The notes under the pieces: generated by a model
The model's database searches: none
What the model saw: the letters and a program-made list of their open reading frames with translations, nothing else
What the model was told of the DNA's origin: nothing
From: Clostridiales bacterium
Lineage (GTDB): Bacteria; Bacillota; Clostridia; Lachnospirales; Lachnospiraceae
NCBI GenBank assembly: GCA_012839295.1
Contig: DUNO01000032.1
Coordinates: forward strand, 1-60,256
Length of the DNA stretch: 60,256 nt
Reading direction: 5' to 3'
Part shown: positions 1-60,256 of the stretch, in pieces
Position numbering within the stretch: the first letter of the stretch is position 1
How the letters are laid out: each line of letters begins with the position of its first letter
Program-made: the position numbers and the translations under genes

Positions 1-5
1 CCTTT

Positions 6-76
6 CACTTTTTGATGACCTATTCAAAAAGTGAATAGGCCTTAATAAATAGTTTGAAAGTGCCTTTCTTTCAAAC
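6..76. promoter_or_regulatory. Overlapping alternative hairpins upstream of the LacI gene
   Basis: Three stems can be drawn. CACTTTTTGA (6-15) pairs with TCAAAAAGTG (24-33). CCTATTC (19-25) pairs with GAATAGG (33-39), and these two exclude each other because both use 24-25 and 33. A separate stem is GTTTGAAAG (52-60) with CTTTCAAAC (68-76). On the minus strand the block follows a GGAGGT motif, so it could be the leader of a gene lying left of the window. Function is not established. Confidence 0.4.
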
Positions 77-119
77 TTGGTACCTCCATTTGTTTTCTGA
101 TTTCATTTTAACACTTTTA

Positions 120-154
120 CGCAAATTTTTGCGAAAATTCTATGCAAACGTTTG
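120..154. promoter_or_regulatory. Two palindromic candidate operators before the LacI gene
   Basis: CAAACGTTTG (145-154) is a perfect 10-bp palindrome with a central CG, the usual form of LacI-family half-sites. CGCAAA-TT-TTTGCG (120-133) is a second dyad just upstream. A TATACT-like -10 follows at about 164-170. The sites probably bind the regulator encoded at 224-1249 for autoregulation; this is inferred from position and form. The first site only partly fits a catabolite (cre) consensus. Confidence 0.45.
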
Positions 155-223
155 GCTTTATGTTATACTATACCTATCAGTATCATTTAATAAACTATAG
201 CAAGAAAGGTCGGTCTCTGATCC

Positions 224-1249
224 ATGACACTAAAAGATATTGCGAAGGCTGCCGGTGTTTCTGTTTCTACCGTTTCCAGAATCATTAACGGCAATTCCTT
301 AAATGCGGCAAGTAAAGAGGTCCAGGATAAAATATGGGAGATTGCACGGAGCGGGGGGTATATTCCGAATACCTCTGCCCAGGCTTTAAAGATAGGGAAT
401 TCCGAGAAGAAATCCAACCACTCCATCGCCTGTATCCATGCACGCTCCACCGATGCCAAAAATGATGCATTTTTCTCTGCCCTTACCCGGAGCATCGAAC
501 AGGAGGCTTTAAAGGAAGGATACATTGTAAAATACTCCTTCTCTGCTTTTGACATCCATAACCCTGCAACCCATCATCAGATCCTGAATAACGAAGTAGA
601 CGGAGTCGCTGTCTTAGGCCGCTGTGACAAAGAAACCCTGAAGTTTTTAAAAACACACTTCAAAAAAGTGGTATACACAGGCCTGAATACCTTGGATTCT
701 GAATACGACCAGGTCATTTGTGACGGCTACGCCGTTGCTGCTGACGCCATGGAATTTCTGTTTAAGCTTGGACATGAAAGGATCGGATATATTGGTGAAT
801 TCCAAAAGGAAGTCCGGTATTCGGCTTATCAGGATGCCTTGAAAAAGCATCATCTCCCCTTCGATAGAGATCTCACGACCAATGTCCCTATTTCCTCTGA
901 GGGCGGGTATCAAGGAGCCAAACGCATTCTGGACCGGACAAAGAACGTCACTGCCTTTTTCTGTATTAACGACATTACTGCAATCGGAGCAATCAAGGCG
1001 ATCCAGGAATGCGGCTTCAGGGTTCCGGAGGATATTTCCGTCATCAGTATGGATGATATCGAAATCTCCCAATACGTCTCCCCCATGCTGACTACCATGC
1101 ATATACCGATTGATGAAATGGGAAAAATGACAGCTAAAATACTAATTGACCGCATTAACGGCGGACATACACTCCCCTTAAAGCTCTCCCTGCCATTTTA
1201 TCTGGCAAAAAGAGAAAGCTGCATAGCCAGGCTCCCCCATAGCAGATGA
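224..1249 (+). CDS. LacI/GalR-family transcriptional regulator
   Basis: This 341-residue protein is a complete LacI-type repressor. The N-terminal helix-turn-helix is residues 1-25 (TLKDIAKAAGVSVSTVSRII), followed by the hinge helix region to about 60. A periplasmic-binding-protein-like sugar domain runs from about 67 to the end, with the typical AFFCINDITAIGAI and DISVISMDDI segments. A purine-rich AGAAAGG lies upstream of the ATG at rather long spacing. The gene diverges from whatever lies left of the window and converges on the sulfatase/ABC/aldolase/isomerase operon. It may control that operon, but a second LacI gene (9126-10145) shares an operator with it and is the stronger candidate. 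Effector sugar unknown. Confidence 0.9.
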   Translation: MTLKDIAKAAGVSVSTVSRIINGNSLNAASKEVQDKIWEIARSGGYIPNTSAQALKIGNSEKKSNHSIACIHARSTDAKNDAFFSALTRSIEQEALKEGYIVKYSFSAFDIHNPATHHQILNNEVDGVAVLGRCDKETLKFLKTHFKKVVYTGLNTLDSEYDQVICDGYAVAADAMEFLFKLGHERIGYIGEFQKEVRYSAYQDALKKHHLPFDRDLTTNVPISSEGGYQGAKRILDRTKNVTAFFCINDITAIGAIKAIQECGFRVPEDISVISMDDIEISQYVSPMLTTMHIPIDEMGKMTAKILIDRINGGHTLPLKLSLPFYLAKRESCIARLPHSR

Positions 1250-1306
1250 TTATGATCCGGTTCCCCTGCACCCGGTTATATCCCCTGCTCCTGAGAATAG
1301 TCAAAA

Positions 1307-1343
1307 GGGCAGCAATAATGCTAATTAGCCATTTTTGCTGCCC
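1307..1343 (-). terminator. Terminator of the sulfatase/ABC/isomerase operon, repeated at 10.3 kb
   Basis: GGGCAGCAA (1307-1315) and TTGCTGCCC (1335-1343) form a 9-bp stem around an AT-rich loop containing a smaller dyad. Read on the minus strand it is followed by CTTTT, so it fits termination of the operon ending at 1523. It may also stop the plus-strand LacI transcript. A near copy lies at 10298-10333. The remaining bases 1344-1522 hold no recognisable feature. Confidence 0.65.
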
Positions 1344-1522
1344 ATCTGCTTATCTATTCTACTGATCCGCCAGAGATTAAATATATTACATATTTTAAAA
1401 ATCAGGCTTCCCTAATTATTTGTATTTTCCCCAGAGATAAACAATAACTTTATTTTAAATCATCTATTTTGGAAATAGTACACCAAATAGCAGAAGCCTA
1501 TTTTTGTCAACTATATCCAATG

Positions 1523-2869
1523 TCACATCTCAATAACCGGTATATTTAATAATTTACAGACCTCTATCATGGAATCTGCCACATCATCCCATACAACACT
1601 ATAATGGTGGGGTATTCCATCTTCCATAATGCGCTCTACTATTTTTCTTACGGGCGTATCAACTTTAATATTAGCCATAACACCCTTGGTATAACGGTCC
1701 TTATCAATTGCTGTGCCCCTGAGAAGAAATAGCTTATAAGAATCATTGATATTACAAAATCTTGCTATTGTTACCTTTCCTTCCTTCAACGCACCATAAA
1801 AGGCTGTTCCCTGCCCTGCCAGGGGATGGTTGTTCATGGTATATTCATGCTTCGTATTTCTTAAAGACGGTGCTGCATTCCCGCAATGCCAGAAGGTCAT
1901 CACATTTTGTTCCTCATCAATATTAATCATGTCAGTAATGAAGGTCGGAAGCCCGGTAAGATAGTTCTGCACAATCTGGGCAAGCTCGGCATCTATGTCA
2001 CCTTCACACCCTATGTTCATGCCTTCATCCGCTAACCTGCCTAATACCGCACAGGGCGTTGTATGCAGGCTGCCCATCTCCGGCCAGCATTTGATCGTGG
2101 CAAAATCATAGGATTGTCTTTTCATAAGCTCCTTCAGTGCGAGGTATAATTTAGAATGGTTCTCCAAATGTCCCTCCGGGAGCTTACTGACATCGTACTG
2201 CGTTTCCACCTTTTCCATATCCGTTTCATATGCTTCCCTGGATACATGATCCATTTCGTCAAATACTACCTTTAAATCCGTTTCTTCCATTCTGATTCCA
2301 AAGGTTCTGCGGATTAAGCTTTCGCTAAAGCTTGAATTGTAAAAGGCCGTGGGGCGGTAACCAAACAGTCCCAGCACAGTACCTTTTAGCTTCTTTAATA
2401 CATTATAAGCGGTTATCAGGTTTATAACCTTTGCGGCAGTGGTAGCTTCTTCCTTATCGCCATAGATGGTATAACACGTGTATCCCAGTTTCTTTAGTGA
2501 CGCTGAATTCATCGTAATTGCCACCAAAGCATTGGCATACAATCTGTCATTTTTATCAAAGGGAGGCTCATATGGCGCCCATAGGACAATCGGCACCTCC
2601 AGGTTCTCCGCGAGACAGGTGGATATATCATCCCCGGTAAATGCTCCATAAACCATAACAATAATGTCTACCGCTTCTGCTTTAAATTGCTGTGAAATTT
2701 CATCTGCCGCTTTCGGTGAATCCCCCAAAGCTTTTGCCTTAATAATATTTACACCGGATAAATTCTCCTCAAGCCATTCCCCATATTCCTTCCTTCTTTT
2801 TTCCGGAAGCTCCCTGGGCCATCTGCCTGAGAGTGTTGTTATAAATCCGACATTGAGCTGTTTCTTCAT
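1523..2869 (-). CDS. L-fucose/L-arabinose isomerase-family sugar isomerase
   Basis: This 448-residue protein has the architecture of the fucose-isomerase-like group (COG2407): an N-terminal Rossmann-like half and a C-terminal catalytic half. Candidate metal ligands are E289 and D291 (GCEGDID) and H328 (FWHCGNAA), matching the E/D/H set of FucI-type isomerases. It should interconvert an aldose and a ketose in the cytoplasm. It is the last gene of the minus-strand operon, 17 bp after the aldolase gene, and is followed by the terminator at 1307-1343. No sugar kinase is present in the operon, which is unusual for a fucose- or arabinose-type route. The exact substrate cannot be told from sequence; an AGAAAGGGGG ribosome site supports this start. 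Confidence 0.8.
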   Translation of the reverse strand: MKKQLNVGFITTLSGRWPRELPEKRRKEYGEWLEENLSGVNIIKAKALGDSPKAADEISQQFKAEAVDIIVMVYGAFTGDDISTCLAENLEVPIVLWAPYEPPFDKNDRLYANALVAITMNSASLKKLGYTCYTIYGDKEEATTAAKVINLITAYNVLKKLKGTVLGLFGYRPTAFYNSSFSESLIRRTFGIRMEETDLKVVFDEMDHVSREAYETDMEKVETQYDVSKLPEGHLENHSKLYLALKELMKRQSYDFATIKCWPEMGSLHTTPCAVLGRLADEGMNIGCEGDIDAELAQIVQNYLTGLPTFITDMINIDEEQNVMTFWHCGNAAPSLRNTKHEYTMNNHPLAGQGTAFYGALKEGKVTIARFCNINDSYKLFLLRGTAIDKDRYTKGVMANIKVDTPVRKIVERIMEDGIPHHYSVVWDDVADSMIEVCKLLNIPVIEM

Positions 2870-2886
2870 AAATAGAGTCCCCCTTT

Positions 2887-3741
2887 CTATGCTCTTCCTT
2901 CTGATCCCGCTAACCGGATAATCGCTTTTACGTCCTCCGTTAATTTATCATTCGCATATTGGGATAGTTTCCAGGAATGTCCTTGATGATCCATATTTTT
3001 TAAGCCATCGGCATAATGTTCAATATATTTATACCGTATCTCGGTACCAAAATTAATTTTAGCTACTCCCATTCCAATTGCTTTTTTGATAATGCTTTCC
3101 GACATACCGGTACATCCGTGGAGTACAAGGGGTATATCCGTGAACTCCCTCACAGCCTTCAGGATATCCAGCTTGATATCCGGCTTTCCTTTGTAATAGC
3201 CGTGGGCATTTCCGATTCCAATCGCCAAGGTGTCGGGCTGGCATAGGGTGAGGTACCTTCTGACTTCTTCCGGGTCGGCAATATTTTTATTTTCCACTGC
3301 GTTTCCATCGCCGTCTAACCGGGCGAGCTCTCCAATTTCCGCTTCAACAATAACACCGTATTTTCTGGCTTCCAGGATAACTTTATTCGTAAGCTCCACA
3401 TTTTCTTCGACCGGCTTCATGGAACCGTCAATCATAACGGAGGTGAATCCAAGCTCCAGCGCCTCCTTACATATCTCATAGCTCTCCCCATGGTCGAGGT
3501 GGATCGATACGGGTACCGATACCTTGTTGGCACACCATTTTGATACCTCTACAAACCAATCATTTCCCGAATATGTACCGGTAGAGACATAATGTGCTAA
3601 TATGATAGGGGAGCTTAATTCCTGTGCTGCCCGGCAAATCGCCCATATGATATCATAATTTCCACCCTGTGTATTAATTGCAGGAATAGCATATCCATTT
3701 CGGCTTGCATATTCCAGATTTTCTTTGTTTGTTACTAACAT
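2887..3741 (-). CDS. Class II (zinc) ketose-bisphosphate-type aldolase
   Basis: This 284-residue protein belongs to the FbaA/GatY/KbaY family. Visible active-site elements are HLDHG (81-85, with D83 as catalytic acid and H84 as zinc ligand), H180 in GNAHGYYKG and H208 in LVLHGCTG, the expected three zinc histidines. The phosphate-binding segment KINFGTEIR lies at 228-236. It would cleave a ketose phosphate, or a similar anionic ketose, to dihydroxyacetone phosphate or a related triose and an aldehyde. It sits between the ABC permease genes and the isomerase gene, so it probably acts after the isomerase. It is of GatY/KbaY length rather than the longer FbaA type, so a dedicated catabolic role is likelier than glycolysis. 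Confidence 0.85.
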   Translation of the reverse strand: MLVTNKENLEYASRNGYAIPAINTQGGNYDIIWAICRAAQELSSPIILAHYVSTGTYSGNDWFVEVSKWCANKVSVPVSIHLDHGESYEICKEALELGFTSVMIDGSMKPVEENVELTNKVILEARKYGVIVEAEIGELARLDGDGNAVENKNIADPEEVRRYLTLCQPDTLAIGIGNAHGYYKGKPDIKLDILKAVREFTDIPLVLHGCTGMSESIIKKAIGMGVAKINFGTEIRYKYIEHYADGLKNMDHQGHSWKLSQYANDKLTEDVKAIIRLAGSEGRA

Positions 3742-3778
3742 CTCTCTGTCCTTCTTTCCTATTCAATATTCTGCCCTC

Positions 3779-3890
3779 TCTTATTCATCCTTACCTTCTT
3801 CCTGCGCATGTTTTTTGCGCATCCAAAGTTTGCGCCGGGGATGACGCAGGCACAAACCTTGAAGGTTGAACGTGTATTTCTTTCAACCTT
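3779..3890 (-). other. Intercistronic stem-loops between permease and aldolase genes
   Basis: The 141-bp gap holds several dyads in the minus-strand RNA: AAGGTTGAA (pairing 3862-3870 with 3882-3890, including the permease stop codon), GTTTGTGCC with GGCGCAAAC, and a GCGCA/TGCGC pair around an A-rich loop. None has a strong U-tract. They are more likely mRNA-processing or stabilising structures than terminators, since the aldolase gene has no obvious promoter of its own. Confidence 0.4.
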
Positions 3891-4722
3891 TCACCGCCCC
3901 CTGTACTAATCCTTTTACAAGATGCTTCTGAAAGAAAAAGAATAGAAGTAACATTGGAATAATGCCAATCACTGAAATGGTATTAACGAGTGACCAATCG
4001 TAGGATAATTCCCCTAAATACCGCACCGAAACACCTGCTGAAAGCGTCCGTAGCGAATCTGTCTGTATCAGTGTCGTTGCATGCAGGTAATCATCCCAGG
4101 TCATTAATAAGGAATAAATACCAACTGCAAGGATCCCCGGCTTTACTAACGGTATAATGACGGAAAATAAGATCTTGAACCTTCCCGCTCCGTCAATAAA
4201 GGCTGCCTCCTCAAGAACCTTGGGTATGCTGTCAAAAAAGCTTGCCATCAGCATGGTGGTAAAGGGTATCATTGCCGCCGTTAACGCTAAAATTAATCCC
4301 TGCCGGGTATTTATTAAATGCATCTTTCCCATAAGCCCATATAACGAAATCATACGGCTTACTACCGGAAACATCTGTGCCGAGGTAAAGGCGGCTATGA
4401 TCCACTTATTCCATTTGAAATGAAACCTTGATAATGCATATCCTGATATAATTGCCATAAATGTGGTCAATATAGCGCAGGAGCCGGATACAATAAAGTT
4501 ATTTATGTAATAGCGGAAGAAATATTGATCCTCTGTAAACAGCTTCATATATGCACCCGCCGTCGGGAACTCCGGAAAAAACGTAGGCGGAAATTTATAT
4601 GCCTCCATGTTTTCTTTAAAGGATGTCATTAAAACCCAATATAACGGGAATAACAGAAACAATAAAATCAATGCAACTATGATATAACGGATGACTGTAA
4701 AAATGATCTGCTTCTTCTTCAT
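3883..4722 (-). CDS. Carbohydrate ABC transporter permease, MalG type
   Basis: This 279-residue membrane protein has six predicted hydrophobic segments, beginning with one at about 10-30. The cytoplasmic EAA loop reads EEAAFIDGAGRFKILFSVIIPL and would contact the ATPase. The sequence ends KHLVKGLVQGAVKG, the typical MalG-family C-terminus. It pairs with the permease encoded 15 bp upstream (4738-5688) and the lipoprotein at 5866-7248 to form a sugar importer. No ATP-binding subunit is encoded in the operon, so a shared ATPase is needed. The partners (sulfatase, aldolase, isomerase) suggest a sulfated mono- or oligosaccharide as cargo; that is inference. Confidence 0.92.
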   Translation of the reverse strand: MKKKQIIFTVIRYIIVALILLFLLFPLYWVLMTSFKENMEAYKFPPTFFPEFPTAGAYMKLFTEDQYFFRYYINNFIVSGSCAILTTFMAIISGYALSRFHFKWNKWIIAAFTSAQMFPVVSRMISLYGLMGKMHLINTRQGLILALTAAMIPFTTMLMASFFDSIPKVLEEAAFIDGAGRFKILFSVIIPLVKPGILAVGIYSLLMTWDDYLHATTLIQTDSLRTLSAGVSVRYLGELSYDWSLVNTISVIGIIPMLLLFFFFQKHLVKGLVQGAVKG

Positions 4723-4737
4723 ATCTATTATCCCCTC

Positions 4738-5688
4738 CTATTCCATTTTAGTTTCTTTAAAGATAATATTGAATAATATGACTACTCCAATCATTAACAG
4801 CATCCATATCGTTGTAACTGCCGCCCCTGATCCAAGATTGTTGGAAACAAAGGCCTCCCTGTAGCTTAAAATCGCCAAGGTGCTTGTCGAATTGTCAGGG
4901 CCGCCGCCTGTCATCGTCCAGATCAGAGGGAACTGCTTGAAGTTTTCTATAATTGACATTGATGTTGTAACCTTAATAATACTTTTCATATATGGTATTG
5001 TAATGTGAAAAAACCGGTTCACCGCATTCGCCCCGTCCACCGTGGCCGCTTCCATCGTTTCCTCCGGCACATTGGCAAGCCCTGATACAAGCAGCAATGC
5101 AGTAAGCGGAATCTGCTTCCATAAAGCAGCAATTGCTATTCCCAGCAGCGCTGTTGCCGGATTATTCAACATTGCAAAGTCTGTTACCCTGCCAGCGCTG
5201 AAAATTCCCACCACATATTTCAACAGCCCATATTGAGGCTGATAGATCCACATCCATATCAGACCGGATATAATGGTCGGCACAATCCAGGGAGCCATCA
5301 TGATGCTTCTGATAAACCTGGCTCCTTTTAAATTGGAGTTTAACACTAGGGCCATTGCCATACCAAGGACAAATTGGGCCAGTACCACCCCGCCAACGAA
5401 AATAAATGTGGTTTCTATGGATGGCAAAAGCTTGTTATTGGAAAAGAGCTTCATATAGTTGGCAAACTCATTCCATTTTCCCGGTGTTCCGGCAATAATA
5501 TTTTTAATTCTGTAATCCTGGAGGCTTCTTATCACGGAATCAAAAACCGGTACCAGAATAAACATAACTGTAACTATAATCGATGGGGTTAGTAATGCCA
5601 GGGCAAACAGCCTATCCTTTGTAATTCTTCTCATGAATGGTGCACCCTTTTTTTTATTTGGGTCAAATGTGATTGACTTATTCTGCAT
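4738..5688 (-). CDS. Carbohydrate ABC transporter permease, MalF/UgpA type
   Basis: This 316-residue permease has a short charged N-terminus, a first membrane helix at about 30-50 (LFALALLTPSIIVTVMFILV) and five further helices. The EAA loop reads EETMEAATVDGANAVNRFFHITIP. It is the usual MalF-like partner of the downstream MalG-like protein. The start at 5688 has AGGGGAG six bases upstream; a second in-frame ATG at 5634 is possible and also has a weak AAAGGG site. The codons between them include a run of eight A/T bases, so the short N-terminal extension should be read with some caution. Confidence 0.9.
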   Translation of the reverse strand: MQNKSITFDPNKKKGAPFMRRITKDRLFALALLTPSIIVTVMFILVPVFDSVIRSLQDYRIKNIIAGTPGKWNEFANYMKLFSNNKLLPSIETTFIFVGGVVLAQFVLGMAMALVLNSNLKGARFIRSIMMAPWIVPTIISGLIWMWIYQPQYGLLKYVVGIFSAGRVTDFAMLNNPATALLGIAIAALWKQIPLTALLLVSGLANVPEETMEAATVDGANAVNRFFHITIPYMKSIIKVTTSMSIIENFKQFPLIWTMTGGGPDNSTSTLAILSYREAFVSNNLGSGAAVTTIWMLLMIGVVILFNIIFKETKME

Positions 5689-5782
5689 GATAGGCTCCCC
5701 TTTCTGTCCTTACCATATTTTTCATTTTCTCTTCTCCATGAAATCTTAAAGCATTCTCGAAGTATAATCTAAAGCCGGCAGG

Positions 5783-5857
5783 CAAGTAAATCAGCAAGCT
5801 GATTTGCTTGTCATGAATTATTTAGTTTGGCAGAGGATTTTTCTTCCTCTGCCAAAC
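5783..5857 (-). other. Two stem-loops between binding-protein and permease genes
   Basis: CAAGTAAATCAGC (5783-5795) pairs with GCTGATTTGCTTG (5798-5810) with one G-U pair. GTTTGGCAGAGGA (5825-5837) pairs with TCCTCTGCCAAAC (5845-5857) perfectly around a 7-base loop. There is no U-tract downstream on the minus strand. Stem-loops placed after a binding-protein gene usually protect its mRNA or partly stop transcription so that binding protein exceeds permease. A comparable structure lies between the binding-protein and permease genes at 32797-32892. Confidence 0.6.
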
Positions 5858-5865
5858 AATAGTCC

Positions 5866-7248
5866 CTAATTGCTTAATATGCCTTCCGCCGCTGTTTTAA
5901 AATCATTAATCGCCTGGTCTACCTCTTTATCATTCACCGTCACTGCCTGCGCTAATGCGGTTAATTCAAGATTGAAATCATTGATTGTAGGAATATTCGT
6001 TGCACTTCTTGCTGTATCCAAGGATTTAATGGCACCTGCGAGAACAGGGGATTCGGTAATTCCCGGTATTTCGCTTAAGGCCTTCATGGAAGGGTATCCA
6101 GGAGCAACATTCTGCAGATATGGAATCAAAACATCCTCAGTAAGTAAATATTGGATGAATAACTTGGTTGCTTCAACCTGGGCTTCTCCGTTATTGCCCA
6201 TCATAAGAGTATGGGCCTGGATTAAGCTTTCTCCTGTTCCCTGCCCGCCGGCCAAAGGAGCAGCAGACGCTACAAAATCAATTGCATCCGGGTTGATGCT
6301 GCGGACACCATTAAATCCCCAGGATTGGTCATAATACATTGCAAGCTGGCCTAATGCGAATAAATTCCTCAAATCCTTTAATTTACTTACCTGGGGATTA
6401 TAGCCCTTATCATCTAATTCCTTTAAAAACTCAAAGGTTTGTTTAAACCCGGCATTATCAATGTCTAATTTTCCATCCGCACTTAATACCGAACCTCCAA
6501 ATCCGTATATTAACGATGTCAGACATGATCCGGATACCGCTACGGAGGCTGTTGTCATTCCAAAAGGATATACCGGATTACCGTCTGCAGTTTTCAACGC
6601 AGCTAATTTAGGTGCAATTTCCATCATTTCGTCCACTGTAGCCGGAGGGCTGTTAGGATCTAAGCCTGCCTGTTCAAAGAGATCCTTGTTATATAGCATA
6701 ATAAAAGGAGATGCATACATAGGTATTCCGTGAGGGACTCCATCAACCTTCATCGCCTCCAGCATGGACGGATATATTTGTGATAAATAATCCTCAGAAA
6801 ATGCATCCGTAACCGGCATTAAAATTCCTGCATCTGCCAAGGTCGGAATCCAGGAAGCTTCACCAAAAACCAGATCCACCTTTTCTCCGCCGCCAACCCA
6901 GGTTACAACCTGAGTTAACATCTGCCCATATTCAGCGGTCATAAATTCAATGGTAATATCAGGATACTTCTCTTCAAAGCCCTTTTTTGCATCATTCCAG
7001 AACTTATCATAACCAGCTTCTAAAACTCCATAATTTGCAAACTTAATTGTAACCGGCTCTTTAAATTCATAGTCCCCGCTTGCTTTGTCCGTTTCCTCTT
7101 TCACTGCCTGTGTCACATCTGTTTGTTTTGTATCTGTTGGTACCGTATCCTTTTTCGTTTCTTCTTTTGGAGAGCCCCCACATGCCCCTAAAGATGCTGT
7201 TAATACGAAGACTAACAATAACGCCAATACTTTTTTCATTTTGCTCAT
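5866..7248 (-). CDS. Extracellular sugar-binding lipoprotein of an ABC importer
   Basis: This 460-residue protein starts with a lipoprotein signal peptide (LLLVFVLTASLGAC, lipobox cysteine at residue 23), followed by a Thr/Lys-rich linker to about residue 60 and a solute-binding-protein family 1 domain (KIDLVFGEASW-like and YYDQSWGF segments). It would be anchored on the outer face of the membrane and deliver sugar to the permeases encoded downstream. It follows the sulfatase gene by 126 bp and has an AAAAGGAG ribosome site. A TATAAT-like sequence at 7339-7344 in that gap could be an internal promoter, but no matching -35 is evident. Confidence 0.93.
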   Translation of the reverse strand: MSKMKKVLALLLVFVLTASLGACGGSPKEETKKDTVPTDTKQTDVTQAVKEETDKASGDYEFKEPVTIKFANYGVLEAGYDKFWNDAKKGFEEKYPDITIEFMTAEYGQMLTQVVTWVGGGEKVDLVFGEASWIPTLADAGILMPVTDAFSEDYLSQIYPSMLEAMKVDGVPHGIPMYASPFIMLYNKDLFEQAGLDPNSPPATVDEMMEIAPKLAALKTADGNPVYPFGMTTASVAVSGSCLTSLIYGFGGSVLSADGKLDIDNAGFKQTFEFLKELDDKGYNPQVSKLKDLRNLFALGQLAMYYDQSWGFNGVRSINPDAIDFVASAAPLAGGQGTGESLIQAHTLMMGNNGEAQVEATKLFIQYLLTEDVLIPYLQNVAPGYPSMKALSEIPGITESPVLAGAIKSLDTARSATNIPTINDFNLELTALAQAVTVNDKEVDQAINDFKTAAEGILSN

Positions 7249-7374
7249 TCTTATCTTCTCCTTTTAAAAAATTTATTAAGCTCCTTATTCCCCCATTCAG
7301 ACCTACAGCATTTTTCCCTGGTGAAAAGAATGAATGTTATTATAAGGTTAACTTTGATTTAAAATTGTAAAGCA

Positions 7375-8820
7375 TTAATGAAAAGAATCTCTTGGGAATA
7401 AGGTTGTGTTAAAACCGGGAAACCTTGATATATCCCGATGAGAATTGATCTTTTCCCCTGCCAATGGTTTATTTCCTTCTGTCAGCTGCGGCGATGTTTT
7501 TTTCATGTTTTCCACCATTTTCCCCATAAGCTTTTCTTTAACCGGATTATATTCCGTCAGGTCCGCCAGATTCTGCCGCTCTAACGGGTCATTTTCCAAA
7601 TCAAACAGCAATTCCTCCCCTCCATACCAGGTCCACATATATTTAAATTGCTTATCTATTACAGCAAAATATTTATTTTCACAATTTCCATAAAACTCTT
7701 TTTCATCCCCGTCTTCCATATAACGGAGCAAATCATTTCCGTCCAGCTGTCCATGAAAGCTAATTCCGCAAATAGATAAAATTGTAGGCATGATATCCGC
7801 TAACGTAGTGATTTTTCCGCACTGCAATCCGGCATACCCCGGGTTAGAGCTGCCAAATTCAGCAGGCGGCTTGATTAACAGGGGAACATGGGAGGAACCC
7901 TCTAAGAAATTGGTTTTTGCGCACATATTGTGGTCCCCTAATAAGTCCCCATGGTCCGAGGTGAAGATGATCCAGGTGTTTTCTAATAAATTCAATTCAC
8001 GCAGCCTTGCAAACAACAGGCCTAGGTTATAATCGACCTGGGAGATGCATGCATAATATGCCCTTTTAATCTGCTGCTTTTGGGCTTTCGACATCCGCCA
8101 TATATTATTTAGCTGAAAGGTCGGCTTGTAAAAGCCCAGCGGCGCCGTATCCATATCAGCCGACCAATCTCCCATGGCTGGCTCCGGCATTTCAATTCCG
8201 TTATAAATCTCCCAAAAAGACAAATTCGGATCCAGGGGCGAATGTGGCTTTGTGAAGCTGGTCCATAAGAAGAAGGGCCTGGTAGGATCCCTGTTTTCTA
8301 TAAAATCTATGGATTTATCCACAATCCAATGGGTCAGGGAGTCTGCTTCATTCTCGGTATTAATAAAGGGCTCTACTTCGTTTTCACCAACCCCATGGCG
8401 CCGTGTGGAATGCTTCCCGTATTTTCTCATCTCGTTAAAATAATCCATCGGTAAATCTGCATGCTCAATACCGTAAGTTGCCCTCATCGGGTAAAAATGC
8501 AATTTCCCCTCCGCCCTTGTCTGGTATCCGTTCTCTGTCAGCAATTTAGGGAAGGTAATATGATCCCTCATCGGCAAATAATCGTTGTTATTCCCTGTCA
8601 ACCCGTGTGTATATGCTTCCTTACCCGTCATAATGGTAGCCCTTGCGGGCATGCATACAGGACATGCAGAATAGCATCTGTTAAATGTTATCCCCTCATC
8701 GGCCATCCAATTAAGATGGGGAGTAAATATTTTTTTATTGCCCAAAGCATTAATCGTGTCAAATCTTTGCTGATCCGTAGTAATAAGCAATATATTAGGT
8801 CTTTCCATGTTTATGTCCAT
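7375..8820 (-). CDS. Cytoplasmic type I sulfatase (Cys type)
   Basis: This 481-residue alkaline-phosphatase-superfamily sulfatase carries CMPAR at 56-60, where C56 would be converted to formylglycine, followed by ATIMTG. Metal ligands are expected at D16/Q17 (TTDQQ) and in TSDHGDLLGDH. It hydrolyses a sulfate ester. There is no signal peptide, so it should act on sugar already imported by the ABC system encoded just downstream. The cysteine rather than serine means a formylglycine-generating or anaerobic radical-SAM maturase is needed; none is encoded here. The start is uncertain: GGGAG lies one base before the ATG at 8820, and an ATG at 8808 is an alternative. Confidence 0.92.
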   Translation of the reverse strand: MDINMERPNILLITTDQQRFDTINALGNKKIFTPHLNWMADEGITFNRCYSACPVCMPARATIMTGKEAYTHGLTGNNNDYLPMRDHITFPKLLTENGYQTRAEGKLHFYPMRATYGIEHADLPMDYFNEMRKYGKHSTRRHGVGENEVEPFINTENEADSLTHWIVDKSIDFIENRDPTRPFFLWTSFTKPHSPLDPNLSFWEIYNGIEMPEPAMGDWSADMDTAPLGFYKPTFQLNNIWRMSKAQKQQIKRAYYACISQVDYNLGLLFARLRELNLLENTWIIFTSDHGDLLGDHNMCAKTNFLEGSSHVPLLIKPPAEFGSSNPGYAGLQCGKITTLADIMPTILSICGISFHGQLDGNDLLRYMEDGDEKEFYGNCENKYFAVIDKQFKYMWTWYGGEELLFDLENDPLERQNLADLTEYNPVKEKLMGKMVENMKKTSPQLTEGNKPLAGEKINSHRDISRFPGFNTTLFPRDSFH

Positions 8821-9055
8821 GCTCCCTGCTGCACAAATAGCCAGGAAAGTGTCAGCAGGAATCCGGTTCCCCCTTCATTGATTAATTTTATTTCTTTCAA
8901 CCTTTTCTCTTTTATATTACGAGTTCTCCTATAAGTTCCTATAAGCTGTTTTCTGATCCTTAATGCATCTGATAAGATCTTACTTTTATTTTCTGTATTC
9001 AAAATATTCTCTGTAGCTTTATTTGATTTCTGATGGTTTCCCTTATTTGGGATCC

Positions 9056-9075
9056 ATATCAACACGTGTGTACAT
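9056..9075 (-). promoter_or_regulatory. LacI-type operator upstream of the sulfatase 1 operon
   Basis: ATATCAACACGTGTGTACAT contains the dyad ACACGTGT. It matches 17 of 20 bases of the site at 10155-10174 in front of the adjacent LacI gene. The position, between the LacI stop and the sulfatase start, suggests that this regulator controls the sulfatase/ABC/aldolase/isomerase operon. A TATAAA sequence lies just upstream on the minus strand (about 9074-9080). The rest of 8821-9125, an untranslated leader of about 240 bases, shows no other clear feature. Confidence 0.65.
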
Positions 9076-9125
9076 TTATAACTAAAACCCTCTTAAATAA
9101 TCGCTACTTGTTAATAATGCCTGTT

Positions 9126-10145
9126 TTAAGTACTTTCCCTTAAAATTAGATTTGTTTTAAAGGTTGCTTTTAAGTCCCCTTCACTTCCCTCAATAATCAT
9201 TTGAAGCATATTGATCGCCGCATGGCTGATCTCCTCCTGCTGCATCTCCATGGTGGTTAACTTAGGACTGCAAAACCTGCTGATGGAAGAGTTATCAAAG
9301 CCTATTACCGCTATATCTTCCGGAACTTTTAAATTCATTCTTTTAACCGCAGACATGGCCACGCAGGCCAGCATATCATTCCTTCCAAATATAGCATCTA
9401 CCTTTAATCCATTTTGAATCCTTTTTATAACCTCCGCTTCCACCTGCTCCTCTGAATAACAACCCGCTATAATCCGTTCCTCAGTAAATTCCAGCCCACT
9501 TTCAAGCATCTGGTCAGCAAAGCCACTAAGCCTTAAATCATCCATGGTGCTTTTCGTTCCCTTCGAACTAATTCTGTCTATATATAAAATATGTCTCCTG
9601 CCCTTTGCTATTAAATGCTTAACACATTCCCTTGCCCCGCTGTATAATCCCGAATTGATAATTCCTACATTCTTAGGTATATTATGATACCTCCGGTTCA
9701 TAAAGAGCACTAAAGGAATATTGGCATTTATGAATTGCTGCACATATTCATCCGGAAAGCTCGTAGAGCTTATGATAATACCATCATACTGCCGGCTGAT
9801 TACCTGGGAAACAAACTCCTGTGAATTCCGGTTGGCACATAAGGAGATCAGATACCCGTGATTATATGCAAACTTATCCATATGGCTGACAATACGGCTG
9901 AAATATTCATTTGTTATCTGATCCGCTATAAAAATAATCTGGTTGCTCCTCTTACCTTTCAAAGTCCTTGCCACATTATTGGGCCGGTAATTCAATTCCC
10001 TGATCGCCGCTTCCACGCGTTCTCTTTTATCCCTGTCAACATATCTGTTGTTATTAATCACATAAGATACGATAGTTTCGCTGACATTAGCATGTTTTGC
10101 AACATCAGCCCTTGTCACCCGTTTATTATTGGTCATTATGTGCAA
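9126..10145 (-). CDS. LacI/GalR-family regulator of the sulfatase 1 operon
   Basis: This 339-residue repressor has an N-terminal helix-turn-helix (TRADVAKHANVSETIVSYVI, about residues 8-27), a hinge segment YRPNNVARTLKG at about 53-64 and a periplasmic-binding-like effector domain thereafter (IFGRNDMLACVAM, IAVIGFDNSSISRFCSPKLTT). It would repress in the absence of an inducing sugar. It lies directly upstream of, and in the same direction as, the sulfatase operon. Nearly the same 20-bp operator occurs before both, so it probably regulates both itself and the operon. The effector is unknown but should be a sugar handled by that operon. Its own promoter is a near-consensus sigma-A site at 10185-10212. 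Confidence 0.93.
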   Translation of the reverse strand: MHIMTNNKRVTRADVAKHANVSETIVSYVINNNRYVDRDKRERVEAAIRELNYRPNNVARTLKGKRSNQIIFIADQITNEYFSRIVSHMDKFAYNHGYLISLCANRNSQEFVSQVISRQYDGIIISSTSFPDEYVQQFINANIPLVLFMNRRYHNIPKNVGIINSGLYSGARECVKHLIAKGRRHILYIDRISSKGTKSTMDDLRLSGFADQMLESGLEFTEERIIAGCYSEEQVEAEVIKRIQNGLKVDAIFGRNDMLACVAMSAVKRMNLKVPEDIAVIGFDNSSISRFCSPKLTTMEMQQEEISHAAINMLQMIIEGSEGDLKATFKTNLILREST

Positions 10146-10154
10146 TCCTTCCTT

Positions 10155-10212
10155 ATATCAACACGTATGTATATCACACTTTTCATTATAACATGTTGTT
10201 TTCATTTGTCAA
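10155..10212 (-). promoter_or_regulatory. Promoter and operator of the LacI gene
   Basis: On the minus strand TTGACA (10207-10212) and TATAAT (10185-10190) are separated by 16 bp. The operator ATATCAACACGTATGTATAT (10155-10174) begins just after the expected start point, an arrangement that blocks transcription when bound. It matches the site at 9056-9075 in 17 of 20 positions. Confidence 0.8.
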
Positions 10213-10297
10213 TACATTGTTATTAGCGGTAATATTCTTATTTTTATACATATTTATCATTGATTTTTGTGCATTATTTTATTACCCTTTGAAAAAT

Positions 10298-10333
10298 GGC
10301 AGCAATAATGCTGAATTAGCCATTCTTGCTGCC
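10298..10333 (-). terminator. Terminator of the ROK regulator gene
   Basis: GGCAGCAA (10298-10305) pairs with TTGCTGCC (10326-10333). On the minus strand the stem is followed by ATTTTTC, giving a usable U-tract downstream of the ROK gene that ends at 10378. The 36-base sequence is nearly the same as the terminator at 1307-1343, including the loop dyad around AATTAGC. The rest of 10213-10377 shows nothing else. Confidence 0.75.
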
Positions 10334-10377
10334 TACATGATCCTTAATAATGATTCGAGTGATAAAAGTCTTTATGG

Positions 10378-11583
10378 TTATTTAATAAAATACTTTTTGA
10401 TCGCTAATGCTCCCGCACCCTTCGCACCGGTCATCTGATCAAATTCAAGAAATTCTATTTCTACTTCTTTGTCATTTAGACCAAAGAGATGCTTCCTTGT
10501 CTCTGCCAATAATTGCTGCCGGTTATGCTCCAGCTTCATGATATACCCATCAACAATAACGAGTGGCGGGCTGATCAGGTTAATTACGTTGGCTAATACA
10601 GCTCCCAAATAAACAATCGCCCTGCGGACTACTTCATTTGCAAATTCATCACCGCAAATCTGTGCTTCCAGCACTTCACGCGCACTGAGCTTATCTATAT
10701 CCGGGCAAAGGCTGGTAAGCATGGTATCTCTCCCCGCCTTGGCGCCTTCCTTACACCTGCTCAGGATCGCCCTCTCACTCGCTACTTCCTCAAGGCAGCC
10801 GAAGTTGCCACAGGTCTTACATTTCGGGCCATCAATTTCTATCACCGTGTGGCCTATCTCACCGGCTCCCGCCGACTCGCCGGTTATCATGCTATTCTTG
10901 ATATAGAGCGGGCATGCCACACCATAGGAAATCATATAATATGCAAAGGTATCAGGCCGGATCTTTCCGCTAAGCAGCTCTTCGCCAATCGCCTTCGCCC
11001 TGGCGTTATTTTCAATCGTAACCGGAAGCTTTAGAACGCTCGATAAATCATTTGCAACATTTTTATTATTCCAGCCATAGGAGGTAGCCCTTCGCAGTAT
11101 TCCCTCATGACGTTCGACAAAACCGGGAAGCCCCACACCTACACCCAGAATCTTTTCATGGGCGATACCGCTGTCCTGAATCATCTGTCCTATCTTATCG
11201 CTTAGAACCCTGATGTTATCCCCATAATCTTTATTATCCGGTATATAGGCCATGGTAACCTTATACTTCCCCCTCAGATTCATTAGGCATATCGTCGTCT
11301 GGTATGCATTGATTTCGACGCCCACAACAAATCTGGCATCTTCAATGAAGTCAAGACTAACGGGCTTTCGCCCTAAACCGCGCCCATCCTCCGCATCCTC
11401 TGCCGGAATCTCATACACTAGTCCGTCCTCCATCAATGCGGCAATATTGGTTGTAATGGTCGGAGGTGTCAGGGATAGCATTTCCGCAATTTTGGAGCGT
11501 GATATCGGAGCATAATTATAAATTGCTTTCATAATCAGTGCCCTATTCTGTTGTTTTACACGTGGGAGATTATTGCCCTTCAT
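10378..11583 (-). CDS. ROK-family (XylR/NagC-like) transcriptional regulator
   Basis: This 401-residue protein has an N-terminal winged helix-turn-helix (about 15-60, SRSKIAEMLSLTPPTITTNI) and a ROK sugar-kinase-like domain. The ROK zinc motif reads CKTCGNFGCLEE near residue 255, with the preceding GEIGHTVIEIDGP. Such proteins without strict kinase residues act as sugar-responsive repressors. It lies 161 bp downstream of the GPH transporter gene but has its own promoter at 11625-11653. Its likely targets are the GPH/GH3/PGI genes and itself. The inducer is probably a hexose, pentose or glycoside; this is inferred from family and context. Confidence 0.92.
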   Translation of the reverse strand: MKGNNLPRVKQQNRALIMKAIYNYAPISRSKIAEMLSLTPPTITTNIAALMEDGLVYEIPAEDAEDGRGLGRKPVSLDFIEDARFVVGVEINAYQTTICLMNLRGKYKVTMAYIPDNKDYGDNIRVLSDKIGQMIQDSGIAHEKILGVGVGLPGFVERHEGILRRATSYGWNNKNVANDLSSVLKLPVTIENNARAKAIGEELLSGKIRPDTFAYYMISYGVACPLYIKNSMITGESAGAGEIGHTVIEIDGPKCKTCGNFGCLEEVASERAILSRCKEGAKAGRDTMLTSLCPDIDKLSAREVLEAQICGDEFANEVVRRAIVYLGAVLANVINLISPPLVIVDGYIMKLEHNRQQLLAETRKHLFGLNDKEVEIEFLEFDQMTGAKGAGALAIKKYFIK

Positions 11584-11624
11584 ATTATTTTCCTTTGCAG
11601 TTATAGGTTAAAATCTACCAAATA

Positions 11625-11653
11625 ATCATATTATAGTTTGGACAATATTTCAA
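11625..11653 (-). promoter_or_regulatory. Promoter of the ROK regulator gene
   Basis: On the minus strand TTGAAA (11648-11653) and TATGAT (11625-11630) are separated by 17 bp, about 40 bp before the ATG at 11583. A good sigma-A match. No clear operator dyad is visible in the spacer. Confidence 0.65.
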
Positions 11654-11744
11654 GACAGATTAATTCTTATCCTATGATTATATTGTATTTTAGATTTTAC
11701 TAACAAGCAAGGAATTCCAAATCAGCATAAAACTATCAATGAGA

Positions 11745-13118
11745 TTACTCCTCACGGCGGCCCGTTGTAGCAGCAATTGAGTCGAGAGCCGAAGCCACAT
11801 TATCTTTCACGTCAACGCGCCCCAATTGCTCTTGCATACTTGCCACGGTCTTCTTATCAAGATTATAAATATATGTCATGCTAATAAAGACGATAATAAG
11901 TCCTACCAGTGGCATGATAACGGAAAGGTTCTTGACACTGGTTGCATATTCCGTTGTCCATGTCGCAGTATTCTTTAAATCAAGGCCGGGAATGACAAAA
12001 GCAATCATAGCGGGAACCAACGCAGCACCAAAGCCCTGGGCCATTTTGTTGCACATGGTAAAGGTGGCATAGATGGAACCCTCTTCACGACGGCCGGTTT
12101 TGATTTCCTGGGCATCAATGCAATCAGTCATAAGTGCCCATCCGAGCATAGTAAGCATAATAGAACACGTATTTGCAAGCATTAACATTAATATCCAGAT
12201 AATAGGGCTTTTAATAGGCAGGATAAGCATCAGAATATAGATCAAAATACTTCCTAATAACGGATAACTGCACAGTTCTTTTTTTCCAAACCTCTTAACA
12301 AGATGCTTTATAAAAGGTCCCATAGCAAGCATAGGTATTACGGTCGCCACCCCAGATAACGCCGCTAATTGACCGTTTCCAAAATAAAGTTGAAAAACCA
12401 GCTGACCGAGCTGTTGACTCCCCATGATAAATACAAATACCGAAACGGATGCCAAGATTCTGCCAAGCAATGGCCTGCTTGTAAAGAACTCCTTTAACGT
12501 CCTGAAATAATTGAACTTAACATTCTCCTGTGCTGCATTACTGTGAACCCTCTCAATAGTCCATCGGTATAAAAGCTGAAAGCAGATCAGTGATAATACC
12601 CCAAGAACTGCAGCTAAAAAGAACATCTTATCACCCTGGAATGTACTTACCTGAGTACCGTCTATTGTTTCTTTCTTAAATACTAATAGCGGAATTACTA
12701 TACCAAGTATAATCCCTCCAAATACTCCCCCAAAACTCCTAAATGTTGATAATTGACTGCGTTCGATAGGATCTGCTGTAATATTTGAATTCAGTGAACC
12801 GTAAGGAACATTGACAATTGTATAACATACATCCCACACCAAATAGCCTACTACAAAAACAGCCAACTTAGCCCCATACGGAAATTCACTGGTATTTATG
12901 AAGATTATTACTCCTGAAATCGCGAGGGAAAATGAACCCCAGAATATCCAGGGACGAAACTTATCTCCATTTTTAGGAGCAATTCGGTCACATAAAGCGC
13001 CAATGATAGGATCATTGATACCATCCCATATCTTAACCAATAAAATGATTGTTGCAAAATGTAAAGGATTTATTCCAATAAATTGAGTGAAAAATATAAA
13101 TAAATAGCCAGATATCAT
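11745..13118 (-). CDS. GPH-family glycoside/cation symporter, frameshifted near the N-terminus
   Basis: The open frame encodes 457 residues of a glycoside-pentoside-hexuronide symporter. The start of helix 1 reads MISGYLFIFFTQFIG; the family motif DGINDPIIGALCDRI (about 32-46) and about 11 membrane segments are visible. It is out of frame with a short upstream frame (13115-13204) that supplies the missing N-terminus, MGKQNAKAFGWRDKIGYFLG. Adding one base to the A5/T5 run at 13120-13124 would restore one protein of about 486 residues. The gene follows GH3 by 14 bp, so it should import a beta-glycoside for that enzyme. Whether this is a real mutation, a sequencing error or a re-initiation (the stop and ATG overlap as ATGA) cannot be settled here. 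Confidence 0.85.
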   Translation of the reverse strand: MISGYLFIFFTQFIGINPLHFATIILLVKIWDGINDPIIGALCDRIAPKNGDKFRPWIFWGSFSLAISGVIIFINTSEFPYGAKLAVFVVGYLVWDVCYTIVNVPYGSLNSNITADPIERSQLSTFRSFGGVFGGIILGIVIPLLVFKKETIDGTQVSTFQGDKMFFLAAVLGVLSLICFQLLYRWTIERVHSNAAQENVKFNYFRTLKEFFTSRPLLGRILASVSVFVFIMGSQQLGQLVFQLYFGNGQLAALSGVATVIPMLAMGPFIKHLVKRFGKKELCSYPLLGSILIYILMLILPIKSPIIWILMLMLANTCSIMLTMLGWALMTDCIDAQEIKTGRREEGSIYATFTMCNKMAQGFGAALVPAMIAFVIPGLDLKNTATWTTEYATSVKNLSVIMPLVGLIIVFISMTYIYNLDKKTVASMQEQLGRVDVKDNVASALDSIAATTGRREE

Positions 13119-13204
13119 GAAAAACTCATATTACTGCCAAAATCCCCAAGAAAATAGCCTATTTTATCTCTCCAACCAAAAGCTTTTGCATTTTGTTTCC
13201 CCAT
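13115..13204 (-). pseudogene. Out-of-frame N-terminal piece of the GPH symporter gene
   Basis: ATG at 13202-13204 has an AAGGAGA ribosome site eight bases upstream and encodes 29 residues ending in GDFGSNMSFS. AFGWRDKIGYFLGDFG is the conserved GPH-family N-terminus, so this is the true start of the gene at 11745-13118. The frame stops at TGA (13115-13117), which overlaps the ATG of the main frame. One missing T in the run read as T5 on the minus strand explains the break. Confidence 0.85.
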
Positions 13205-13218
13205 ATTCGCTCTCCTTT

Positions 13219-15657
13219 TTACGATACACTGACCTTACAAGTATAACTGCGTCTTCCCATTAGCTCTCTTACTTCACCGGTAAGCTCAACTTCTTCTGTA
13301 AAGAATATATCATGGGCGCTTGTTCCGAGCATTACATCCATTTTCGTCGGCTCTACTACGAACTGCATTTCCTCATTATAGAAGCCCAGTTGACTACATG
13401 GTAGTGTAAAAGTAACTGTTTTTTCTTCACCGGGATCTAACTTAACTCTCTTAAAACCTGCCAGCTGTTGTACCGGCCGCACAACATGAGCAATTTTTGT
13501 ATGATAATATAATTGGACCACTTCATCTCCCGTGACTTTTCCAGTATTTTTCACTTTACAGCTGACCACAATTTCACCATCCGTCGGTACCTGAAGGCTA
13601 TCAAGCCTGCAATCCGACAATTTAAAATCCGTATAGCTTATACCGTGCCCAAAGCAAAATAACGGAATATCATCTTCATCTACATAGCCTCCATGGAAGA
13701 TAAAGCCATTCGCGCCGTCCCCCTTTCTTTCCGGCAGAAGATATCCTGATCCTGTACGGTGATTGTATGTAACCGGTATCTGGCCCACACTTCTTGGGAT
13801 CGTAACCGTTAATTTACCGCCAGGGTTTACCGTACCGTCCAATACATTCGTAATTACTCTGCCTGCCTGCATTCCCGGCAATGATGCCTGGATCATTGCA
13901 GAGGTATGTTCTGCTGCCCATGGCAAAGAGAAAATTCCAGGTCCATAAATAATTAATATAATCGGCTTTCCAGCCTGTGCGACCGTCTCAAGCAGCTCCT
14001 GCTGGACACCCGGAAGCTTAAGCTGGCATCTGTCTATGCCTTCACCACCTGTTACATTTACCCAGCCACTGTTTCCGCCACATGCAAATATAACAACATC
14101 ACTTTCTTTTGCGGCTTCTAAAGCAGCCTCAAACTCTTCCTTCCCTTCCGTCATAATATCGCATCCTTTAATATAGGAAACATCATACCTTTCCGACATC
14201 ATATCCTTTAAGCTGAGGCCAGCCATAGTCCTTAGTGTCGATTCCATATCCACCTCTTTTGCTAAAGCTCCCGCTTTCCCGAACGCAGCAAAGGGATTTT
14301 CTTTGTCCTTATTCTTTCTTGCTTCATCCGCCATTCCGTTGAAGTTACTTTTTTCCTGTGCATTCTTTGAGTGGTACTGCAGCATTTCAATATAAGCAGG
14401 ATAGGTATATCCACTGATGGGGTAGCGTATACTGTCAGCATGGGGTCCGATTAAAGCAACCTTCATTCCTTCCTTTAAGGGCAGAATACCATCATTCTTT
14501 AATAGTACAATTGATTTTTCCGCTATTTCTTCCGCCGTTCTATTCTTTTCCTCATTATTTAAATTACTTTTTACATTTTCAAGATTAACATAAGGATTCT
14601 CAAATAATCCATATTCAAACTTGATTGTAAGGATTCTGCGAACCGAGTCATCAACCAGGCTTTCTTCCAGCCTTCCTTCCCTTACATAGTCCGGCAGTTT
14701 TTTAAACGCATTTCCAACAGGGATTTCCGTATCCAGTCCTGCTTTTTTAGCAATCAGACCAGCCTCCTCATAAGTAGCAGCCGTATGGAAATCCGTATAC
14801 ATTTTTAGTACTCCTGCCCCATCGCTTGTAAGCATCCCTCTAAATCCCATCGTATCACGAAGTAAAGTCGTTGCAATTTTCTTATTGCCTGCAACACATT
14901 GTCCGTCGATTTCTGAATAGGAAGCCATCATGCCGCTAACATCGGCTTCCTTTGCAGCAGCTTCAAATGGAGTTGCAAAAACTTCGTACAATTCTCGGTC
15001 TGTCACTCTTGTAACGGCTGTATTAAGGCCTCCCTGTGTTTCCGAATAACCAAGAAAATGTTTTGCGATACATGCTACTCCGTTACTCTTCTCCTTTTGC
15101 ATGCCTTGGATGTAATTAATGCCCATTTGGGAGGTTAAGTAGGGATCCTCACCATAGGTTTCATAAGTCCTGCCCCATCTTGGATCTCTCGTAATGTCAA
15201 TTACCGGGCTCATCGCAGAATTAATACCGACCGCCTTGCTTTCTTCCCCTATAATCTCTGCCATTTTTTTTGCAAGCTCCGGCATCCATGTAAAACCCAC
15301 ATTCATCTGTGAAGGAAATATGGTCCCACCCACTCCCGGATAACCGCATAGGTTCTCAGACTGCAAAGCAACGGGTATTCCCAGCCTTGTCTCTTCCACA
15401 AAATAACGTTGGATCTCATTGGCGCAATATGCAATCTGTAACGGATCCTGTAATCCAAGCGTCGAAAACTGCGTAAACCTGCCGTGCCCATCTGGAAACT
15501 TTTCCTTCAGCTTTTCCTTAGAAATCCCCCTTTCCCCCATCACGCTAAAGGGTAGATCCCCACAAAGCTGGGCCGCTTTTTCTTCCAGTGTCATACGGGA
15601 TAATAAATCCTCCACCCGTTCTGAAACCGGCAGCGTACTGTCCTTATACTTCTCCAT
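13219..15657 (-). CDS. Glycoside hydrolase family 3 beta-glycosidase
   Basis: This 812-residue enzyme has the usual GH3 layout: an (alpha/beta)8 domain to about 350, an alpha/beta sandwich (about 395-600, starting VALIGPHADS) and a C-terminal fibronectin-III-like domain from about 690. The nucleophile is D279 in LTSDGAG; substrate-binding segments DPRWGRTYE (158-166) and IAKHFLGY (197-204) are present. It removes terminal beta-glucosyl or beta-xylosyl units from oligosaccharides. There is no signal peptide, so it works in the cytoplasm on sugars brought in by the GPH symporter encoded 14 bp downstream. The isomerase gene upstream may handle the product. Substrate preference (glucoside versus xyloside) is not decidable here. 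Confidence 0.93.
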   Translation of the reverse strand: MEKYKDSTLPVSERVEDLLSRMTLEEKAAQLCGDLPFSVMGERGISKEKLKEKFPDGHGRFTQFSTLGLQDPLQIAYCANEIQRYFVEETRLGIPVALQSENLCGYPGVGGTIFPSQMNVGFTWMPELAKKMAEIIGEESKAVGINSAMSPVIDITRDPRWGRTYETYGEDPYLTSQMGINYIQGMQKEKSNGVACIAKHFLGYSETQGGLNTAVTRVTDRELYEVFATPFEAAAKEADVSGMMASYSEIDGQCVAGNKKIATTLLRDTMGFRGMLTSDGAGVLKMYTDFHTAATYEEAGLIAKKAGLDTEIPVGNAFKKLPDYVREGRLEESLVDDSVRRILTIKFEYGLFENPYVNLENVKSNLNNEEKNRTAEEIAEKSIVLLKNDGILPLKEGMKVALIGPHADSIRYPISGYTYPAYIEMLQYHSKNAQEKSNFNGMADEARKNKDKENPFAAFGKAGALAKEVDMESTLRTMAGLSLKDMMSERYDVSYIKGCDIMTEGKEEFEAALEAAKESDVVIFACGGNSGWVNVTGGEGIDRCQLKLPGVQQELLETVAQAGKPIILIIYGPGIFSLPWAAEHTSAMIQASLPGMQAGRVITNVLDGTVNPGGKLTVTIPRSVGQIPVTYNHRTGSGYLLPERKGDGANGFIFHGGYVDEDDIPLFCFGHGISYTDFKLSDCRLDSLQVPTDGEIVVSCKVKNTGKVTGDEVVQLYYHTKIAHVVRPVQQLAGFKRVKLDPGEEKTVTFTLPCSQLGFYNEEMQFVVEPTKMDVMLGTSAHDIFFTEEVELTGEVRELMGRRSYTCKVSVS

Positions 15658-15724
15658 TCCTCTTCTCCTTTACTCTTTGATTTATTTATATTAAATTTTA
15701 ATTTTCCTGTCTCCATTAATCCCA

Positions 15725-16996
15725 TTATGTTCTGTCTAATTTATCCCTACCTAGTGCCTCAAACATATAACTCTTGTAATTTTCTACTCCAGGTTGGTTG
15801 AAGGGGTCAATCCCTAATATCCTCCCTGATAAATAACAGGCATATTCAAAGAAATAAATCAATTGTCCAAGGTAATATTCCTCTATCCTCGGTATCGAAA
15901 GGCAAAAGCACGGGAACCTCTCACTATGTGCCTTCCTTGTAGCATTGAATGCAATCCGGTTAATCCTGTCCAGATCCATACCTTCTAAGTATTGGAATCC
16001 ATCCAGTACATCATCCCCAGTAATTTTGATAGAAGTATCCTGCTCCTCTATCTCTAAAAAGGTTTCAAATATAATTGGCGTTCCCTCTTGGACAAACTGG
16101 CCAATGGAATGAAGATCCTCCGAGCATTCAGAAGCCACTGGGTAGATTCCCTTATTCTCTTTGCCTTCACTTTCTGCAAACAGCTGTGTCCACCACTTTG
16201 AAAAATAACGGAATCTGGGTTCAAAGAAGGACAGCATCTCTATCTGATATCCCTTTTGATTCATTAAATTTCGGAAGGCTGCGTAACGGTATGCCTCATT
16301 CTCAGTTCCTTGAATCCCACTCAATTGCTTCGCCATATCCCCTGCCCCTTGAACCAGTGCCCTGATATCGGCACCGGCAACAGCCATAGGGAACAGCCCG
16401 ACATCACTGATGGCTGAATAACGTCCTCCTACATTAACCGGAAACGTAAGAAACTGGTACCCTTCTTCCTTGCAAAGCTCTTCTAGCCGGCTTCCCTTGG
16501 TTCCTGTTGCAAAAACCCGGCTTGCTGCCGCTTCTCCATAACGTTTTTTCAGATATTGTCTGAGGATCCTAAAGGCCATTCCCGGTTCCAAGGTCTCAAA
16601 ATTCTTTGCAACTACATTAAGATAAACTGACTTATTTTCTAAATACTCCAATACCCTCTTCATCTGATACGGGGATAATGTATTACCGGCATAGAACACC
16701 TCGACCTTTCCTTGTTTGTTCAATGCCTTTATTACCGCTCTGGCTGCCTGGTTTGATCCGCCAATCCCGATCAGCACCAGAATATCCCCGTCTGCCTGAA
16801 CACGCTCCGCCTGCTTTTCAAGGAATTCCAGCTGATTCAGACCAGCCCATTCCTCAACCTCTACCCAGCCTAAGCTTTCTTCAAATTCTCTTTCCCCCAT
16901 CTGTGCCCTTTGTAGAACTTCCATATTTTCTTGTAAGCATTTTTTCAACTCTATTTCAGAAAAATATGTATATAACGCAGAATAATCTAATTTCAA
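15725..16996 (-). CDS. pgi: Glucose-6-phosphate isomerase
   Basis: This 423-residue protein has both PGI domains. Sugar-phosphate-binding segments are visible as IGIGGSNQAARAV near 76-88, the family signature VGGRYSAISDVGLFP near 200-214, and GQFVQEGTPIIFE near 300. It should interconvert glucose-6-phosphate and fructose-6-phosphate. It is somewhat shorter than the usual clostridial enzyme of about 450 residues and heads a GH3/GPH sugar operon rather than a glycolytic one, so it may be a paralogue serving that pathway. The start codon is TTG, with GGAG nine bases upstream. A strong promoter lies at 17037-17065. Confidence 0.85.
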   Translation of the reverse strand: MKLDYSALYTYFSEIELKKCLQENMEVLQRAQMGEREFEESLGWVEVEEWAGLNQLEFLEKQAERVQADGDILVLIGIGGSNQAARAVIKALNKQGKVEVFYAGNTLSPYQMKRVLEYLENKSVYLNVVAKNFETLEPGMAFRILRQYLKKRYGEAAASRVFATGTKGSRLEELCKEEGYQFLTFPVNVGGRYSAISDVGLFPMAVAGADIRALVQGAGDMAKQLSGIQGTENEAYRYAAFRNLMNQKGYQIEMLSFFEPRFRYFSKWWTQLFAESEGKENKGIYPVASECSEDLHSIGQFVQEGTPIIFETFLEIEEQDTSIKITGDDVLDGFQYLEGMDLDRINRIAFNATRKAHSERFPCFCLSIPRIEEYYLGQLIYFFEYACYLSGRILGIDPFNQPGVENYKSYMFEALGRDKLDRT

Positions 16997-17036
16997 TAGA
17001 TCTCACTCCATTCATTTATTTATTTAATTTAATTAA

Positions 17037-17065
17037 ATAATAGCATAATGCACACTTATAGTCAA
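17037..17065 (-). promoter_or_regulatory. Promoter of the pgi-GH3-GPH operon
   Basis: On the minus strand TTGACT (17060-17065) and TATTAT (17037-17042) have a 17-bp spacer. Directly after the -10 lies an AT-rich palindromic tract containing TTTAATTAAA, a possible operator for the ROK or another regulator. Confidence 0.75.
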
Positions 17066-17154
17066 TGAGATTTTATTAACCATGGACATTCTGTACATTA
17101 TAGCTAGAAACTCCACCAAAACCGTCTTAAACCAAACCTTTATATCTAGCAGTT

Positions 17155-17200
17155 TGCAAAAAAAGAACGAGCTATTATCCACCTCTCTGATAATAACTCG
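17155..17200 (-). terminator. Terminator of sulfatase 2
   Basis: CGAGCTATTATC (17168-17179) pairs with GATAATAACTCG (17189-17200), with one A-C mismatch. On the minus strand the stem is followed by TTCTTTTTTT (17157-17167). It is an intrinsic terminator 35 bp past the sulfatase stop, and separates that unit from the pgi operon. Confidence 0.85.
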
Positions 17201-17234
17201 CCTAATTTATTTTCTTAAATTGCCTATGCCTTCT

Positions 17235-18659
17235 TTATATATGATTCTCCCAGGGAATTACATCCGAGGTATGGATAAGCCAAGTAAGCATTTGGTCCTT
17301 TAACCCGCAAATTATATCCCTGTATTCCGCTTTATAATAGAGATTATATTTTTCATCCGGATCTTCTTCCATATCATATAATTCGTTTTCTCCATTCGTA
17401 CGTATATTCAGCTTATACTTGGAGTTTCGGAGCATTGTCCCTCTGCAGCAGGAAGGCCGGTCATAGATTTGCTGCATCATCTTTGGATAATAGATGCTTC
17501 CCTCTTGCATAAACATGCTATATTTGGGACTTCCTTCAAAGGCATGTGGTTCCCTGGTATCATATCCGCCTTCGCAGTATACGGTTCTTTGCGGATCTCC
17601 TGCTGCACCCTGCAGCTGCTGTTTCAGGGAAATCCCAAATTGGTCATGGCAGATATCAATGCCCAGAATCTCAAACAGGGTCGGGAAGATGTCAAAGGTC
17701 TGGGTGAGCTCCTTCACCCTATGCCCCTTACAGTATCCCGGTACGCGCACGATAAGGGGCACTTTTGTTATATCGTCGTCAAAAGCATTCGGCCACTTTT
17801 CCACCAGACCGTAGTCCCCTGCCCAGTCACCATGGTCAGAGGAAAACACAACAATGGTATCCTCTGATAATCCTGTGGCATCGATCGCATCCAGCACTCT
17901 TCCAAACAGCATATCACTGTAAGTGCACATACCAAGATAGACCGCATGTATTTTTCTGAAGACCATTTCATCCGTATCTCCAAGCTCACGGTATTTTCGG
18001 ATCAATTCCTGAAATTCCGGTTTATTCTCCAAGTCCGGAGGTAAACAGGGCGGCAGCTTGCCCGGATCGTACATATTTTGGTACTGCTCCGTTAAGAAAT
18101 ATGGGGCATGGGGATAAAAGGTTGGAAGGAAAATAAAGAAGGGCTTATCTCCCTGCTTATAATTTTTTATTACCTCCACCGCTTCATTTACACATTTCGT
18201 ATCACTGATCTCCTCCAGCCTCCCATCCGGCAGAGGGTCGAAATACATCTTATAGTCCTTGGTGTCTTCCGGCAAAACCTTCTTTTTTGACATTACTGAG
18301 AGGTCATATTGCAGCTCCTGGCTAAAATCAACGCACTCTGCATATACTTCATCACTAAACATGTGATTTTTTCCATAGATATGTGTCTCATAGCCTGCCT
18401 GCTTCAGATAACGCATAAAGTTCGGATGTTCTGTCTGTAAAAAATAACGCAGTGTGCGGAAGCCTTCTACATGAGGATACCAGCCGGTCATCAGGGAGCA
18501 CCTGGAGGCGACACATACCGGATGGGTTGTATAATTATTTTCAAATAAGGTTCCCTCGGACGCCAGCCGGTCAAAGTTTGGCGTCTTAACGTATTGATTC
18601 CCATAGCAGGATAAGCTTTTTGCCCTCATCTCATCCGGAAAGAAAAATACTACATTCAT
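17235..18659 (-). CDS. Cytoplasmic type I sulfatase (Cys type)
   Basis: This 474-residue sulfatase carries CVASR at 49-53 followed by CSLMTG; C49 is the formylglycine precursor. The motif is C-X-A-S-R rather than the commonest C-X-P-S/A-R, still within the sulfatase pattern. Metal-binding segments are FPDE (7-10) and SSDHGDWAGDYGLVEK. No signal peptide is present, so it works on imported sugars. It lies 132 bp downstream of the lipoprotein gene of the second ABC importer and may be cotranscribed with it; the gap holds only a weak AAGGGCTGTT/AACAGCCTT dyad. It differs greatly from the other two sulfatases, which suggests a different sulfate position or sugar. Confidence 0.92.
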   Translation of the reverse strand: MNVVFFFPDEMRAKSLSCYGNQYVKTPNFDRLASEGTLFENNYTTHPVCVASRCSLMTGWYPHVEGFRTLRYFLQTEHPNFMRYLKQAGYETHIYGKNHMFSDEVYAECVDFSQELQYDLSVMSKKKVLPEDTKDYKMYFDPLPDGRLEEISDTKCVNEAVEVIKNYKQGDKPFFIFLPTFYPHAPYFLTEQYQNMYDPGKLPPCLPPDLENKPEFQELIRKYRELGDTDEMVFRKIHAVYLGMCTYSDMLFGRVLDAIDATGLSEDTIVVFSSDHGDWAGDYGLVEKWPNAFDDDITKVPLIVRVPGYCKGHRVKELTQTFDIFPTLFEILGIDICHDQFGISLKQQLQGAAGDPQRTVYCEGGYDTREPHAFEGSPKYSMFMQEGSIYYPKMMQQIYDRPSCCRGTMLRNSKYKLNIRTNGENELYDMEEDPDEKYNLYYKAEYRDIICGLKDQMLTWLIHTSDVIPWENHI

Positions 18660-18791
18660 AATCTCTTTCTCCTATTCACAACAACAAGGGCTGTTCTGCC
18701 AGAAAAGCATGTTACCATACACTCTTTCAAAACAGCCTTGCAGCATACTATCTCCAATCAGTCAAACAAAGCTTCCATAAATTCCAGCTTA

Positions 18792-20534
18792 TTATTCAGC
18801 CGTCATCCTGTCATAAGCCGTCTGTGAAATTCTTAAGAAATCTCCCAAGCCAATAATCTCAAACTCATTTAAATACTGCTTCCATATGGCATCATCCTTA
18901 GGGTCTAAATTACCAACTGCGAATTTAGCAATCGCTTCATTTGTATAATCATCAAGGTTATTCATAATATCATTGATTTCCTCCAACTCCTCCTCATTAT
19001 AGATTAAGGTTGCAATCGGATTCTTCGGTTCGTTATCCTTATATAAAATTGCCGTCTGTGCATTCAGGTATTCTCCCTGCTTCGGATCCCCGTTCCAGGC
19101 AGTATGCTCATTATGTATTGCATTGACAAAGGGACAATAATTCTGCCAATGGGTATTCTGCGGCAGCATCCAGATATTTTCGAGTACCGACAAGGTCGCT
19201 TCCGTTCCATAATAATCCTTTGTTCCGGCAGGAGGTGTCTCCCAGTTCACACCTTCAATTCCATATCTGGAAATCGTACTTGCCTCAAAACTGAGCATCA
19301 GGTCAAATAAACGGAATACTGCTTCGGGATGCTCGCAGGCGCTGGTTATGACTCCCCCTGCAGCAGGTGTTGCAGGCTGGCTTACCGCATAGGCCATTCC
19401 TTCCGGCCCTGTTAGCACATCGATACCGATATACCGGTTAATCACATCCTGGCTGGTCGCAACCAGACCAACGCCTAAGGACTGGAATGCGCCACAGATA
19501 TCATTTTCATCATTTACAATTTGCTTCAAGGATGCAAGATCCTGCGTAAAGGTTAATGAGCTTAACAGACCGGAGGTTGTTAAATCATTCAGATAGATCA
19601 TTGCATTCCTCCAGTCGTCAGTGACTGGAGCATATTCAATCGTTGCTCCATCCTCAGCAGTTAAGCGATGGAAGGTTGTATTATCAACACAAAATGATCC
19701 AATCAAATAATCATAGGCGGAATATACCGGATTTTCTGTAGTTCCTACATAAGCAATCTCATCCTGTTTACCGTTTCCATTCGGATCCCGGGTTGCAAAG
19801 GCCTCCAGAACTGCTTTAAATTCTTCCGTTGTAGTCGGAACCTCGAGATCTAATGCCTTTAGCCAGCCTTCATTGATCCATAGCTTTGATGTATAACGGT
19901 TTACGGTAGCCGGCCCAAATGCAGGCATATAGTATATATTCCCATCCGCTGAAGTCATCATCTGTTCAATACTGATGCCATCGGAAAATTCTTCAAACAA
20001 GGCTTTGGTATTCTCACCGTATTTGACAATATAATCATTCAATGCCACAACCTGGTCAGCTGAGCCGTAGCGGATGATATTATTCGTCGAGAAGGTATTC
20101 GCATTTACGCGTCCCACTCCGAGGTAGGCATCCGGAAGATTCGAATCCGATGCAAAAGCCAGCTGGACCTTCTGTGCAATATCTGCCTGGGGAATAACTT
20201 CAAATTCAATATTGATTCCCGATTTCTCCTCAAGCCACTTGGTGTAGTAATTCGTATTATAGTCCTCAACATTAGTATTTTGGGGCACTGCAAAAGTAAC
20301 CGTAATTGGTTCCGTTACAATCGGAAAAGTTCCTGCTTCCGTAACAATAGGATCCCACTCCCTTTCCCCATCCACGGTCTCCTGTGCCAGACTTTCTTTT
20401 TCTGCAGGGGTTGTTGTATTGTTCCCGGAATCTGAGGCAGTTTCCTTTTCACTGCCGGATTTCCCGCAGGCCATCAGTAAGGACGATACCATGCATACAA
20501 CCAAGACCATACTGACAAACTTCTTCATACTCAT
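18792..20534 (-). CDS. Extracellular sugar-binding lipoprotein (LplA/LipO type)
   Basis: This 580-residue protein has a lipoprotein signal peptide (MVLVVCMVSSLLMAC, lipobox cysteine about residue 23) and a Ser/Thr/Glu-rich linker before a large solute-binding domain. The length and the paired permeases place it in the LplABC/YtcQ-type group, whose members bind oligosaccharides from plant or host glycans. It is the third gene of the permease-permease-lipoprotein order, which is typical of this group. The YesM/YesN two-component genes lie upstream. Two start codons (20534 and 20528) are possible; GAGGAGG precedes both. Confidence 0.92.
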   Translation of the reverse strand: MSMKKFVSMVLVVCMVSSLLMACGKSGSEKETASDSGNNTTTPAEKESLAQETVDGEREWDPIVTEAGTFPIVTEPITVTFAVPQNTNVEDYNTNYYTKWLEEKSGINIEFEVIPQADIAQKVQLAFASDSNLPDAYLGVGRVNANTFSTNNIIRYGSADQVVALNDYIVKYGENTKALFEEFSDGISIEQMMTSADGNIYYMPAFGPATVNRYTSKLWINEGWLKALDLEVPTTTEEFKAVLEAFATRDPNGNGKQDEIAYVGTTENPVYSAYDYLIGSFCVDNTTFHRLTAEDGATIEYAPVTDDWRNAMIYLNDLTTSGLLSSLTFTQDLASLKQIVNDENDICGAFQSLGVGLVATSQDVINRYIGIDVLTGPEGMAYAVSQPATPAAGGVITSACEHPEAVFRLFDLMLSFEASTISRYGIEGVNWETPPAGTKDYYGTEATLSVLENIWMLPQNTHWQNYCPFVNAIHNEHTAWNGDPKQGEYLNAQTAILYKDNEPKNPIATLIYNEEELEEINDIMNNLDDYTNEAIAKFAVGNLDPKDDAIWKQYLNEFEIIGLGDFLRISQTAYDRMTAE

Positions 20535-20612
20535 AATCTTTCCTCCTCTAAATTTATTTTATCATTAACCGCAGTCCTTATTAAGACCGCAGTCAGAGCT
20601 CCTTTTGCCGGA

Positions 20613-21542
20613 TCATCCTTTGATTGCCCCAATCATTACTCCCTTTACAAAGTACTTTTGGACGAAGGGATATACACACCAAATTGGAATACAGGAGACC
20701 ATAATTAACGAATATTTTAAGGTTTCTACCAAATTATAATTAACGATTGAATCCGAGCTGACAACATCCGATGCATTTACTGTATTGGAAATCAAAACAT
20801 CCCTTAAAATCAGCTGCAAAGGATACAGGTTTTTATTTGTCAGATAAATGAATGCGTTAAAAAATGCATTCCAATGTGCAACCGCATAATATAACGCAAT
20901 AACTGCAATTACGGCTTTCGATAATGGAAGTGCCATTCTTATAAAAAACCGGAATTCGGAACAACCATCTACCTCTGCTGCCTCCCTGAGCTCATCCGGT
21001 AAATTGGTAGCAAAGAAAGTTCGGCAAATCACCATATTGTAAACGGAAATTGCTCCCGGAATGATCATCGCCCAGCGTGTATTATACATTCCCAAATCCT
21101 TGACCAACAGGAAATTAGGAATTAATCCTCCGTTAAAGATCATCGTAAAGGCAAACAGCATCATGATAACATTTCTGCCGGGCAGCTGCTTTCTGGACAG
21201 GGGATAAGCTGCGATGACAGTGACCACAACATTGATCAAGGTACCTACCACTGTATAAAATATGGTGTTGCCATAACCAATCAATATGTATTTGTCTTCA
21301 AATACTGCTTTATAACCCTCCAACGAAAAGTCTACCGGCCAGAACGTTATTTTACCGGCCGCTACTGCATCTCCGTCAGAAAAGGAATTTGCAATGACAT
21401 TAATAATAGGCACTGCTATGACAACAATAACCGCAAGCAAAATCAAGGTATTAATGAAATAAAATATTTTGTCTTCTTTCCCGATCGGCATCTTTGCACT
21501 AAGCACATGGGAAGAGTCTTCTATTTTCTTTGTTCCTGCCAT
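20613..21542 (-). CDS. ABC transporter permease, LplC/YtcP type
   Basis: This 309-residue permease has a charged N-terminus and six predicted membrane segments, the first at about 30-52. The EAA loop reads LREAAEVDGCSEFRFFIRMALPLS, and the protein ends KYFVKGVMIGAIKG. It is the second permease of the LplABC-like importer; it follows the LplB-like gene by 19 bp and precedes the lipoprotein gene. No ATPase gene is present. Confidence 0.93.
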   Translation of the reverse strand: MAGTKKIEDSSHVLSAKMPIGKEDKIFYFINTLILLAVIVVIAVPIINVIANSFSDGDAVAAGKITFWPVDFSLEGYKAVFEDKYILIGYGNTIFYTVVGTLINVVVTVIAAYPLSRKQLPGRNVIMMLFAFTMIFNGGLIPNFLLVKDLGMYNTRWAMIIPGAISVYNMVICRTFFATNLPDELREAAEVDGCSEFRFFIRMALPLSKAVIAVIALYYAVAHWNAFFNAFIYLTNKNLYPLQLILRDVLISNTVNASDVVSSDSIVNYNLVETLKYSLIMVSCIPIWCVYPFVQKYFVKGVMIGAIKG

Positions 21543-21561
21543 ATCAATATCTCTTCCTTTC

Positions 21562-22524
21562 CTAAAATAAGCCTGAGCCGCTAAGCTTCTTTGATAATTT
21601 ATTTGTCATTAAAATAAGGATTAGATTAATTACCGAATTGAAAAGCCCAATGGCCGTTGAATAACTGAAATCCGCATTACCCGTCAGACCAATTTTATAT
21701 GTATAAGTAGAGATTATTTCACTTGCTGCAATATTAAGGTCATTCTGCATTAAGTAGACCTTTTCAAATCCCAGGCTCATTACACGTCCCATGTTCAGGA
21801 TGATAAGTATGGATGCTGTCGGTATTACTGTCGGAAAGTCAATATATCTTACACGCTGAAACCGTGTCGCTCCATCTACGATTGCCGCCTCATGCTGTTC
21901 CGGATCTACCCCTGCTAATGCCGCCAGATAAATAATGGATGCCCACCCGGCACTTTGCCAGACAGTTGACCATACATATAAATGCTTAAATGCACTTTCT
22001 GACGCAAAGATATCCGGGACCACCTTGCCAAATAGCGCTGCTATAACCGCTACCAAACCACTTCGGGTATTAAACATCTGCATCATCATGCTGACAATAA
22101 CAACCGTTGATATAAAATGCGGCATATAGGACAGCAGCTGTGCTGCCTTTTTGAACTTCTGCCCCCTCACCGCATTCAAGGACAATGCTAAAATAATCGG
22201 GATAGGTATTTGTGCAAGAACAGCATAGAAGGAAGTCACAAACGTATTCCTAACAACCTCAATAAACTTATAGGAATTGAAGAACTTTATAAAATACTTA
22301 AAGCCTACCCACGAATCCCCCCATATGCCTTCCTTTGCATTAAACTTTTTAAATGCAAGCTGTAAACCCAGCATAGGATAATAATGAAATACCAATATGT
22401 AGATAATCGGTATCAGTAGCAATAAATAGAGCTGCCAGTAACGCTTTACAGCCAGACAAAAGCGTTCATTTTTTGTTTTACTGGTATATAAGCCCATTGG
22501 ACTATTTTTTTTATTACCATTCAT
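21562..22524 (-). CDS. ABC transporter permease, LplB/YteP type
   Basis: This 320-residue permease has six membrane helices; the first is YLLLLIPIIYILVFHYYPML (about 33-52), as in LplB and YteP. The EAA loop reads EQHEAAIVDGATRFQRVRYIDFPT. It is the first gene of the importer operon and is preceded by GAAGGAG. Cargo is unknown; relatives transport rhamnogalacturonan, mannan or other complex oligosaccharides. Confidence 0.93.
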   Translation of the reverse strand: MNGNKKNSPMGLYTSKTKNERFCLAVKRYWQLYLLLLIPIIYILVFHYYPMLGLQLAFKKFNAKEGIWGDSWVGFKYFIKFFNSYKFIEVVRNTFVTSFYAVLAQIPIPIILALSLNAVRGQKFKKAAQLLSYMPHFISTVVIVSMMMQMFNTRSGLVAVIAALFGKVVPDIFASESAFKHLYVWSTVWQSAGWASIIYLAALAGVDPEQHEAAIVDGATRFQRVRYIDFPTVIPTASILIILNMGRVMSLGFEKVYLMQNDLNIAASEIISTYTYKIGLTGNADFSYSTAIGLFNSVINLILILMTNKLSKKLSGSGLF

Positions 22525-22751
22525 CCATCCTTCTCCTTCATAACATCGAGTATTTTTTCCTTAGGCCTGAAATAAATATATCAACAAACAATCACATAAC
22601 ATATAGTCAATCTTCCAATTTTAATGTAATATTGCACAATTCAATCTTTTATTTAAAATATTTTTTATGCACATGTGATATAATCCATATTTATTAAAAA
22701 ATTGTACATATCCTCTGGCTTTTATAGCCTGGCTTTATTAATGCATAAAAA
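22525..22751. other. AT-rich promoter region of the LplBCA-like operon
   Basis: This 227-bp stretch should hold the operon promoter and a response-regulator site. A minus-strand TTGACT at about 22597-22602 is the best -35 candidate but no good -10 follows at normal spacing, as is common for activator-dependent promoters. I see no gene in it. Confidence 0.3.
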
Positions 22752-22829
22752 AACTTCCGGTATCTGAAGTGCACCCAGAAGTTCAGTGTTTTAAATGCAA
22801 CACTTGGTGTACCTCAGATACCGGAAGTT
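22752..22829 (-). terminator. Long hairpin terminator after the sensor kinase gene
   Basis: AACTTCCGGTATCTGA (22752-22767) pairs perfectly with TCAGATACCGGAAGTT (22814-22829). Inside it GTGCACC/GGTGTAC and AGTGTT/AACACT extend the stem to about 78 bases overall. On the minus strand it is followed by TTTTTTT. It is 26 bp beyond the kinase stop and insulates it from the ABC operon. Confidence 0.88.
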
Positions 22830-22854
22830 AAAAGCTCTCTATCTTTATGGATTT

Positions 22855-24603
22855 CTATCTATTTTCTTCTGCCTGTGAATTTTTATCATCCTGGATTCGC
22901 CCGTCAGCAAGCAACGGAACAATGAAAGTAATGATAGTTCCCTCTCCCTCCTTACTTTCTATTTCTAATCCATAGGCATCTCCGTAATATAATTTAATTC
23001 TTTGATTAATATTTACCAAAGAGATCCCTTTAGGTGAAAAGTCCTGGATGCTTTCAGCCAGTCTTTTCTTTTGCCTTTCCAGTGTTTTTTCAGGCATTCC
23101 TGCTCCATTATCACTTACCAGAATCCGCAATAAATCCCCTTCCTTCTTCCCAGTAATGATAACCTCCAGTTGACCCTTCACTCCCCCTCCGCCATAGGTT
23201 AGCGCATTCTCTATAATAGGCTGTATTAACTGCCTCAGTATTTTATAATCACATAGTTCGTCATCAACATCATAGGACACGGCAAATTTATTATGGTATC
23301 GGATATTCATGATATAAATATATTGCTCAATAATCTGGAATTCTTTGAAAATATTAATGTATTCCTCCGGATGATAGGCATACCTTATTAAAGAGCTTAA
23401 GCCTTCCGACATGGCTTCAATATTCTCTTCGCCGCTCTCTATCGCCAAAGTCCTTATGGAATTTAGCGTATTATAAATAAAGTGTGCATTAATCTGTTTC
23501 CGCAGCACATAAAGCTCCTGCTCCTGTTTTTTCAATTCCGCTTCATAAAGCTGCTGCTGGGTATTGAAAACCCGTCTGCTATAGTCCTCCAGACGATCCA
23601 ATAGCGCATTGATATCTCCCACCAGGGAGTTAATATCCGGACTTTTTGTTCCTACCAGACGTTCACGCAAAGTCTGGTTTCCCATTTGCTTCATTTCCTG
23701 AATCAGTAAATGAATCGGCTTTAATATGGTCTGGTTTGTAACAAAAACGCTAAGGAAGAAAAAGGCTACAATCAAAAGAATAAAGATAATTGCCATATAT
23801 AAAAAAGACCGTGCATAAGGCATGAGCAGCTCTTTATCCAGCGCTGTAACCAGTAAAAAATCACTGTTTGAGATCACGCTTTTTTTCTGGTAGCTGTGCT
23901 CCTCATTGATTAAATCCAGACTCGCCAAATCCTTGTTTTCATAATCTCTGTTATTCGCAACCAATACCTTATTGTTTGTTTGATCCGCTATTATAATTTC
24001 CAGATTTGCCAGACCCTCGTAAACTGAAAACTCCGACCTGATATGCGTATCCTTTGAAAGAAGAATAGCCATTCCAAGTTTCTTAACATTCCAGTCCGAA
24101 GCAGAATAGACTGTAGCACTGACTCCGATATAAGGAATGCCGTTCAACATAGTATAGAAAAAAGTATTCTGCCTTGCATCATCTTTATGGTCCTGATACA
24201 ACCTCTTTGCCTCTTTATTATCAATACTTATTTCATACTGATAATCAAAGCCATCCCTGTCATAAAGTATGATACTGTCCAAATACTGATTATTTTCAAT
24301 GATACTTTTAATCAGGGAATAAACATTGGTATCAGTTTTATACCTCTTTCCGTAATTATCTTCCTCCAAAAACTGGTAAACCCTATTCTGGAAGGAAATT
24401 GTATCTGCCGACCTTATCAAGGTATCTGCATAATCATTCAAATCCTGTGATACCCTGCCCATGATAAATTCCAGATTTGTAACTGCATTATCTGTCGTAA
24501 TATTAATAACCGATCCATAATATCCAAATAATGTCATGAGATTTATCGTTCCCAATACAAACATAATAATGAGATAATTTCGTTTTAGGGTATTATTCTT
24601 CAT
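22855..24603 (-). CDS. YesM-type sensor histidine kinase
   Basis: This 582-residue membrane kinase has a first helix at about 10-30, an extracellular sensor domain to about 275, a second helix (FLYMAIIFILLIVAFFFL), a HAMP segment and a His_kinase (YesM-like) domain. The phosphorylated histidine is H374 in QINAHFIYNTLNSI, where the usual P before H is A. The ATP-binding boxes are NALTYGGGG, DNGAGMP and GISLVNINQRI. It overlaps the response-regulator gene by four bases (ATGA), so the pair is translationally coupled. The likely role is to sense an extracellular sugar or its binding protein and activate the neighbouring importer and sulfatase genes. Confidence 0.94.
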   Translation of the reverse strand: MKNNTLKRNYLIIMFVLGTINLMTLFGYYGSVINITTDNAVTNLEFIMGRVSQDLNDYADTLIRSADTISFQNRVYQFLEEDNYGKRYKTDTNVYSLIKSIIENNQYLDSIILYDRDGFDYQYEISIDNKEAKRLYQDHKDDARQNTFFYTMLNGIPYIGVSATVYSASDWNVKKLGMAILLSKDTHIRSEFSVYEGLANLEIIIADQTNNKVLVANNRDYENKDLASLDLINEEHSYQKKSVISNSDFLLVTALDKELLMPYARSFLYMAIIFILLIVAFFFLSVFVTNQTILKPIHLLIQEMKQMGNQTLRERLVGTKSPDINSLVGDINALLDRLEDYSRRVFNTQQQLYEAELKKQEQELYVLRKQINAHFIYNTLNSIRTLAIESGEENIEAMSEGLSSLIRYAYHPEEYINIFKEFQIIEQYIYIMNIRYHNKFAVSYDVDDELCDYKILRQLIQPIIENALTYGGGGVKGQLEVIITGKKEGDLLRILVSDNGAGMPEKTLERQKKRLAESIQDFSPKGISLVNINQRIKLYYGDAYGLEIESKEGEGTIITFIVPLLADGRIQDDKNSQAEENR

Positions 24604-25349
24604 AGAAGTTCCTTACTTCCTGCAGCATTTTTACGCAGAGCTGTCGGGGAGGAATGATAACTGCGCTGAAACAGACGACAAAAATAAAAGTAATCATCAT
24701 ACCCGCTTAATACGGCTATTTCCTTAACTGATTTTGATGTTTGAAGCAGAAGCTTCCTGGCATATTCCATCCGAATCTTAATCATATAATTTACAAAGGT
24801 CGTATTTAAATAACGGTTGAAATAAGAACATAAGGTATTGGAAGATATATTAAATTTTTCACTTATATCGGAAAGGGAATATTTCTCCTGAAGATTTAGG
24901 TTTAGATAGTTAAGTATAGCGTTGAATTTTTCACTGCAAACAATAGGCTCAATGGTTTCTTCTTTAAATTTTTCAGATAACCTCTGATGGATCCGAATAA
25001 AAAGAGCTTCATAATCATTCTTTGTTACCGGCTTCAGCAGATAATCAAACGCATCAAGCTGTAAGGATTTGCGCAGATAACGGTAATCATCAAAGGCACT
25101 GATGAGAATATATTCTGCTTTCGAATGTTTTTCCTTTAACCGCTCAATCAATTCCAGCCCATTAATAAACGGCATCATAATATCTGTAAATATAACATGC
25201 GGTTGCAGCCGGTCAATTTCTTCTATGGCTTTTAGCGGATTCGTATTCATCCCGACAAGTTCGAAATTATTTTCAACCCATGCAATCTCAGCTTTATAAT
25301 TTGCCAGTGCCATCGGTTCATCATCCACCATATATACCCGATAAATCAT
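24600..25349 (-). CDS. AraC-type response regulator (YesN-like), short form
   Basis: This 249-residue protein has a receiver domain at 1-120 (acidic D9/D10, phosphoacceptor D56 in IFTDIMMP, K at about 107 in LLKPVTK) and an AraC/XylS double helix-turn-helix at about 145-245 (LSDISEKFNISSNTLCSYFNR and VKEIAVLSGYDDYFYFCRLF). It lacks the long middle region found in typical YesN proteins such as the 533-residue one at 36439. It is the partner of the kinase with which it overlaps. Targets are probably the LplBCA-like operon and perhaps the divergent sulfatase gene. Confidence 0.94.
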   Translation of the reverse strand: MIYRVYMVDDEPMALANYKAEIAWVENNFELVGMNTNPLKAIEEIDRLQPHVIFTDIMMPFINGLELIERLKEKHSKAEYILISAFDDYRYLRKSLQLDAFDYLLKPVTKNDYEALFIRIHQRLSEKFKEETIEPIVCSEKFNAILNYLNLNLQEKYSLSDISEKFNISSNTLCSYFNRYLNTTFVNYMIKIRMEYARKLLLQTSKSVKEIAVLSGYDDYFYFCRLFQRSYHSSPTALRKNAAGSKELL

Positions 25350-25392
25350 ATAGCAATCCCCCTTTTACATATTGATAAGCATAATCTCATAG

Positions 25393-25420
25393 TCATATTA
25401 TACTAAGTTTTATAATATGA
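25393..25420. promoter_or_regulatory. Palindrome between the response-regulator and sulfatase 3 genes
   Basis: TCATATTATA (25393-25402) and TATAATATGA (25411-25420) are perfect inverted arms around 8 bases. The arms contain TATAAT/ATTATA hexamers that could be -10 elements in either direction. It lies in the 262-bp divergent region and may be an operator. Nothing else is clear in 25350-25611 apart from the sulfatase ribosome site GGAAGGGTGG. Confidence 0.4.
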
Positions 25421-25611
25421 CAAGATAATTTTATACCATTTGACGAGTGCTTTTTTTCTCTGCCTGTTTCCCTCTTGTAAAATAATCCATATCTTATATG
25501 ATATTGTCAATATGAATCTCTGCCCTCCTGCTGTACACTGTAAACAAACAAATAAAAAATGTGCTTTGCAATATTATTCGTGCAAAGCAGCATTAGGAAG
25601 GGTGGACTTAT

Positions 25612-27072
25612 ATGAAACAGCCTGATGTTTTAGTTTTTATGAGCGATCAGCATAGCCCGGATTTTTCAGGATGGGGAAAGGTATCGGTGGACACGCCGAA
25701 TCTGTCCCGGCTCCGGTCAGACGGGTTATCTTTTGAGAATGCATATACCTCTTGTCCATTATGTGTCCCAGCCAGAATGTCTATGATGTCCGGTCTTCTG
25801 CCCTCAAGAACCGGTGTATTTACCAACGAGGATACCATCTCTGATATTACTCCCTGTTTTACCCATCTTCTGGTGGAAGCAGGTTACGAAACCGTGTTAA
25901 TTGGCCGGATGCATTTCGTGGGCAGGGATCAACGGCACGGATTTACGAAAAGGCTCGCCCCTGACATGACACCGGTTACTTGGAACCGTCCATGGGAGAA
26001 ATTACGGGAGGAACGCGGAAAGCTGGCCCCTACCTATGGTGAACCCTTTTGTACTTCCGTTGTAGGAGCAGGGGAATCACCTGTTATAAATTATGATAAA
26101 ATGGTGGTGCAGACCGCCCTCAACTACCTGTCAGAAGAGCATAAAAAGCCACAATTTATCGTTGTTGGCACCTATGGGCCACATTTTCCTTATGTCGGCA
26201 GACCGGATTTATATATGAAATATCTGGAACGGGTAAAAACCCCAAACTTCTTTGAAAAAATGCCGGATTATCTGGAAGGCTTGGAATTGCTGGATAAACG
26301 CATCAAAAGAGATGTGCCTGAAGCAGTGGTCAAAGGAGCCTTAGCCGCATACTGCAGTCTGATTGAGATCATGGATAACCAAACCGGACAGGTGAGGCGA
26401 AGCTTTGAAGCCTTTACCAAAAAACGGGATCGGGAGCATGTCTTTTGTTATCTCTCCGATCATGGAGACCAGGCTGGCGAGCGGCGTATTTTCGGAAAGC
26501 AGACCTTTTTCGAAAAATCAGCCAGGATACCTATGATTTTTGAAGGTAGCAGAATCAAAAATGGAGAGTTGATTCAGGAGCCGGTCAGCATCCTGGATAT
26601 CGGCCCGACCCTATGCAGCATGGCAGGTATTACATATGACATTAAAACTGACGGCAAAGATCTTTCTCCTTGTCTGAACGGTGAAGCGTCTCCGGATCCT
26701 GATAGAGTTGTAATCAGCCAGTTCATGGAATCCTTGGATCAGATGTATTACTACGGATATATGCTGCGGTATCGGCAATATAAATATATCTCCTATCACA
26801 GATATGAGGACAAAGAGATGCTTTTTGACCTGGCGCAGGATCCGGAGGAGGCTGTAAATATCGCAAAAGAGCATCCGGAATTTATCCAATGGTTATCCGG
26901 CAGGACAAATTCCATCTGTATTGCAGAGCAGGTTGAGAAGGAGCAGAAAGAGCATGCCCGTAATGCGACCCTCTTCCGGAAATATGAGGAGGCCATAGGT
27001 CCGGATGACAGTGAGCGTTGGAACCAAAATCCACCGAATGCCAGAGGGGATCTGGTTATTTATGCAGGATAA
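25612..27072 (+). CDS. Cytoplasmic type I sulfatase (Cys type)
   Basis: This 486-residue sulfatase carries CVPAR at 51-55 followed by MSMMSG; C51 is the formylglycine precursor. The metal-binding segments are MSDQH (10-14) and LSDHGDQAGERRIFGKQTFFE. It is one of the few plus-strand genes in this region and stands alone between a two-component system and a decayed sulfatase copy. There is no signal peptide. It diverges from the response-regulator gene and may be controlled by it. Sulfate position and sugar are unknown. The downstream remnant at 27150-27490 resembles its middle and C-terminal parts. Confidence 0.92.
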   Translation: MKQPDVLVFMSDQHSPDFSGWGKVSVDTPNLSRLRSDGLSFENAYTSCPLCVPARMSMMSGLLPSRTGVFTNEDTISDITPCFTHLLVEAGYETVLIGRMHFVGRDQRHGFTKRLAPDMTPVTWNRPWEKLREERGKLAPTYGEPFCTSVVGAGESPVINYDKMVVQTALNYLSEEHKKPQFIVVGTYGPHFPYVGRPDLYMKYLERVKTPNFFEKMPDYLEGLELLDKRIKRDVPEAVVKGALAAYCSLIEIMDNQTGQVRRSFEAFTKKRDREHVFCYLSDHGDQAGERRIFGKQTFFEKSARIPMIFEGSRIKNGELIQEPVSILDIGPTLCSMAGITYDIKTDGKDLSPCLNGEASPDPDRVVISQFMESLDQMYYYGYMLRYRQYKYISYHRYEDKEMLFDLAQDPEEAVNIAKEHPEFIQWLSGRTNSICIAEQVEKEQKEHARNATLFRKYEEAIGPDDSERWNQNPPNARGDLVIYAG

Positions 27073-27149
27073 GCCAGATTAAAAAAGCCTGAAATGGAGG
27101 AGGATACAAAACTGCCGATTCCGATACAATAAAGCTTAGAGACACTGAT

Positions 27150-27490
27150 CCTGATATTATCGGGGTGCAAGAGCCGCATATTATGGCATGATAGAGTTTA
27201 TGGACAATAACATTGGCATTGTCTTTAATAAATGGCAAGAATATCTGGAACGCCGCAACCGGCAAGGACTGTTTATTTACTTATCCGATCACGGGGATCA
27301 GAATGGCGAGCGGGGTCTATATGGCAAAAAGACTCCCGTTGAAGCTTCCACCCGTATCCCCTTACTTTTTTAAGGTAACAACATTCCCGAAGGAAAAGCA
27401 ATCTCCGGCCGTAAGGTTCCTGGCAGAATGGTTATACAATATCCTTGGAAATATATCACCTATTACGGATATTTCTACGCCCCTTAAATA
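27150..27490 (+). pseudogene. Decayed sulfatase remnant
   Basis: In one frame this stretch reads ARAAYYGMIEFMDNNIGIVF, then IYLSDHGDQNGERGLYGKK and STRIPLLF, a stop, and GNNIPEGKAISG. These match in order the AAYCSLIEIMDN, CYLSDHGDQAGERRIFGK and SARIPMIFEG segments of the sulfatase at 25612-27072, so they are parts of a related but distinct sulfatase. A stop precedes the first block, a TAA replaces one codon at about 27371, and the C-terminal part is shortened to KYITYYGYFYAP. The N-terminal half, including the formylglycine motif, is missing. No function is expected. Confidence 0.85.
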
Positions 27491-27524
27491 ATCCGATAGG
27501 CCTTAAATAATCCCAAAAGGAAAC

Positions 27525-29249
27525 TCACCACTCCCGGCAATACTCCGCCTCCACTTCCGTAACTATCTCGTTCTTCCCCTTCTGTATCTGATAACAGATT
27601 GCAGGGATTCTGGTCATCGGATGAAGTAAATTTGTATTTGGATCCGCTACAATTACCGTTCCTTTTCCATCACCAGCTACTACCTGGACCCGACATAAGG
27701 AATGGCCATTCTCTACCTGTGCCATGGAGCTTTCTTCCGTAAGAAGCTCACCCTCTACGTCAATTTCTACTGCAAATCCGCAATCATAGGCCGTACATTC
27801 CATATCACTGATTATAGTATGCTTTCTTCTATGCCCATGCTCCGTCGGTATTATCGTTGAATCTACAACAATTCCCGGATAAGGAATCCATTTTGATATT
27901 ACCTCTGTCTCTGTGATACGGTATTCCTCACATATTCTACGGACATATACGTAGCCATTAATATAAAATGCAAGCATGTTATCCGGCGCTGCTTCATGTA
28001 TTTCATAATTTGATTTTGCTATATTGATGGAAAATCTTGTATCATAGGCAAACTTTCCGTATTTTGCAGGAGTCTGCCCATGTCCCTTCGGGCTGTACTT
28101 TCCCGGAACATATGCGGTGGTATGGTTCGGATAACGTCGTATCAGCATATCGGCATAGGGCAGCGATATCTGTTGTTCCAGCTCCGGCATCCTTTCTGCC
28201 TCAGCTTCCCAAAAGGGATGCTGATCCGGCAGCATTAGGATGGCAAAGGTTTTCAATGCCCAGTAAGGAGAGCCCGGACCGTTATACCGTTCACCCATAA
28301 TCAAATCCGGATAGCCATAGCCAATGGTCAAAATATCATTTCTGTCAAAAATCGGCTTCCTCATCCAATCACATAGATGCCTTACAATCAGGCCTTTCAT
28401 AACCCCGATAGGAAAAGGGGTTACATCGGCCATAAGGCATGCGCAAAAGAAACTCACCTGGGAGAAGCGGTAACATAGCGACCTCCCATAAGGCAATGCC
28501 GCACCATGATCATCAAACCAGTAGATGAACTGCTTTGCAAAAAGCTCCGCCCTCTCTTTATATAATTTGCATCTTGCCGGATCCTCCGGTTCCATGACCC
28601 TCACATAGAAAAGACTATAGAAATGGATTGCAAAGGAAACATAATAATCCTTCTGTCCCGAATCACCGTCCTGATACCAGCCATCTCCAAGATAGAACGT
28701 ATCTGCACCCTTTAAATAATACTCCAGCTTCTCCGGGTCATATTTTCTTCCCAGTTTTTTTAATGCTAGGTTAACTAAAACTGCAAAGAGGATCCAGTTA
28801 CAGATCGGAAGCTCATGTTCATTAATCCCATACAACCAGTTTGCCAAATTATCCTGTTCCTGTCCACTCAAGGGCTCCCACACCTTTTCCGGCGTCAGGA
28901 TCAGACCGTAGGAAATCGCCGCCATTTCCACAAACCTTTGGTCAAAGGCATGAAATCCACCCCAGTATTCCTCACTTTCCGGATTCGTCCCTGCTGCAAG
29001 GCCTCTTCGATAGATCCTTTCAAATACCTGTGATCTTCCTCCGCCTGCCCAGAAGGGCACCAATCCCCACAGGGGTCTTGAAAATGCTTCCAGGCAGCTT
29101 GCCCTTCTGTCATAATTCGTTGCCGTTACTCCCAGCTTCAACTGAGCCTTTTCTTTACTATAATATGGAATTAACGGAGTTATAATTTCCATAAGCAATT
29201 CCTGAAAATCCGCTTTACTATGTAATTTTCCTTCCCATTCCGTTCTCAT
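27525..29249 (-). CDS. DUF2264-domain protein, probable uronic-acid-linked glycosidase
   Basis: This 574-residue protein is recognisable as DUF2264 by its N-terminal DRRASCLEAFSRPLWGLVP and WYQDGDSGQKDYYVSFAIHFYSL segments, which form an (alpha/alpha)-barrel followed by a beta-rich C-terminal domain. Relatives occur in polysaccharide-utilisation loci; I recall some being assigned to a beta-glucuronidase family (GH154), but cannot verify that here. It follows the GH88 gene in the ABC/GH88 operon, so a step on a uronate-containing oligosaccharide is likely. No signal peptide. I place the start at the ATG at 29249 because GGAGG lies eight bases upstream; the longer frame would need a TTG at 29270. 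Confidence 0.85.
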   Translation of the reverse strand: MRTEWEGKLHSKADFQELLMEIITPLIPYYSKEKAQLKLGVTATNYDRRASCLEAFSRPLWGLVPFWAGGGRSQVFERIYRRGLAAGTNPESEEYWGGFHAFDQRFVEMAAISYGLILTPEKVWEPLSGQEQDNLANWLYGINEHELPICNWILFAVLVNLALKKLGRKYDPEKLEYYLKGADTFYLGDGWYQDGDSGQKDYYVSFAIHFYSLFYVRVMEPEDPARCKLYKERAELFAKQFIYWFDDHGAALPYGRSLCYRFSQVSFFCACLMADVTPFPIGVMKGLIVRHLCDWMRKPIFDRNDILTIGYGYPDLIMGERYNGPGSPYWALKTFAILMLPDQHPFWEAEAERMPELEQQISLPYADMLIRRYPNHTTAYVPGKYSPKGHGQTPAKYGKFAYDTRFSINIAKSNYEIHEAAPDNMLAFYINGYVYVRRICEEYRITETEVISKWIPYPGIVVDSTIIPTEHGHRRKHTIISDMECTAYDCGFAVEIDVEGELLTEESSMAQVENGHSLCRVQVVAGDGKGTVIVADPNTNLLHPMTRIPAICYQIQKGKNEIVTEVEAEYCREW

Positions 29250-29469
29250 ACCGCTATCCTCCAGATTCAAAGCGGAAACTCGTGATCCGCTTCGCTACTT
29301 ACTCGTTAGCCCTCCTGGCAGCTCACTGCCATTCCAGCAGGAGCTTGAACTCCTGCTGAAACAAGTAAGCCCTCCCGCCACTTACTCTTCGCTTAGGAGC
29401 GGGGGCGTTACTCGGGAGGTTAAATTCATGTGCTACCTTCTAAATTCATCCACTGTAAGACCTATCTCT
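29250..29469 (-). other. Repeat-rich 220-bp intercistronic region between GH88 and DUF2264 genes
   Basis: It contains a perfect hairpin, CAGCAGGAG (29335-29343) with CTCCTGCTG (29350-29358), and a second, TGGCAG/CTGCCA (29316-29331). On the minus strand short direct repeats of the type GAGTAAGTAGCG and GGGAGGGCTTAC occur two or three times. Part of it, GCTGCCAGGAGGGCTAACG, resembles the sequence just before jetA (49676-49695). No terminator U-tract and no gene are visible, so the two genes are probably cotranscribed. Confidence 0.45.
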
Positions 29470-30633
29470 TTACCAGTATAATACCCAATCCTTCTGCAGC
29501 CTTGTCAAAGCTTCCATATAGAAATAATCCCCCCAGGAATTACATTCATCCACACCATAATGATTACAGGTATTATAGGGAGAGCGGTTGGAGTAGGTGC
29601 TGTGAAGCACCAGGCCGTTGGAAACCTTGGGATCCTTTACCGCATAGTTGTCATAGACGGATTTCATAATCTGCTTGGCCAGCTTTTTATAGCTTTCAGC
29701 GTCCTCCGTATCCATGTACTTCATCATCTCCAGCATTCCGCAGGCCGCAATCGATGCGGAGGAGGAATCCCTCGGCTGGTCATCCCCGTCCGTAAATTCC
29801 AGATCCCAGTACGGCACCATATCCTTTGGCAGATGCTCCAGGAAATACTGTGTTACATGCTTAAATATGTCAATATACTCTTCCCTCTTTGTATATTTAT
29901 AAGCTAATGCGCAGCCGTAGATACCCCAGGCCTGGCCCCTGGCCCATGCGGAGCCGTCACGGTAGCCCTGACAGGTCGCACCGTGGTCCGGCGCCCCGGT
30001 TGTCATATCAAAAAAGAAGGTATGCCAGGTGGAGTAATCTTCACGAACCACATTTTTGATTGCCGTGTGGATATGCTTTTCCGCAATATCACGGTATTTA
30101 TAATCACCGGTTTCCTCCGATGCCCAGTACAGCAGGGGGAGATTCAGCAGGCAGTCGATAATCAGACGGTAATTCTCCGGTTCGTCCATGGCACCCCAGG
30201 CCTGGATGAACTCTCCCACAGGATGATATCTCATAATCAACTGATCCGCCGCCTTTATTGCTGCTTCCCTGCCTCTCCTGTCACCTGTCAGCTTATATCC
30301 GGCAACACAGGAGGGTGAGTAGAGGAAGCCCATATCGTGGTGATCCACCGCTATTTTGTTATTAATTCTGTCTAAGAAGCTTTGGATCTGTATCTCCCCC
30401 GCCTTTTTAAGCCTCTCCTCCCCACTGAATTCATAAGCAAGCCATATCTCCCCTGTCCAAAAGCCTGTAGTCCAATAGTCATTTTCTATCGGATGATAAA
30501 AATTGCCTTCACTATAAGCATTTTGAAATTTGTAGGTAAACTCCGGCAGATTACGTATCACCTGCTCCGTTGAGAACTGGAGGGCCTTCTCCACTTCCTT
30601 CTCTGTAATCTCCGGCATATTCTCAAACAACAT
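29470..30633 (-). CDS. GH88 unsaturated glucuronyl hydrolase
   Basis: This 387-residue enzyme has the (alpha/alpha)6-barrel features of GH88: YWTTGFWTGEIWLAYE near 53-68, DHHDMGF near 97-103 and the second acidic site at D160 in IIDCLLNLPLLYW. D100 and D160 correspond to the two key aspartates known in the family. It hydrates the 4,5-double bond of unsaturated uronates at the end of lyase-made disaccharides, such as those from chondroitin, hyaluronan, heparin or related glycans, releasing a 4-deoxy keto acid. The product is the type of molecule handled by KduI/KduD at 39035-40740. No signal peptide. The ATG at 30633 has GGAAGGGG seven bases upstream, so the longer frame from 30726 is unlikely. 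Confidence 0.92.
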   Translation of the reverse strand: MLFENMPEITEKEVEKALQFSTEQVIRNLPEFTYKFQNAYSEGNFYHPIENDYWTTGFWTGEIWLAYEFSGEERLKKAGEIQIQSFLDRINNKIAVDHHDMGFLYSPSCVAGYKLTGDRRGREAAIKAADQLIMRYHPVGEFIQAWGAMDEPENYRLIIDCLLNLPLLYWASEETGDYKYRDIAEKHIHTAIKNVVREDYSTWHTFFFDMTTGAPDHGATCQGYRDGSAWARGQAWGIYGCALAYKYTKREEYIDIFKHVTQYFLEHLPKDMVPYWDLEFTDGDDQPRDSSSASIAACGMLEMMKYMDTEDAESYKKLAKQIMKSVYDNYAVKDPKVSNGLVLHSTYSNRSPYNTCNHYGVDECNSWGDYFYMEALTRLQKDWVLYW

Positions 30634-30710
30634 ATTTATACCCCTTCCTTTGTCTGCCATAATTGGAAACAGGGCAGTTTTGCAACAGCCCCATCCACTG
30701 ATAATATAAG

Positions 30711-30762
30711 TTCTGAGAAGTTGCATTTTAACTTCTCAGAAAAGGCGCAGTCCTTTTGCGCC
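30711..30762 (-). terminator. Paired stem-loops after the permease gene (partial terminator)
   Basis: GGCGCA (30744-30749) pairs with TGCGCC (30757-30762) and on the minus strand is followed by TTTT. A second stem, TTCTGAGAAGTT (30711-30722) with AACTTCTCAGAA (30730-30741), comes right after. Lying between the permease stop (30772) and GH88, they may reduce read-through into the enzyme genes rather than end the operon, since no new promoter is evident. Confidence 0.55.
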
Positions 30763-30771
30763 GTGCATTCC

Positions 30772-31638
30772 TTAGCCCTTCAGACCCGATGATGCGACAC
30801 CCTCCACAAAGTATTTCTGTAAAACTAAGAATACCAGGATTACCGGAATCAGGGATACGACAGAGCCTGCCATGATCAACCCATATTCGGAGGAATACTG
30901 TCCGATAAACATCCTCAGACCTAATTGGATTGTTTTCTTACTTTCTGTTTTCAGATAAATCAACGGTCCCAAATAATCATTCCAGGTACTTACAAAAGTA
31001 AAAATAGTAAGGGTTGACAATGCCGGCTTTGATAACGGCAGCATAATCTTTGCATAGATGGTATACTCGTTCATACCATCTATCCTGGCCGCCTCACATA
31101 AGTCATTCGGTATCCCCTCATAAAACTGCTTCATCATGAATACACCGAAGGCCGAGAAGGCTTGCAGGCATATCATTGCCAGTAATTTATCATTGAGTCC
31201 CATACCGCGCATCATAATGAACTGGGGCACCATGTACACCTGCCAGGGCATGGCAATGGTGGCGATATAGGCTAAAAACATAAGATTTTTATTTTTAAAT
31301 TCCAGTTTCGCAAAGGAATACGCTGCAAAGCTTGATGTCAACAGCTGCAGACAGGTAACCACGATGGTTAGGAATACCGTATTCTCCACAAATTTTAACA
31401 ACGGAATTTTTGTCCAAATATTAATATAATTGTTCCACTTCGGTACTTCCGGAATCCATACGAAGGGATCCATCAGAAAAACCTCCCTGTTTGACTTAAT
31501 GGATGCGGATAACATCCATAAAAACGGAACAATCATGATTGCGGCTATGATGAATAAAATTAAATAAACCACAATTTTTCCAATGAGTGCATTTTTACTT
31601 TTTGATTTATATTTTTTTCCTGTCATTTCATTAGTCAA
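30772..31638 (-). CDS. Carbohydrate ABC transporter permease, MalG type
   Basis: This 288-residue permease has a first helix at about 18-40 and five more. The EAA loop reads LCEAARIDGMNEYTIYAKIMLPLSKPA and the C-terminus is KYFVEGVASSGLKG. It is the inner subunit of the third importer, partner of the protein at 31665-32714. Placement directly before GH88 and DUF2264 suggests import of an unsaturated-uronate oligosaccharide. Confidence 0.94.
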   Translation of the reverse strand: MTNEMTGKKYKSKSKNALIGKIVVYLILFIIAAIMIVPFLWMLSASIKSNREVFLMDPFVWIPEVPKWNNYINIWTKIPLLKFVENTVFLTIVVTCLQLLTSSFAAYSFAKLEFKNKNLMFLAYIATIAMPWQVYMVPQFIMMRGMGLNDKLLAMICLQAFSAFGVFMMKQFYEGIPNDLCEAARIDGMNEYTIYAKIMLPLSKPALSTLTIFTFVSTWNDYLGPLIYLKTESKKTIQLGLRMFIGQYSSEYGLIMAGSVVSLIPVILVFLVLQKYFVEGVASSGLKG

Positions 31639-31664
31639 GCCAGTTCCTCCTTACCTTATTTCCT

Positions 31665-32714
31665 TTATGCTTCCAATTTCTTTTGATATCTGAATTGAAT
31701 CAGCGTAATAATCAGCACCATTACAAACAATACCATCGCTATGGAACTGGAATATCCTAATTTCCAATAGTTGAAAGCATTCTGATAAATATAGTAAACA
31801 AGAACAGTTGCTGAGGTACTTAGCTTGCCGTCTCCGCCGCCGGCCAGCATAACTGCGATATCGTATACCTTAAAGCAATTGATGGTTAGCATTACCACAA
31901 CAAAAAACGTAGTGGATCTTAACTGGGGCCAGGTGATATATCTGAATTTTTGCCAGGTATTCGCGCCATCGAGACCTCCTGCCTCATATAATTCAGGAGA
32001 AATGCCCTGCAGCCCTGCCAAATAAATAACCATATAATAGCCCATGTATTTCCATACACTGAACAGTATTAATGTAAGAAGTACCAGGGTTCCGCTAAAC
32101 CATTTCGGAAGATCCGCCTGCGGAACCTTTAGAACCGTTAATAATAAATAGTTGACCGGTCCCTTTGAGGGATGGAACATCATACTCCACACCGCCGTAA
32201 TTGCAACCAAAGAGGCGACATAAGGAAAGAATGCAACTGTCCGGAAGAAGCCCCTTGCCTTAACCTTCTGGTTTAGCAAAATCGCAAGACCCAAGGAAGC
32301 GACCATGGTAAGAGGCACTGTTCCAAGTACATAGATAATTGTATTCCTTAGGGCAGCCAGGAAAAATGTATCCGTAGGCAGGCTCTTGAAATTCTCTAAA
32401 CCAACAAAGGTAACTGCATTATTTCCGTCCCAATTGGTAAATGCAAGCACAAATGCGAATACGATTGGTATTAAGGTGAATACGGCAAATCCGATGAAGT
32501 TGGGTGCGATAAAGGAATAAGCGATCAATTCTCTTTTTGTTTCCCGGCTTATCCTTCTGTTATTTTTGATCGCGGTAACCTTCCAGCGCACTTTATCCCG
32601 TCTGGCAATCAGCTTCCGCTTCTTCACAATATCATTTTCAGTGTAAATCTGTTGTGTTAACTCGGAGAATTCCGCCTCCAGTTTCTTTACCTGAGCTGCT
32701 TTTTTTTCATTCAT
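31665..32714 (-). CDS. Carbohydrate ABC transporter permease, MalF type, with long N-terminal extension
   Basis: This 349-residue permease has about 65 charged N-terminal residues (Lys/Arg/Glu-rich, likely helical and cytoplasmic) before its first membrane helix at about 70-92. Five further helices follow, with the EAA loop ELYEAGGLDGANTWQKFRYITWPQL. It pairs with the MalG-type protein encoded 26 bp downstream. The palindromic element at 32797-32892 separates it from the binding-protein gene. Confidence 0.93.
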   Translation of the reverse strand: MNEKKAAQVKKLEAEFSELTQQIYTENDIVKKRKLIARRDKVRWKVTAIKNNRRISRETKRELIAYSFIAPNFIGFAVFTLIPIVFAFVLAFTNWDGNNAVTFVGLENFKSLPTDTFFLAALRNTIIYVLGTVPLTMVASLGLAILLNQKVKARGFFRTVAFFPYVASLVAITAVWSMMFHPSKGPVNYLLLTVLKVPQADLPKWFSGTLVLLTLILFSVWKYMGYYMVIYLAGLQGISPELYEAGGLDGANTWQKFRYITWPQLRSTTFFVVVMLTINCFKVYDIAVMLAGGGDGKLSTSATVLVYYIYQNAFNYWKLGYSSSIAMVLFVMVLIITLIQFRYQKKLEA

Positions 32715-32796
32715 TTTGATCTTCGAAAACCCGAGAAGGCTTATGCTCCTTTCCTTACTCTATGTATTCCATCCGTTCTTTTCTGTTTCTATGTTT

Positions 32797-32892
32797 GATT
32801 CGGGTGCCAAAAGTCCTCATTACACTATAGCGATGAATATGCATGTATATATTCATCTCCATTGTCTAAATCCGGCTTTTGGCACTCGAATC
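32797..32892. repeat. Element D: short member of the palindromic repeat family
   Basis: GATTCGGGTGCCAAAAG (32797-32813) pairs with CTTTTGGCACTCGAATC (32876-32892), 16 of 17 with one G-T. Inside it GATGAATAT (32832-32840) pairs with ATATTCATC (32849-32857). The left part (GATTCGGG.GCCAAAAGTC, then ACTAT.GCG.TGAAT) and the right part (ATTCATCTC, then CTAAATC) match element B at 55089-55257, but the central core is missing. It sits between a binding-protein and a permease gene, where it may also act as an mRNA-stabilising stem. Confidence 0.75.
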
Positions 32893-32905
32893 AGGTTTGT
32901 ATCAA

Positions 32906-34258
32906 TTATTTTCCTAAAACCTTGCCAACTTCCTCGTTCATTGCTGCAATACCTTCATCTATGGTAATTTCACGGTTCATAATAGATTTATGATAGGTAT
33001 CAAGAATGTCGTTGACTGCAGAAACATTTTCAGCATATGGAACTTCCAAATACAAATTGGATACGCTAAGTGCTTCCTTACTCCCTGCATCAGAAGGGAA
33101 GCCCTCCAGACCTGCAATAATGCCTGAAACCTCAGCATTCATAAGTGCAGGAAAGTTACCTGTTTCAGCCATTACCTTAGCACCTTCCGCACCGGATACC
33201 CAGTTTACGAAATCAAAGGCTGCCTGCTTCTGGTCGGATACGCTTGTAACCGCAAGGCCTGTAATTGTTCCAAGGGTGGAGCCTACTTCCACGCCCTCTG
33301 CATGGGGATATTTTACCAAGCCCCAGTTACCGCAAAGGCTTGCATCATACTCACCGCTCTTAATATTGGCGATCAAAGTGGAAATGAACCAGGAACCCAT
33401 ATTCATCATAGCAACATCACCGCCGGAGAAGGCTGCGGAGTAATGCAGGCCCTCTGCGCTTAAGTCTGCATAGTTTCTGCAAATCTGGTCATCTTCCTGC
33501 TTCAGCACCATCTCATAATATGGCTTGAAGAAATCATATTTCCCATCCAGGATCGAATGCTGTCCATCCAATACACCAAACAGCTGGACTGCACTTCTCC
33601 AGGTATGGTAATGAGTACCGTATACCTGGGCACCGTAGGTAGGATCTGCTACTTGTCTGGCAAGGGCATCGTACTCTTCAAAGGTCATGTCGTTGGTAGG
33701 ATAAGCAACTCCTGCTGCATCAAAAATATCCTTGTTATAGTAAATAGCCCAAAAGTCATTTCTGAAGGGAAGTTCATAAAGGCTTCCATCCACTGTTATC
33801 TGGTTATCAACACCGCCATACTGGCTTAAATCAATGCCTGCCGAAGATATGTAGCTGTCCAGCGGTTCCAGGGTATTTTTCGAAACCAAGGTTGCATAAC
33901 CTGGAACATCCTTGATAGTAACTACGTCAAATTCAGAAGCACTTCCGGATAATTCCGTTGCAAGTACCGTCATATAATCTGCCGAACCCAAATCCATCAA
34001 CTCAATGGTCACATTCGGATTTGCTGTTTCATAACCCTCTTTTAATGCTACCCAGTAAGGCGTAATGTCTTTATCCCAGATTGCCCATTTTAAAGTAATT
34101 TCCTCTTTCTCTACCGGTGCTTTCGGTGCAGTAGTGGCTGTCGGTTTTTCTGTTACCGCTGTATTATCCTGTGTCTGCGTAGCCTTTGCACCACATCCGG
34201 CAAGCATCGTCGCCGATACAGTTACTGCAAGTAGAAGACTTAAAAGCTTTCTTTTCAT
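32906..34258 (-). CDS. Extracellular sugar-binding lipoprotein of an ABC importer
   Basis: This 450-residue protein has a lipoprotein signal (LLLAVTVSATMLAGCGAK, lipobox cysteine at residue 22), a Thr/Pro/Lys linker to about 50 and a family 1 solute-binding domain (VVTIKDVPGYATLV, GDVAMMNMGSWFISTLI). It is the first gene of an operon running through two permeases, GH88 and DUF2264. Divergent two-component genes (34603-38040) lie across a 344-bp control region. The cargo is probably an oligosaccharide with a terminal unsaturated uronate, inferred from the enzymes. Confidence 0.94.
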   Translation of the reverse strand: MKRKLLSLLLAVTVSATMLAGCGAKATQTQDNTAVTEKPTATTAPKAPVEKEEITLKWAIWDKDITPYWVALKEGYETANPNVTIELMDLGSADYMTVLATELSGSASEFDVVTIKDVPGYATLVSKNTLEPLDSYISSAGIDLSQYGGVDNQITVDGSLYELPFRNDFWAIYYNKDIFDAAGVAYPTNDMTFEEYDALARQVADPTYGAQVYGTHYHTWRSAVQLFGVLDGQHSILDGKYDFFKPYYEMVLKQEDDQICRNYADLSAEGLHYSAAFSGGDVAMMNMGSWFISTLIANIKSGEYDASLCGNWGLVKYPHAEGVEVGSTLGTITGLAVTSVSDQKQAAFDFVNWVSGAEGAKVMAETGNFPALMNAEVSGIIAGLEGFPSDAGSKEALSVSNLYLEVPYAENVSAVNDILDTYHKSIMNREITIDEGIAAMNEEVGKVLGK

Positions 34259-34340
34259 AAATAACTTCCTCCCTTAAGATAAGTTTAATTTTGAAATAAA
34301 TGGCCTCTGCAACCTGTGCCGGTCAGTTATTATGCTTTAT

Positions 34341-34460
34341 AGTATACCGTCTTTTCCATTCATTTCAAATGTACTATTTTTGAATTTCATACATAATTCC
34401 TTTGTATTGTCGACTCCATTTTTAAAATAATATAATATATTTGAATAAAATGTACTATTT
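34341..34460 (-). promoter_or_regulatory. Promoter and two direct-repeat activator sites for the third ABC operon
   Basis: On the minus strand TTGAAA (34363-34368) and TATACT (34341-34346) have a 16-bp spacer. The 13-bp sequence AAATGTACTATTT occurs at 34367-34379, touching the -35, and again at 34448-34460, 81 bp away (about eight helical turns). This suits binding by the AraC-type response regulator encoded next door. The rest of 34259-34602 shows no gene; a plus-strand promoter for the kinase gene must also lie here but is not clear. Confidence 0.6.
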
Positions 34461-34602
34461 ATTTCACTTTGCCTAAAGGGGTGTTTTCCCGCGTATTTTC
34501 CCTTTTATTTGGGTTTTCTTCATGATAAAATAGACATACATTAGCGCCCAATATAATCGGATGTAATCCAAATAGTTACGAAGCCGGAAAGGAGTAAATC
34601 CT

Positions 34603-36423
34603 ATGCGAAAGAAACCCTTTCATACAATACGTTCCCGCATTTTATTAAGTACCGTTTCTCTTATCGTTATTATAAGTGCGATTATAACCTCCATCAGCTA
34701 TTTCCTTGTATCCTCCAGCCTGCAGCGGAACCTGATACAGATCTCGGAGACAAAGCTGTCTTTTTTATGCGGCTCCATTGACTCGAATGTAAGAGGTATT
34801 ACCGGCTTTATCCGCTCCTGCCGGATGAGCAGCCAGGTAAAGGATTTTGCACTGGAGGGAGAAACGAATAATAACAGTATCAAACGGGAAGCCCATGATT
34901 TAGTTATGGAGACCTACTCTTCCCATCCCTCTCTCCCATCCCAATTAATACGTTTCGTTATCATTGGCAAATCAAGAAATGATATCATACAGGTTGTGGA
35001 GTCACCGTATTCTACAGTGGCCGTTTCCTCCCAGGCCATCCTATCGCTTCCTTATTTTGAAACACTGCGTTCCAATGCAGGCCAAATCGTGACCGGAATC
35101 TTAACGGATCCCTTTTTCACCTCAAAGAAGGTTCCTATGATTCCCTTTGTGGACTCCATCATACATCCCTATAACGCTGGGGAAACCGGCTATATTTTTA
35201 CGGAAATGTCACCAACGATAATTACCAAGCCCATTAAAGATTATCTTTCTGAAACAGACAGCCGATTGTTCTTCCAAATCGGTGATTACCGGTATCAGTA
35301 TTCCGACAATGCGTTAGTTCCCTACTCCAGCAGCTTTGAACTAATGGAGGACCTGTCCCAAACAGCGCTAAGTAATGATACTGTGATCCAGAAGGTCCGC
35401 GATTTGGATGATGGGAAGGCTTATATCATTATCACGCGCCCACTCGATACCAAGGGCTGGTATGCCACCGAATGCCTGGACGCGGACGTGTTATCCAGCA
35501 ATATATTCCGGACATTTTTCCTGATTGTTTTAATTATCCTGGTGGCTGCCAGCATGATCGGAATCCTTCTCTCCTGGTTTCTATCCAAAACAGTGAATGT
35601 TCCTGTTGAGAAGCTTCAGGAGCGTATGAAACGAATTGAAAACGGTGACTTTTCAAGAGATCCCTCCACGGAATGGGATCATGAGCTTGGGGATATCGGA
35701 AAGCACATCAATGATCTGTCTGAAAATGTACTATCCCTGATGAACCAGCGAATTAAAGATGAACGTCAGAAGAAGGATTATGAATATAAAATGCTGCAGA
35801 GCCAAATTAATCCACATTTCCTATACAACACCCTGAACTCCATCAAATGGATGGCTACCATCCAAAATGCCCCGGGCATTGCTGAAATGACCACCGCCTT
35901 ATCCCGGCTGCTAAAAAACATTTCCAAAGGCACCACGAACCTGGTTTCTTTAAAACAGGAGCTGTCCCTGCTCGATGATTACTTCACAATTCAGCAATAC
36001 CGTTATGGCGGCACGATAACGCTGCATTATAATATTGAAGATGAAGCATTAACTTCCTGCCAGATATTGAATTTCACCCTGCAGCCCCTTGTGGAAAATG
36101 CCATTTTCCATGGGATTGAACCAAAGGGAAATGCCGGAACCATTGAAATCCATATTTATCAGGATCAAAATACGGATATCCATATCGATGTTACCGATGA
36201 TGGTGTGGGCATGGATCCTGATGTTGCTGCCAGGCTCCTTGATAACAAAGCCCCGGCAGAATCCTCTTTTTTCAAGGAGATCGGTATCCGCAATGTCCAT
36301 AAACGCTTACAGTACGAATTTGGAAACAAATATGGTCTGTCCGTAAAAAGCATGCCCGGTAGTTTCACAACGATATCCATACTGTTGCCCTTCCAAAGAG
36401 ATTATTTGGATCCGGAGCATTAA
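34603..36423 (+). CDS. YesM-type sensor histidine kinase
   Basis: This 606-residue kinase has a membrane helix at about 14-36, an extracellular sensor region to about 300, a second helix (TFFLIVLIILVAASMIGILL), a HAMP domain (about 330-385) and a His_kinase domain with H405 in QINPHFLYNTLNSI. ATP-binding boxes are NAIFHGI, DDGVGMD and GIRNVHKRL. Its gene precedes the response-regulator gene by 15 bp and is divergent from the third ABC operon, which it probably activates when the sugar is present. Confidence 0.95.
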   Translation: MRKKPFHTIRSRILLSTVSLIVIISAIITSISYFLVSSSLQRNLIQISETKLSFLCGSIDSNVRGITGFIRSCRMSSQVKDFALEGETNNNSIKREAHDLVMETYSSHPSLPSQLIRFVIIGKSRNDIIQVVESPYSTVAVSSQAILSLPYFETLRSNAGQIVTGILTDPFFTSKKVPMIPFVDSIIHPYNAGETGYIFTEMSPTIITKPIKDYLSETDSRLFFQIGDYRYQYSDNALVPYSSSFELMEDLSQTALSNDTVIQKVRDLDDGKAYIIITRPLDTKGWYATECLDADVLSSNIFRTFFLIVLIILVAASMIGILLSWFLSKTVNVPVEKLQERMKRIENGDFSRDPSTEWDHELGDIGKHINDLSENVLSLMNQRIKDERQKKDYEYKMLQSQINPHFLYNTLNSIKWMATIQNAPGIAEMTTALSRLLKNISKGTTNLVSLKQELSLLDDYFTIQQYRYGGTITLHYNIEDEALTSCQILNFTLQPLVENAIFHGIEPKGNAGTIEIHIYQDQNTDIHIDVTDDGVGMDPDVAARLLDNKAPAESSFFKEIGIRNVHKRLQYEFGNKYGLSVKSMPGSFTTISILLPFQRDYLDPEH

Positions 36424-36438
36424 AATAGGAGGTATGAA

Positions 36439-38040
36439 ATGTTAAAATTATTAATCGCCGATGACGAACCTTTAGTTCAAGCCGGTATCAAATCCATGCT
36501 GAACTGGGAAGATTATAACATTAATATCATTGGAACTGCCATGAACGGTGCCGTGGCCTATGATATGATCAAAGAGCATACTCCCGAAATCGTTATTACG
36601 GATATCAAAATGCCTGTAATGACCGGGCTTGAGCTTGCCAAAAAATGCTACGAGGATAAAATGTCCCTGCCCGTATTTATCATCCTGACAAGCTATGAAG
36701 AATTCCAATTCGTAAAGGAGGCTATTACTTACCGGGTAGTGGATTATCTTGTTAAGCTTGAATTAACGCCGGAGGTCCTTGGTGACTCCATAAGGCGTGC
36801 CATCAGCCAGGTATCCGGCCTGCAGAAGGCTAAGGGTATGACAGAGGCTCCCATAAACAGTCTTTACCTGTTGAAAGAACAGTTTTACACAAGGCTGATC
36901 CTGAATCTGTTTGAATCGGAGCAGCAGTTCGAAACCCAGGCACATAACTTAAATATGAATTTTAACTATCAGGCCTTTGCTGCCAGCTATGTGGAAATAC
37001 ATAGTGAAAAATCAAGCGACATGTCAGCGGAACAGCGTTTTAATCTTTATACAAGCAGCCTGCAGATCGTCAGCGAGCTGACTGCCAAATACATTCCCTG
37101 CCATGTCCTGTCCCTGGATACAAAGCATTTTGCTATTATTTTCTTTCTGAACCAAAGTATTGTAGGCGGCTATAAAGCCCTCATCAAAAATGCAGTGGAA
37201 CAGGTAGGCGCCATGCTCTTTAATTATTACAGCGTTACAATATTTGCAGGCATTGGTTCCCTTGTGTCTGCGCCGATGCAGATTGCTTCCTCTTTCCAGG
37301 ACGCCAAGCAGGTGTTTTCCCAGATCAATTCCGGGAATCTAATTCTTTTTGCGGAAGACATCTCTTATGACCATGCGCTGAAAAATGTATTTAACATATC
37401 CTTGTTCAAAGAAGATATCAGAAAGGCCTATGCGGAATTTGACGAAAAGGCCCTTTACGATATATTCACTTCCATCATGGAATTATTTGAATGTCATTCC
37501 GCACATTATGTACAGGCCCTGGATGCTGCATGCAATATCCTCTACCTGTCCCTCTCCCTTCTAAACAACGGAGAACAGATCGTATCCGACATATTTAAAC
37601 ACAAAAACAACGGCTACCGCTCTCTTTATGAATTGACCAGCGTAGAACAGATTATAGAGTGGCTTGCCCTATTCCGGAACGGTCTCTGCGAAAGCTTTTC
37701 CAAGCATCATAAGGACTATAAAAACCATATTGTCATAAGCGTCAAAAAATATATCCGTGAGCATGTGGCTGAAAAGCTTACTTTGAATAAGGTAGCCGAG
37801 GTATTTAACATCAGCCCGAATTATCTCAGTGTCCTTTTCTCAAAATATAATGATGTGGGTTTTACAGACTATATTAACCAATGCAAAATTGATGCCGCGA
37901 AAAAAATGCTGGCCGACGGTGATTACAAGATATATGAGATCTCTGATATTTTCGGATTCGAAAGTGCTTTTTATTTTAGCCGTGTGTTCAAAAAAGTCAC
38001 TGGCGTATCACCCCGTGATTATATAAATCAAATTTCATAA
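36439..38040 (+). CDS. AraC-type response regulator (YesN-like), long form
   Basis: This 533-residue protein has a receiver domain (1-120; D8/D9, phosphoacceptor D55 in VITDIKMP), a middle region of about 300 residues typical of YesN proteins, and an AraC double helix-turn-helix at about 430-530 (LNKVAEVFNISPNYLSVLF and IYEISDIFGFESAFYFSRVF). It would bind the 13-bp repeats at 34367 and 34448. GGAGG precedes the ATG by six bases. It forms a two-gene unit with the kinase and ends before a bidirectional terminator. Confidence 0.95.
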   Translation: MLKLLIADDEPLVQAGIKSMLNWEDYNINIIGTAMNGAVAYDMIKEHTPEIVITDIKMPVMTGLELAKKCYEDKMSLPVFIILTSYEEFQFVKEAITYRVVDYLVKLELTPEVLGDSIRRAISQVSGLQKAKGMTEAPINSLYLLKEQFYTRLILNLFESEQQFETQAHNLNMNFNYQAFAASYVEIHSEKSSDMSAEQRFNLYTSSLQIVSELTAKYIPCHVLSLDTKHFAIIFFLNQSIVGGYKALIKNAVEQVGAMLFNYYSVTIFAGIGSLVSAPMQIASSFQDAKQVFSQINSGNLILFAEDISYDHALKNVFNISLFKEDIRKAYAEFDEKALYDIFTSIMELFECHSAHYVQALDAACNILYLSLSLLNNGEQIVSDIFKHKNNGYRSLYELTSVEQIIEWLALFRNGLCESFSKHHKDYKNHIVISVKKYIREHVAEKLTLNKVAEVFNISPNYLSVLFSKYNDVGFTDYINQCKIDAAKKMLADGDYKIYEISDIFGFESAFYFSRVFKKVTGVSPRDYINQIS

Positions 38041-38144
38041 ATACTATGTCCATTTTGTATTGCTCCTGCCATTGGGCATAATTTGTACTGCCGGTTATAG
38101 AATGTATTTACTGTAAAAGACGGTACGCTCTATAAATAAAAAGT

Positions 38145-38187
38145 GGAGTGTAAAGAAAGTTATCCTGAAACTCTTTCTTTACACTCC
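38145..38187. terminator. Bidirectional terminator between convergent genes
   Basis: GGAGTGTAAAGAAAG (38145-38159) pairs perfectly with CTTTCTTTACACTCC (38173-38187) around 13 bases. On the minus strand ACTTTTTATTT follows, suiting the gene that ends at 38223. On the plus strand it lies 105 bp past the response-regulator stop. Confidence 0.85.
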
Positions 38188-38222
38188 ATCTCTTATTACT
38201 AATACCAGGATCAGCTCCATCC

Positions 38223-39017
38223 TTATTCTATCTTATCGGTTCCATATAGCTCGAATTGTGACAGCGCCGGAAACGGAGAAGCATCCTCCGCTTTGATTAA
38301 ATGATGCATTTCCACCCATTCGATTGTTTTTTCTTCAAATGCCAGCTCATGGGCTTTATCTGATTTCTCCAACTCCCATACAATTTCCGAACCGTCCGAA
38401 AAGCTGAGGGTAACCTGCTTCCACCAGCTGTCATGGGGAAAATCAGCACGCGTATACATACGCATTCTGCCCGCTTTAATGCTTCTTCCAAAATCCACCT
38501 TTATTCTCGCATCCGGATTTTGGTTAATACCCCAGGATTCATATGGCCATTCCCCATGGGAATGATTTTCACGGTTTCCATTGATGGCATTCTTCGCAGC
38601 AAATACGGATTCTCCCCTTGTCTCTACGTTTGCTGATGCATGGGGAAAGCAGTTCACGTTCTCGTGCTGGTCATATGGATTTTTGGCCAGGTTCTTAACA
38701 GCAATAATCTCATCCTGCTGTGCATATCTGACACCGAGCAAATGCTTATTTCCCGAAAAGCTTTTCGGCGAATAGCAGATCTTATGCTCCCCGAAGGGAA
38801 CGGCAAAATTCATCTGGTGATTTTTCAAATACACAAAAGCGTAGCCTATGGCATCATCCAGCTGGATCATCAAATAAGCCGCTTCCTTTTCGCAGGTAAC
38901 CAAAATCCGGTCTCCCTCTTCATAATACCTGCTATATACCAGCGACACTTCCTCCGCGCTGGCAGCAGCGGCTACCGTATTATCTTTCTTTATAATTTTT
39001 ATGGATAATGACCCCAT
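38223..39017 (-). CDS. Unknown protein with C-terminal discoidin-like carbohydrate-binding domain
   Basis: This 264-residue protein is the third gene of the kduI-kduD operon, 17 bp after kduD. I do not recognise a named family for the whole protein. The C-terminal half (about 120-264) looks like an F5/8-type (galactose-binding-like) domain: FAAKNAINGN, WPYESWGINQNPDARIKVDFG, and WWKQVTLSFSDGSE are typical strands. The N-terminal half is beta-rich without clear motifs. There is no signal peptide or membrane segment, so a cytoplasmic role is expected, perhaps in binding or processing a uronate sugar. It is not an obvious catalytic protein. A start with AGAGGGG upstream supports the ATG at 39017. 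Confidence 0.8.
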   Translation of the reverse strand: MGSLSIKIIKKDNTVAAAASAEEVSLVYSRYYEEGDRILVTCEKEAAYLMIQLDDAIGYAFVYLKNHQMNFAVPFGEHKICYSPKSFSGNKHLLGVRYAQQDEIIAVKNLAKNPYDQHENVNCFPHASANVETRGESVFAAKNAINGNRENHSHGEWPYESWGINQNPDARIKVDFGRSIKAGRMRMYTRADFPHDSWWKQVTLSFSDGSEIVWELEKSDKAHELAFEEKTIEWVEMHHLIKAEDASPFPALSQFELYGTDKIE

Positions 39018-39034
39018 ATCAATCTTCCCCTCTT

Positions 39035-39838
39035 CTATTTCGGCTGCTTACCAATGTATGCAAGAATCCCTCCATCAACATAAAGGACATGGCCGTTCAC
39101 AAAATTAGAAGCCTCGGATGCAAGGAAGACAGCAGGTCCCATCAGATCCTCCGGTTCCCCCCAACGCGCTGCAGGTGTTTTCGCGATAATGAACTGGTCA
39201 AAGGGATGTCTGGAGCCATCTGCCTGAAGCTCTCTAAGCGGTGCTGTCTGAGGGGTAGCTATATATCCCGGCCCAAGGCCATTACACTGGATATTAAATT
39301 CCCCATACTCGGAGGCTATGTTCTTGGTCAGCATCTTTAATCCGCCCTTTGCCGCTGCATAGGCGGATACTGTTTCCCTGCCCAATTCACTCATCATGGA
39401 ACAGATGTTAATAATTTTGCCATGGCCTTTTTTAATCATGCCTGGGATAACTGCTTTTGACATAATAAATGGAGCATTGAGGTCAACATCAATTACCTGC
39501 CTGAATTCTGCTGCTGTCATCTCACACATGGGAATTCGTTTGATAATTCCGGCATTGTTGACCAGAATATCGATAACACCAACCTCCTCTTCGATACGGT
39601 CTATCATTTCCTTTACCTGTTCTTCGTTAGTGACGTCGCAAACATAGCCTTTCGCATCAATTCCCTGCGCCCTATAGGACTCAAGTCCTTTATCAACGGC
39701 TTCCTGCTTAATATCATTAAACACAATCCTTGCCCCTGCTGCCGCATATGCACTTGCTATGGCAAAGCCGATGCCATAGGATCCCCCTGTTACTAATGCA
39801 ATTTTACCTTCCAAAGAGAAACGGCTCATTATATCCAT
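39035..39838 (-). CDS. kduD: 2-Dehydro-3-deoxy-D-gluconate 5-dehydrogenase
   Basis: This 267-residue short-chain dehydrogenase has the NAD(P)-binding TGGSYGIG at 17-24, NNAG near 92, and the catalytic Ser-Tyr-Lys set in ICSMMSE and YAAAKG. Members of this KduD-like group oxidise or reduce 3-deoxy-hexulosonates. It follows kduI by 38 bp, so the pair should turn 5-dehydro-4-deoxy-D-glucuronate (from GH88-released unsaturated uronate) into 2-keto-3-deoxygluconate. KDG kinase and aldolase are not in the window. A sister function, gluconate 5-dehydrogenase, cannot be excluded from sequence alone but is unlikely next to kduI. Confidence 0.92.
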   Translation of the reverse strand: MDIMSRFSLEGKIALVTGGSYGIGFAIASAYAAAGARIVFNDIKQEAVDKGLESYRAQGIDAKGYVCDVTNEEQVKEMIDRIEEEVGVIDILVNNAGIIKRIPMCEMTAAEFRQVIDVDLNAPFIMSKAVIPGMIKKGHGKIINICSMMSELGRETVSAYAAAKGGLKMLTKNIASEYGEFNIQCNGLGPGYIATPQTAPLRELQADGSRHPFDQFIIAKTPAARWGEPEDLMGPAVFLASEASNFVNGHVLYVDGGILAYIGKQPK

Positions 39839-39876
39839 ATAAGCACCTATCCTTTCTTAATTTTATAATAGCTCTT

Positions 39877-40740
39877 TTATAACAGCTCTCCCATTGAAAC
39901 ATGATCCATATCATCGAAGGCCTGGTTTTCTCCAACCATTCCCCAGATAAAGGAGTAGGCCTGCGTTCCGCAGCCGGAGTGGATGGACCAGCTCGGAGAA
40001 ATAATTGCTTCTTCATTCCGCACTACGATATGACGTGTCTGTGTAGGCTCTCCCATATAATGCATCACTGCTGAATTCTCCTGCAGGTTGAAATACAGAT
40101 AGACTTCCATACGCCTGTCATGTGTGTGGCAGGGCATCGTATTCCAAACACTGCCCTCCTTAAGGGTTGTCATTCCCATGACTAATTGACAGCTTTCCAC
40201 CTGTCCGGGGAGAATGTATTTATTGATGGTTCTATGGTTACATTCCTTCTGGCTTCCCAATTCAACCTTATTCTCATCTTTGATGATTATGGTTCCTTCC
40301 TGGGGATTTCCCTGCAGTTTAATAAGTACCGTAGGATAGGCCTTATGAGCCGGCGCACTGTTAAAATAAAATTTTGCCGGTGTCTGGGCATTGCTGCTCC
40401 GGAATTCAATCTGCTGGGTTCCTAACCCAAGGTACATTCCATCCATGCTCTCCAAAGGATACTCTTTTCCATCGGCAATAATCGTTCCTGCACCGCCGAT
40501 ATTAATGACACCCATTTCTCTTCTTTGTAAAAAGTAATCCGCACGTAATTCCTCTCCGGCAGTCAGTAAGATGGGTTCCACCGGTACTGCCGCTCCTGTG
40601 ATAATCCGGTCAATCTGGCTGTATACCATCTTGGTTTCACCAGGTATAAACAGATTCTGAATTAAAAATTCTTCCCTCAACCGGTCTGTTGTATAAAACT
40701 TTACATCCTTAGGTGATACTGAATTTCTTGTTTCCATCAT
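39877..40740 (-). CDS. kduI: 5-Dehydro-4-deoxy-D-glucuronate isomerase
   Basis: This 287-residue cupin-fold isomerase has the expected zinc site in CHTHDRRMEVYLYF (about residues 200-213) and a later histidine in SWSIHSGCGT. The N-terminal ORFs start METRNSVSPKDVKFYTTDRL is typical of KduI. It converts 4-deoxy-5-keto-hexuronate to the 2,5-diketo form used by KduD. It heads the kduI-kduD-38223 operon, divergent from the AraC regulator at 41158, across a 417-bp control region. Confidence 0.95.
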   Translation of the reverse strand: MMETRNSVSPKDVKFYTTDRLREEFLIQNLFIPGETKMVYSQIDRIITGAAVPVEPILLTAGEELRADYFLQRREMGVINIGGAGTIIADGKEYPLESMDGMYLGLGTQQIEFRSSNAQTPAKFYFNSAPAHKAYPTVLIKLQGNPQEGTIIIKDENKVELGSQKECNHRTINKYILPGQVESCQLVMGMTTLKEGSVWNTMPCHTHDRRMEVYLYFNLQENSAVMHYMGEPTQTRHIVVRNEEAIISPSWSIHSGCGTQAYSFIWGMVGENQAFDDMDHVSMGELL

Positions 40741-41157
40741 TTTTCATCCTTTCTATGCTTATTAATTAATAATTTTTATTCTTTCATCTCCTTAACAGCT
40801 TTTCATCCGGCTCCAGCCTTATTGTTAAGCCGGCTTTTGAATAACCTTAGCCGTAAATCGAAACCCCACACTCCACTATTGAATAACTTCCTAGCTATAA
40901 TCAGCATATCATATTATATTTGCTATTTCTTGTGATAACTTGATCAAAATGTTGCATATTTTGAACCAGCCTGTTATAATCAGAGAAAGGCTTGGGGAAA
41001 GATTGGAAAAAGGAACAAAAAAACAGAAGAGTTTATTATAGAAGAGGAAAACCGATGCCGGGAAGAACAAGAAAACCAAAATCTGCATATCTAATATCTT
41101 TTTAATTTACGGTGCCCCATAACGGAATACCAGCCGGGCTCCGGGAAAGGTGTCGCC
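40741..41157. promoter_or_regulatory. Divergent control region of kduI and the AraC gene
   Basis: The plus-strand promoter is TTGCAT (40952-40957), 17-bp spacer, TATAAT (40975-40980), giving a leader of about 170 bases. That leader holds a 16-codon open frame at 41055-41105 (MPGRTRKPKSAYLISF) with GAGG seven bases before its ATG; whether it is translated is unknown. For kduI a TATAAT lies on the minus strand near 40911-40916 without a good -35, as expected for AraC-dependent activation. Near it, TGATAACTTGATCA is a partial dyad that could bind the regulator. Confidence 0.55.
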
Positions 41158-42009
41158 ATGAAACAGTGTACTTCCTGCCAGGAAGCAATGGATTCCTGTA
41201 TTGCAAAACAATATTTTGCAATTGCCCATTTATATAAGAATGAAAAAATCATGAGTATGCACATTCACGATTGTTATGAAATTTATTACTCCATTACCGG
41301 TGGAAAGCAGTTTTTAATTGATAACCGTTTTTATGACATCCACCCTGGTGATATTTTCTTTATTAACCAGTACGAAAGCCACTACTTAAGCCAGATCGAC
41401 CATGAGGTGCTAGAGCGCATCGTAATCTCGGTTTCACCGGAATTTCTGAAGTCTCTTTCCTCGAAAGAAACTGATTTAAACCAATGCTTCTTCTATGATA
41501 AAAAGATTAATCACAAGCTATCCTTAAACCCTGAAGAGCAAAAACGTTTTTTGTACTATATCCATAAAATCTGCAGCACGAATGGTTTCGGCGAAGATCT
41601 GATTGAACGGTCTGTCTTCACGGAGCTTATGGTTTTTCTGAACCAGCTTTTCTTTATCCAGCAGGGTGAAAACGAAAAGGAAGCACCCGAATATCATCAG
41701 CAGGTTGATAAGATTCTGACCTACATCAATCAAAATCTACAGAATGAATTATCAATTGCCGAGTTATCCGAACACTTCTTCCTGAGTCCGTCCTATATCT
41801 GCAGAATTTTTAAATCATCTACAGGAACAACGATCAACAAATATATTATTGCCAAAAGGATTGCCCTTGCAAAATCACTGTTAGTACAAGGCTATACCGT
41901 GAATGAGACCTGGGAGCAGTGCGGCTTCCATGATTATAGTAATTTCCTAAAATCCTTTACAAAGACTGTAGGTATTTCACCAAAAAAATATTCCAGGTTC
42001 TCCACTTAA
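41158..42009 (+). CDS. AraC-family transcriptional regulator with cupin sensor
   Basis: This 283-residue protein has an N-terminal cupin-like sensor (MHIHDCYEIYYSITGGKQFLI, about 36-56, and IHPGDIFFINQYESH) and an AraC double helix-turn-helix at about 185-283 (LSIAELSEHFFLSPSYICRIF and VNETWEQCGFHDYSNFLKSF). It diverges from kduI and probably activates it in response to a uronate-derived ligand. The convergent GH43 gene may also be a target. Terminated by the long hairpin that starts three bases after its stop. Confidence 0.93.
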   Translation: MKQCTSCQEAMDSCIAKQYFAIAHLYKNEKIMSMHIHDCYEIYYSITGGKQFLIDNRFYDIHPGDIFFINQYESHYLSQIDHEVLERIVISVSPEFLKSLSSKETDLNQCFFYDKKINHKLSLNPEEQKRFLYYIHKICSTNGFGEDLIERSVFTELMVFLNQLFFIQQGENEKEAPEYHQQVDKILTYINQNLQNELSIAELSEHFFLSPSYICRIFKSSTGTTINKYIIAKRIALAKSLLVQGYTVNETWEQCGFHDYSNFLKSFTKTVGISPKKYSRFST

Positions 42010-42011
42010 AG

Positions 42012-42117
42012 AGAATAGGGTGTTGCAAAAAGAAAATCCCATACCATATATTGCAGGATTATCCTATGTTATCTGCAATATATGGTATGCTTTTTCCATT
42101 TTGCAACACCCTATTCT
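42012..42117. terminator. 106-nt near-perfect hairpin between convergent genes
   Basis: Outer arms GAATAGGGTGTTGCAAAA (42013-42030) and its complement (42099-42116) pair perfectly over 18 bp and extend one more pair. Inner arms ATACCATATATTGCAG (42041-42056) and CTGCAATATATGGTAT (42073-42088) pair over 16 bp. It lies between the AraC gene (ends 42009) and GH43 (ends 42195), so it can serve both as a bidirectional terminator. Its length is more than a terminator needs; a small palindromic insertion is possible. Confidence 0.75.
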
Positions 42118-42194
42118 TTATGTTATATATTTTTTATATACATTTAACGCGGTTCAGCATAACATCATTACATATATCCCGGGAAACATGATCA

Positions 42195-43832
42195 TCATTT
42201 TGGCTGATAATCAAAATAGTCAAAGGCCGCATACTTCTCCTTTGTTTCAGTAACACCGCTGGCATACATTCCGATATAAGCTCCTACGAAGCCTCCTGCT
42301 GTCTCAGAGCCTAAGAAGCTGCCGTCCACCTTCTCAGCCACTAATTTTAATTCATCCCCGGACAATCCTGCATAGAAGCTATAATCCGTCTCCTCGCCCT
42401 GGATTTTCAGGATAAGGGCATTTTCGTTATTCCCAGCGTCAACCTGGACGCTGCCCATACAGGTTTCCTTATAATATTGTTTTCCGTTCTCGATTTGCGT
42501 TCTGGTTGCTATGCAGCTTACAAAGATCCTGCCACCATCACCCTTGCTGCATTCCAATCGCAGCTGGTGCGCATCATTTTGAAGGATCACAAGGCCAGCA
42601 CATTCCTTATCCTCCGGCCGGAAGATTATTTTTACCGCTGCCTCAAAATTTATATGCTGCTGCCTCCTGCCTAGAAAGCTGACACAGCCCTCTGACTTGC
42701 CCAAAAGCTGGAAGCGTTCGAAGATGTTTGCACTTGCTCCATCCATTTCCCATGGGGTAAGCTGATTTTTTAGCAACTGCAGCTTCAGGCAGCTATCTTC
42801 AATTTTTGCAAAATTCCCCTTCGGTGTTCCCAGGTAATTCCACTCAAGGCCTAAAACAGGAGAATCAAAGTGTTCGACCCTACGCTGTAAAACCCCGTCA
42901 GAATGATTCCCGCCATCCATTTGAAGACTGTCCGGAGAAGGATACGTAAATTCCACCTTCCCTGTCCCATAGCTTACGATTGGCCATCCATCCTCCCAGG
43001 TAACCGGTGCAAGGAAGGTTTCCCTGCCGAGAATCTTATGGTAGCCCTTCATAAGCCTTGAACCCAGCATCACCATATACCAGGAGCCATCCTTCAATTC
43101 AACAAGATCCCCATGCCCAACATTGCATATCGGGTAGTTCTTGCCCAGATGCCTATGGGTTAAGATCGGATTTCCTTCATAGCCCTTATATTCACCCATG
43201 ATCTCCTTGCTTCTGCTGATCGTTATGGCATGGAAATGCTCCGTACCTCCCTCAGCAATCATCAGGTAGTACCAGCCATCCTTTTTATACAGGTGGGGTC
43301 CTTCCGGAGAAGCCGCCCCTTTTAGTGCACCCTGCCATAATATTTTGCGCTCTCCTACCAGCTCCATCTTTTCTAAATCAATCTGGCTGCAGTAAATTCC
43401 CTGCTCATTTCCAAAGCCGGTGGTTCCTGTATAATACACCTTTCCATCATCATCAAAAAATAAGGATGGGTCAATGCCATCCGCACCCTCCAGGATATGC
43501 ATCTCTGACCAGGGGCCTTTCGGATCCTTGGCTGTAACAATGAAGTTCTTGCATCCCAGGCTCATGTTGGTAGTAATCATATAGAAAGTACCCTTGTTAT
43601 AACGGATGGTTGGCGCAAAAATTCCTCCGGAAATCATCTCATGGGTTAAGGGCAGCTGGCTTGGCCTGTCCAGCACATATCCGATCTGTTCCCAATGCGT
43701 CAGATCCCTGCTATGAAAAATAGGTACTCCCGGAAAAAAGCTAAAGCTTGAAGTAACTAAGTAAAAATCATCCTCTACCCGTACAATGGATGGATCCGGA
43801 TAAAATCCGGGAATAATCGGATTGTTTATCAT
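42195..43832 (-). CDS. Glycoside hydrolase family 43 (xylosidase/arabinofuranosidase-like)
   Basis: This 545-residue enzyme has the five-bladed beta-propeller of GH43 with the three acids D13 (YPDPS), D121 (GIDPSLF) and E177 (SPEGPHLYK), and a C-terminal beta-sandwich domain (about 330-545) common in beta-xylosidases. It releases terminal xylose or arabinose from short oligosaccharides. No signal peptide is present, so it is cytoplasmic. It stands alone between the hairpin at 42012-42117 and a probable operator at 43872-43896, and its AAGGAGGAG ribosome site is strong. Xylose in a glycosaminoglycan linkage region or in plant xylan could be its substrate; the context does not decide. Confidence 0.92.
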   Translation of the reverse strand: MINNPIIPGFYPDPSIVRVEDDFYLVTSSFSFFPGVPIFHSRDLTHWEQIGYVLDRPSQLPLTHEMISGGIFAPTIRYNKGTFYMITTNMSLGCKNFIVTAKDPKGPWSEMHILEGADGIDPSLFFDDDGKVYYTGTTGFGNEQGIYCSQIDLEKMELVGERKILWQGALKGAASPEGPHLYKKDGWYYLMIAEGGTEHFHAITISRSKEIMGEYKGYEGNPILTHRHLGKNYPICNVGHGDLVELKDGSWYMVMLGSRLMKGYHKILGRETFLAPVTWEDGWPIVSYGTGKVEFTYPSPDSLQMDGGNHSDGVLQRRVEHFDSPVLGLEWNYLGTPKGNFAKIEDSCLKLQLLKNQLTPWEMDGASANIFERFQLLGKSEGCVSFLGRRQQHINFEAAVKIIFRPEDKECAGLVILQNDAHQLRLECSKGDGGRIFVSCIATRTQIENGKQYYKETCMGSVQVDAGNNENALILKIQGEETDYSFYAGLSGDELKLVAEKVDGSFLGSETAGGFVGAYIGMYASGVTETKEKYAAFDYFDYQPK

Positions 43833-43871
43833 GACACTTCTCCTCCTTGTTTACATTATCTTGTTCATATT

Positions 43872-43896
43872 ATATAGTTTAATATATAAACTATAT
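43872..43896 (-). promoter_or_regulatory. Palindromic operator in the GH43 promoter
   Basis: ATATAGTTTA and TAAACTATAT form a perfect dyad around 5 bases, about 40-65 bp before the GH43 ATG. On the minus strand TTGGGG near 43917-43922 and TATAGT about 16 bp on give a plausible promoter, which the dyad overlaps. The binding regulator is not known. The rest of 43897-43998 shows nothing. Confidence 0.5.
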
Positions 43897-43998
43897 TAAG
43901 TTTACCATATTCCCCAAGGAATTACCAAGCAAAATTATGACCTTATTATAGTAAAATCATAACCTTATCGGATAAATTGGAATTTACAAATCCCATAT

Positions 43999-44070
43999 TT
44001 ATAAAGAAGCCTCCTGCTTCCATTTTGAGCTTCGTTCATACTGTTCCAGGATCAGATCAATCCGTGTCAT
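43999..44070 (-). pseudogene. Truncated jetD remnant overlapping jetC
   Basis: In the minus-strand frame an ATG at 44070, inside the last codons of jetC, opens 23 codons ending at a TAA (43999-44001). The peptide ends ILEQYERSSKWKQEASL. JetD proteins of Wadjet systems begin with a similar short Ile/Leu-rich helix followed by YERS, and jetD normally follows jetC with such an overlap. No JetD sequence continues after the stop, and the GH43 promoter begins about 80 bp further on. I read this as the start of a deleted jetD gene. This rests on one short motif and gene order; it could be chance. Confidence 0.55.
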
Positions 44071-47000
44071 CTTCCTCATCCTCCTGTACCGTTAACAGGT
44101 CCGTAAATTCCTTCTTCTCAAATTCCTGGACAGAAATACGGTTCTTATTCGGATTTGCAAAAACAAAAGTTTTATCTACATTGTCCACATAGTTCTGGAT
44201 TTTATCATTGGTTGCACTGATAATTGCCTGGAAGCCCAGCTTACGGATCAGCCCGATACAGCTTCCCACCTTCTCCGCATCCATTTTTGAAAAAGCCTCA
44301 TCCAGTACAACCAGCCTTGGGGTCGGTCTCCGGCGTACATTGGACTTTAGGTTAATGCGGTAAACCTGGGCAAAGCTTGCAAGTAAGGCAACATAAAGGG
44401 GGTTCTGCCCTTCTCCACCGGAGTTTTTGGACAGCATCCGACTCAGCCTCATGGGAGGCATACCCTCCACTAACTGCTCCATATCAAAGGACAGGTAGGT
44501 TCTATAGTCTGCGTATTTCTCCATATTTGCCCTTGCCTCTTCCAGTGCCTTATTATCACAATTTTCCGGTGGCATGAATAATTCAATCAGCTCATTGATT
44601 AATTCACTGTAGTCCTTCTCATGCTGCAGGCTGAACATATCCATCTGGTTATTCATGTTGCCGGTGAGCTGGTGAGGATTGATCTCCAGGTTTTCATCCA
44701 TGAACATCTCGTAGAACTTGCCATCCTCCCCTTTATTTTTGGTGATGATGAATTTATATTTATCCTTACCGAAATCCAGCTGCGCCAGGATGCGGTTTAA
44801 GTCGTCCTTCTGCTGCATGACTTCCTTGATAGCATCCCGGATTTTATAGATAAAGTCTGTTTTAAAATGATAAATCGCCTGAAGTGCCTGCTCATTTGCC
44901 TTCTGGGTGAATTCCGCCAGCTTATCGCTGCTCAGGTTCTCCAGCAGCCCTTCATATTCCTTATTATCCTTACTTGTAATGGAGAAACCGCGGTAAGCAT
45001 AAGCATCATGGTATCTTTCCCTTCGCTTTAAAAGGGTAAAGAACTCCTCCTCCATTTGCTTTTCACCTTTTTGCTTTAAGTAAACCAGTTCGTTTCGGAT
45101 AGTGTCCGCCTTCTTATTCTCCTGTTCTTGCAGGAAAAGCCGGTAAGCCTCCTCCCGTAATGGGTCATGTTGGTAATTTGCCAGCTTTTCGTTAAGCTCT
45201 TCATTTAACTGGAGCATGCTCTCCTGGAAGCCCTTTATATCATTCTCTTTGGATTGCAAAGCAACGCTGGATTTCTCCTTTTGTTTACTCTTTGCCTCCA
45301 TGAGCTGCTCCAAAAGTAGCTTTTTTGCTTTCCATTCATCCACATTGAGCTGCTTTAGCTCATTGATTTTGCGTTTATATTCTTCCTTCTGCTGTTCCTT
45401 CTCAGGAATCTGCCTAAGGTGCTTTAACAGCTCTCCATAATATTCCGTATCATTGGAGAGGTATTCATAGTGGAGTAATCCTTCCGTCCTCCTAAGCTTC
45501 CGGTCAAGAGGCTCCTTTTCCAAGAGCAGCTCCCGCTGGCTCTGCTCCAGAAGCTTTCGTTTACGTTCAATGGCACTCCGGCCAATATAAGCCTCTTCCG
45601 TATAATTTCTTGGATTTAAATGCTGTAATTTATATCCCTGGTAAAGAACACAATCTGCCGTGATACCGCTTTTATTTTTACGGAGCTCCCAGGTGGAACT
45701 GCACTTGATAACCCCTCCCATAAGATAATCAATATAAGCCCTGGTGTAATCCGTCCCTGTCTCTATTTCCTCTGCAAGGGAATGAGGCAAAATGGGACGC
45801 GTATCCCGGAGTACTTTTTCTGTATCAATTACTGCAACACGGTAGTATTTCTTCGGGTCTAATTCTTTATAGATTTCCATCGCTGGCTTTGCATATTCCG
45901 GGGGAACAATAAGGTTTAGCTTATTATTTCCCATGTAGCCTTCCACCGCATTCAACCAGCGCTCATCCTTCACCTCGATGATATCTGCTAAAATATCTAC
46001 CTTGACCGGCAGCTCATATGCCTGCTCCAGCTCCTTTGTAATGTAATCCTTCGCCTCCAGCAGATAATTCGGATACGCCTTTTGTCCATTTTTCAAAAGG
46101 TTAATCTGCTTATTAATATCGGAGAGCTTCCTATTTAATTCACTTAAGGCCCGGGTTAATTCAACCTTATCCCCTTCCAGCTCCCTGCGTATCTGAGCCA
46201 GCTCCAATTTTATTGTATCTATATCGGCATAGGACACTTGACATGCGTCAAACTGTTCTATGAGGCTAGCCAGGGACGGATCTAAAAGCTCTGTCTCCAG
46301 CCATATCCTAAGGCCTGCTGCCACCTTATCATAAGCCGCTTTATTCCTATATAATAACTCCAGCATCTGGTTTAAGTTCCCCAGCTCCGCTTCCAGATGC
46401 TCGTACCCGCTGTTCTGGATTGCAAAGGCTACCTCGTCCCTTTGCTCCTGAAGCTTCTTAATCCCCTGCTCCAGCTCCTGGATGGTTAGGGCAAGTACCT
46501 TAATATCCTCCTCATAAGCCCCTTGTTGAAGGGTAAGCTTCTCAAGCCTCCCTTCAATTGCTGTAATATCGAGCTTATCAAGATTATACTGGTACTGCTC
46601 AAGCTGGTTTACATAAGCATGGTAGCGTCCATATTGCTCCTGAATATCAGTCAGTAAGCTAATCTCATTCTTCGTGTCCTCTAACCTGCGCTTTAATCTG
46701 GTGTATTGTGCAACGCTATCCTGCATATCCTCCATATGGATATCATTTTCCGTACAGATATAATTCTTAACAAAGTCCTCCAGCTTCATATCCATCTTAA
46801 AAGGAATCGCCTTCTTAAATAATGCCGGAAAATGCTTTGGATGCAATCCCCCAAAATAATTGCTGTAAAGCTCATTGCGGAATTTCTCATTGGTACGGCT
46901 TAGAAAGAAGTCTTCCCTGGAGTAGTTAGCCTGCAGATACTCTTTTAACTCACTGATGGAAAACACCTTCTCCCCATCACGGTAGCGGTTTGGTTCAAGC

Positions 47001-47416
47001 TCCCCTGCATGCCAGAAGAACATCCGGTTAACATCATTAACGGAGACATCCACATCAAAAATAATACCAAGGCTCTGGTATCTATGGGTCTCCGTGTCCT
47101 GGAACTCCAGGACAATAGTGGAAGAAAAGTTTTTATTTCTTAAATAGCTGATCTCATTATTCTCCTGAACCACCTTCATTCCCCGGAGATATTCAATCAG
47201 GGATCTGTCAGAATCCTCCTTCGCCGCCTTATTAAAAAAGCCCCGTCCGTTGGTATCCGCATACAGGACAATCTGCAAAGCATCCAAAACCGTTGATTTA
47301 CCGCTCCCGGAATGTCCTGTGAAGAAATTAATCTCATCATGAAAGGAAAGTAATTTCTCATTTATGTAGTGCCAGTTATTCAGACACATTTTCGAAAGTG
47401 CTTGATATCTGCCCAT
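44057..47416 (-). CDS. jetC: JetC, SMC/MukB-like ATPase of a Wadjet-type system
   Basis: This 1119-residue protein has an N-terminal Walker A (GHSGSGKST, 34-42), long coiled coils (about 200-460 and 620-880) separated by a hinge-like region, and at the C-terminus the ABC signature NSGGEGQ and Walker B VVLDEAFSKMD (D1039). It is of the MukB/JetC type. With JetA (kleisin-like) and JetB it would form a loop-extruding complex on DNA; in full Wadjet systems JetD then cuts circular plasmids. AGAGGAGGT eight bases before the ATG supports this start, which overlaps jetB by 41 bp. The C-terminus is strongly acidic (EDEEDDTD). Without a visible jetD its role is uncertain. Confidence 0.92.
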   Translation of the reverse strand: MGRYQALSKMCLNNWHYINEKLLSFHDEINFFTGHSGSGKSTVLDALQIVLYADTNGRGFFNKAAKEDSDRSLIEYLRGMKVVQENNEISYLRNKNFSSTIVLEFQDTETHRYQSLGIIFDVDVSVNDVNRMFFWHAGELEPNRYRDGEKVFSISELKEYLQANYSREDFFLSRTNEKFRNELYSNYFGGLHPKHFPALFKKAIPFKMDMKLEDFVKNYICTENDIHMEDMQDSVAQYTRLKRRLEDTKNEISLLTDIQEQYGRYHAYVNQLEQYQYNLDKLDITAIEGRLEKLTLQQGAYEEDIKVLALTIQELEQGIKKLQEQRDEVAFAIQNSGYEHLEAELGNLNQMLELLYRNKAAYDKVAAGLRIWLETELLDPSLASLIEQFDACQVSYADIDTIKLELAQIRRELEGDKVELTRALSELNRKLSDINKQINLLKNGQKAYPNYLLEAKDYITKELEQAYELPVKVDILADIIEVKDERWLNAVEGYMGNNKLNLIVPPEYAKPAMEIYKELDPKKYYRVAVIDTEKVLRDTRPILPHSLAEEIETGTDYTRAYIDYLMGGVIKCSSTWELRKNKSGITADCVLYQGYKLQHLNPRNYTEEAYIGRSAIERKRKLLEQSQRELLLEKEPLDRKLRRTEGLLHYEYLSNDTEYYGELLKHLRQIPEKEQQKEEYKRKINELKQLNVDEWKAKKLLLEQLMEAKSKQKEKSSVALQSKENDIKGFQESMLQLNEELNEKLANYQHDPLREEAYRLFLQEQENKKADTIRNELVYLKQKGEKQMEEEFFTLLKRRERYHDAYAYRGFSITSKDNKEYEGLLENLSSDKLAEFTQKANEQALQAIYHFKTDFIYKIRDAIKEVMQQKDDLNRILAQLDFGKDKYKFIITKNKGEDGKFYEMFMDENLEINPHQLTGNMNNQMDMFSLQHEKDYSELINELIELFMPPENCDNKALEEARANMEKYADYRTYLSFDMEQLVEGMPPMRLSRMLSKNSGGEGQNPLYVALLASFAQVYRINLKSNVRRRPTPRLVVLDEAFSKMDAEKVGSCIGLIRKLGFQAIISATNDKIQNYVDNVDKTFVFANPNKNRISVQEFEKKEFTDLLTVQEDEEDDTD

Positions 47417-48023
47417 CGGCGATTACCTCCTCTTCTTCCTGGTATTGTTCTATAATCGCTGCAATGGACTGGCTGTCCAAAAGAAGATTCACAGTGGGAT
47501 AAATGATAAACCTGGTATCCCCTTCCAAATCCCCCATCTCCTCTGCCACCTCAATTACCTGGTACTTTTTCAATGCCGCAATTGTCTTTCTCAGCTCAGT
47601 CGGAGATATCGATTTATTATTCCACAGACGGAACAGCTGAATTTTTTCATAAACCTCATTCAATGAAGTATAAACATGAATCGAACTGCTTGCCGTATTC
47701 ATCTGCTCATCAAAAATCAACTTCAAAAGCAGCAGAAAAATCGTCGTCAGCCTGCTCAGCTTATCTCCCTGCAGATTCTGGGTCACAATATGCATAATCC
47801 CATACTGCCTGTTCTCGATCAGGTCAATATCCCCAATCTTAAAATACTCCTTCAAGAAGTCCAAATGCCTTTCACAGGTCCGGTACAAACGGTTCGGTAA
47901 ATACCGTTCCGTTTTTTTATCATACTTTCTCTCCAGTAAGTAAGTCTGAAAATATAATGTCTTAATTACTTCCTTTAACTCATCCTTCTCCTCATCGAGA
48001 AGCTCGTTATAATATGGAAACAT
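47376..48023 (-). CDS. jetB: JetB, DUF4194 MukE-like subunit
   Basis: This 215-residue protein matches DUF4194, the JetB subunit: the N-terminal YLLERKYDKKTERYLPNRLY and the winged-helix segments LSRLTTIFLLLLKLIFDEQ and ELRKTIAALKKYQVIEV are typical. It would bridge the kleisin JetA and the ATPase JetC. I start it at the ATG at 48023, which has GGAAGG seven bases upstream; a longer frame would need a TTG. It overlaps jetC by 41 bp but is separated from jetA by 275 bp holding repeat element A, unlike the tight spacing usual in jet operons. Confidence 0.88.
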   Translation of the reverse strand: MFPYYNELLDEEKDELKEVIKTLYFQTYLLERKYDKKTERYLPNRLYRTCERHLDFLKEYFKIGDIDLIENRQYGIMHIVTQNLQGDKLSRLTTIFLLLLKLIFDEQMNTASSSIHVYTSLNEVYEKIQLFRLWNNKSISPTELRKTIAALKKYQVIEVAEEMGDLEGDTRFIIYPTVNLLLDSQSIAAIIEQYQEEEEVIADGQISSTFENVSE

Positions 48024-48057
48024 ATAAATTCCTTCCTCGTAACTCAAATTAAATTAG

Positions 48058-48300
48058 GATCCCCCACCAAAACCTTCTTCATACTAACAAACATTTGACC
48101 GTCAGGTCACAGGGTGCCGGATGTGAAATATTCTGTATTTCACACTAAATACTAAGTACTAACGCGGTGAATATGGGGGCTCTATATCCATCTGGGCGCA
48201 GACCGGGCCTCCCGTGATTGCCTGCACTTGGCGATCATGGGATGTTAAAGGCAAGCCCAGATGGATATAGAGCCCTCATATTCACCCCACAGCCCGGATC
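48058..48300. repeat. Element A: long palindromic repeat between jetA and jetB
   Basis: A 31-bp stem pairs 48166-48196 with 48256-48286 (30 of 31 plus one G-T). Between the arms lie the invariant blocks GGCGCAGACCGGGC (48195-48208), TTGCCTGCACTTGGC (48218-48232) and GATGTTAAAGGCAAGCC (48241-48257), with an inner hairpin CCCGTG/CATGGG. Left of the stem are the shared CCACCAAAA and ACTAACGCGGTGAAT blocks, here separated by about 70 extra bases that carry two small hairpins, including GTGAAATA/TATTTCAC (48123-48142). The right end overlaps the jetA stop codon. Confidence 0.9.
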
Positions 48301-49675
48301 ACACTATACTGTTTTTCTCAAACACCAGCTCCGGATAAGTATATTTCCCATTCGCAACCGTCCCCTTAGCCCCCGGTACCACATGGAAGGGACTTGTCCT
48401 GCGGATACTATAGTCATACGCCAAAATTAAAAGCTCAAACTCCTCATCCGTATTGATCGGATGCTCCTTTGTCCTAAAGGTTCCGTCTTCCATCTGGTCA
48501 AGGATGAAGGCTTCAATCTGGGCCTTGCTGTAACGGTTCTTATTGCGGTTAATACGCAGGATATCTTCCTTCGATAATTCCTCCTCCGTTTCAGCCTCCA
48601 CCTCCACCGTATCTTCAAATTGCCTGCGCTTTCCCCGCTTTTTATAAAAGGAATCCGGGGTAATTATGGTCGGATCGTTGATCAGGAGGGTATTTGATAT
48701 CTTGGAATAAAGCTCATTCTCCTGATTCCCTGACATAAGGTTCAACAGTGCAACCACATTGCCCTGCAGGCTGTCGTCACTGCTTAAAAGATATTCCAGC
48801 CGGCTTACCGTTGCCTTAATATATTTGCTATGCTCCGTATCGATATGGGAAATACGCTTTTCCATATTGATGATGCCCCGCTCTATCTCATAGATTATTT
48901 CAGCAAAATCCGCCTCAATATCCTCTTCCTTCCTGCCTTCCCCCATCATCCTGTTTTTTAGAAGGGTCAGACGGTTTTCGTCCTCACTGATGACGCGCAG
49001 CAGCCTTTTAATATCATTTTTATAAATATAGAAATTATCACTGGTCTTTAAAAGACTGTATTTCTTATTAACAATCGTCTCAACATAGACATTCAAATGC
49101 TCCAGTAATAAGTCCTCATAATTGTCCTTTTCCAAAAGCGCACCGAAGAACTGGTCCATGTTGTGGAGCATGTCCTGTAAGGAACGGTTCAATCTTGTAG
49201 TATTAATCTTCGCGGCATTAAGCAGCTCCATTCCAGCCTTCGTATCATAGTAAAAGGAATAAATATTCGTATAGACATTCTGTATGTATAAATCCTTGTC
49301 GTCCTCGCCAGGATTGAGCAGCCGTTTAATTGTCTCAATAAATAGGGCTGCATAGTCCGGAATAATAATATTTGACTTAAAGGCGCTGTAATCCTCCACC
49401 TTTTTAAGCCAGCTAAACCGGATCAGACGGTTCAGGATTTTTGTCGCCATCGGTTCCATCTGGTCCGCATCCTGCTCCTCATCATCGGCGGAGATATCCA
49501 CAATGCGGTCTGAAAATCGCTCCGCTATCAACTGGATACAGGTTTCCTTTGTGAGAAAGTAATCATTATATAAATATTCATCATAAATTGTCAACAGCGC
49601 TTCCATATAAATGTAGCGGTTCCGGGAACTGAATACGCTCCAGAACTGCTGCGGTAGTTTTAGTATTTCTTTCAT
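48299..49675 (-). CDS. jetA: JetA, kleisin-like subunit of a Wadjet-type system
   Basis: This 458-residue protein resembles the JetA family of type II Wadjet (DUF5716): N-terminal winged-helix region FWSVFSSRNRYIYMEALLTIYDEYLY, helical middle (about 120-330) and an acidic stretch followed by LRINRNKNRYSKAQIEAFILDQM near 385-407. It should be the MukF-like partner closing the JetC ring. It is first in the operon, with GGGAG close upstream of the ATG and a plausible promoter at 49739-49768. Its last codons run to the edge of element A, which supplies part of the TGA stop, so a slightly shortened C-terminus is possible. Confidence 0.88.
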   Translation of the reverse strand: MKEILKLPQQFWSVFSSRNRYIYMEALLTIYDEYLYNDYFLTKETCIQLIAERFSDRIVDISADDEEQDADQMEPMATKILNRLIRFSWLKKVEDYSAFKSNIIIPDYAALFIETIKRLLNPGEDDKDLYIQNVYTNIYSFYYDTKAGMELLNAAKINTTRLNRSLQDMLHNMDQFFGALLEKDNYEDLLLEHLNVYVETIVNKKYSLLKTSDNFYIYKNDIKRLLRVISEDENRLTLLKNRMMGEGRKEEDIEADFAEIIYEIERGIINMEKRISHIDTEHSKYIKATVSRLEYLLSSDDSLQGNVVALLNLMSGNQENELYSKISNTLLINDPTIITPDSFYKKRGKRRQFEDTVEVEAETEEELSKEDILRINRNKNRYSKAQIEAFILDQMEDGTFRTKEHPINTDEEFELLILAYDYSIRRTSPFHVVPGAKGTVANGKYTYPELVFEKNSIV

Positions 49676-49738
49676 TAGCTCTCCCTGGCAGCGTAGCTCT
49701 GCTATTTACTAACACTGCTTTTCTGCTTTTATCAATAT

Positions 49739-49768
49739 ATTTTAACATTTTATGACTAAATGAAGCAA
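49739..49768 (-). promoter_or_regulatory. Candidate promoter of the jet operon
   Basis: On the minus strand TTGCTT (49763-49768) and TAAAAT (49739-49744) with an 18-bp spacer lie about 65 bp before jetA. It is the best match in the 196-bp gap after the MerR gene. Confidence 0.45.
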
Positions 49769-49871
49769 TCATAATTTTTTAACACTAAGATGCATTCTAT
49801 CCCAGAGCCTAGATTTCAGCTCCGGCTTCTGTAAATCAAACAAAGCCATGCCAACCGGCTTACCCTTCCTG

Positions 49872-50591
49872 CTACCAGCCTTCATAGCGCTTCTCCTCAG
49901 CCTGTATGCAAAGCTTGTACAGCCCGGATATGCTCCCGATCTGCGCCCGGTTCCGCATTGCTAAATGCTTTTCAATGCCCGTAACAATGGCCGAAATTTT
50001 ATCCGTATCTTTAAAATCCAGTTGGTCCATTTCCTTACGGAGCTGTTCGACGGCGTATTTCTCACCTCTCGCACGCATTGCAAGCTTCATGGCCTGTATC
50101 ATTAATATCTCATCGATATGTGCCTGGGTAAAGGTTCTGTAATTGTTGGCTGCACAGCGGCTCGCCGAGATAAGGCCTACCTTGTCCCAGTACCTGATGG
50201 TGGAAGGTACAACGCCGGTTGCCTTACTGACTGCATCAATGGAAAGCTCCTTTGATGCAGCAGTTTTTTTCCCATGCAAAAAGCGTTCCCTGACCTGTCC
50301 ACAAATATATTTGTCATTTTGAAGTTCAGCCTGAGCCTTATTTGCTGCCCAAAGGGCTTCGTCCAGCTTATCTTCCATGACCAGCTTCAGCATGCCTGTA
50401 ATCTCTGATAGTGTAAATCCCTGCATCATTTCCCTGATACAGATAAAGTAAGCGATATGCTCGTCGGTATAGATCCGGTACCCGTTAGGCGAACGCATAA
50501 CAGGCGGAACCATTCCAAGGTCTTCATAATGTCTGAGGGTCGTAGTGCTTATTCCAAATTTTCTTGCTATATCAATGGGGCGTGCCGGCAT
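49872..50591 (-). CDS. MerR-family regulator with two tandem DNA-binding domains
   Basis: This 239-residue protein has two MerR winged helices: IDIARKFGISTTTLRHYEDLG at about 6-26 and IDAVSKATGVVPSTIRYWDKVG at about 117-138, each followed by its wing (NGYRIYTDEHIAYFICI and NNYRTFTQAHIDEIL). Coiled-coil helices follow each domain. There is no evident effector-binding domain beyond this. It diverges from the UvrA-like gene 50743-53187, whose promoter it probably controls along with its own. A MerR-type operator (ACCCTAAGGT) sits inside its own promoter. Two-domain MerR proteins are uncommon; one copy may recognise each half of an extended site. Confidence 0.9.
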   Translation of the reverse strand: MPARPIDIARKFGISTTTLRHYEDLGMVPPVMRSPNGYRIYTDEHIAYFICIREMMQGFTLSEITGMLKLVMEDKLDEALWAANKAQAELQNDKYICGQVRERFLHGKKTAASKELSIDAVSKATGVVPSTIRYWDKVGLISASRCAANNYRTFTQAHIDEILMIQAMKLAMRARGEKYAVEQLRKEMDQLDFKDTDKISAIVTGIEKHLAMRNRAQIGSISGLYKLCIQAEEKRYEGW

Positions 50592-50626
50592 GTCCGCTGT
50601 CCTCCCTGCTAAAAGAATTTTTATAC

Positions 50627-50655
50627 ATTATAACACTACCCTAAGGTTTCTGCAA
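50627..50655 (-). promoter_or_regulatory. Autoregulated MerR promoter
   Basis: On the minus strand TTGCAG (50650-50655) and TATAAT (50627-50632) have a 17-bp spacer that holds the imperfect palindrome ACCCTAAGGT (50638-50647), the typical placement of a MerR-family site between the -35 and -10. The divergent UvrA-like promoter must lie in 50660-50740 (TATACT near 50705), with no good -35 seen. Confidence 0.65.
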
Positions 50656-50742
50656 TAAACCTGCCTATTTCCGGGAGATATCCTCGATTATTGCATTAAT
50701 GTTATATACTATAAGTAAGAGGACAAAAAGAAGGAGGTTTCT

Positions 50743-53187
50743 ATGTCTAACATCTTAATCAGCGGTGCCAAAGAAGGTAACCTAAAAAACATTTCACTCG
50801 AGATACCCCGGAATAAGCTGGTGGTTTTTACCGGGCTGTCAGGCTCCGGAAAATCCACCTTAGTCATTGATGTACTTTTTAATGAATGCCAGAGGCAATA
50901 CCTGGAGGCCCTGTCCCTGCAGGGAATCCATAAGCCTAAGGTGGACCGTATACGGGGAGCTTCCCCGGCCATTGTAATTTCCCAGACCGACGCAAACAAA
51001 AACCCCCGCTCAACCGTAGGAACAATGACGGACGTCTATACAGACCTGAGAATGATATATGAAAAGCTGGGTGTCCGAAAATGCCCCTATTGCGGGGAGA
51101 TTATCCCAGCAGCGGACTGCAAGGAAGAAACAGAAGTGATTGATAATGATTTTTATGTCTATATGTACTGTTGCCAATGCGGCAGACGGATGGATAAGGT
51201 CACCCGCACACATTTTTCCTTCAATACAAGGGAGGGTGCATGTCCCACCTGTGAAGGACTGGGCAAAATTCATTCCATAAAAAAAGAGCAGACCGTGAAT
51301 GAAGGGCTATCACTAGAGGATGGCGCAGTGAGCTATTGGGAAAAGCAATATGGAGCTTATCAGCTTTCCATATTATACGCCGCCTTCAAATATTACGGCC
51401 TTCCCGTCCCTGAGGGTATTCCCGTAGGACAGTTCAGTGATTTGCAAAAATCTATTTTATATGATGGCATTGAAAGCGGCCTGGTAAAAATCAATTTTCC
51501 TGACCAAAAGCCGCCTAAGACCGTTGCAGCCGGAAGATTTGAAGGCGTACTTCCAATCTTATGGAGGCGCTTATCGGAAAAAGACGGGGACACGACACAG
51601 CTGGAGGGGTATTTCGATATAGTGGAATGTCCTGACTGCGAGGGGGAAAGGCTCTCCGGGCTGAGCCGGGGCATTACTGTAAATGGTACCCGCCTGCCCC
51701 AGCTGTCCCGGTATTCCTTGGAAAGATTGTATGAATGGATGGAGGAATTAACTGCCTCACTGACAGAAAAGCAGGTGGAATTAGTACAGGCATATTTGCT
51801 GGATATAAAAACAAAGCTCACCCGGTTCATCAATGTAGGAATCGGCTATCTCTCCATTGACCGTCAGATTGTTACCCTGTCCGGAGGAGAGCTGCAAAGG
51901 TTAAGGCTTGCAGCAGTTCTTGACTCGGAGCTGTCCGGTGTAATCTATATCCTGGACGAGCCGACAGCCGGACTTCACCCTAAGGATACTGCAGGGCTGA
52001 TAACCATACTCCAAAAATTGCGTGACCTTGGAAACACGGTGCTTGTCATCGAGCATGATATCGATGTTATAACAATTGCAGACTATATTATTGACATCGG
52101 CCCCGGCTCCGGGAAATATGGCGGTGAGGTGGTTGCAACCGGAACCTTGGAGGAAATCAAGGGTCAGGAGAGGTCTGCCACCGGCAGCTGCCTCCGGGAT
52201 CCCCACCCCGGCAAAACAGCGTTCAGGAAAGCAACCGGCATGATCCAGCTCCAGGATGCGGATAAGTTCAACCTAAAAAATATCAGTACCTCCATCCCTG
52301 CCGGCTGCATAACTGCCGTTACAGGGCCTTCCGGTTCCGGTAAGTCCACCCTGATCTTTGAGGTACTGGCAAAATACAATCATCCTTCCCCCCACAACCG
52401 GGTATCAGGGCTGGAAGCTTTTGATAAGGTGGTTGAAATCGGGCAGGCCTCCATTACAAAAATGAAGCGCTCCAATATAGCCACCTATTCCGAAGTCTAT
52501 TCAGAAATCAGGAGCGTCTTTGCAAAAACAGATGCGGCAAAGAATGCCGGATTGACGGCAAAGCATTTCTCCTTCAATACCCCCGGCGGCAGATGCGAGA
52601 ATTGCGAAGGCTTGGGGTACGTTGACAGCAATATGCTGTTCTTTGCCAACACCCAGGTCATATGTCCGGTCTGTAACGGCAACCAGTTTAACAGCAGTGT
52701 ATTGTCAGTGAAATATGAGGATCTCTCCATAAAGGATGTCCTAAACCTTTCTGTGGAGGAAGCGGTCAATTTCTTTGCCAGACAGCCAAAGATCATACGG
52801 ATTTTAAAGCTCCTCCTGGATGTGGGCCTTGGATACCTGCAGCTTGGGCAGACCCTTACTACCTTATCCGGCGGCGAGGGCCAGCGGTTAAAGCTTGCGA
52901 AGGAATTGATAAACAGCCCCGGCAAACAAAATCTCTATCTGATGGACGAGCCTACGACGGGCCTGCATCCAAAGGATACCGAACATTTTCTCCTTCTGCT
53001 GGACCGGATGGTGGATGCGGGCAATACGATTGTTGTCGTGGAGCATAACCAGCAGATGATCCGAAGCAGTGACTGGATCATTGACCTTGGCCCGGAAGGG
53101 GGAGAAAAGGGCGGTAAAATCATGTTTGAAGGGACACCGGCAGAAATACTCCAGGAAAAGAACAATGTGACAGCAAAGTATCTGTGA
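50743..53187 (+). CDS. Short UvrA-like ABC ATPase (UvrA2 type)
   Basis: This 814-residue protein has two ABC modules: Walker [11 protein letters not shown] (31-40) and [10 protein letters not shown], signatures [12 protein letters not shown] and [12 protein letters not shown], and Walker [13 protein letters not shown] and [12 protein letters not shown]. Zinc-finger cysteines are CPYC and CQCG (114-147), CPTC (167-170) and [17 protein letters not shown] comes at about residue 158, about 90 residues earlier than in standard UvrA, so the UvrB-binding domain is missing. Such proteins are linked to resistance to DNA-binding drugs rather than to excision repair with UvrB. Control by the divergent tandem MerR regulator fits an inducible resistance role. 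Confidence 0.9.
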
Positions 53188-53196
53188 CATAAAAAA

Positions 53197-53223
53197 CCCC
53201 GCGAATATCAGGAATTCGCGGGG
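53197..53223. terminator. Bidirectional terminator between uvrA-like and cysK genes
   Basis: CCCCGCGAAT (53197-53206) pairs with ATTCGCGGGG (53214-53223). On the minus strand TTTTTT follows, making a strong cysK terminator. It also lies 10 bp past the UvrA-like stop. Confidence 0.92.
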
Positions 53224-53241
53224 GCTATTGATTTCAACGAA

Positions 53242-54174
53242 TTATTCAGCAAATAACGGGGTGGATAAATATCTCTCACCGGTATCAGGAAGCACAACAA
53301 CGATTGTCTTTCCCTTATTCTCCGGGCGTTTTGCAAGCTCAGTGGCTGCCCACAGGGCTGCACCTGAGGAGATTCCAACTAACAAACCTTCTGTTTTAGC
53401 AATTTCCTTGCCGACTGCAAAAGCATCCTCATTCTTAACCTTGATGATCTCATCAAACACACTGGTATTTAATACCTGTGGTACAAAGCCAGCCCCAATA
53501 CCCTGGATTTTGTGGGGGCCTGCCTTTCCTTCTGATAAAACAGGGGAATCAAAGGGCTCTACTGCTATTACCTTAACATCAGGGTTCTGTGATTTTAAAT
53601 ATTCACCCGCACCTGTAATGGTGCCGCCAGTACCAATACCGGCTACAAAGAAATCAACCTTTCCTTCCGTGTCCTCCCAGATCTCAGGACCTGTGGTCGC
53701 TTTATGGACTTCAGGATTTGCCGGATTATCAAACTGCCCCGGAATAAAGGAATTCGGAATCTCCTGCGCAAGCTCATTTGCCCTTGCGATTGCTCCCTTC
53801 ATGCCCTTGGCACCTTCTGTCAATACCAGCTCTGCCCCGTAAGCCTTTAACAGGTTCCTTCTCTCCACGCTCATGGTCTCAGGCATTGCCAGGATTAAAC
53901 GGTAGCCTCTTGCCGCAGCAATGGAAGCCAATCCGATGCCTGTATTACCGCTGGTTGGCTCGATGATTACGGAACCCTCCTTCAGGATACCCTTTGCTTC
54001 AGCATCCTCGATCATTGACTTCGCAATTCTATCCTTCACACTTCCTGCCGGATTGTAGTACTCTAATTTTGCTATTACCTTTGCTTCAAGACCATGCTTC
54101 TTCTCATAGTTGGATACTTCTAATAAAGGGGTCTTTCCTACTAACTCTGTTAAACTCTTATAAACCTTTGCCAT
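53242..54174 (-). CDS. cysK: Cysteine synthase A (O-acetylserine sulfhydrylase)
   Basis: This 310-residue PLP enzyme has the lysine K47 in NPAGSVKDR, the substrate loop [12 protein letters not shown] and the PLP phosphate-binding [15 protein letters not shown]. It makes cysteine from O-acetylserine and sulfide. I start it at the ATG at 54174, which has GGAGG eight bases upstream; a longer frame from 54210 lacks this. It diverges from the Rrf2/CymR-like gene across a region with four repeats. In Bacillus CysK also binds CymR and turns it into an active repressor, so a regulatory role here is plausible (inference from that family). Confidence 0.96.
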
Positions 54175-54233
54175 GCTTATTTCCTCCGTTCGATTAATTA
54201 TATTTATCATATATGATTAATATGTTTGTTATT

Positions 54234-54262
54234 ATCATATTACGTAATTCCCAGAATGTCAA
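54234..54262 (-). promoter_or_regulatory. cysK promoter
   Basis: On the minus strand TTGACA (54257-54262), a 17-bp spacer and TATGAT (54234-54239). The expected start point is near 54227, about 50 bases before the ATG. The repeats at 54276-54364 lie directly upstream. Confidence 0.85.
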
Positions 54263-54275
54263 TAGGAAATTAGAA

Positions 54276-54364
54276 AATTTATCTATATAACAACAAAAAA
54301 TTTTATCCATATGGCTCCATTGCAATTTTATCTGTATAACCCGGGAATAATTTATCCATAACAG
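54276..54364. repeat. Four tandem repeats between cysK and the Rrf2 gene
   Basis: AATTTATCTATATAAC (54276-54291), AATTTTATCCATATGGC (54299-54315), AATTTTATCTGTATAAC (54324-54340) and AATTTATCCATAACAG (54349-54364) share AATTT(T)ATCYRTAT. The starts are 23, 25 and 25 bp apart, so all would face a similar side of the helix. The array lies between the two divergent promoters and is a good candidate binding array for the Rrf2/CymR-like regulator. Confidence 0.75.
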
Positions 54365-54415
54365 TATTTACCGAATACGCTTGTTTTATATACCTGCCAC
54401 GGATATATTTGTTGA

Positions 54416-54444
54416 TTGACAATTCTATTATTTTCCGATATCAT
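54416..54444 (+). promoter_or_regulatory. Promoter of the Rrf2/CymR-like gene
   Basis: TTGACA (54416-54421), a 17-bp spacer and TATCAT (54439-54444), about 35 bp before the ATG at 54483. Confidence 0.8.
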
Positions 54445-54482
54445 AAATACATATAAAATCAGTATGAAATGGAGGTGTTATT

Positions 54483-54929
54483 ATGAGATTGTCCGCAAAG
54501 GGCCGCTATGCCCTGGCCGCTACCACCAGTATGGCAACACAGCATAATAGCAATGAATATATCACATTAATCAGTATTTCCGAGAAACTTGGTATTTCAA
54601 AAATATATCTGGAGCAGGTATTTTCATTATTAAAGCACGCTGGAATCGTCAATTCCATCAAGGGCTCCCAGGGAGGCTACCAACTATCCAGATCCCCCAG
54701 CCAAATAACGGTTTACGATATCTTATCCGCGATTGAAACCTCACTGTTCGAAGGTACCGAGGAGACGGTAAATGACACTGCCCCTGATATAGAGGCGGCC
54801 TTAAAGGTTAAGATTTTTGAACCCCTGGATCATACAATCGAGGAATTCTTAAAGCTGACCTCCCTGTATGACCTGGTATCCGAAGCCGAAAAGCACAAAG
54901 GCAGTGACGGGTTTATGTTTTTTATCTAA
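54483..54929 (+). CDS. Rrf2-family regulator, CymR-like, without cysteines
   Basis: This 148-residue protein has the Rrf2 winged helix (MRLSAKGRYALAATTSMA, ISEKLGISKIYLEQVFSLLK and the wing GSQGGYQLSRSP). It contains no cysteine at all, so it cannot hold the Fe-S cluster of IscR/NsrR and fits the CymR group, which controls cysteine and sulfur genes. It diverges from cysK, whose product may be its partner. Targets probably include cysK, itself and perhaps the aprAB-cysDN operon. GGAGG precedes the ATG by seven bases. Confidence 0.92.
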   Translation: MRLSAKGRYALAATTSMATQHNSNEYITLISISEKLGISKIYLEQVFSLLKHAGIVNSIKGSQGGYQLSRSPSQITVYDILSAIETSLFEGTEETVNDTAPDIEAALKVKIFEPLDHTIEEFLKLTSLYDLVSEAEKHKGSDGFMFFI

Positions 54930-55088
54930 ATAATGCAAATAAATGCACCTCAAACCTTAGATGCCCCCCTTGTGGCAGGCAGTTAAAAGAATAAAACTGT
55001 ATATCACAAGGAGGCGCATATCAAGATAGATAAATCTATGTGTCTGGAGGTGTATTTTATTACAAAAAATTATATTTCTAATATTATG
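54930..55088. other. Intergenic stretch with a stem-loop after the Rrf2 gene
   Basis: CCTTGTG (about 54968-54974) pairs with CACAAGG (about 55007-55013) around an inner CAGTT/AACTG stem. No U-tract follows on the plus strand, so it is a weak terminator at best. A 25-codon frame beginning near 55038 runs into element B and has no support as a gene. Confidence 0.35.
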
Positions 55089-55257
55089 ATTCGGGCACCA
55101 AAAGTCTTTCTATAACTATCGCGGTGAATGCGAGTGCATATATATGCATATGGCGCAGACCGGGCATCGTATGGTTGCCTGCACTTGGCAATCATACGAT
55201 GTTAAAGGCAAGCCAGATGCATGTATATGCACTCGCATTCATCTCACAGCCTAAATC
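55089..55257. repeat. Element B: palindromic repeat downstream of cysN
   Basis: A 31-bp stem pairs 55123-55153 with 55213-55243 (28 Watson-Crick, two G-T, one mismatch). The invariant blocks are GGCGCAGACCGGGC (55152-55165), TTGCCTGCACTTGGC (55175-55189) and GATGTTAAAGGCAAGCC (55198-55214). The inner hairpin is CGTATG/CATACG, where elements A and C have different but still paired bases. The left flank GATTCGGGCACCAAAAGTC matches element D. It lies between the convergent Rrf2 and cysN genes. Confidence 0.9.
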
Positions 55258-55291
55258 TCCCCTAAATCCCTTTTTAAATCGGCTGCCGCCT

Positions 55292-56992
55292 TTAAATAAT
55301 CCAGAAATTATTATTAAAGATAATAGTCCGGTAGGTTTCAAACCTTAACCATTTATTTGCCACCGCAGCGGCCTCCTGCTCCCCTAAGGCCTTGGCATCA
55401 TGCAGGAACACTGCCAATTCAGTCTCCGAGGTGACCTTTATGGCAAAGCCCTTCTCATCAATGACGGGGTAGCCTGCATATTGGTATTCCTGCAGCGGCT
55501 TTATTTCCTCGATCCTCTTATTCCTAACCGTAACCGCGACTTCATCGCGGACAGCCAGCACATCAAAATGCTCCGGGTAGTGGTAGCTCTCCCCTTTCAC
55601 GGGGATCTCGTCACCAACAGTATAGACAGGATGCTCCTTCGTCTGTTTTGAGATATTGGAGCTTTCCAGGTTATAGTAGAATTCTTCAAAGATGCTGCCC
55701 CTGGCTGATAAATCCTGATACCGGAAGGTAGCATTTTCCCCTCGGAGGGCATCTCCTGCCCCAAGCTCCTCCACCACACCGCAGGCAGAGGTCATATTCG
55801 TTATCCTGTCAATTAAAACCAGCTCTCCCAGGGTTTTATGTTTTTTAAATTGATCCGCTACAATCTTCTCTGATAAGGTCAACTCACAGACCCCAATCTC
55901 ATTCTTCACCAACCGATCCGTATTCCGGTGTTCGCCCGTATTGACATCCACTTTATATTTAATTCTTGTCACAACGCCTGGAATAAGCTTTGTCCCCAGC
56001 TTTACAAAATAATGCTTATCCGGTGTCAGCTCGCTGTCATCCATCCATAAAAGGGACACGGTCAATTGCTTAGTGGTGGTCAGATCCGTCCCCTTGGTAA
56101 GCACACAGCCCCTGGAAACATCCACTTCCTTATTTAGCTGGATTGTAACCGCCTGGCCCCTCTTTGCTTTTTCCTCTTCCCTGTCTGTGATATGGATACT
56201 CTTTATTAGAGCCTTTTCATTACTTGGAAGCGCCGTGATCTCATCACCGGCAGCAATGCTGCCCGCTTCAATCTGTCCCTGGAAGCCGCGGAAGCTATGG
56301 TTTGGCCTGCAGACCCTTTGTACCGGCAGATAAAAGCCTTCTTCCCCGTCACTTAGGATATCCACCTGCTCCAAATGGGTTAAAAGTGCTTCCCCCTCAT
56401 ACCAGGGAATATTCTCTGACTTTGTCGTCAGATTATCCCCTTCGGTAGCCGAAAGCGGTATGATCTTGACATCCTGCAGGGAAAGCTCCTCTACCAACCC
56501 ATCAATCTGCTGCTTAATCTGGTCAAAGCGTTCCTCACTATATCCGATTAAGTCCATTTTATTTACTGCAAAGACGAAATGCCGGATTCCCATGAGGGAG
56601 CAAATCCTGGCATGGCGTCTGGTCTGGAGCAGTACCCCCTGCTTCGCATCCACAAGAATAATTGCAAGATCCGCAAAGGAAGCTCCTACTGCCATGTTCC
56701 TGGTATATTCCTCATGTCCCGGCGTATCCGCCACGATAAAGCTCCGGTGGTTCGTGGTGAAATAACGGTATGCCACATCAATTGTAATCCCCTGCTCACG
56801 TTCTGCCATAAGGCCATCCAGCAATAAGGAGTAATCGATTGCCCCGTCACGGCTGCCTACCTTACTGTCCAGCTCCAGCGCCCTGGCCTGGTCCGCATAC
56901 AGCAGCTTGGAATCGTATAAAATATGTCCGATCAGAGTGGATTTTCCATCATCTACACTGCCGCAGGTAATAAATTTTAATAAGCCCTTCAT
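55292..56992 (-). CDS. cysN: Sulfate adenylyltransferase subunit 1 (GTPase)
   Basis: This 566-residue protein has the GTPase motifs GSVDDGKST (about 11-19), DTPGHEEYTRNM and NKMDL, followed by two beta-barrel domains as in CysN. It powers activation of sulfate to APS by CysD through GTP hydrolysis. The C-terminal extension of about 100 residues beyond the EF-Tu-like part has no kinase (CysC) motif, so this is not the CysNC fusion. It overlaps cysD by one base (TAATG) and is last in the operon. Confidence 0.95.
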   Translation of the reverse strand: MKGLLKFITCGSVDDGKSTLIGHILYDSKLLYADQARALELDSKVGSRDGAIDYSLLLDGLMAEREQGITIDVAYRYFTTNHRSFIVADTPGHEEYTRNMAVGASFADLAIILVDAKQGVLLQTRRHARICSLMGIRHFVFAVNKMDLIGYSEERFDQIKQQIDGLVEELSLQDVKIIPLSATEGDNLTTKSENIPWYEGEALLTHLEQVDILSDGEEGFYLPVQRVCRPNHSFRGFQGQIEAGSIAAGDEITALPSNEKALIKSIHITDREEEKAKRGQAVTIQLNKEVDVSRGCVLTKGTDLTTTKQLTVSLLWMDDSELTPDKHYFVKLGTKLIPGVVTRIKYKVDVNTGEHRNTDRLVKNEIGVCELTLSEKIVADQFKKHKTLGELVLIDRITNMTSACGVVEELGAGDALRGENATFRYQDLSARGSIFEEFYYNLESSNISKQTKEHPVYTVGDEIPVKGESYHYPEHFDVLAVRDEVAVTVRNKRIEEIKPLQEYQYAGYPVIDEKGFAIKVTSETELAVFLHDAKALGEQEAAAVANKWLRFETYRTIIFNNNFWII

Positions 56993-57891
56993 TAGAAATA
57001 TCCCTCCCTCTTTCTTCTTTCCATACTTCCGGCCGCCTCATTGTCAATCACACGGGTTGTCCTCTCGGAGGAAACCGCACTCAAGGTTTCCTCGATAATC
57101 TCATCCAGGGTCACCGCTTCCGATTCATTGCCGCCAGTCAAGGGATAGCAGCCCAGGGTGCGGAAACGTACCTTTTTGTATTCGATTTTCTCCCCAGGCT
57201 TTAATTTTAACCTGTCATCATCCACCAGGATAATATTACCGTCACGGTAAATAACCGGGCGCTTCTTGGCATAATATAAGGATACAATATCAATGTTTTC
57301 ACGCTTAATGTACTGCCAGATATCCTTCTCCGTCCAATTGGAAATAGGGAATACGCGGATGCTTTCCCCCTTATTAATCTTTGTATTATAAAGCTTCCAC
57401 ATCTCCGGCCTCTGGTTTTTCGGATCCCAGGCATGGGTCTCATTGCGGAAGGAAAAGATCCGTTCCTTTGCCCTGGACTTTTCCTCATCGCGGCGGCCGC
57501 CGCCAAAGGCTGCCGTAAAGCCGTATTTATCCAGCCCCTGCTTCAAGGCCTGGGTTTTCATAATATCCGTGTAGGCGGAGCCATGGTCAAAGGGGTTGAT
57601 CCCCTGGGCAATCCCTTCCTCATTGCTGTAAACCAGCATTTCAATCCCCAACTCCCTTGCTTTCCGGTCGCGGAATTCGATCATCTCCCGGAATTTCCAG
57701 GTGGTATCGATATGCATAAAGGGAAAGGGCGGCTTTTCCGGATAAAATGCCTTCATCGCAAGATGCAGCATTACCGAGCTGTCCTTGCCAATGGAATACA
57801 GCATTACCGGTTTCTCACATTCGGCGGCAACCTCACGGATAATGTATATCGCCTCCGCTTCCAATTCATCAAGATGTGTCATATTACTCAT
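56992..57891 (-). CDS. cysD: Sulfate adenylyltransferase subunit 2
   Basis: This 299-residue PP-loop protein has the ATP-binding [18 protein letters not shown], and the conserved [19 protein letters not shown] and [10 protein letters not shown] segments. With CysN it makes APS from ATP and sulfate. I start it at the ATG at 57891 with CAGGGG seven bases upstream; a longer frame from 57936 begins without a ribosome site. It lies 57 bp after aprB and just before cysN. Confidence 0.95.
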
Positions 57892-57948
57892 TCTTATACC
57901 CCTGCCTTTCCATTTTGGTATCCTATTCTTAGTCATAACTTTCCCGCT

Positions 57949-58263
57949 TTAGTACTGGTTTGAATCTTTACGGTTGATATCAATAACCAAAGCTTCACCG
58001 TCACTCTTTTCTACCTGCCAATGAACCAGGTCACCTTCGATTTCAACGGTCAGCCTGCTTCCCATGCCCCCGATATCGGCTCCCAGATAGAGGGCTATTG
58101 CTTTATAAGCGCATTCCTTCAGACAGGAGGAGCATCCCCAGCAGTCCTTCGGATATTTGATCCAGGCCTTTTTATCCTCATTTAGCTTAATCAGGTTTCC
58201 CGGACAGACCTTCAGGCATTTTCTGCAGCCGACGCATTTGCCCTGGTTAATTGCTATGCTCAT
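57949..58263 (-). CDS. aprB: Adenylylsulfate reductase beta-like ferredoxin subunit
   Basis: This 104-residue protein has two 4Fe-4S motifs: C10, C13, C16, C20 and C41, C44, C47, C51. The C-terminal half is a short beta region as in AprB, but shorter than dissimilatory AprB of about 150 residues. It overlaps the flavoprotein gene by 17 bp, so the two are coupled. It should pass electrons to AprA, reducing APS to sulfite and AMP. It is named by homology and context; a generic ferredoxin paired with another flavoprotein is less likely beside cysDN. Confidence 0.85.
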   Translation of the reverse strand: MSIAINQGKCVGCRKCLKVCPGNLIKLNEDKKAWIKYPKDCWGCSSCLKECAYKAIALYLGADIGGMGSRLTVEIEGDLVHWQVEKSDGEALVIDINRKDSNQY

Positions 58264-60031
58264 AAATATCCCTCCGTCCTACCAGTTCCCGGTAAATGAT
58301 CTGCAGTTCTCCTTCCACCAGCCTGGAATTCACGTATTTTAACCATTCTCCACTTTTTGCGGGATAGTCCAGGTTCTCTGCGAAGCTGTGCCATCTGGTT
58401 TCCTTCCTTGCCCGTAGATGTGCAATTACTGATTTACATACCACAAGCCTTTCCTTCAGCTCATAGACGAACATCAATTCATGCATATCCTCCGCTTTTA
58501 AATGTCCGCTTAAGCCCATAATCCGGTCTATCTTTTCTTCAGCAAGCTTAAGCTGCTTCTCATTAAATTGATAGTTCGTGCTGATTCCACCGGCATAGGT
58601 ATCCATGACCTTCTGCATTGCTTCCTCCAATTGCTCCGTGGTGAAAACCGGATCAGGCTCATCAAGAATTTGCCCAATTTCCTTTACCTTTGCCGCAATC
58701 AGCATGTCTTCTATGCGCCGGCTTAATAAGGATCCCTCCTTTTCCTTCCTTAGGTCCTCCAGAATGGCAAGGGCGGCAATCTCTCCTTCCACCAGGGCTC
58801 CGGTAACGTATTTCTGGGGGCATCCTCCTGCCACATCACCGGCCGCATACAGACCCTTAATTGTAGTCCTCCGCTTTGTATCGACCCAATACCCGCTTGC
58901 CGTATGGCCTCCCACGATATATGGCTCAGTGCCCTCGATTTCAACGTTCTGCTTACTTGGATCCTTACCATCTTCAATCCATTTTAAGGTCTGGCTTGGC
59001 GCCATATTAAGGTAGGCTTTCTTTAGCTCCTCGTCCTGGGCCGGGGTAATGCCTTCCGTCCGCAGGTAGCAGGGTCCCCTGCCCTCCTGGTTTTCCCGTA
59101 CCGTGCCATAGACACGTTCCGAGGTGGTGATGCCATACCTTGTTTCATATACCTCACCCTTCGCATTCACCTGCTTCGCACCGACACCCTGGGCTATGGT
59201 TCCGGTGGGCGCAATGGTGTCCTTACAGCGAAGTGCAATAAACCTCATCTCAAAGGTAGTCATCTCTGCCCCTGCCCGGATTCCCATGGCATATCCGGCT
59301 CCCGTGTTAAAGGGGGGATACCACAGCTTATGCCTTGAAAAACCGGGATTGTTAGGCCGGTAAAGCCCTGCCGCCCCTCCGGTTGCACAGATTACCCTTT
59401 TTGCCCTGATCTCATATAGGATGGGCTCCTCCACATGAATGGCAAAGGCACCGTAGATGCGGTTATCCTTTGCAATATAGTCGATAACATTCACCTGATT
59501 CAGGATCTCTACTTTTTTCAGGCCTTCCACCGCCGCTGCCAGGATTGGCTTTATGTTCTCCCCGTTAATCTTAATATTACGGTTGCCCCTCGCCACATAT
59601 TCACCGTTTTCATCCTTTAAAATCACAAGGCCAAGCTCCTCCAGCTTTTTCGTTACCCGGTTCAGACCCTCGGACATCGTCAGGAGCAAATCCTCCCTCA
59701 CAATACCGCCGGCATCCTTCTTTGCATAATCAACATAATTGTCCGGCGTTCTTCCCTTTACGATGTAGGCATTAATTGCATTAACACCTGCGGCCAGGCA
59801 GCCGCTCCTTTTAATGTTTGCTTTCTCCGCTATAATAATGGATGCATCCGAGTGTTCGCGAAGGGTCAGGGCTGCATAGCAGCCTGCGGTACCACCTCCA
59901 ACTATCAGCACATCGGCTTCAAGCTTCCTTAGTTCTATCCGTCTCCCTGACTCTGCCTCCGTATTTCGCTCCGTCCTTTCTCTTAGCCTTATTTGCTTTA
60001 TTTCTTGCTTTACCTCTATTTCCTTCTTCAT
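58247..60031 (-). CDS. aprA: Adenylylsulfate reductase alpha-like flavoprotein
   Basis: This 594-residue FAD protein of the fumarate reductase/AprA superfamily has the FAD-binding DVLIVGGGTAGCYAALTL at about 40-57 and GLYAAGDVAGGCPQKYVTGALVEG near 400. The C-terminal helical domain is present. The first 38 residues are unusually charged (Lys/Glu/Arg-rich) and precede the core. GGAGGAGG lies right before the ATG. Next to an AprB-like ferredoxin and cysDN it is probably the assimilatory APS reductase used by some clostridia in place of CysH. Element C lies 115 bp upstream of its start. Confidence 0.88.
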   Translation of the reverse strand: MKKEIEVKQEIKQIRLRERTERNTEAESGRRIELRKLEADVLIVGGGTAGCYAALTLREHSDASIIIAEKANIKRSGCLAAGVNAINAYIVKGRTPDNYVDYAKKDAGGIVREDLLLTMSEGLNRVTKKLEELGLVILKDENGEYVARGNRNIKINGENIKPILAAAVEGLKKVEILNQVNVIDYIAKDNRIYGAFAIHVEEPILYEIRAKRVICATGGAAGLYRPNNPGFSRHKLWYPPFNTGAGYAMGIRAGAEMTTFEMRFIALRCKDTIAPTGTIAQGVGAKQVNAKGEVYETRYGITTSERVYGTVRENQEGRGPCYLRTEGITPAQDEELKKAYLNMAPSQTLKWIEDGKDPSKQNVEIEGTEPYIVGGHTASGYWVDTKRRTTIKGLYAAGDVAGGCPQKYVTGALVEGEIAALAILEDLRKEKEGSLLSRRIEDMLIAAKVKEIGQILDEPDPVFTTEQLEEAMQKVMDTYAGGISTNYQFNEKQLKLAEEKIDRIMGLSGHLKAEDMHELMFVYELKERLVVCKSVIAHLRARKETRWHSFAENLDYPAKSGEWLKYVNSRLVEGELQIIYRELVGRRDIYEHSN

Positions 60032-60145
60032 ACCCTCCTCCTTATATTAACACCACTTATCTCCACCTAAATATCCCATTCTTTTGCATGAAGGTCACTA
60101 GGTAGCCCAAAGTCGATAGATACACTTCCCACCGCCGTCCCCAAT

Positions 60146-60256
60146 GATCCGCCCAACAAAAGGCTTCCTTAAACTAGCGCGGTGAATCTGAGTGTAGATA
60201 TCCACTTGGGCGCAGACCGGGCTTCCCATGGTTGCCTGCACTTGGCAATCATGGGA
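60146..60256. repeat. Element C: palindromic repeat upstream of aprA, cut by the window end
   Basis: The left flank GATCCGCCCAACAAAAGGC and ACTAGCGCGGTGAAT match elements A and B. GGCGCAGACCGGGC (60209-60222) and TTGCCTGCACTTGGC (60232-60246) are present without change. The inner hairpin is CCCATG/CATGGG. The left stem arm starts at 60181; its partner would lie beyond the window. Confidence 0.85.

What the first reader, a model, noticed from the sequence alone, without database searches (positions are those of the whole stretch)
48058..60256. A family of interspersed palindromic elements with a fixed core and covarying stems
Elements A (48058-48300), B (55089-55257) and C (60146-60256) share three identical blocks: GGCGCAGACCGGGC, TTGCCTGCACTTGGC and, where visible, GATGTTAAAGGCAAGCC. 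The roughly 31-bp outer stem differs almost completely between A and B yet stays paired in both. The inner hairpin reads CCCGTG/CATGGG, CGTATG/CATACG and CCCATG/CATGGG in the three copies. Paired changes around an unchanged core point to selection on structure, as in a structured RNA or a non-autonomous mobile palindrome. I do not recognise it as a named RNA class.
Basis: seen in the sequence. Interest (0 to 1): 0.9.

Follow-up and report, generated by a model that had tools for sequence, protein, structure and literature searches.

The report
Mobile hairpin repeats with fixed core
This bacterial genome is sprinkled with short DNA hairpins that all carry the same core on arms that differ from copy to copy but always pair; they look like an undescribed family of small mobile elements that settle just behind genes in several related groups of bacteria.

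Summary
The window's genome (genus taken as Herbinix) holds 81 stretches of this element, some being halves cut by contig ends. In 53 full copies 97.9% of stem cells pair and 27 of 43 pairs change on both sides; no shuffle of 500 matches this. Element C continues as predicted on another contig. Four Rfam scans give no match. In Herbinix the hairpin sits in a MITE-like chassis of about 190-220 bp with terminal inverted repeats; 5 of 5 alignable sites in a sampled relative lack it. The core motif GACCG...WAAGGC recurs on unrelated arms in two other genera of the family and in two other families, one with matches in 12 of 22 genomes. In G000 and G012 copies lie mostly antisense, close behind a stop codon. 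Best reading: a new family of non-autonomous mobile hairpins whose folded core is what is kept. The mobilising enzyme was not found. Whether the paired changes reflect selection or template switching is open: the wobble-pair strand test is strong by cells, not by independent events.

The parts
48058..48087 (+). Element A, left chassis arm with decayed terminal inverted repeat (GATCCCCCACCAAAAC...)
   Evidence: read by eye against the left-arm consensus of other copies
48166..48197 (+). Element A, left arm of outer stem
   Evidence: inverted repeat I2, 32 nt, 97%
48198..48208 (+). Element A, conserved 5' side of internal loop GCAGACCGGGC
48210..48242 (+). Element A, inner hairpin with TGCACTT loop
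48243..48254 (+). Element A, conserved 3' side of internal loop TGTTAAAGGCAA
48255..48286 (+). Element A, right arm of outer stem; the stop codon of the JetA-family gene lies at 48299-48301 on the - strand
55085..55102 (+). Element B, left terminal inverted repeat TATGATTCGGGCACCAAA
   Evidence: 3-mismatch hit
55125..55154 (+). Element B, left arm of outer stem
   Evidence: inverted repeat I3, 30 nt, 93%
55155..55211 (+). Element B, core: internal loop, inner hairpin, internal loop
55212..55241 (+). Element B, right arm of outer stem
60146..60162 (+). Element C, left chassis arm with terminal inverted repeat GATCCGCCCAACAAAAG
60181..60211 (+). Element C, left arm of outer stem
60212..60256 (+). 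Element C, core, cut by the contig end; the rest lies at the start of contig C17 (L059)
32797..32892 (+). Short relative: same terminal inverted repeats, core missing, arms collapsed to a short hairpin

Best explanation
It is a family of non-autonomous mobile hairpins. Each copy is one long hairpin: an outer stem of roughly 20-32 bp whose sequence is largely free but pairs, a fixed internal loop (GACCG on one side, WAAGGC on the other), and an apical hairpin that differs between species. In Herbinix it rides in a MITE-like chassis of about 190-220 bp with terminal inverted repeats GATTCGnnnGnCAwAAGTC and probable 7-8 bp target duplications. SHOWN: dispersal, pairing with a fixed core, chassis ends, sites lacking it in relatives, and in G000 and G012 a preference for the gap behind a stop codon with the core strand antisense to the gene. 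INFERRED: it is moved in trans by a transposase not found here; the folded single-stranded core is what a protein or the mobilisation step must recognise; the arms only present the core, so they drift as pairs, perhaps helped by template switching between arms; and sense copies are purged or never made.
For: 81 stretches in one genome. Pairing 97.9%, 27 of 43 pairs doubly changed, 0/500 shuffles, slid controls 27-43% paired. Second family: 98.7% pairing, 16 of 18 pairs doubly changed, core near-fixed (28 of the 63 matches were aligned). In 50 of 60 copies the left arm fits its own right arm at least as well as any other. Core columns invariant across species and families. Both terminal repeats in 14 of 59 copies; duplication signal z=3.2 at 7 bp, z=3.5 at 9 bp with shifted boundary. 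No core or terminal repeat at 5 of 5 aligned G012 sites, element A's included; further empty sites. Chassis copies without the core. Tandem-gene orientation antisense:sense 36:6 in G000 and 20:4 in G012. In one search all 9 intact copies between convergent genes have the right end nearer a stop codon (13-75 bp against 131-392 bp); B (47 against 190) and the decayed copy L080 agree.
Against: No autonomous partner: no facing terminal-repeat pair 1-3 kb apart in the hit lists of 18 genomes; the IS256 and ISL3 loci examined lack the ends; other transposase families were not tested. The duplication signal is the best of 42 length/shift settings on 14 copies, one of which (L023) is doubtful. Three sites are occupied in both of two species by different subtypes (for one only the left flank aligned), and one G483/G503 locus keeps two copies although flanks are only 68-74% identical: old, host-kept copies fit that as well. 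I did not search systematically for terminal repeats in the second family and did not see any. G027+G031 show no orientation bias (3:2); the second family, clusters included, gives 13:6.
Confidence: 0.6

Rival explanations
1. A structured regulatory RNA domain (3' UTR or antisense RNA) that spread long ago and is now kept at each site for the host. The fixed internal loop is a protein- or ligand-binding motif and the paired changes are ordinary compensatory evolution.
For: In G483 cores average 97% identity between 14 copies while arms average 54%. A G483/G503 locus keeps two copies around the same gene despite 68-74% flank identity. Cell-level G-U excess over A-C on the + strand in stems, 133:23 against 31:34 in unpaired columns. 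The + strand folds more stably in 53 of 53 copies. Around B 4 promoter-like sites against 1.4 (sd 1.0) in shuffles, one of them reading on the + strand into B.
Against: The + strand is mostly antisense to the neighbouring genes. By distinct events the G-U excess (38:17) does not differ from unpaired columns (15:9), p=0.61. The second family shows 6:5; G031 (5:6) and G004 (7:11) show no excess. On the other strand, 41 left flanks show no -10 enrichment at promoter spacing. No expression data.
Confidence: 0.25
2. Perfect palindromes kept by DNA mechanics alone. Template switching and cruciform processing copy one arm onto the other and sometimes flip or delete the core; no structure is selected.
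For: Core flipped relative to its flanks in 3 of 81 stretches. Core-less collapsed copies. Almost no wobble pairs in the second family (4 of 504 cells). Mechanism described in PMC8794818 (abstract and opening text).
Against: It does not explain a loop motif held nearly invariant across genera and families while arms diverge. In 47 nearest-neighbour pairs the paired changes are mostly single base pairs (99 of 111 runs), with 1 run of 3 or more against 1.3 expected; single-pair switching is not excluded.
Confidence: 0.13
3. REP/RAYT or IS200/IS605-type hairpins moved by a Y1 HUH transposase.
For: Dispersed palindromes with single-strand folding potential; Y1 matches in 18 of 34 genus genomes, 5 of the 10 carriers among them.
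Against: No Y1_Tnp match in G000 itself, nor in G004, G016, G027, G031, which carry the element; non-carriers have it as often, 13 of 24.
Confidence: 0.02

Closest known systems
bcr1-bcr3 repeats of the Bacillus cereus group
   Same: Dispersed intergenic repeats called MITE-like, often in UTRs or operon spacers (PMC3446304, passages)
   Different: No sequence comparison with them was run; a fixed internal loop across families, hypervariable paired arms and antisense stop-codon placement are, as far as I recall, not described for bcr repeats
ERIC/RU-1, RUP, Correia/NEMIS and similar bacterial MITEs
   Same: Small non-autonomous mobile repeats with structure motifs (PMC2229807, abstract and section list)
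   Different: Other hosts and ends; that their stems are sequence-conserved while here arms vary and the loop is fixed is recalled, not computed
REP/BIME palindromes with RAYT transposases
   Same: Many dispersed palindromes, often 3' of genes (recalled)
   Different: Much longer hairpin; no Y1 transposase match in the own genome
Rfam structured RNA families
   Same: A conserved internal loop inside covarying helices
   Different: No match of the element at gathering score, and only sub-threshold hits, in four scans

Membership tests
Bacterial MITE (non-autonomous DNA transposon) | Terminal inverted repeats | tested here: met
   both ends found in 14 of 59 G000 copies with 3 or fewer mismatches each; many ends decayed; clearer in relatives
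Bacterial MITE (non-autonomous DNA transposon) | Target-site duplication | tested here: inconclusive
   7 bp z=3.2, 9 bp with boundary shifted z=3.5, best of 42 settings on 14 copies
Bacterial MITE (non-autonomous DNA transposon) | Multi-copy, with orthologous sites lacking it | tested here: met
   81 stretches; 5 of 5 syntenic G012 sites lack the core; further empty sites, but also three occupied in both species
Bacterial MITE (non-autonomous DNA transposon) | Autonomous relative with the same ends | tested here: inconclusive
   none in the terminal-repeat hit lists, the 20 loci or the IS256/ISL3 loci; other transposase families not tested
REP/RAYT or IS200/IS605 | Y1 HUH transposase in the host genome | tested here: not met
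   0 matches in G000
Named Rfam RNA | Covariance-model match at gathering score | tested here: not met
Integron attC site | Conserved R box GTTRRRY (recalled) | tested here: not met
   GTTAAAG occurs only in the G000-like subtype; relatives read GGTAAGG or GGAAAGG
Structured functional RNA | Strand-specific selection and transcription | tested here: inconclusive
   wobble test strong by cells, not by events; no expression data

The most novel reading that the evidence does not exclude
A previously unrecognised structured nucleic-acid element, spread over at least three families of one order of Clostridia, in which a fixed internal-loop core (GACCG...WAAGGC) acts as a single-stranded recognition or catalytic module. 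Its arms, apical domain and transposon chassis are interchangeable, and it is placed antisense behind stop codons by a dedicated mechanism.
Probability: 0.3. Interest if true: 0.86.

Novelty: new variant of a known kind. Interest (0 to 1): 0.66.

Why it matters
It is a very clean case of a fixed core on freely changing but paired arms, repeated in separate bacterial families. That makes it a natural test of how paired changes arise, by selection or by template switching. If the core is a recognition module, it points to an unknown mobilising or RNA-binding protein. It also warns that covariation alone can mislead when long DNA palindromes are involved.

Tried and rejected
Rfam at gathering and relaxed thresholds: only sub-threshold matches on the element. 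Y1/RAYT: absent from the own genome. IS256 and ISL3 as mobiliser: few copies, those seen lack these ends, and G012, G024 and G170 have no match. Outward promoter in the left arm: no -10 enrichment at promoter spacing. Intrinsic terminator at element B: none found. Orientation set by replication rather than genes: mixed; three convergent-gene copies follow the gene end against GC skew, others fit both or neither (its 20 regions were picked from copies that are not antisense tandem). Arms taken from pre-existing target hairpins: rejected, because arms share a consensus. Element A core against plasmids and element B against phages: no match; four viral-contig pattern hits do not match model R1. 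Multi-base template-switch blocks: not above expectation. Rows dropped or not seen: 8 of the 94 pattern hits were not fetched; 5 of 86 examined lacked the motif; L080, L018, L023, L086 and L050 were left out of alignment A1; long-apical G004/G010 copies were left out of A4; A5 used 16 of 20 candidates; A6 used 28 of 63 matches. One of the 37 G012 rows is a coding stretch, not an element; without it the counts are 48 G-U and 5 A-C in 36 copies. Literature searches listed nothing on this element; the library lacks most subscription papers.
Full report
WHAT IS THERE. Elements A, B and C are as described. A and B read: GGTGAAT-type arm, GCAGACCGGGC, a 13-bp inner hairpin with loop TGCACTT, TGTTAAAGGCAA, and the complementary arm. 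The core 15-mer occurs 94 times in the own genome at 0-2 mismatches, with 7 for the reversed-pattern control. I fetched and examined 86 of the 94: 81 carry the motif (58 full, 23 partial) and 5 do not. Many partials are cut by contig ends, so distinct insertions number fewer than 81. Element C continues on contig C17: that right arm fits C's left arm best among the left arms compared, and the outer flanks of both halves match one G012 locus.

STRUCTURE. On 53 full copies (A1), RNAalifold gives 50 pairs, 27 with double-sided changes. With 43 helix pairs fixed, 97.9% of cells pair against 85.6% in shuffles; 27 pairs and 245 cells change on both sides (shuffled means 15.0 and 58.3); 0 of 500 shuffles reach any of the five measures; slid versions pair in 27-43%. 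In 50 of 60 copies with both arms, the left arm matches its own right arm at least as well as any other copy's. Mismatch counts over 57 copies are (outer stem; inner hairpin).

CHASSIS AND MOBILITY. Beyond the hairpin lie end arms with inverted repeats. Both were recognised with 3 or fewer mismatches in 14 of 59 copies (191-220 bp long in 13, 261 in the flipped copy L023), with a duplication signal strongest at 7-9 bp (z up to 3.5, the best of 42 settings). Relatives show the ends more clearly as GATTCGAGTGTCAtAAGTC. Copies with ends but no core exist (L093; window 32797-32892), and in G004 and G010 the same ends enclose a different structured interior. In 3 of 81 stretches the core is inverted relative to its flanks, and 1 is unclear. 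In 556,847 bp of relative G012, 5 syntenic sites were found and none holds a core or terminal repeat, element A's site among them. Half of those regions were picked from contigs known to carry elements or ends elsewhere. Against simple recent mobility, a comparison restricted to element-bearing loci found three sites occupied in both species by different subtypes, as well as three empty ones.

PLACEMENT. In G000, by simple ORF calling, the gene to the right runs towards the element in 47 of 58 full copies; tandem pairs are antisense:sense 36:6 (p=3e-6; flipped copies counted by their core). G012 gives 20:4 on 36 copies, G027+G031 3:2 on 16, and G029 2:1 on 4. The second family gives 13:6 among 38 copies, clusters included. 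In one search all 9 intact copies between convergent genes have the right end nearer a stop. Element A sits between a JetA-family gene and a DUF4194 gene, directly at the stop of the former; these look like jetA and jetB of a Wadjet operon.

DISTRIBUTION. Model R1 finds it in 10 of 99 genomes (own included), all among the 34 of the same genus. Model R2 (37 copies from eight same-genus genomes) finds 3 of 299 family genomes, two of them other genera, and 3 of 295 order genomes, two of them in other families. These searches used strict filters and scored 12 candidates a genome, so they are lower bounds. Model R3, which included two G483 copies, then matches 12 of 22 genomes of G483's family, up to 19 copies each and often clustered. 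Four of the 12 have only weak matches (E above 1e-4); those that I read show the same motif. In 28 copies of that family the core is near-fixed and 16 of 18 stem pairs change on both sides, with 98.7% pairing. In G483, arms of 14 copies average 54% identity and cores 97%; two G404/G483 loci with flanks 97-99% identical have identical arms.

WHICH STRAND, AND WHY DO ARMS COVARY. By cells, stems hold 133 G-U and 23 A-C mismatches (+ strand) against 31:34 for the matching transitions in unpaired columns, p=2e-8. Related copies share mismatches, however: counting each column and type once gives 38:17 against 15:9, p=0.61, and private changes are 21:12. G012 (48:5 in 36 copies), G027 (18:1) and G029 (8:1) agree with the excess; G031 (5:6), G004 (7:11), G006 (2:2), G010 (2:1) and G024 (2:2) and the second family (6:5) do not. 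The folded strand is therefore not established. Paired changes between nearest neighbours are mostly single pairs (99 of 111 runs), with no excess of long blocks. Template switching is a published route to such changes (PMC8794818, abstract and opening text).

MECHANISM. I favour a non-autonomous mobile hairpin whose folded core is recognised while the arms merely pair. Dispersal, structure, core constancy and placement are shown. The transposase, the recognised strand and the reason for the antisense bias are inferred. No transposase with these ends was found in what was searched, and Y1 transposases are absent from the own genome.

COMPARISON. Works like: bacterial MITEs and the bcr repeats of Bacillus cereus. 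Member of: no named family tested. It differs in the fixed loop motif across families, the hypervariable arms and the stop-codon placement.

Noticed in passing
window 44057-49675: A likely Wadjet defence operon: JetA and DUF4194 matched in Pfam; a 1119-aa ORF (44057-47416), not scanned, follows. Element A lies between the first two genes.
   Followed up: partly
window about 48092-48144; L064 right flank; L314: A second repeat-like stretch (CATTTGACC...GCCGGATGTGAAAT...) sits inside the left chassis arm of element A and similar words recur near other loci.
   Followed up: no
window 42012-42117: Another 45-nt inverted repeat with a 16-nt gap, 89% complementary, without this family's core.
   Followed up: no
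L252, L253, L259, L266 around position 3000: A different structured palindrome (GAGCAACTGTATGAAGTCGTTGGTACTTAGGTCC...) uses the same terminal repeats; full or partial matches in 18 of 61 genomes.
   Followed up: partly
L240, L241, L246, L258, L260: In G004 several copies appear nested in yet another inverted-repeat element (AAAAAGTCCCTTTCATAG... / TTTAGGTAGC...).
   Followed up: no
L395, L397: Local clusters of copies about 150-250 bp apart, in both orientations, in genome G503.
   Followed up: partly
L373 and L377: Two inverted copies flank the same region in two distant species, with different arms in each.
   Followed up: partly
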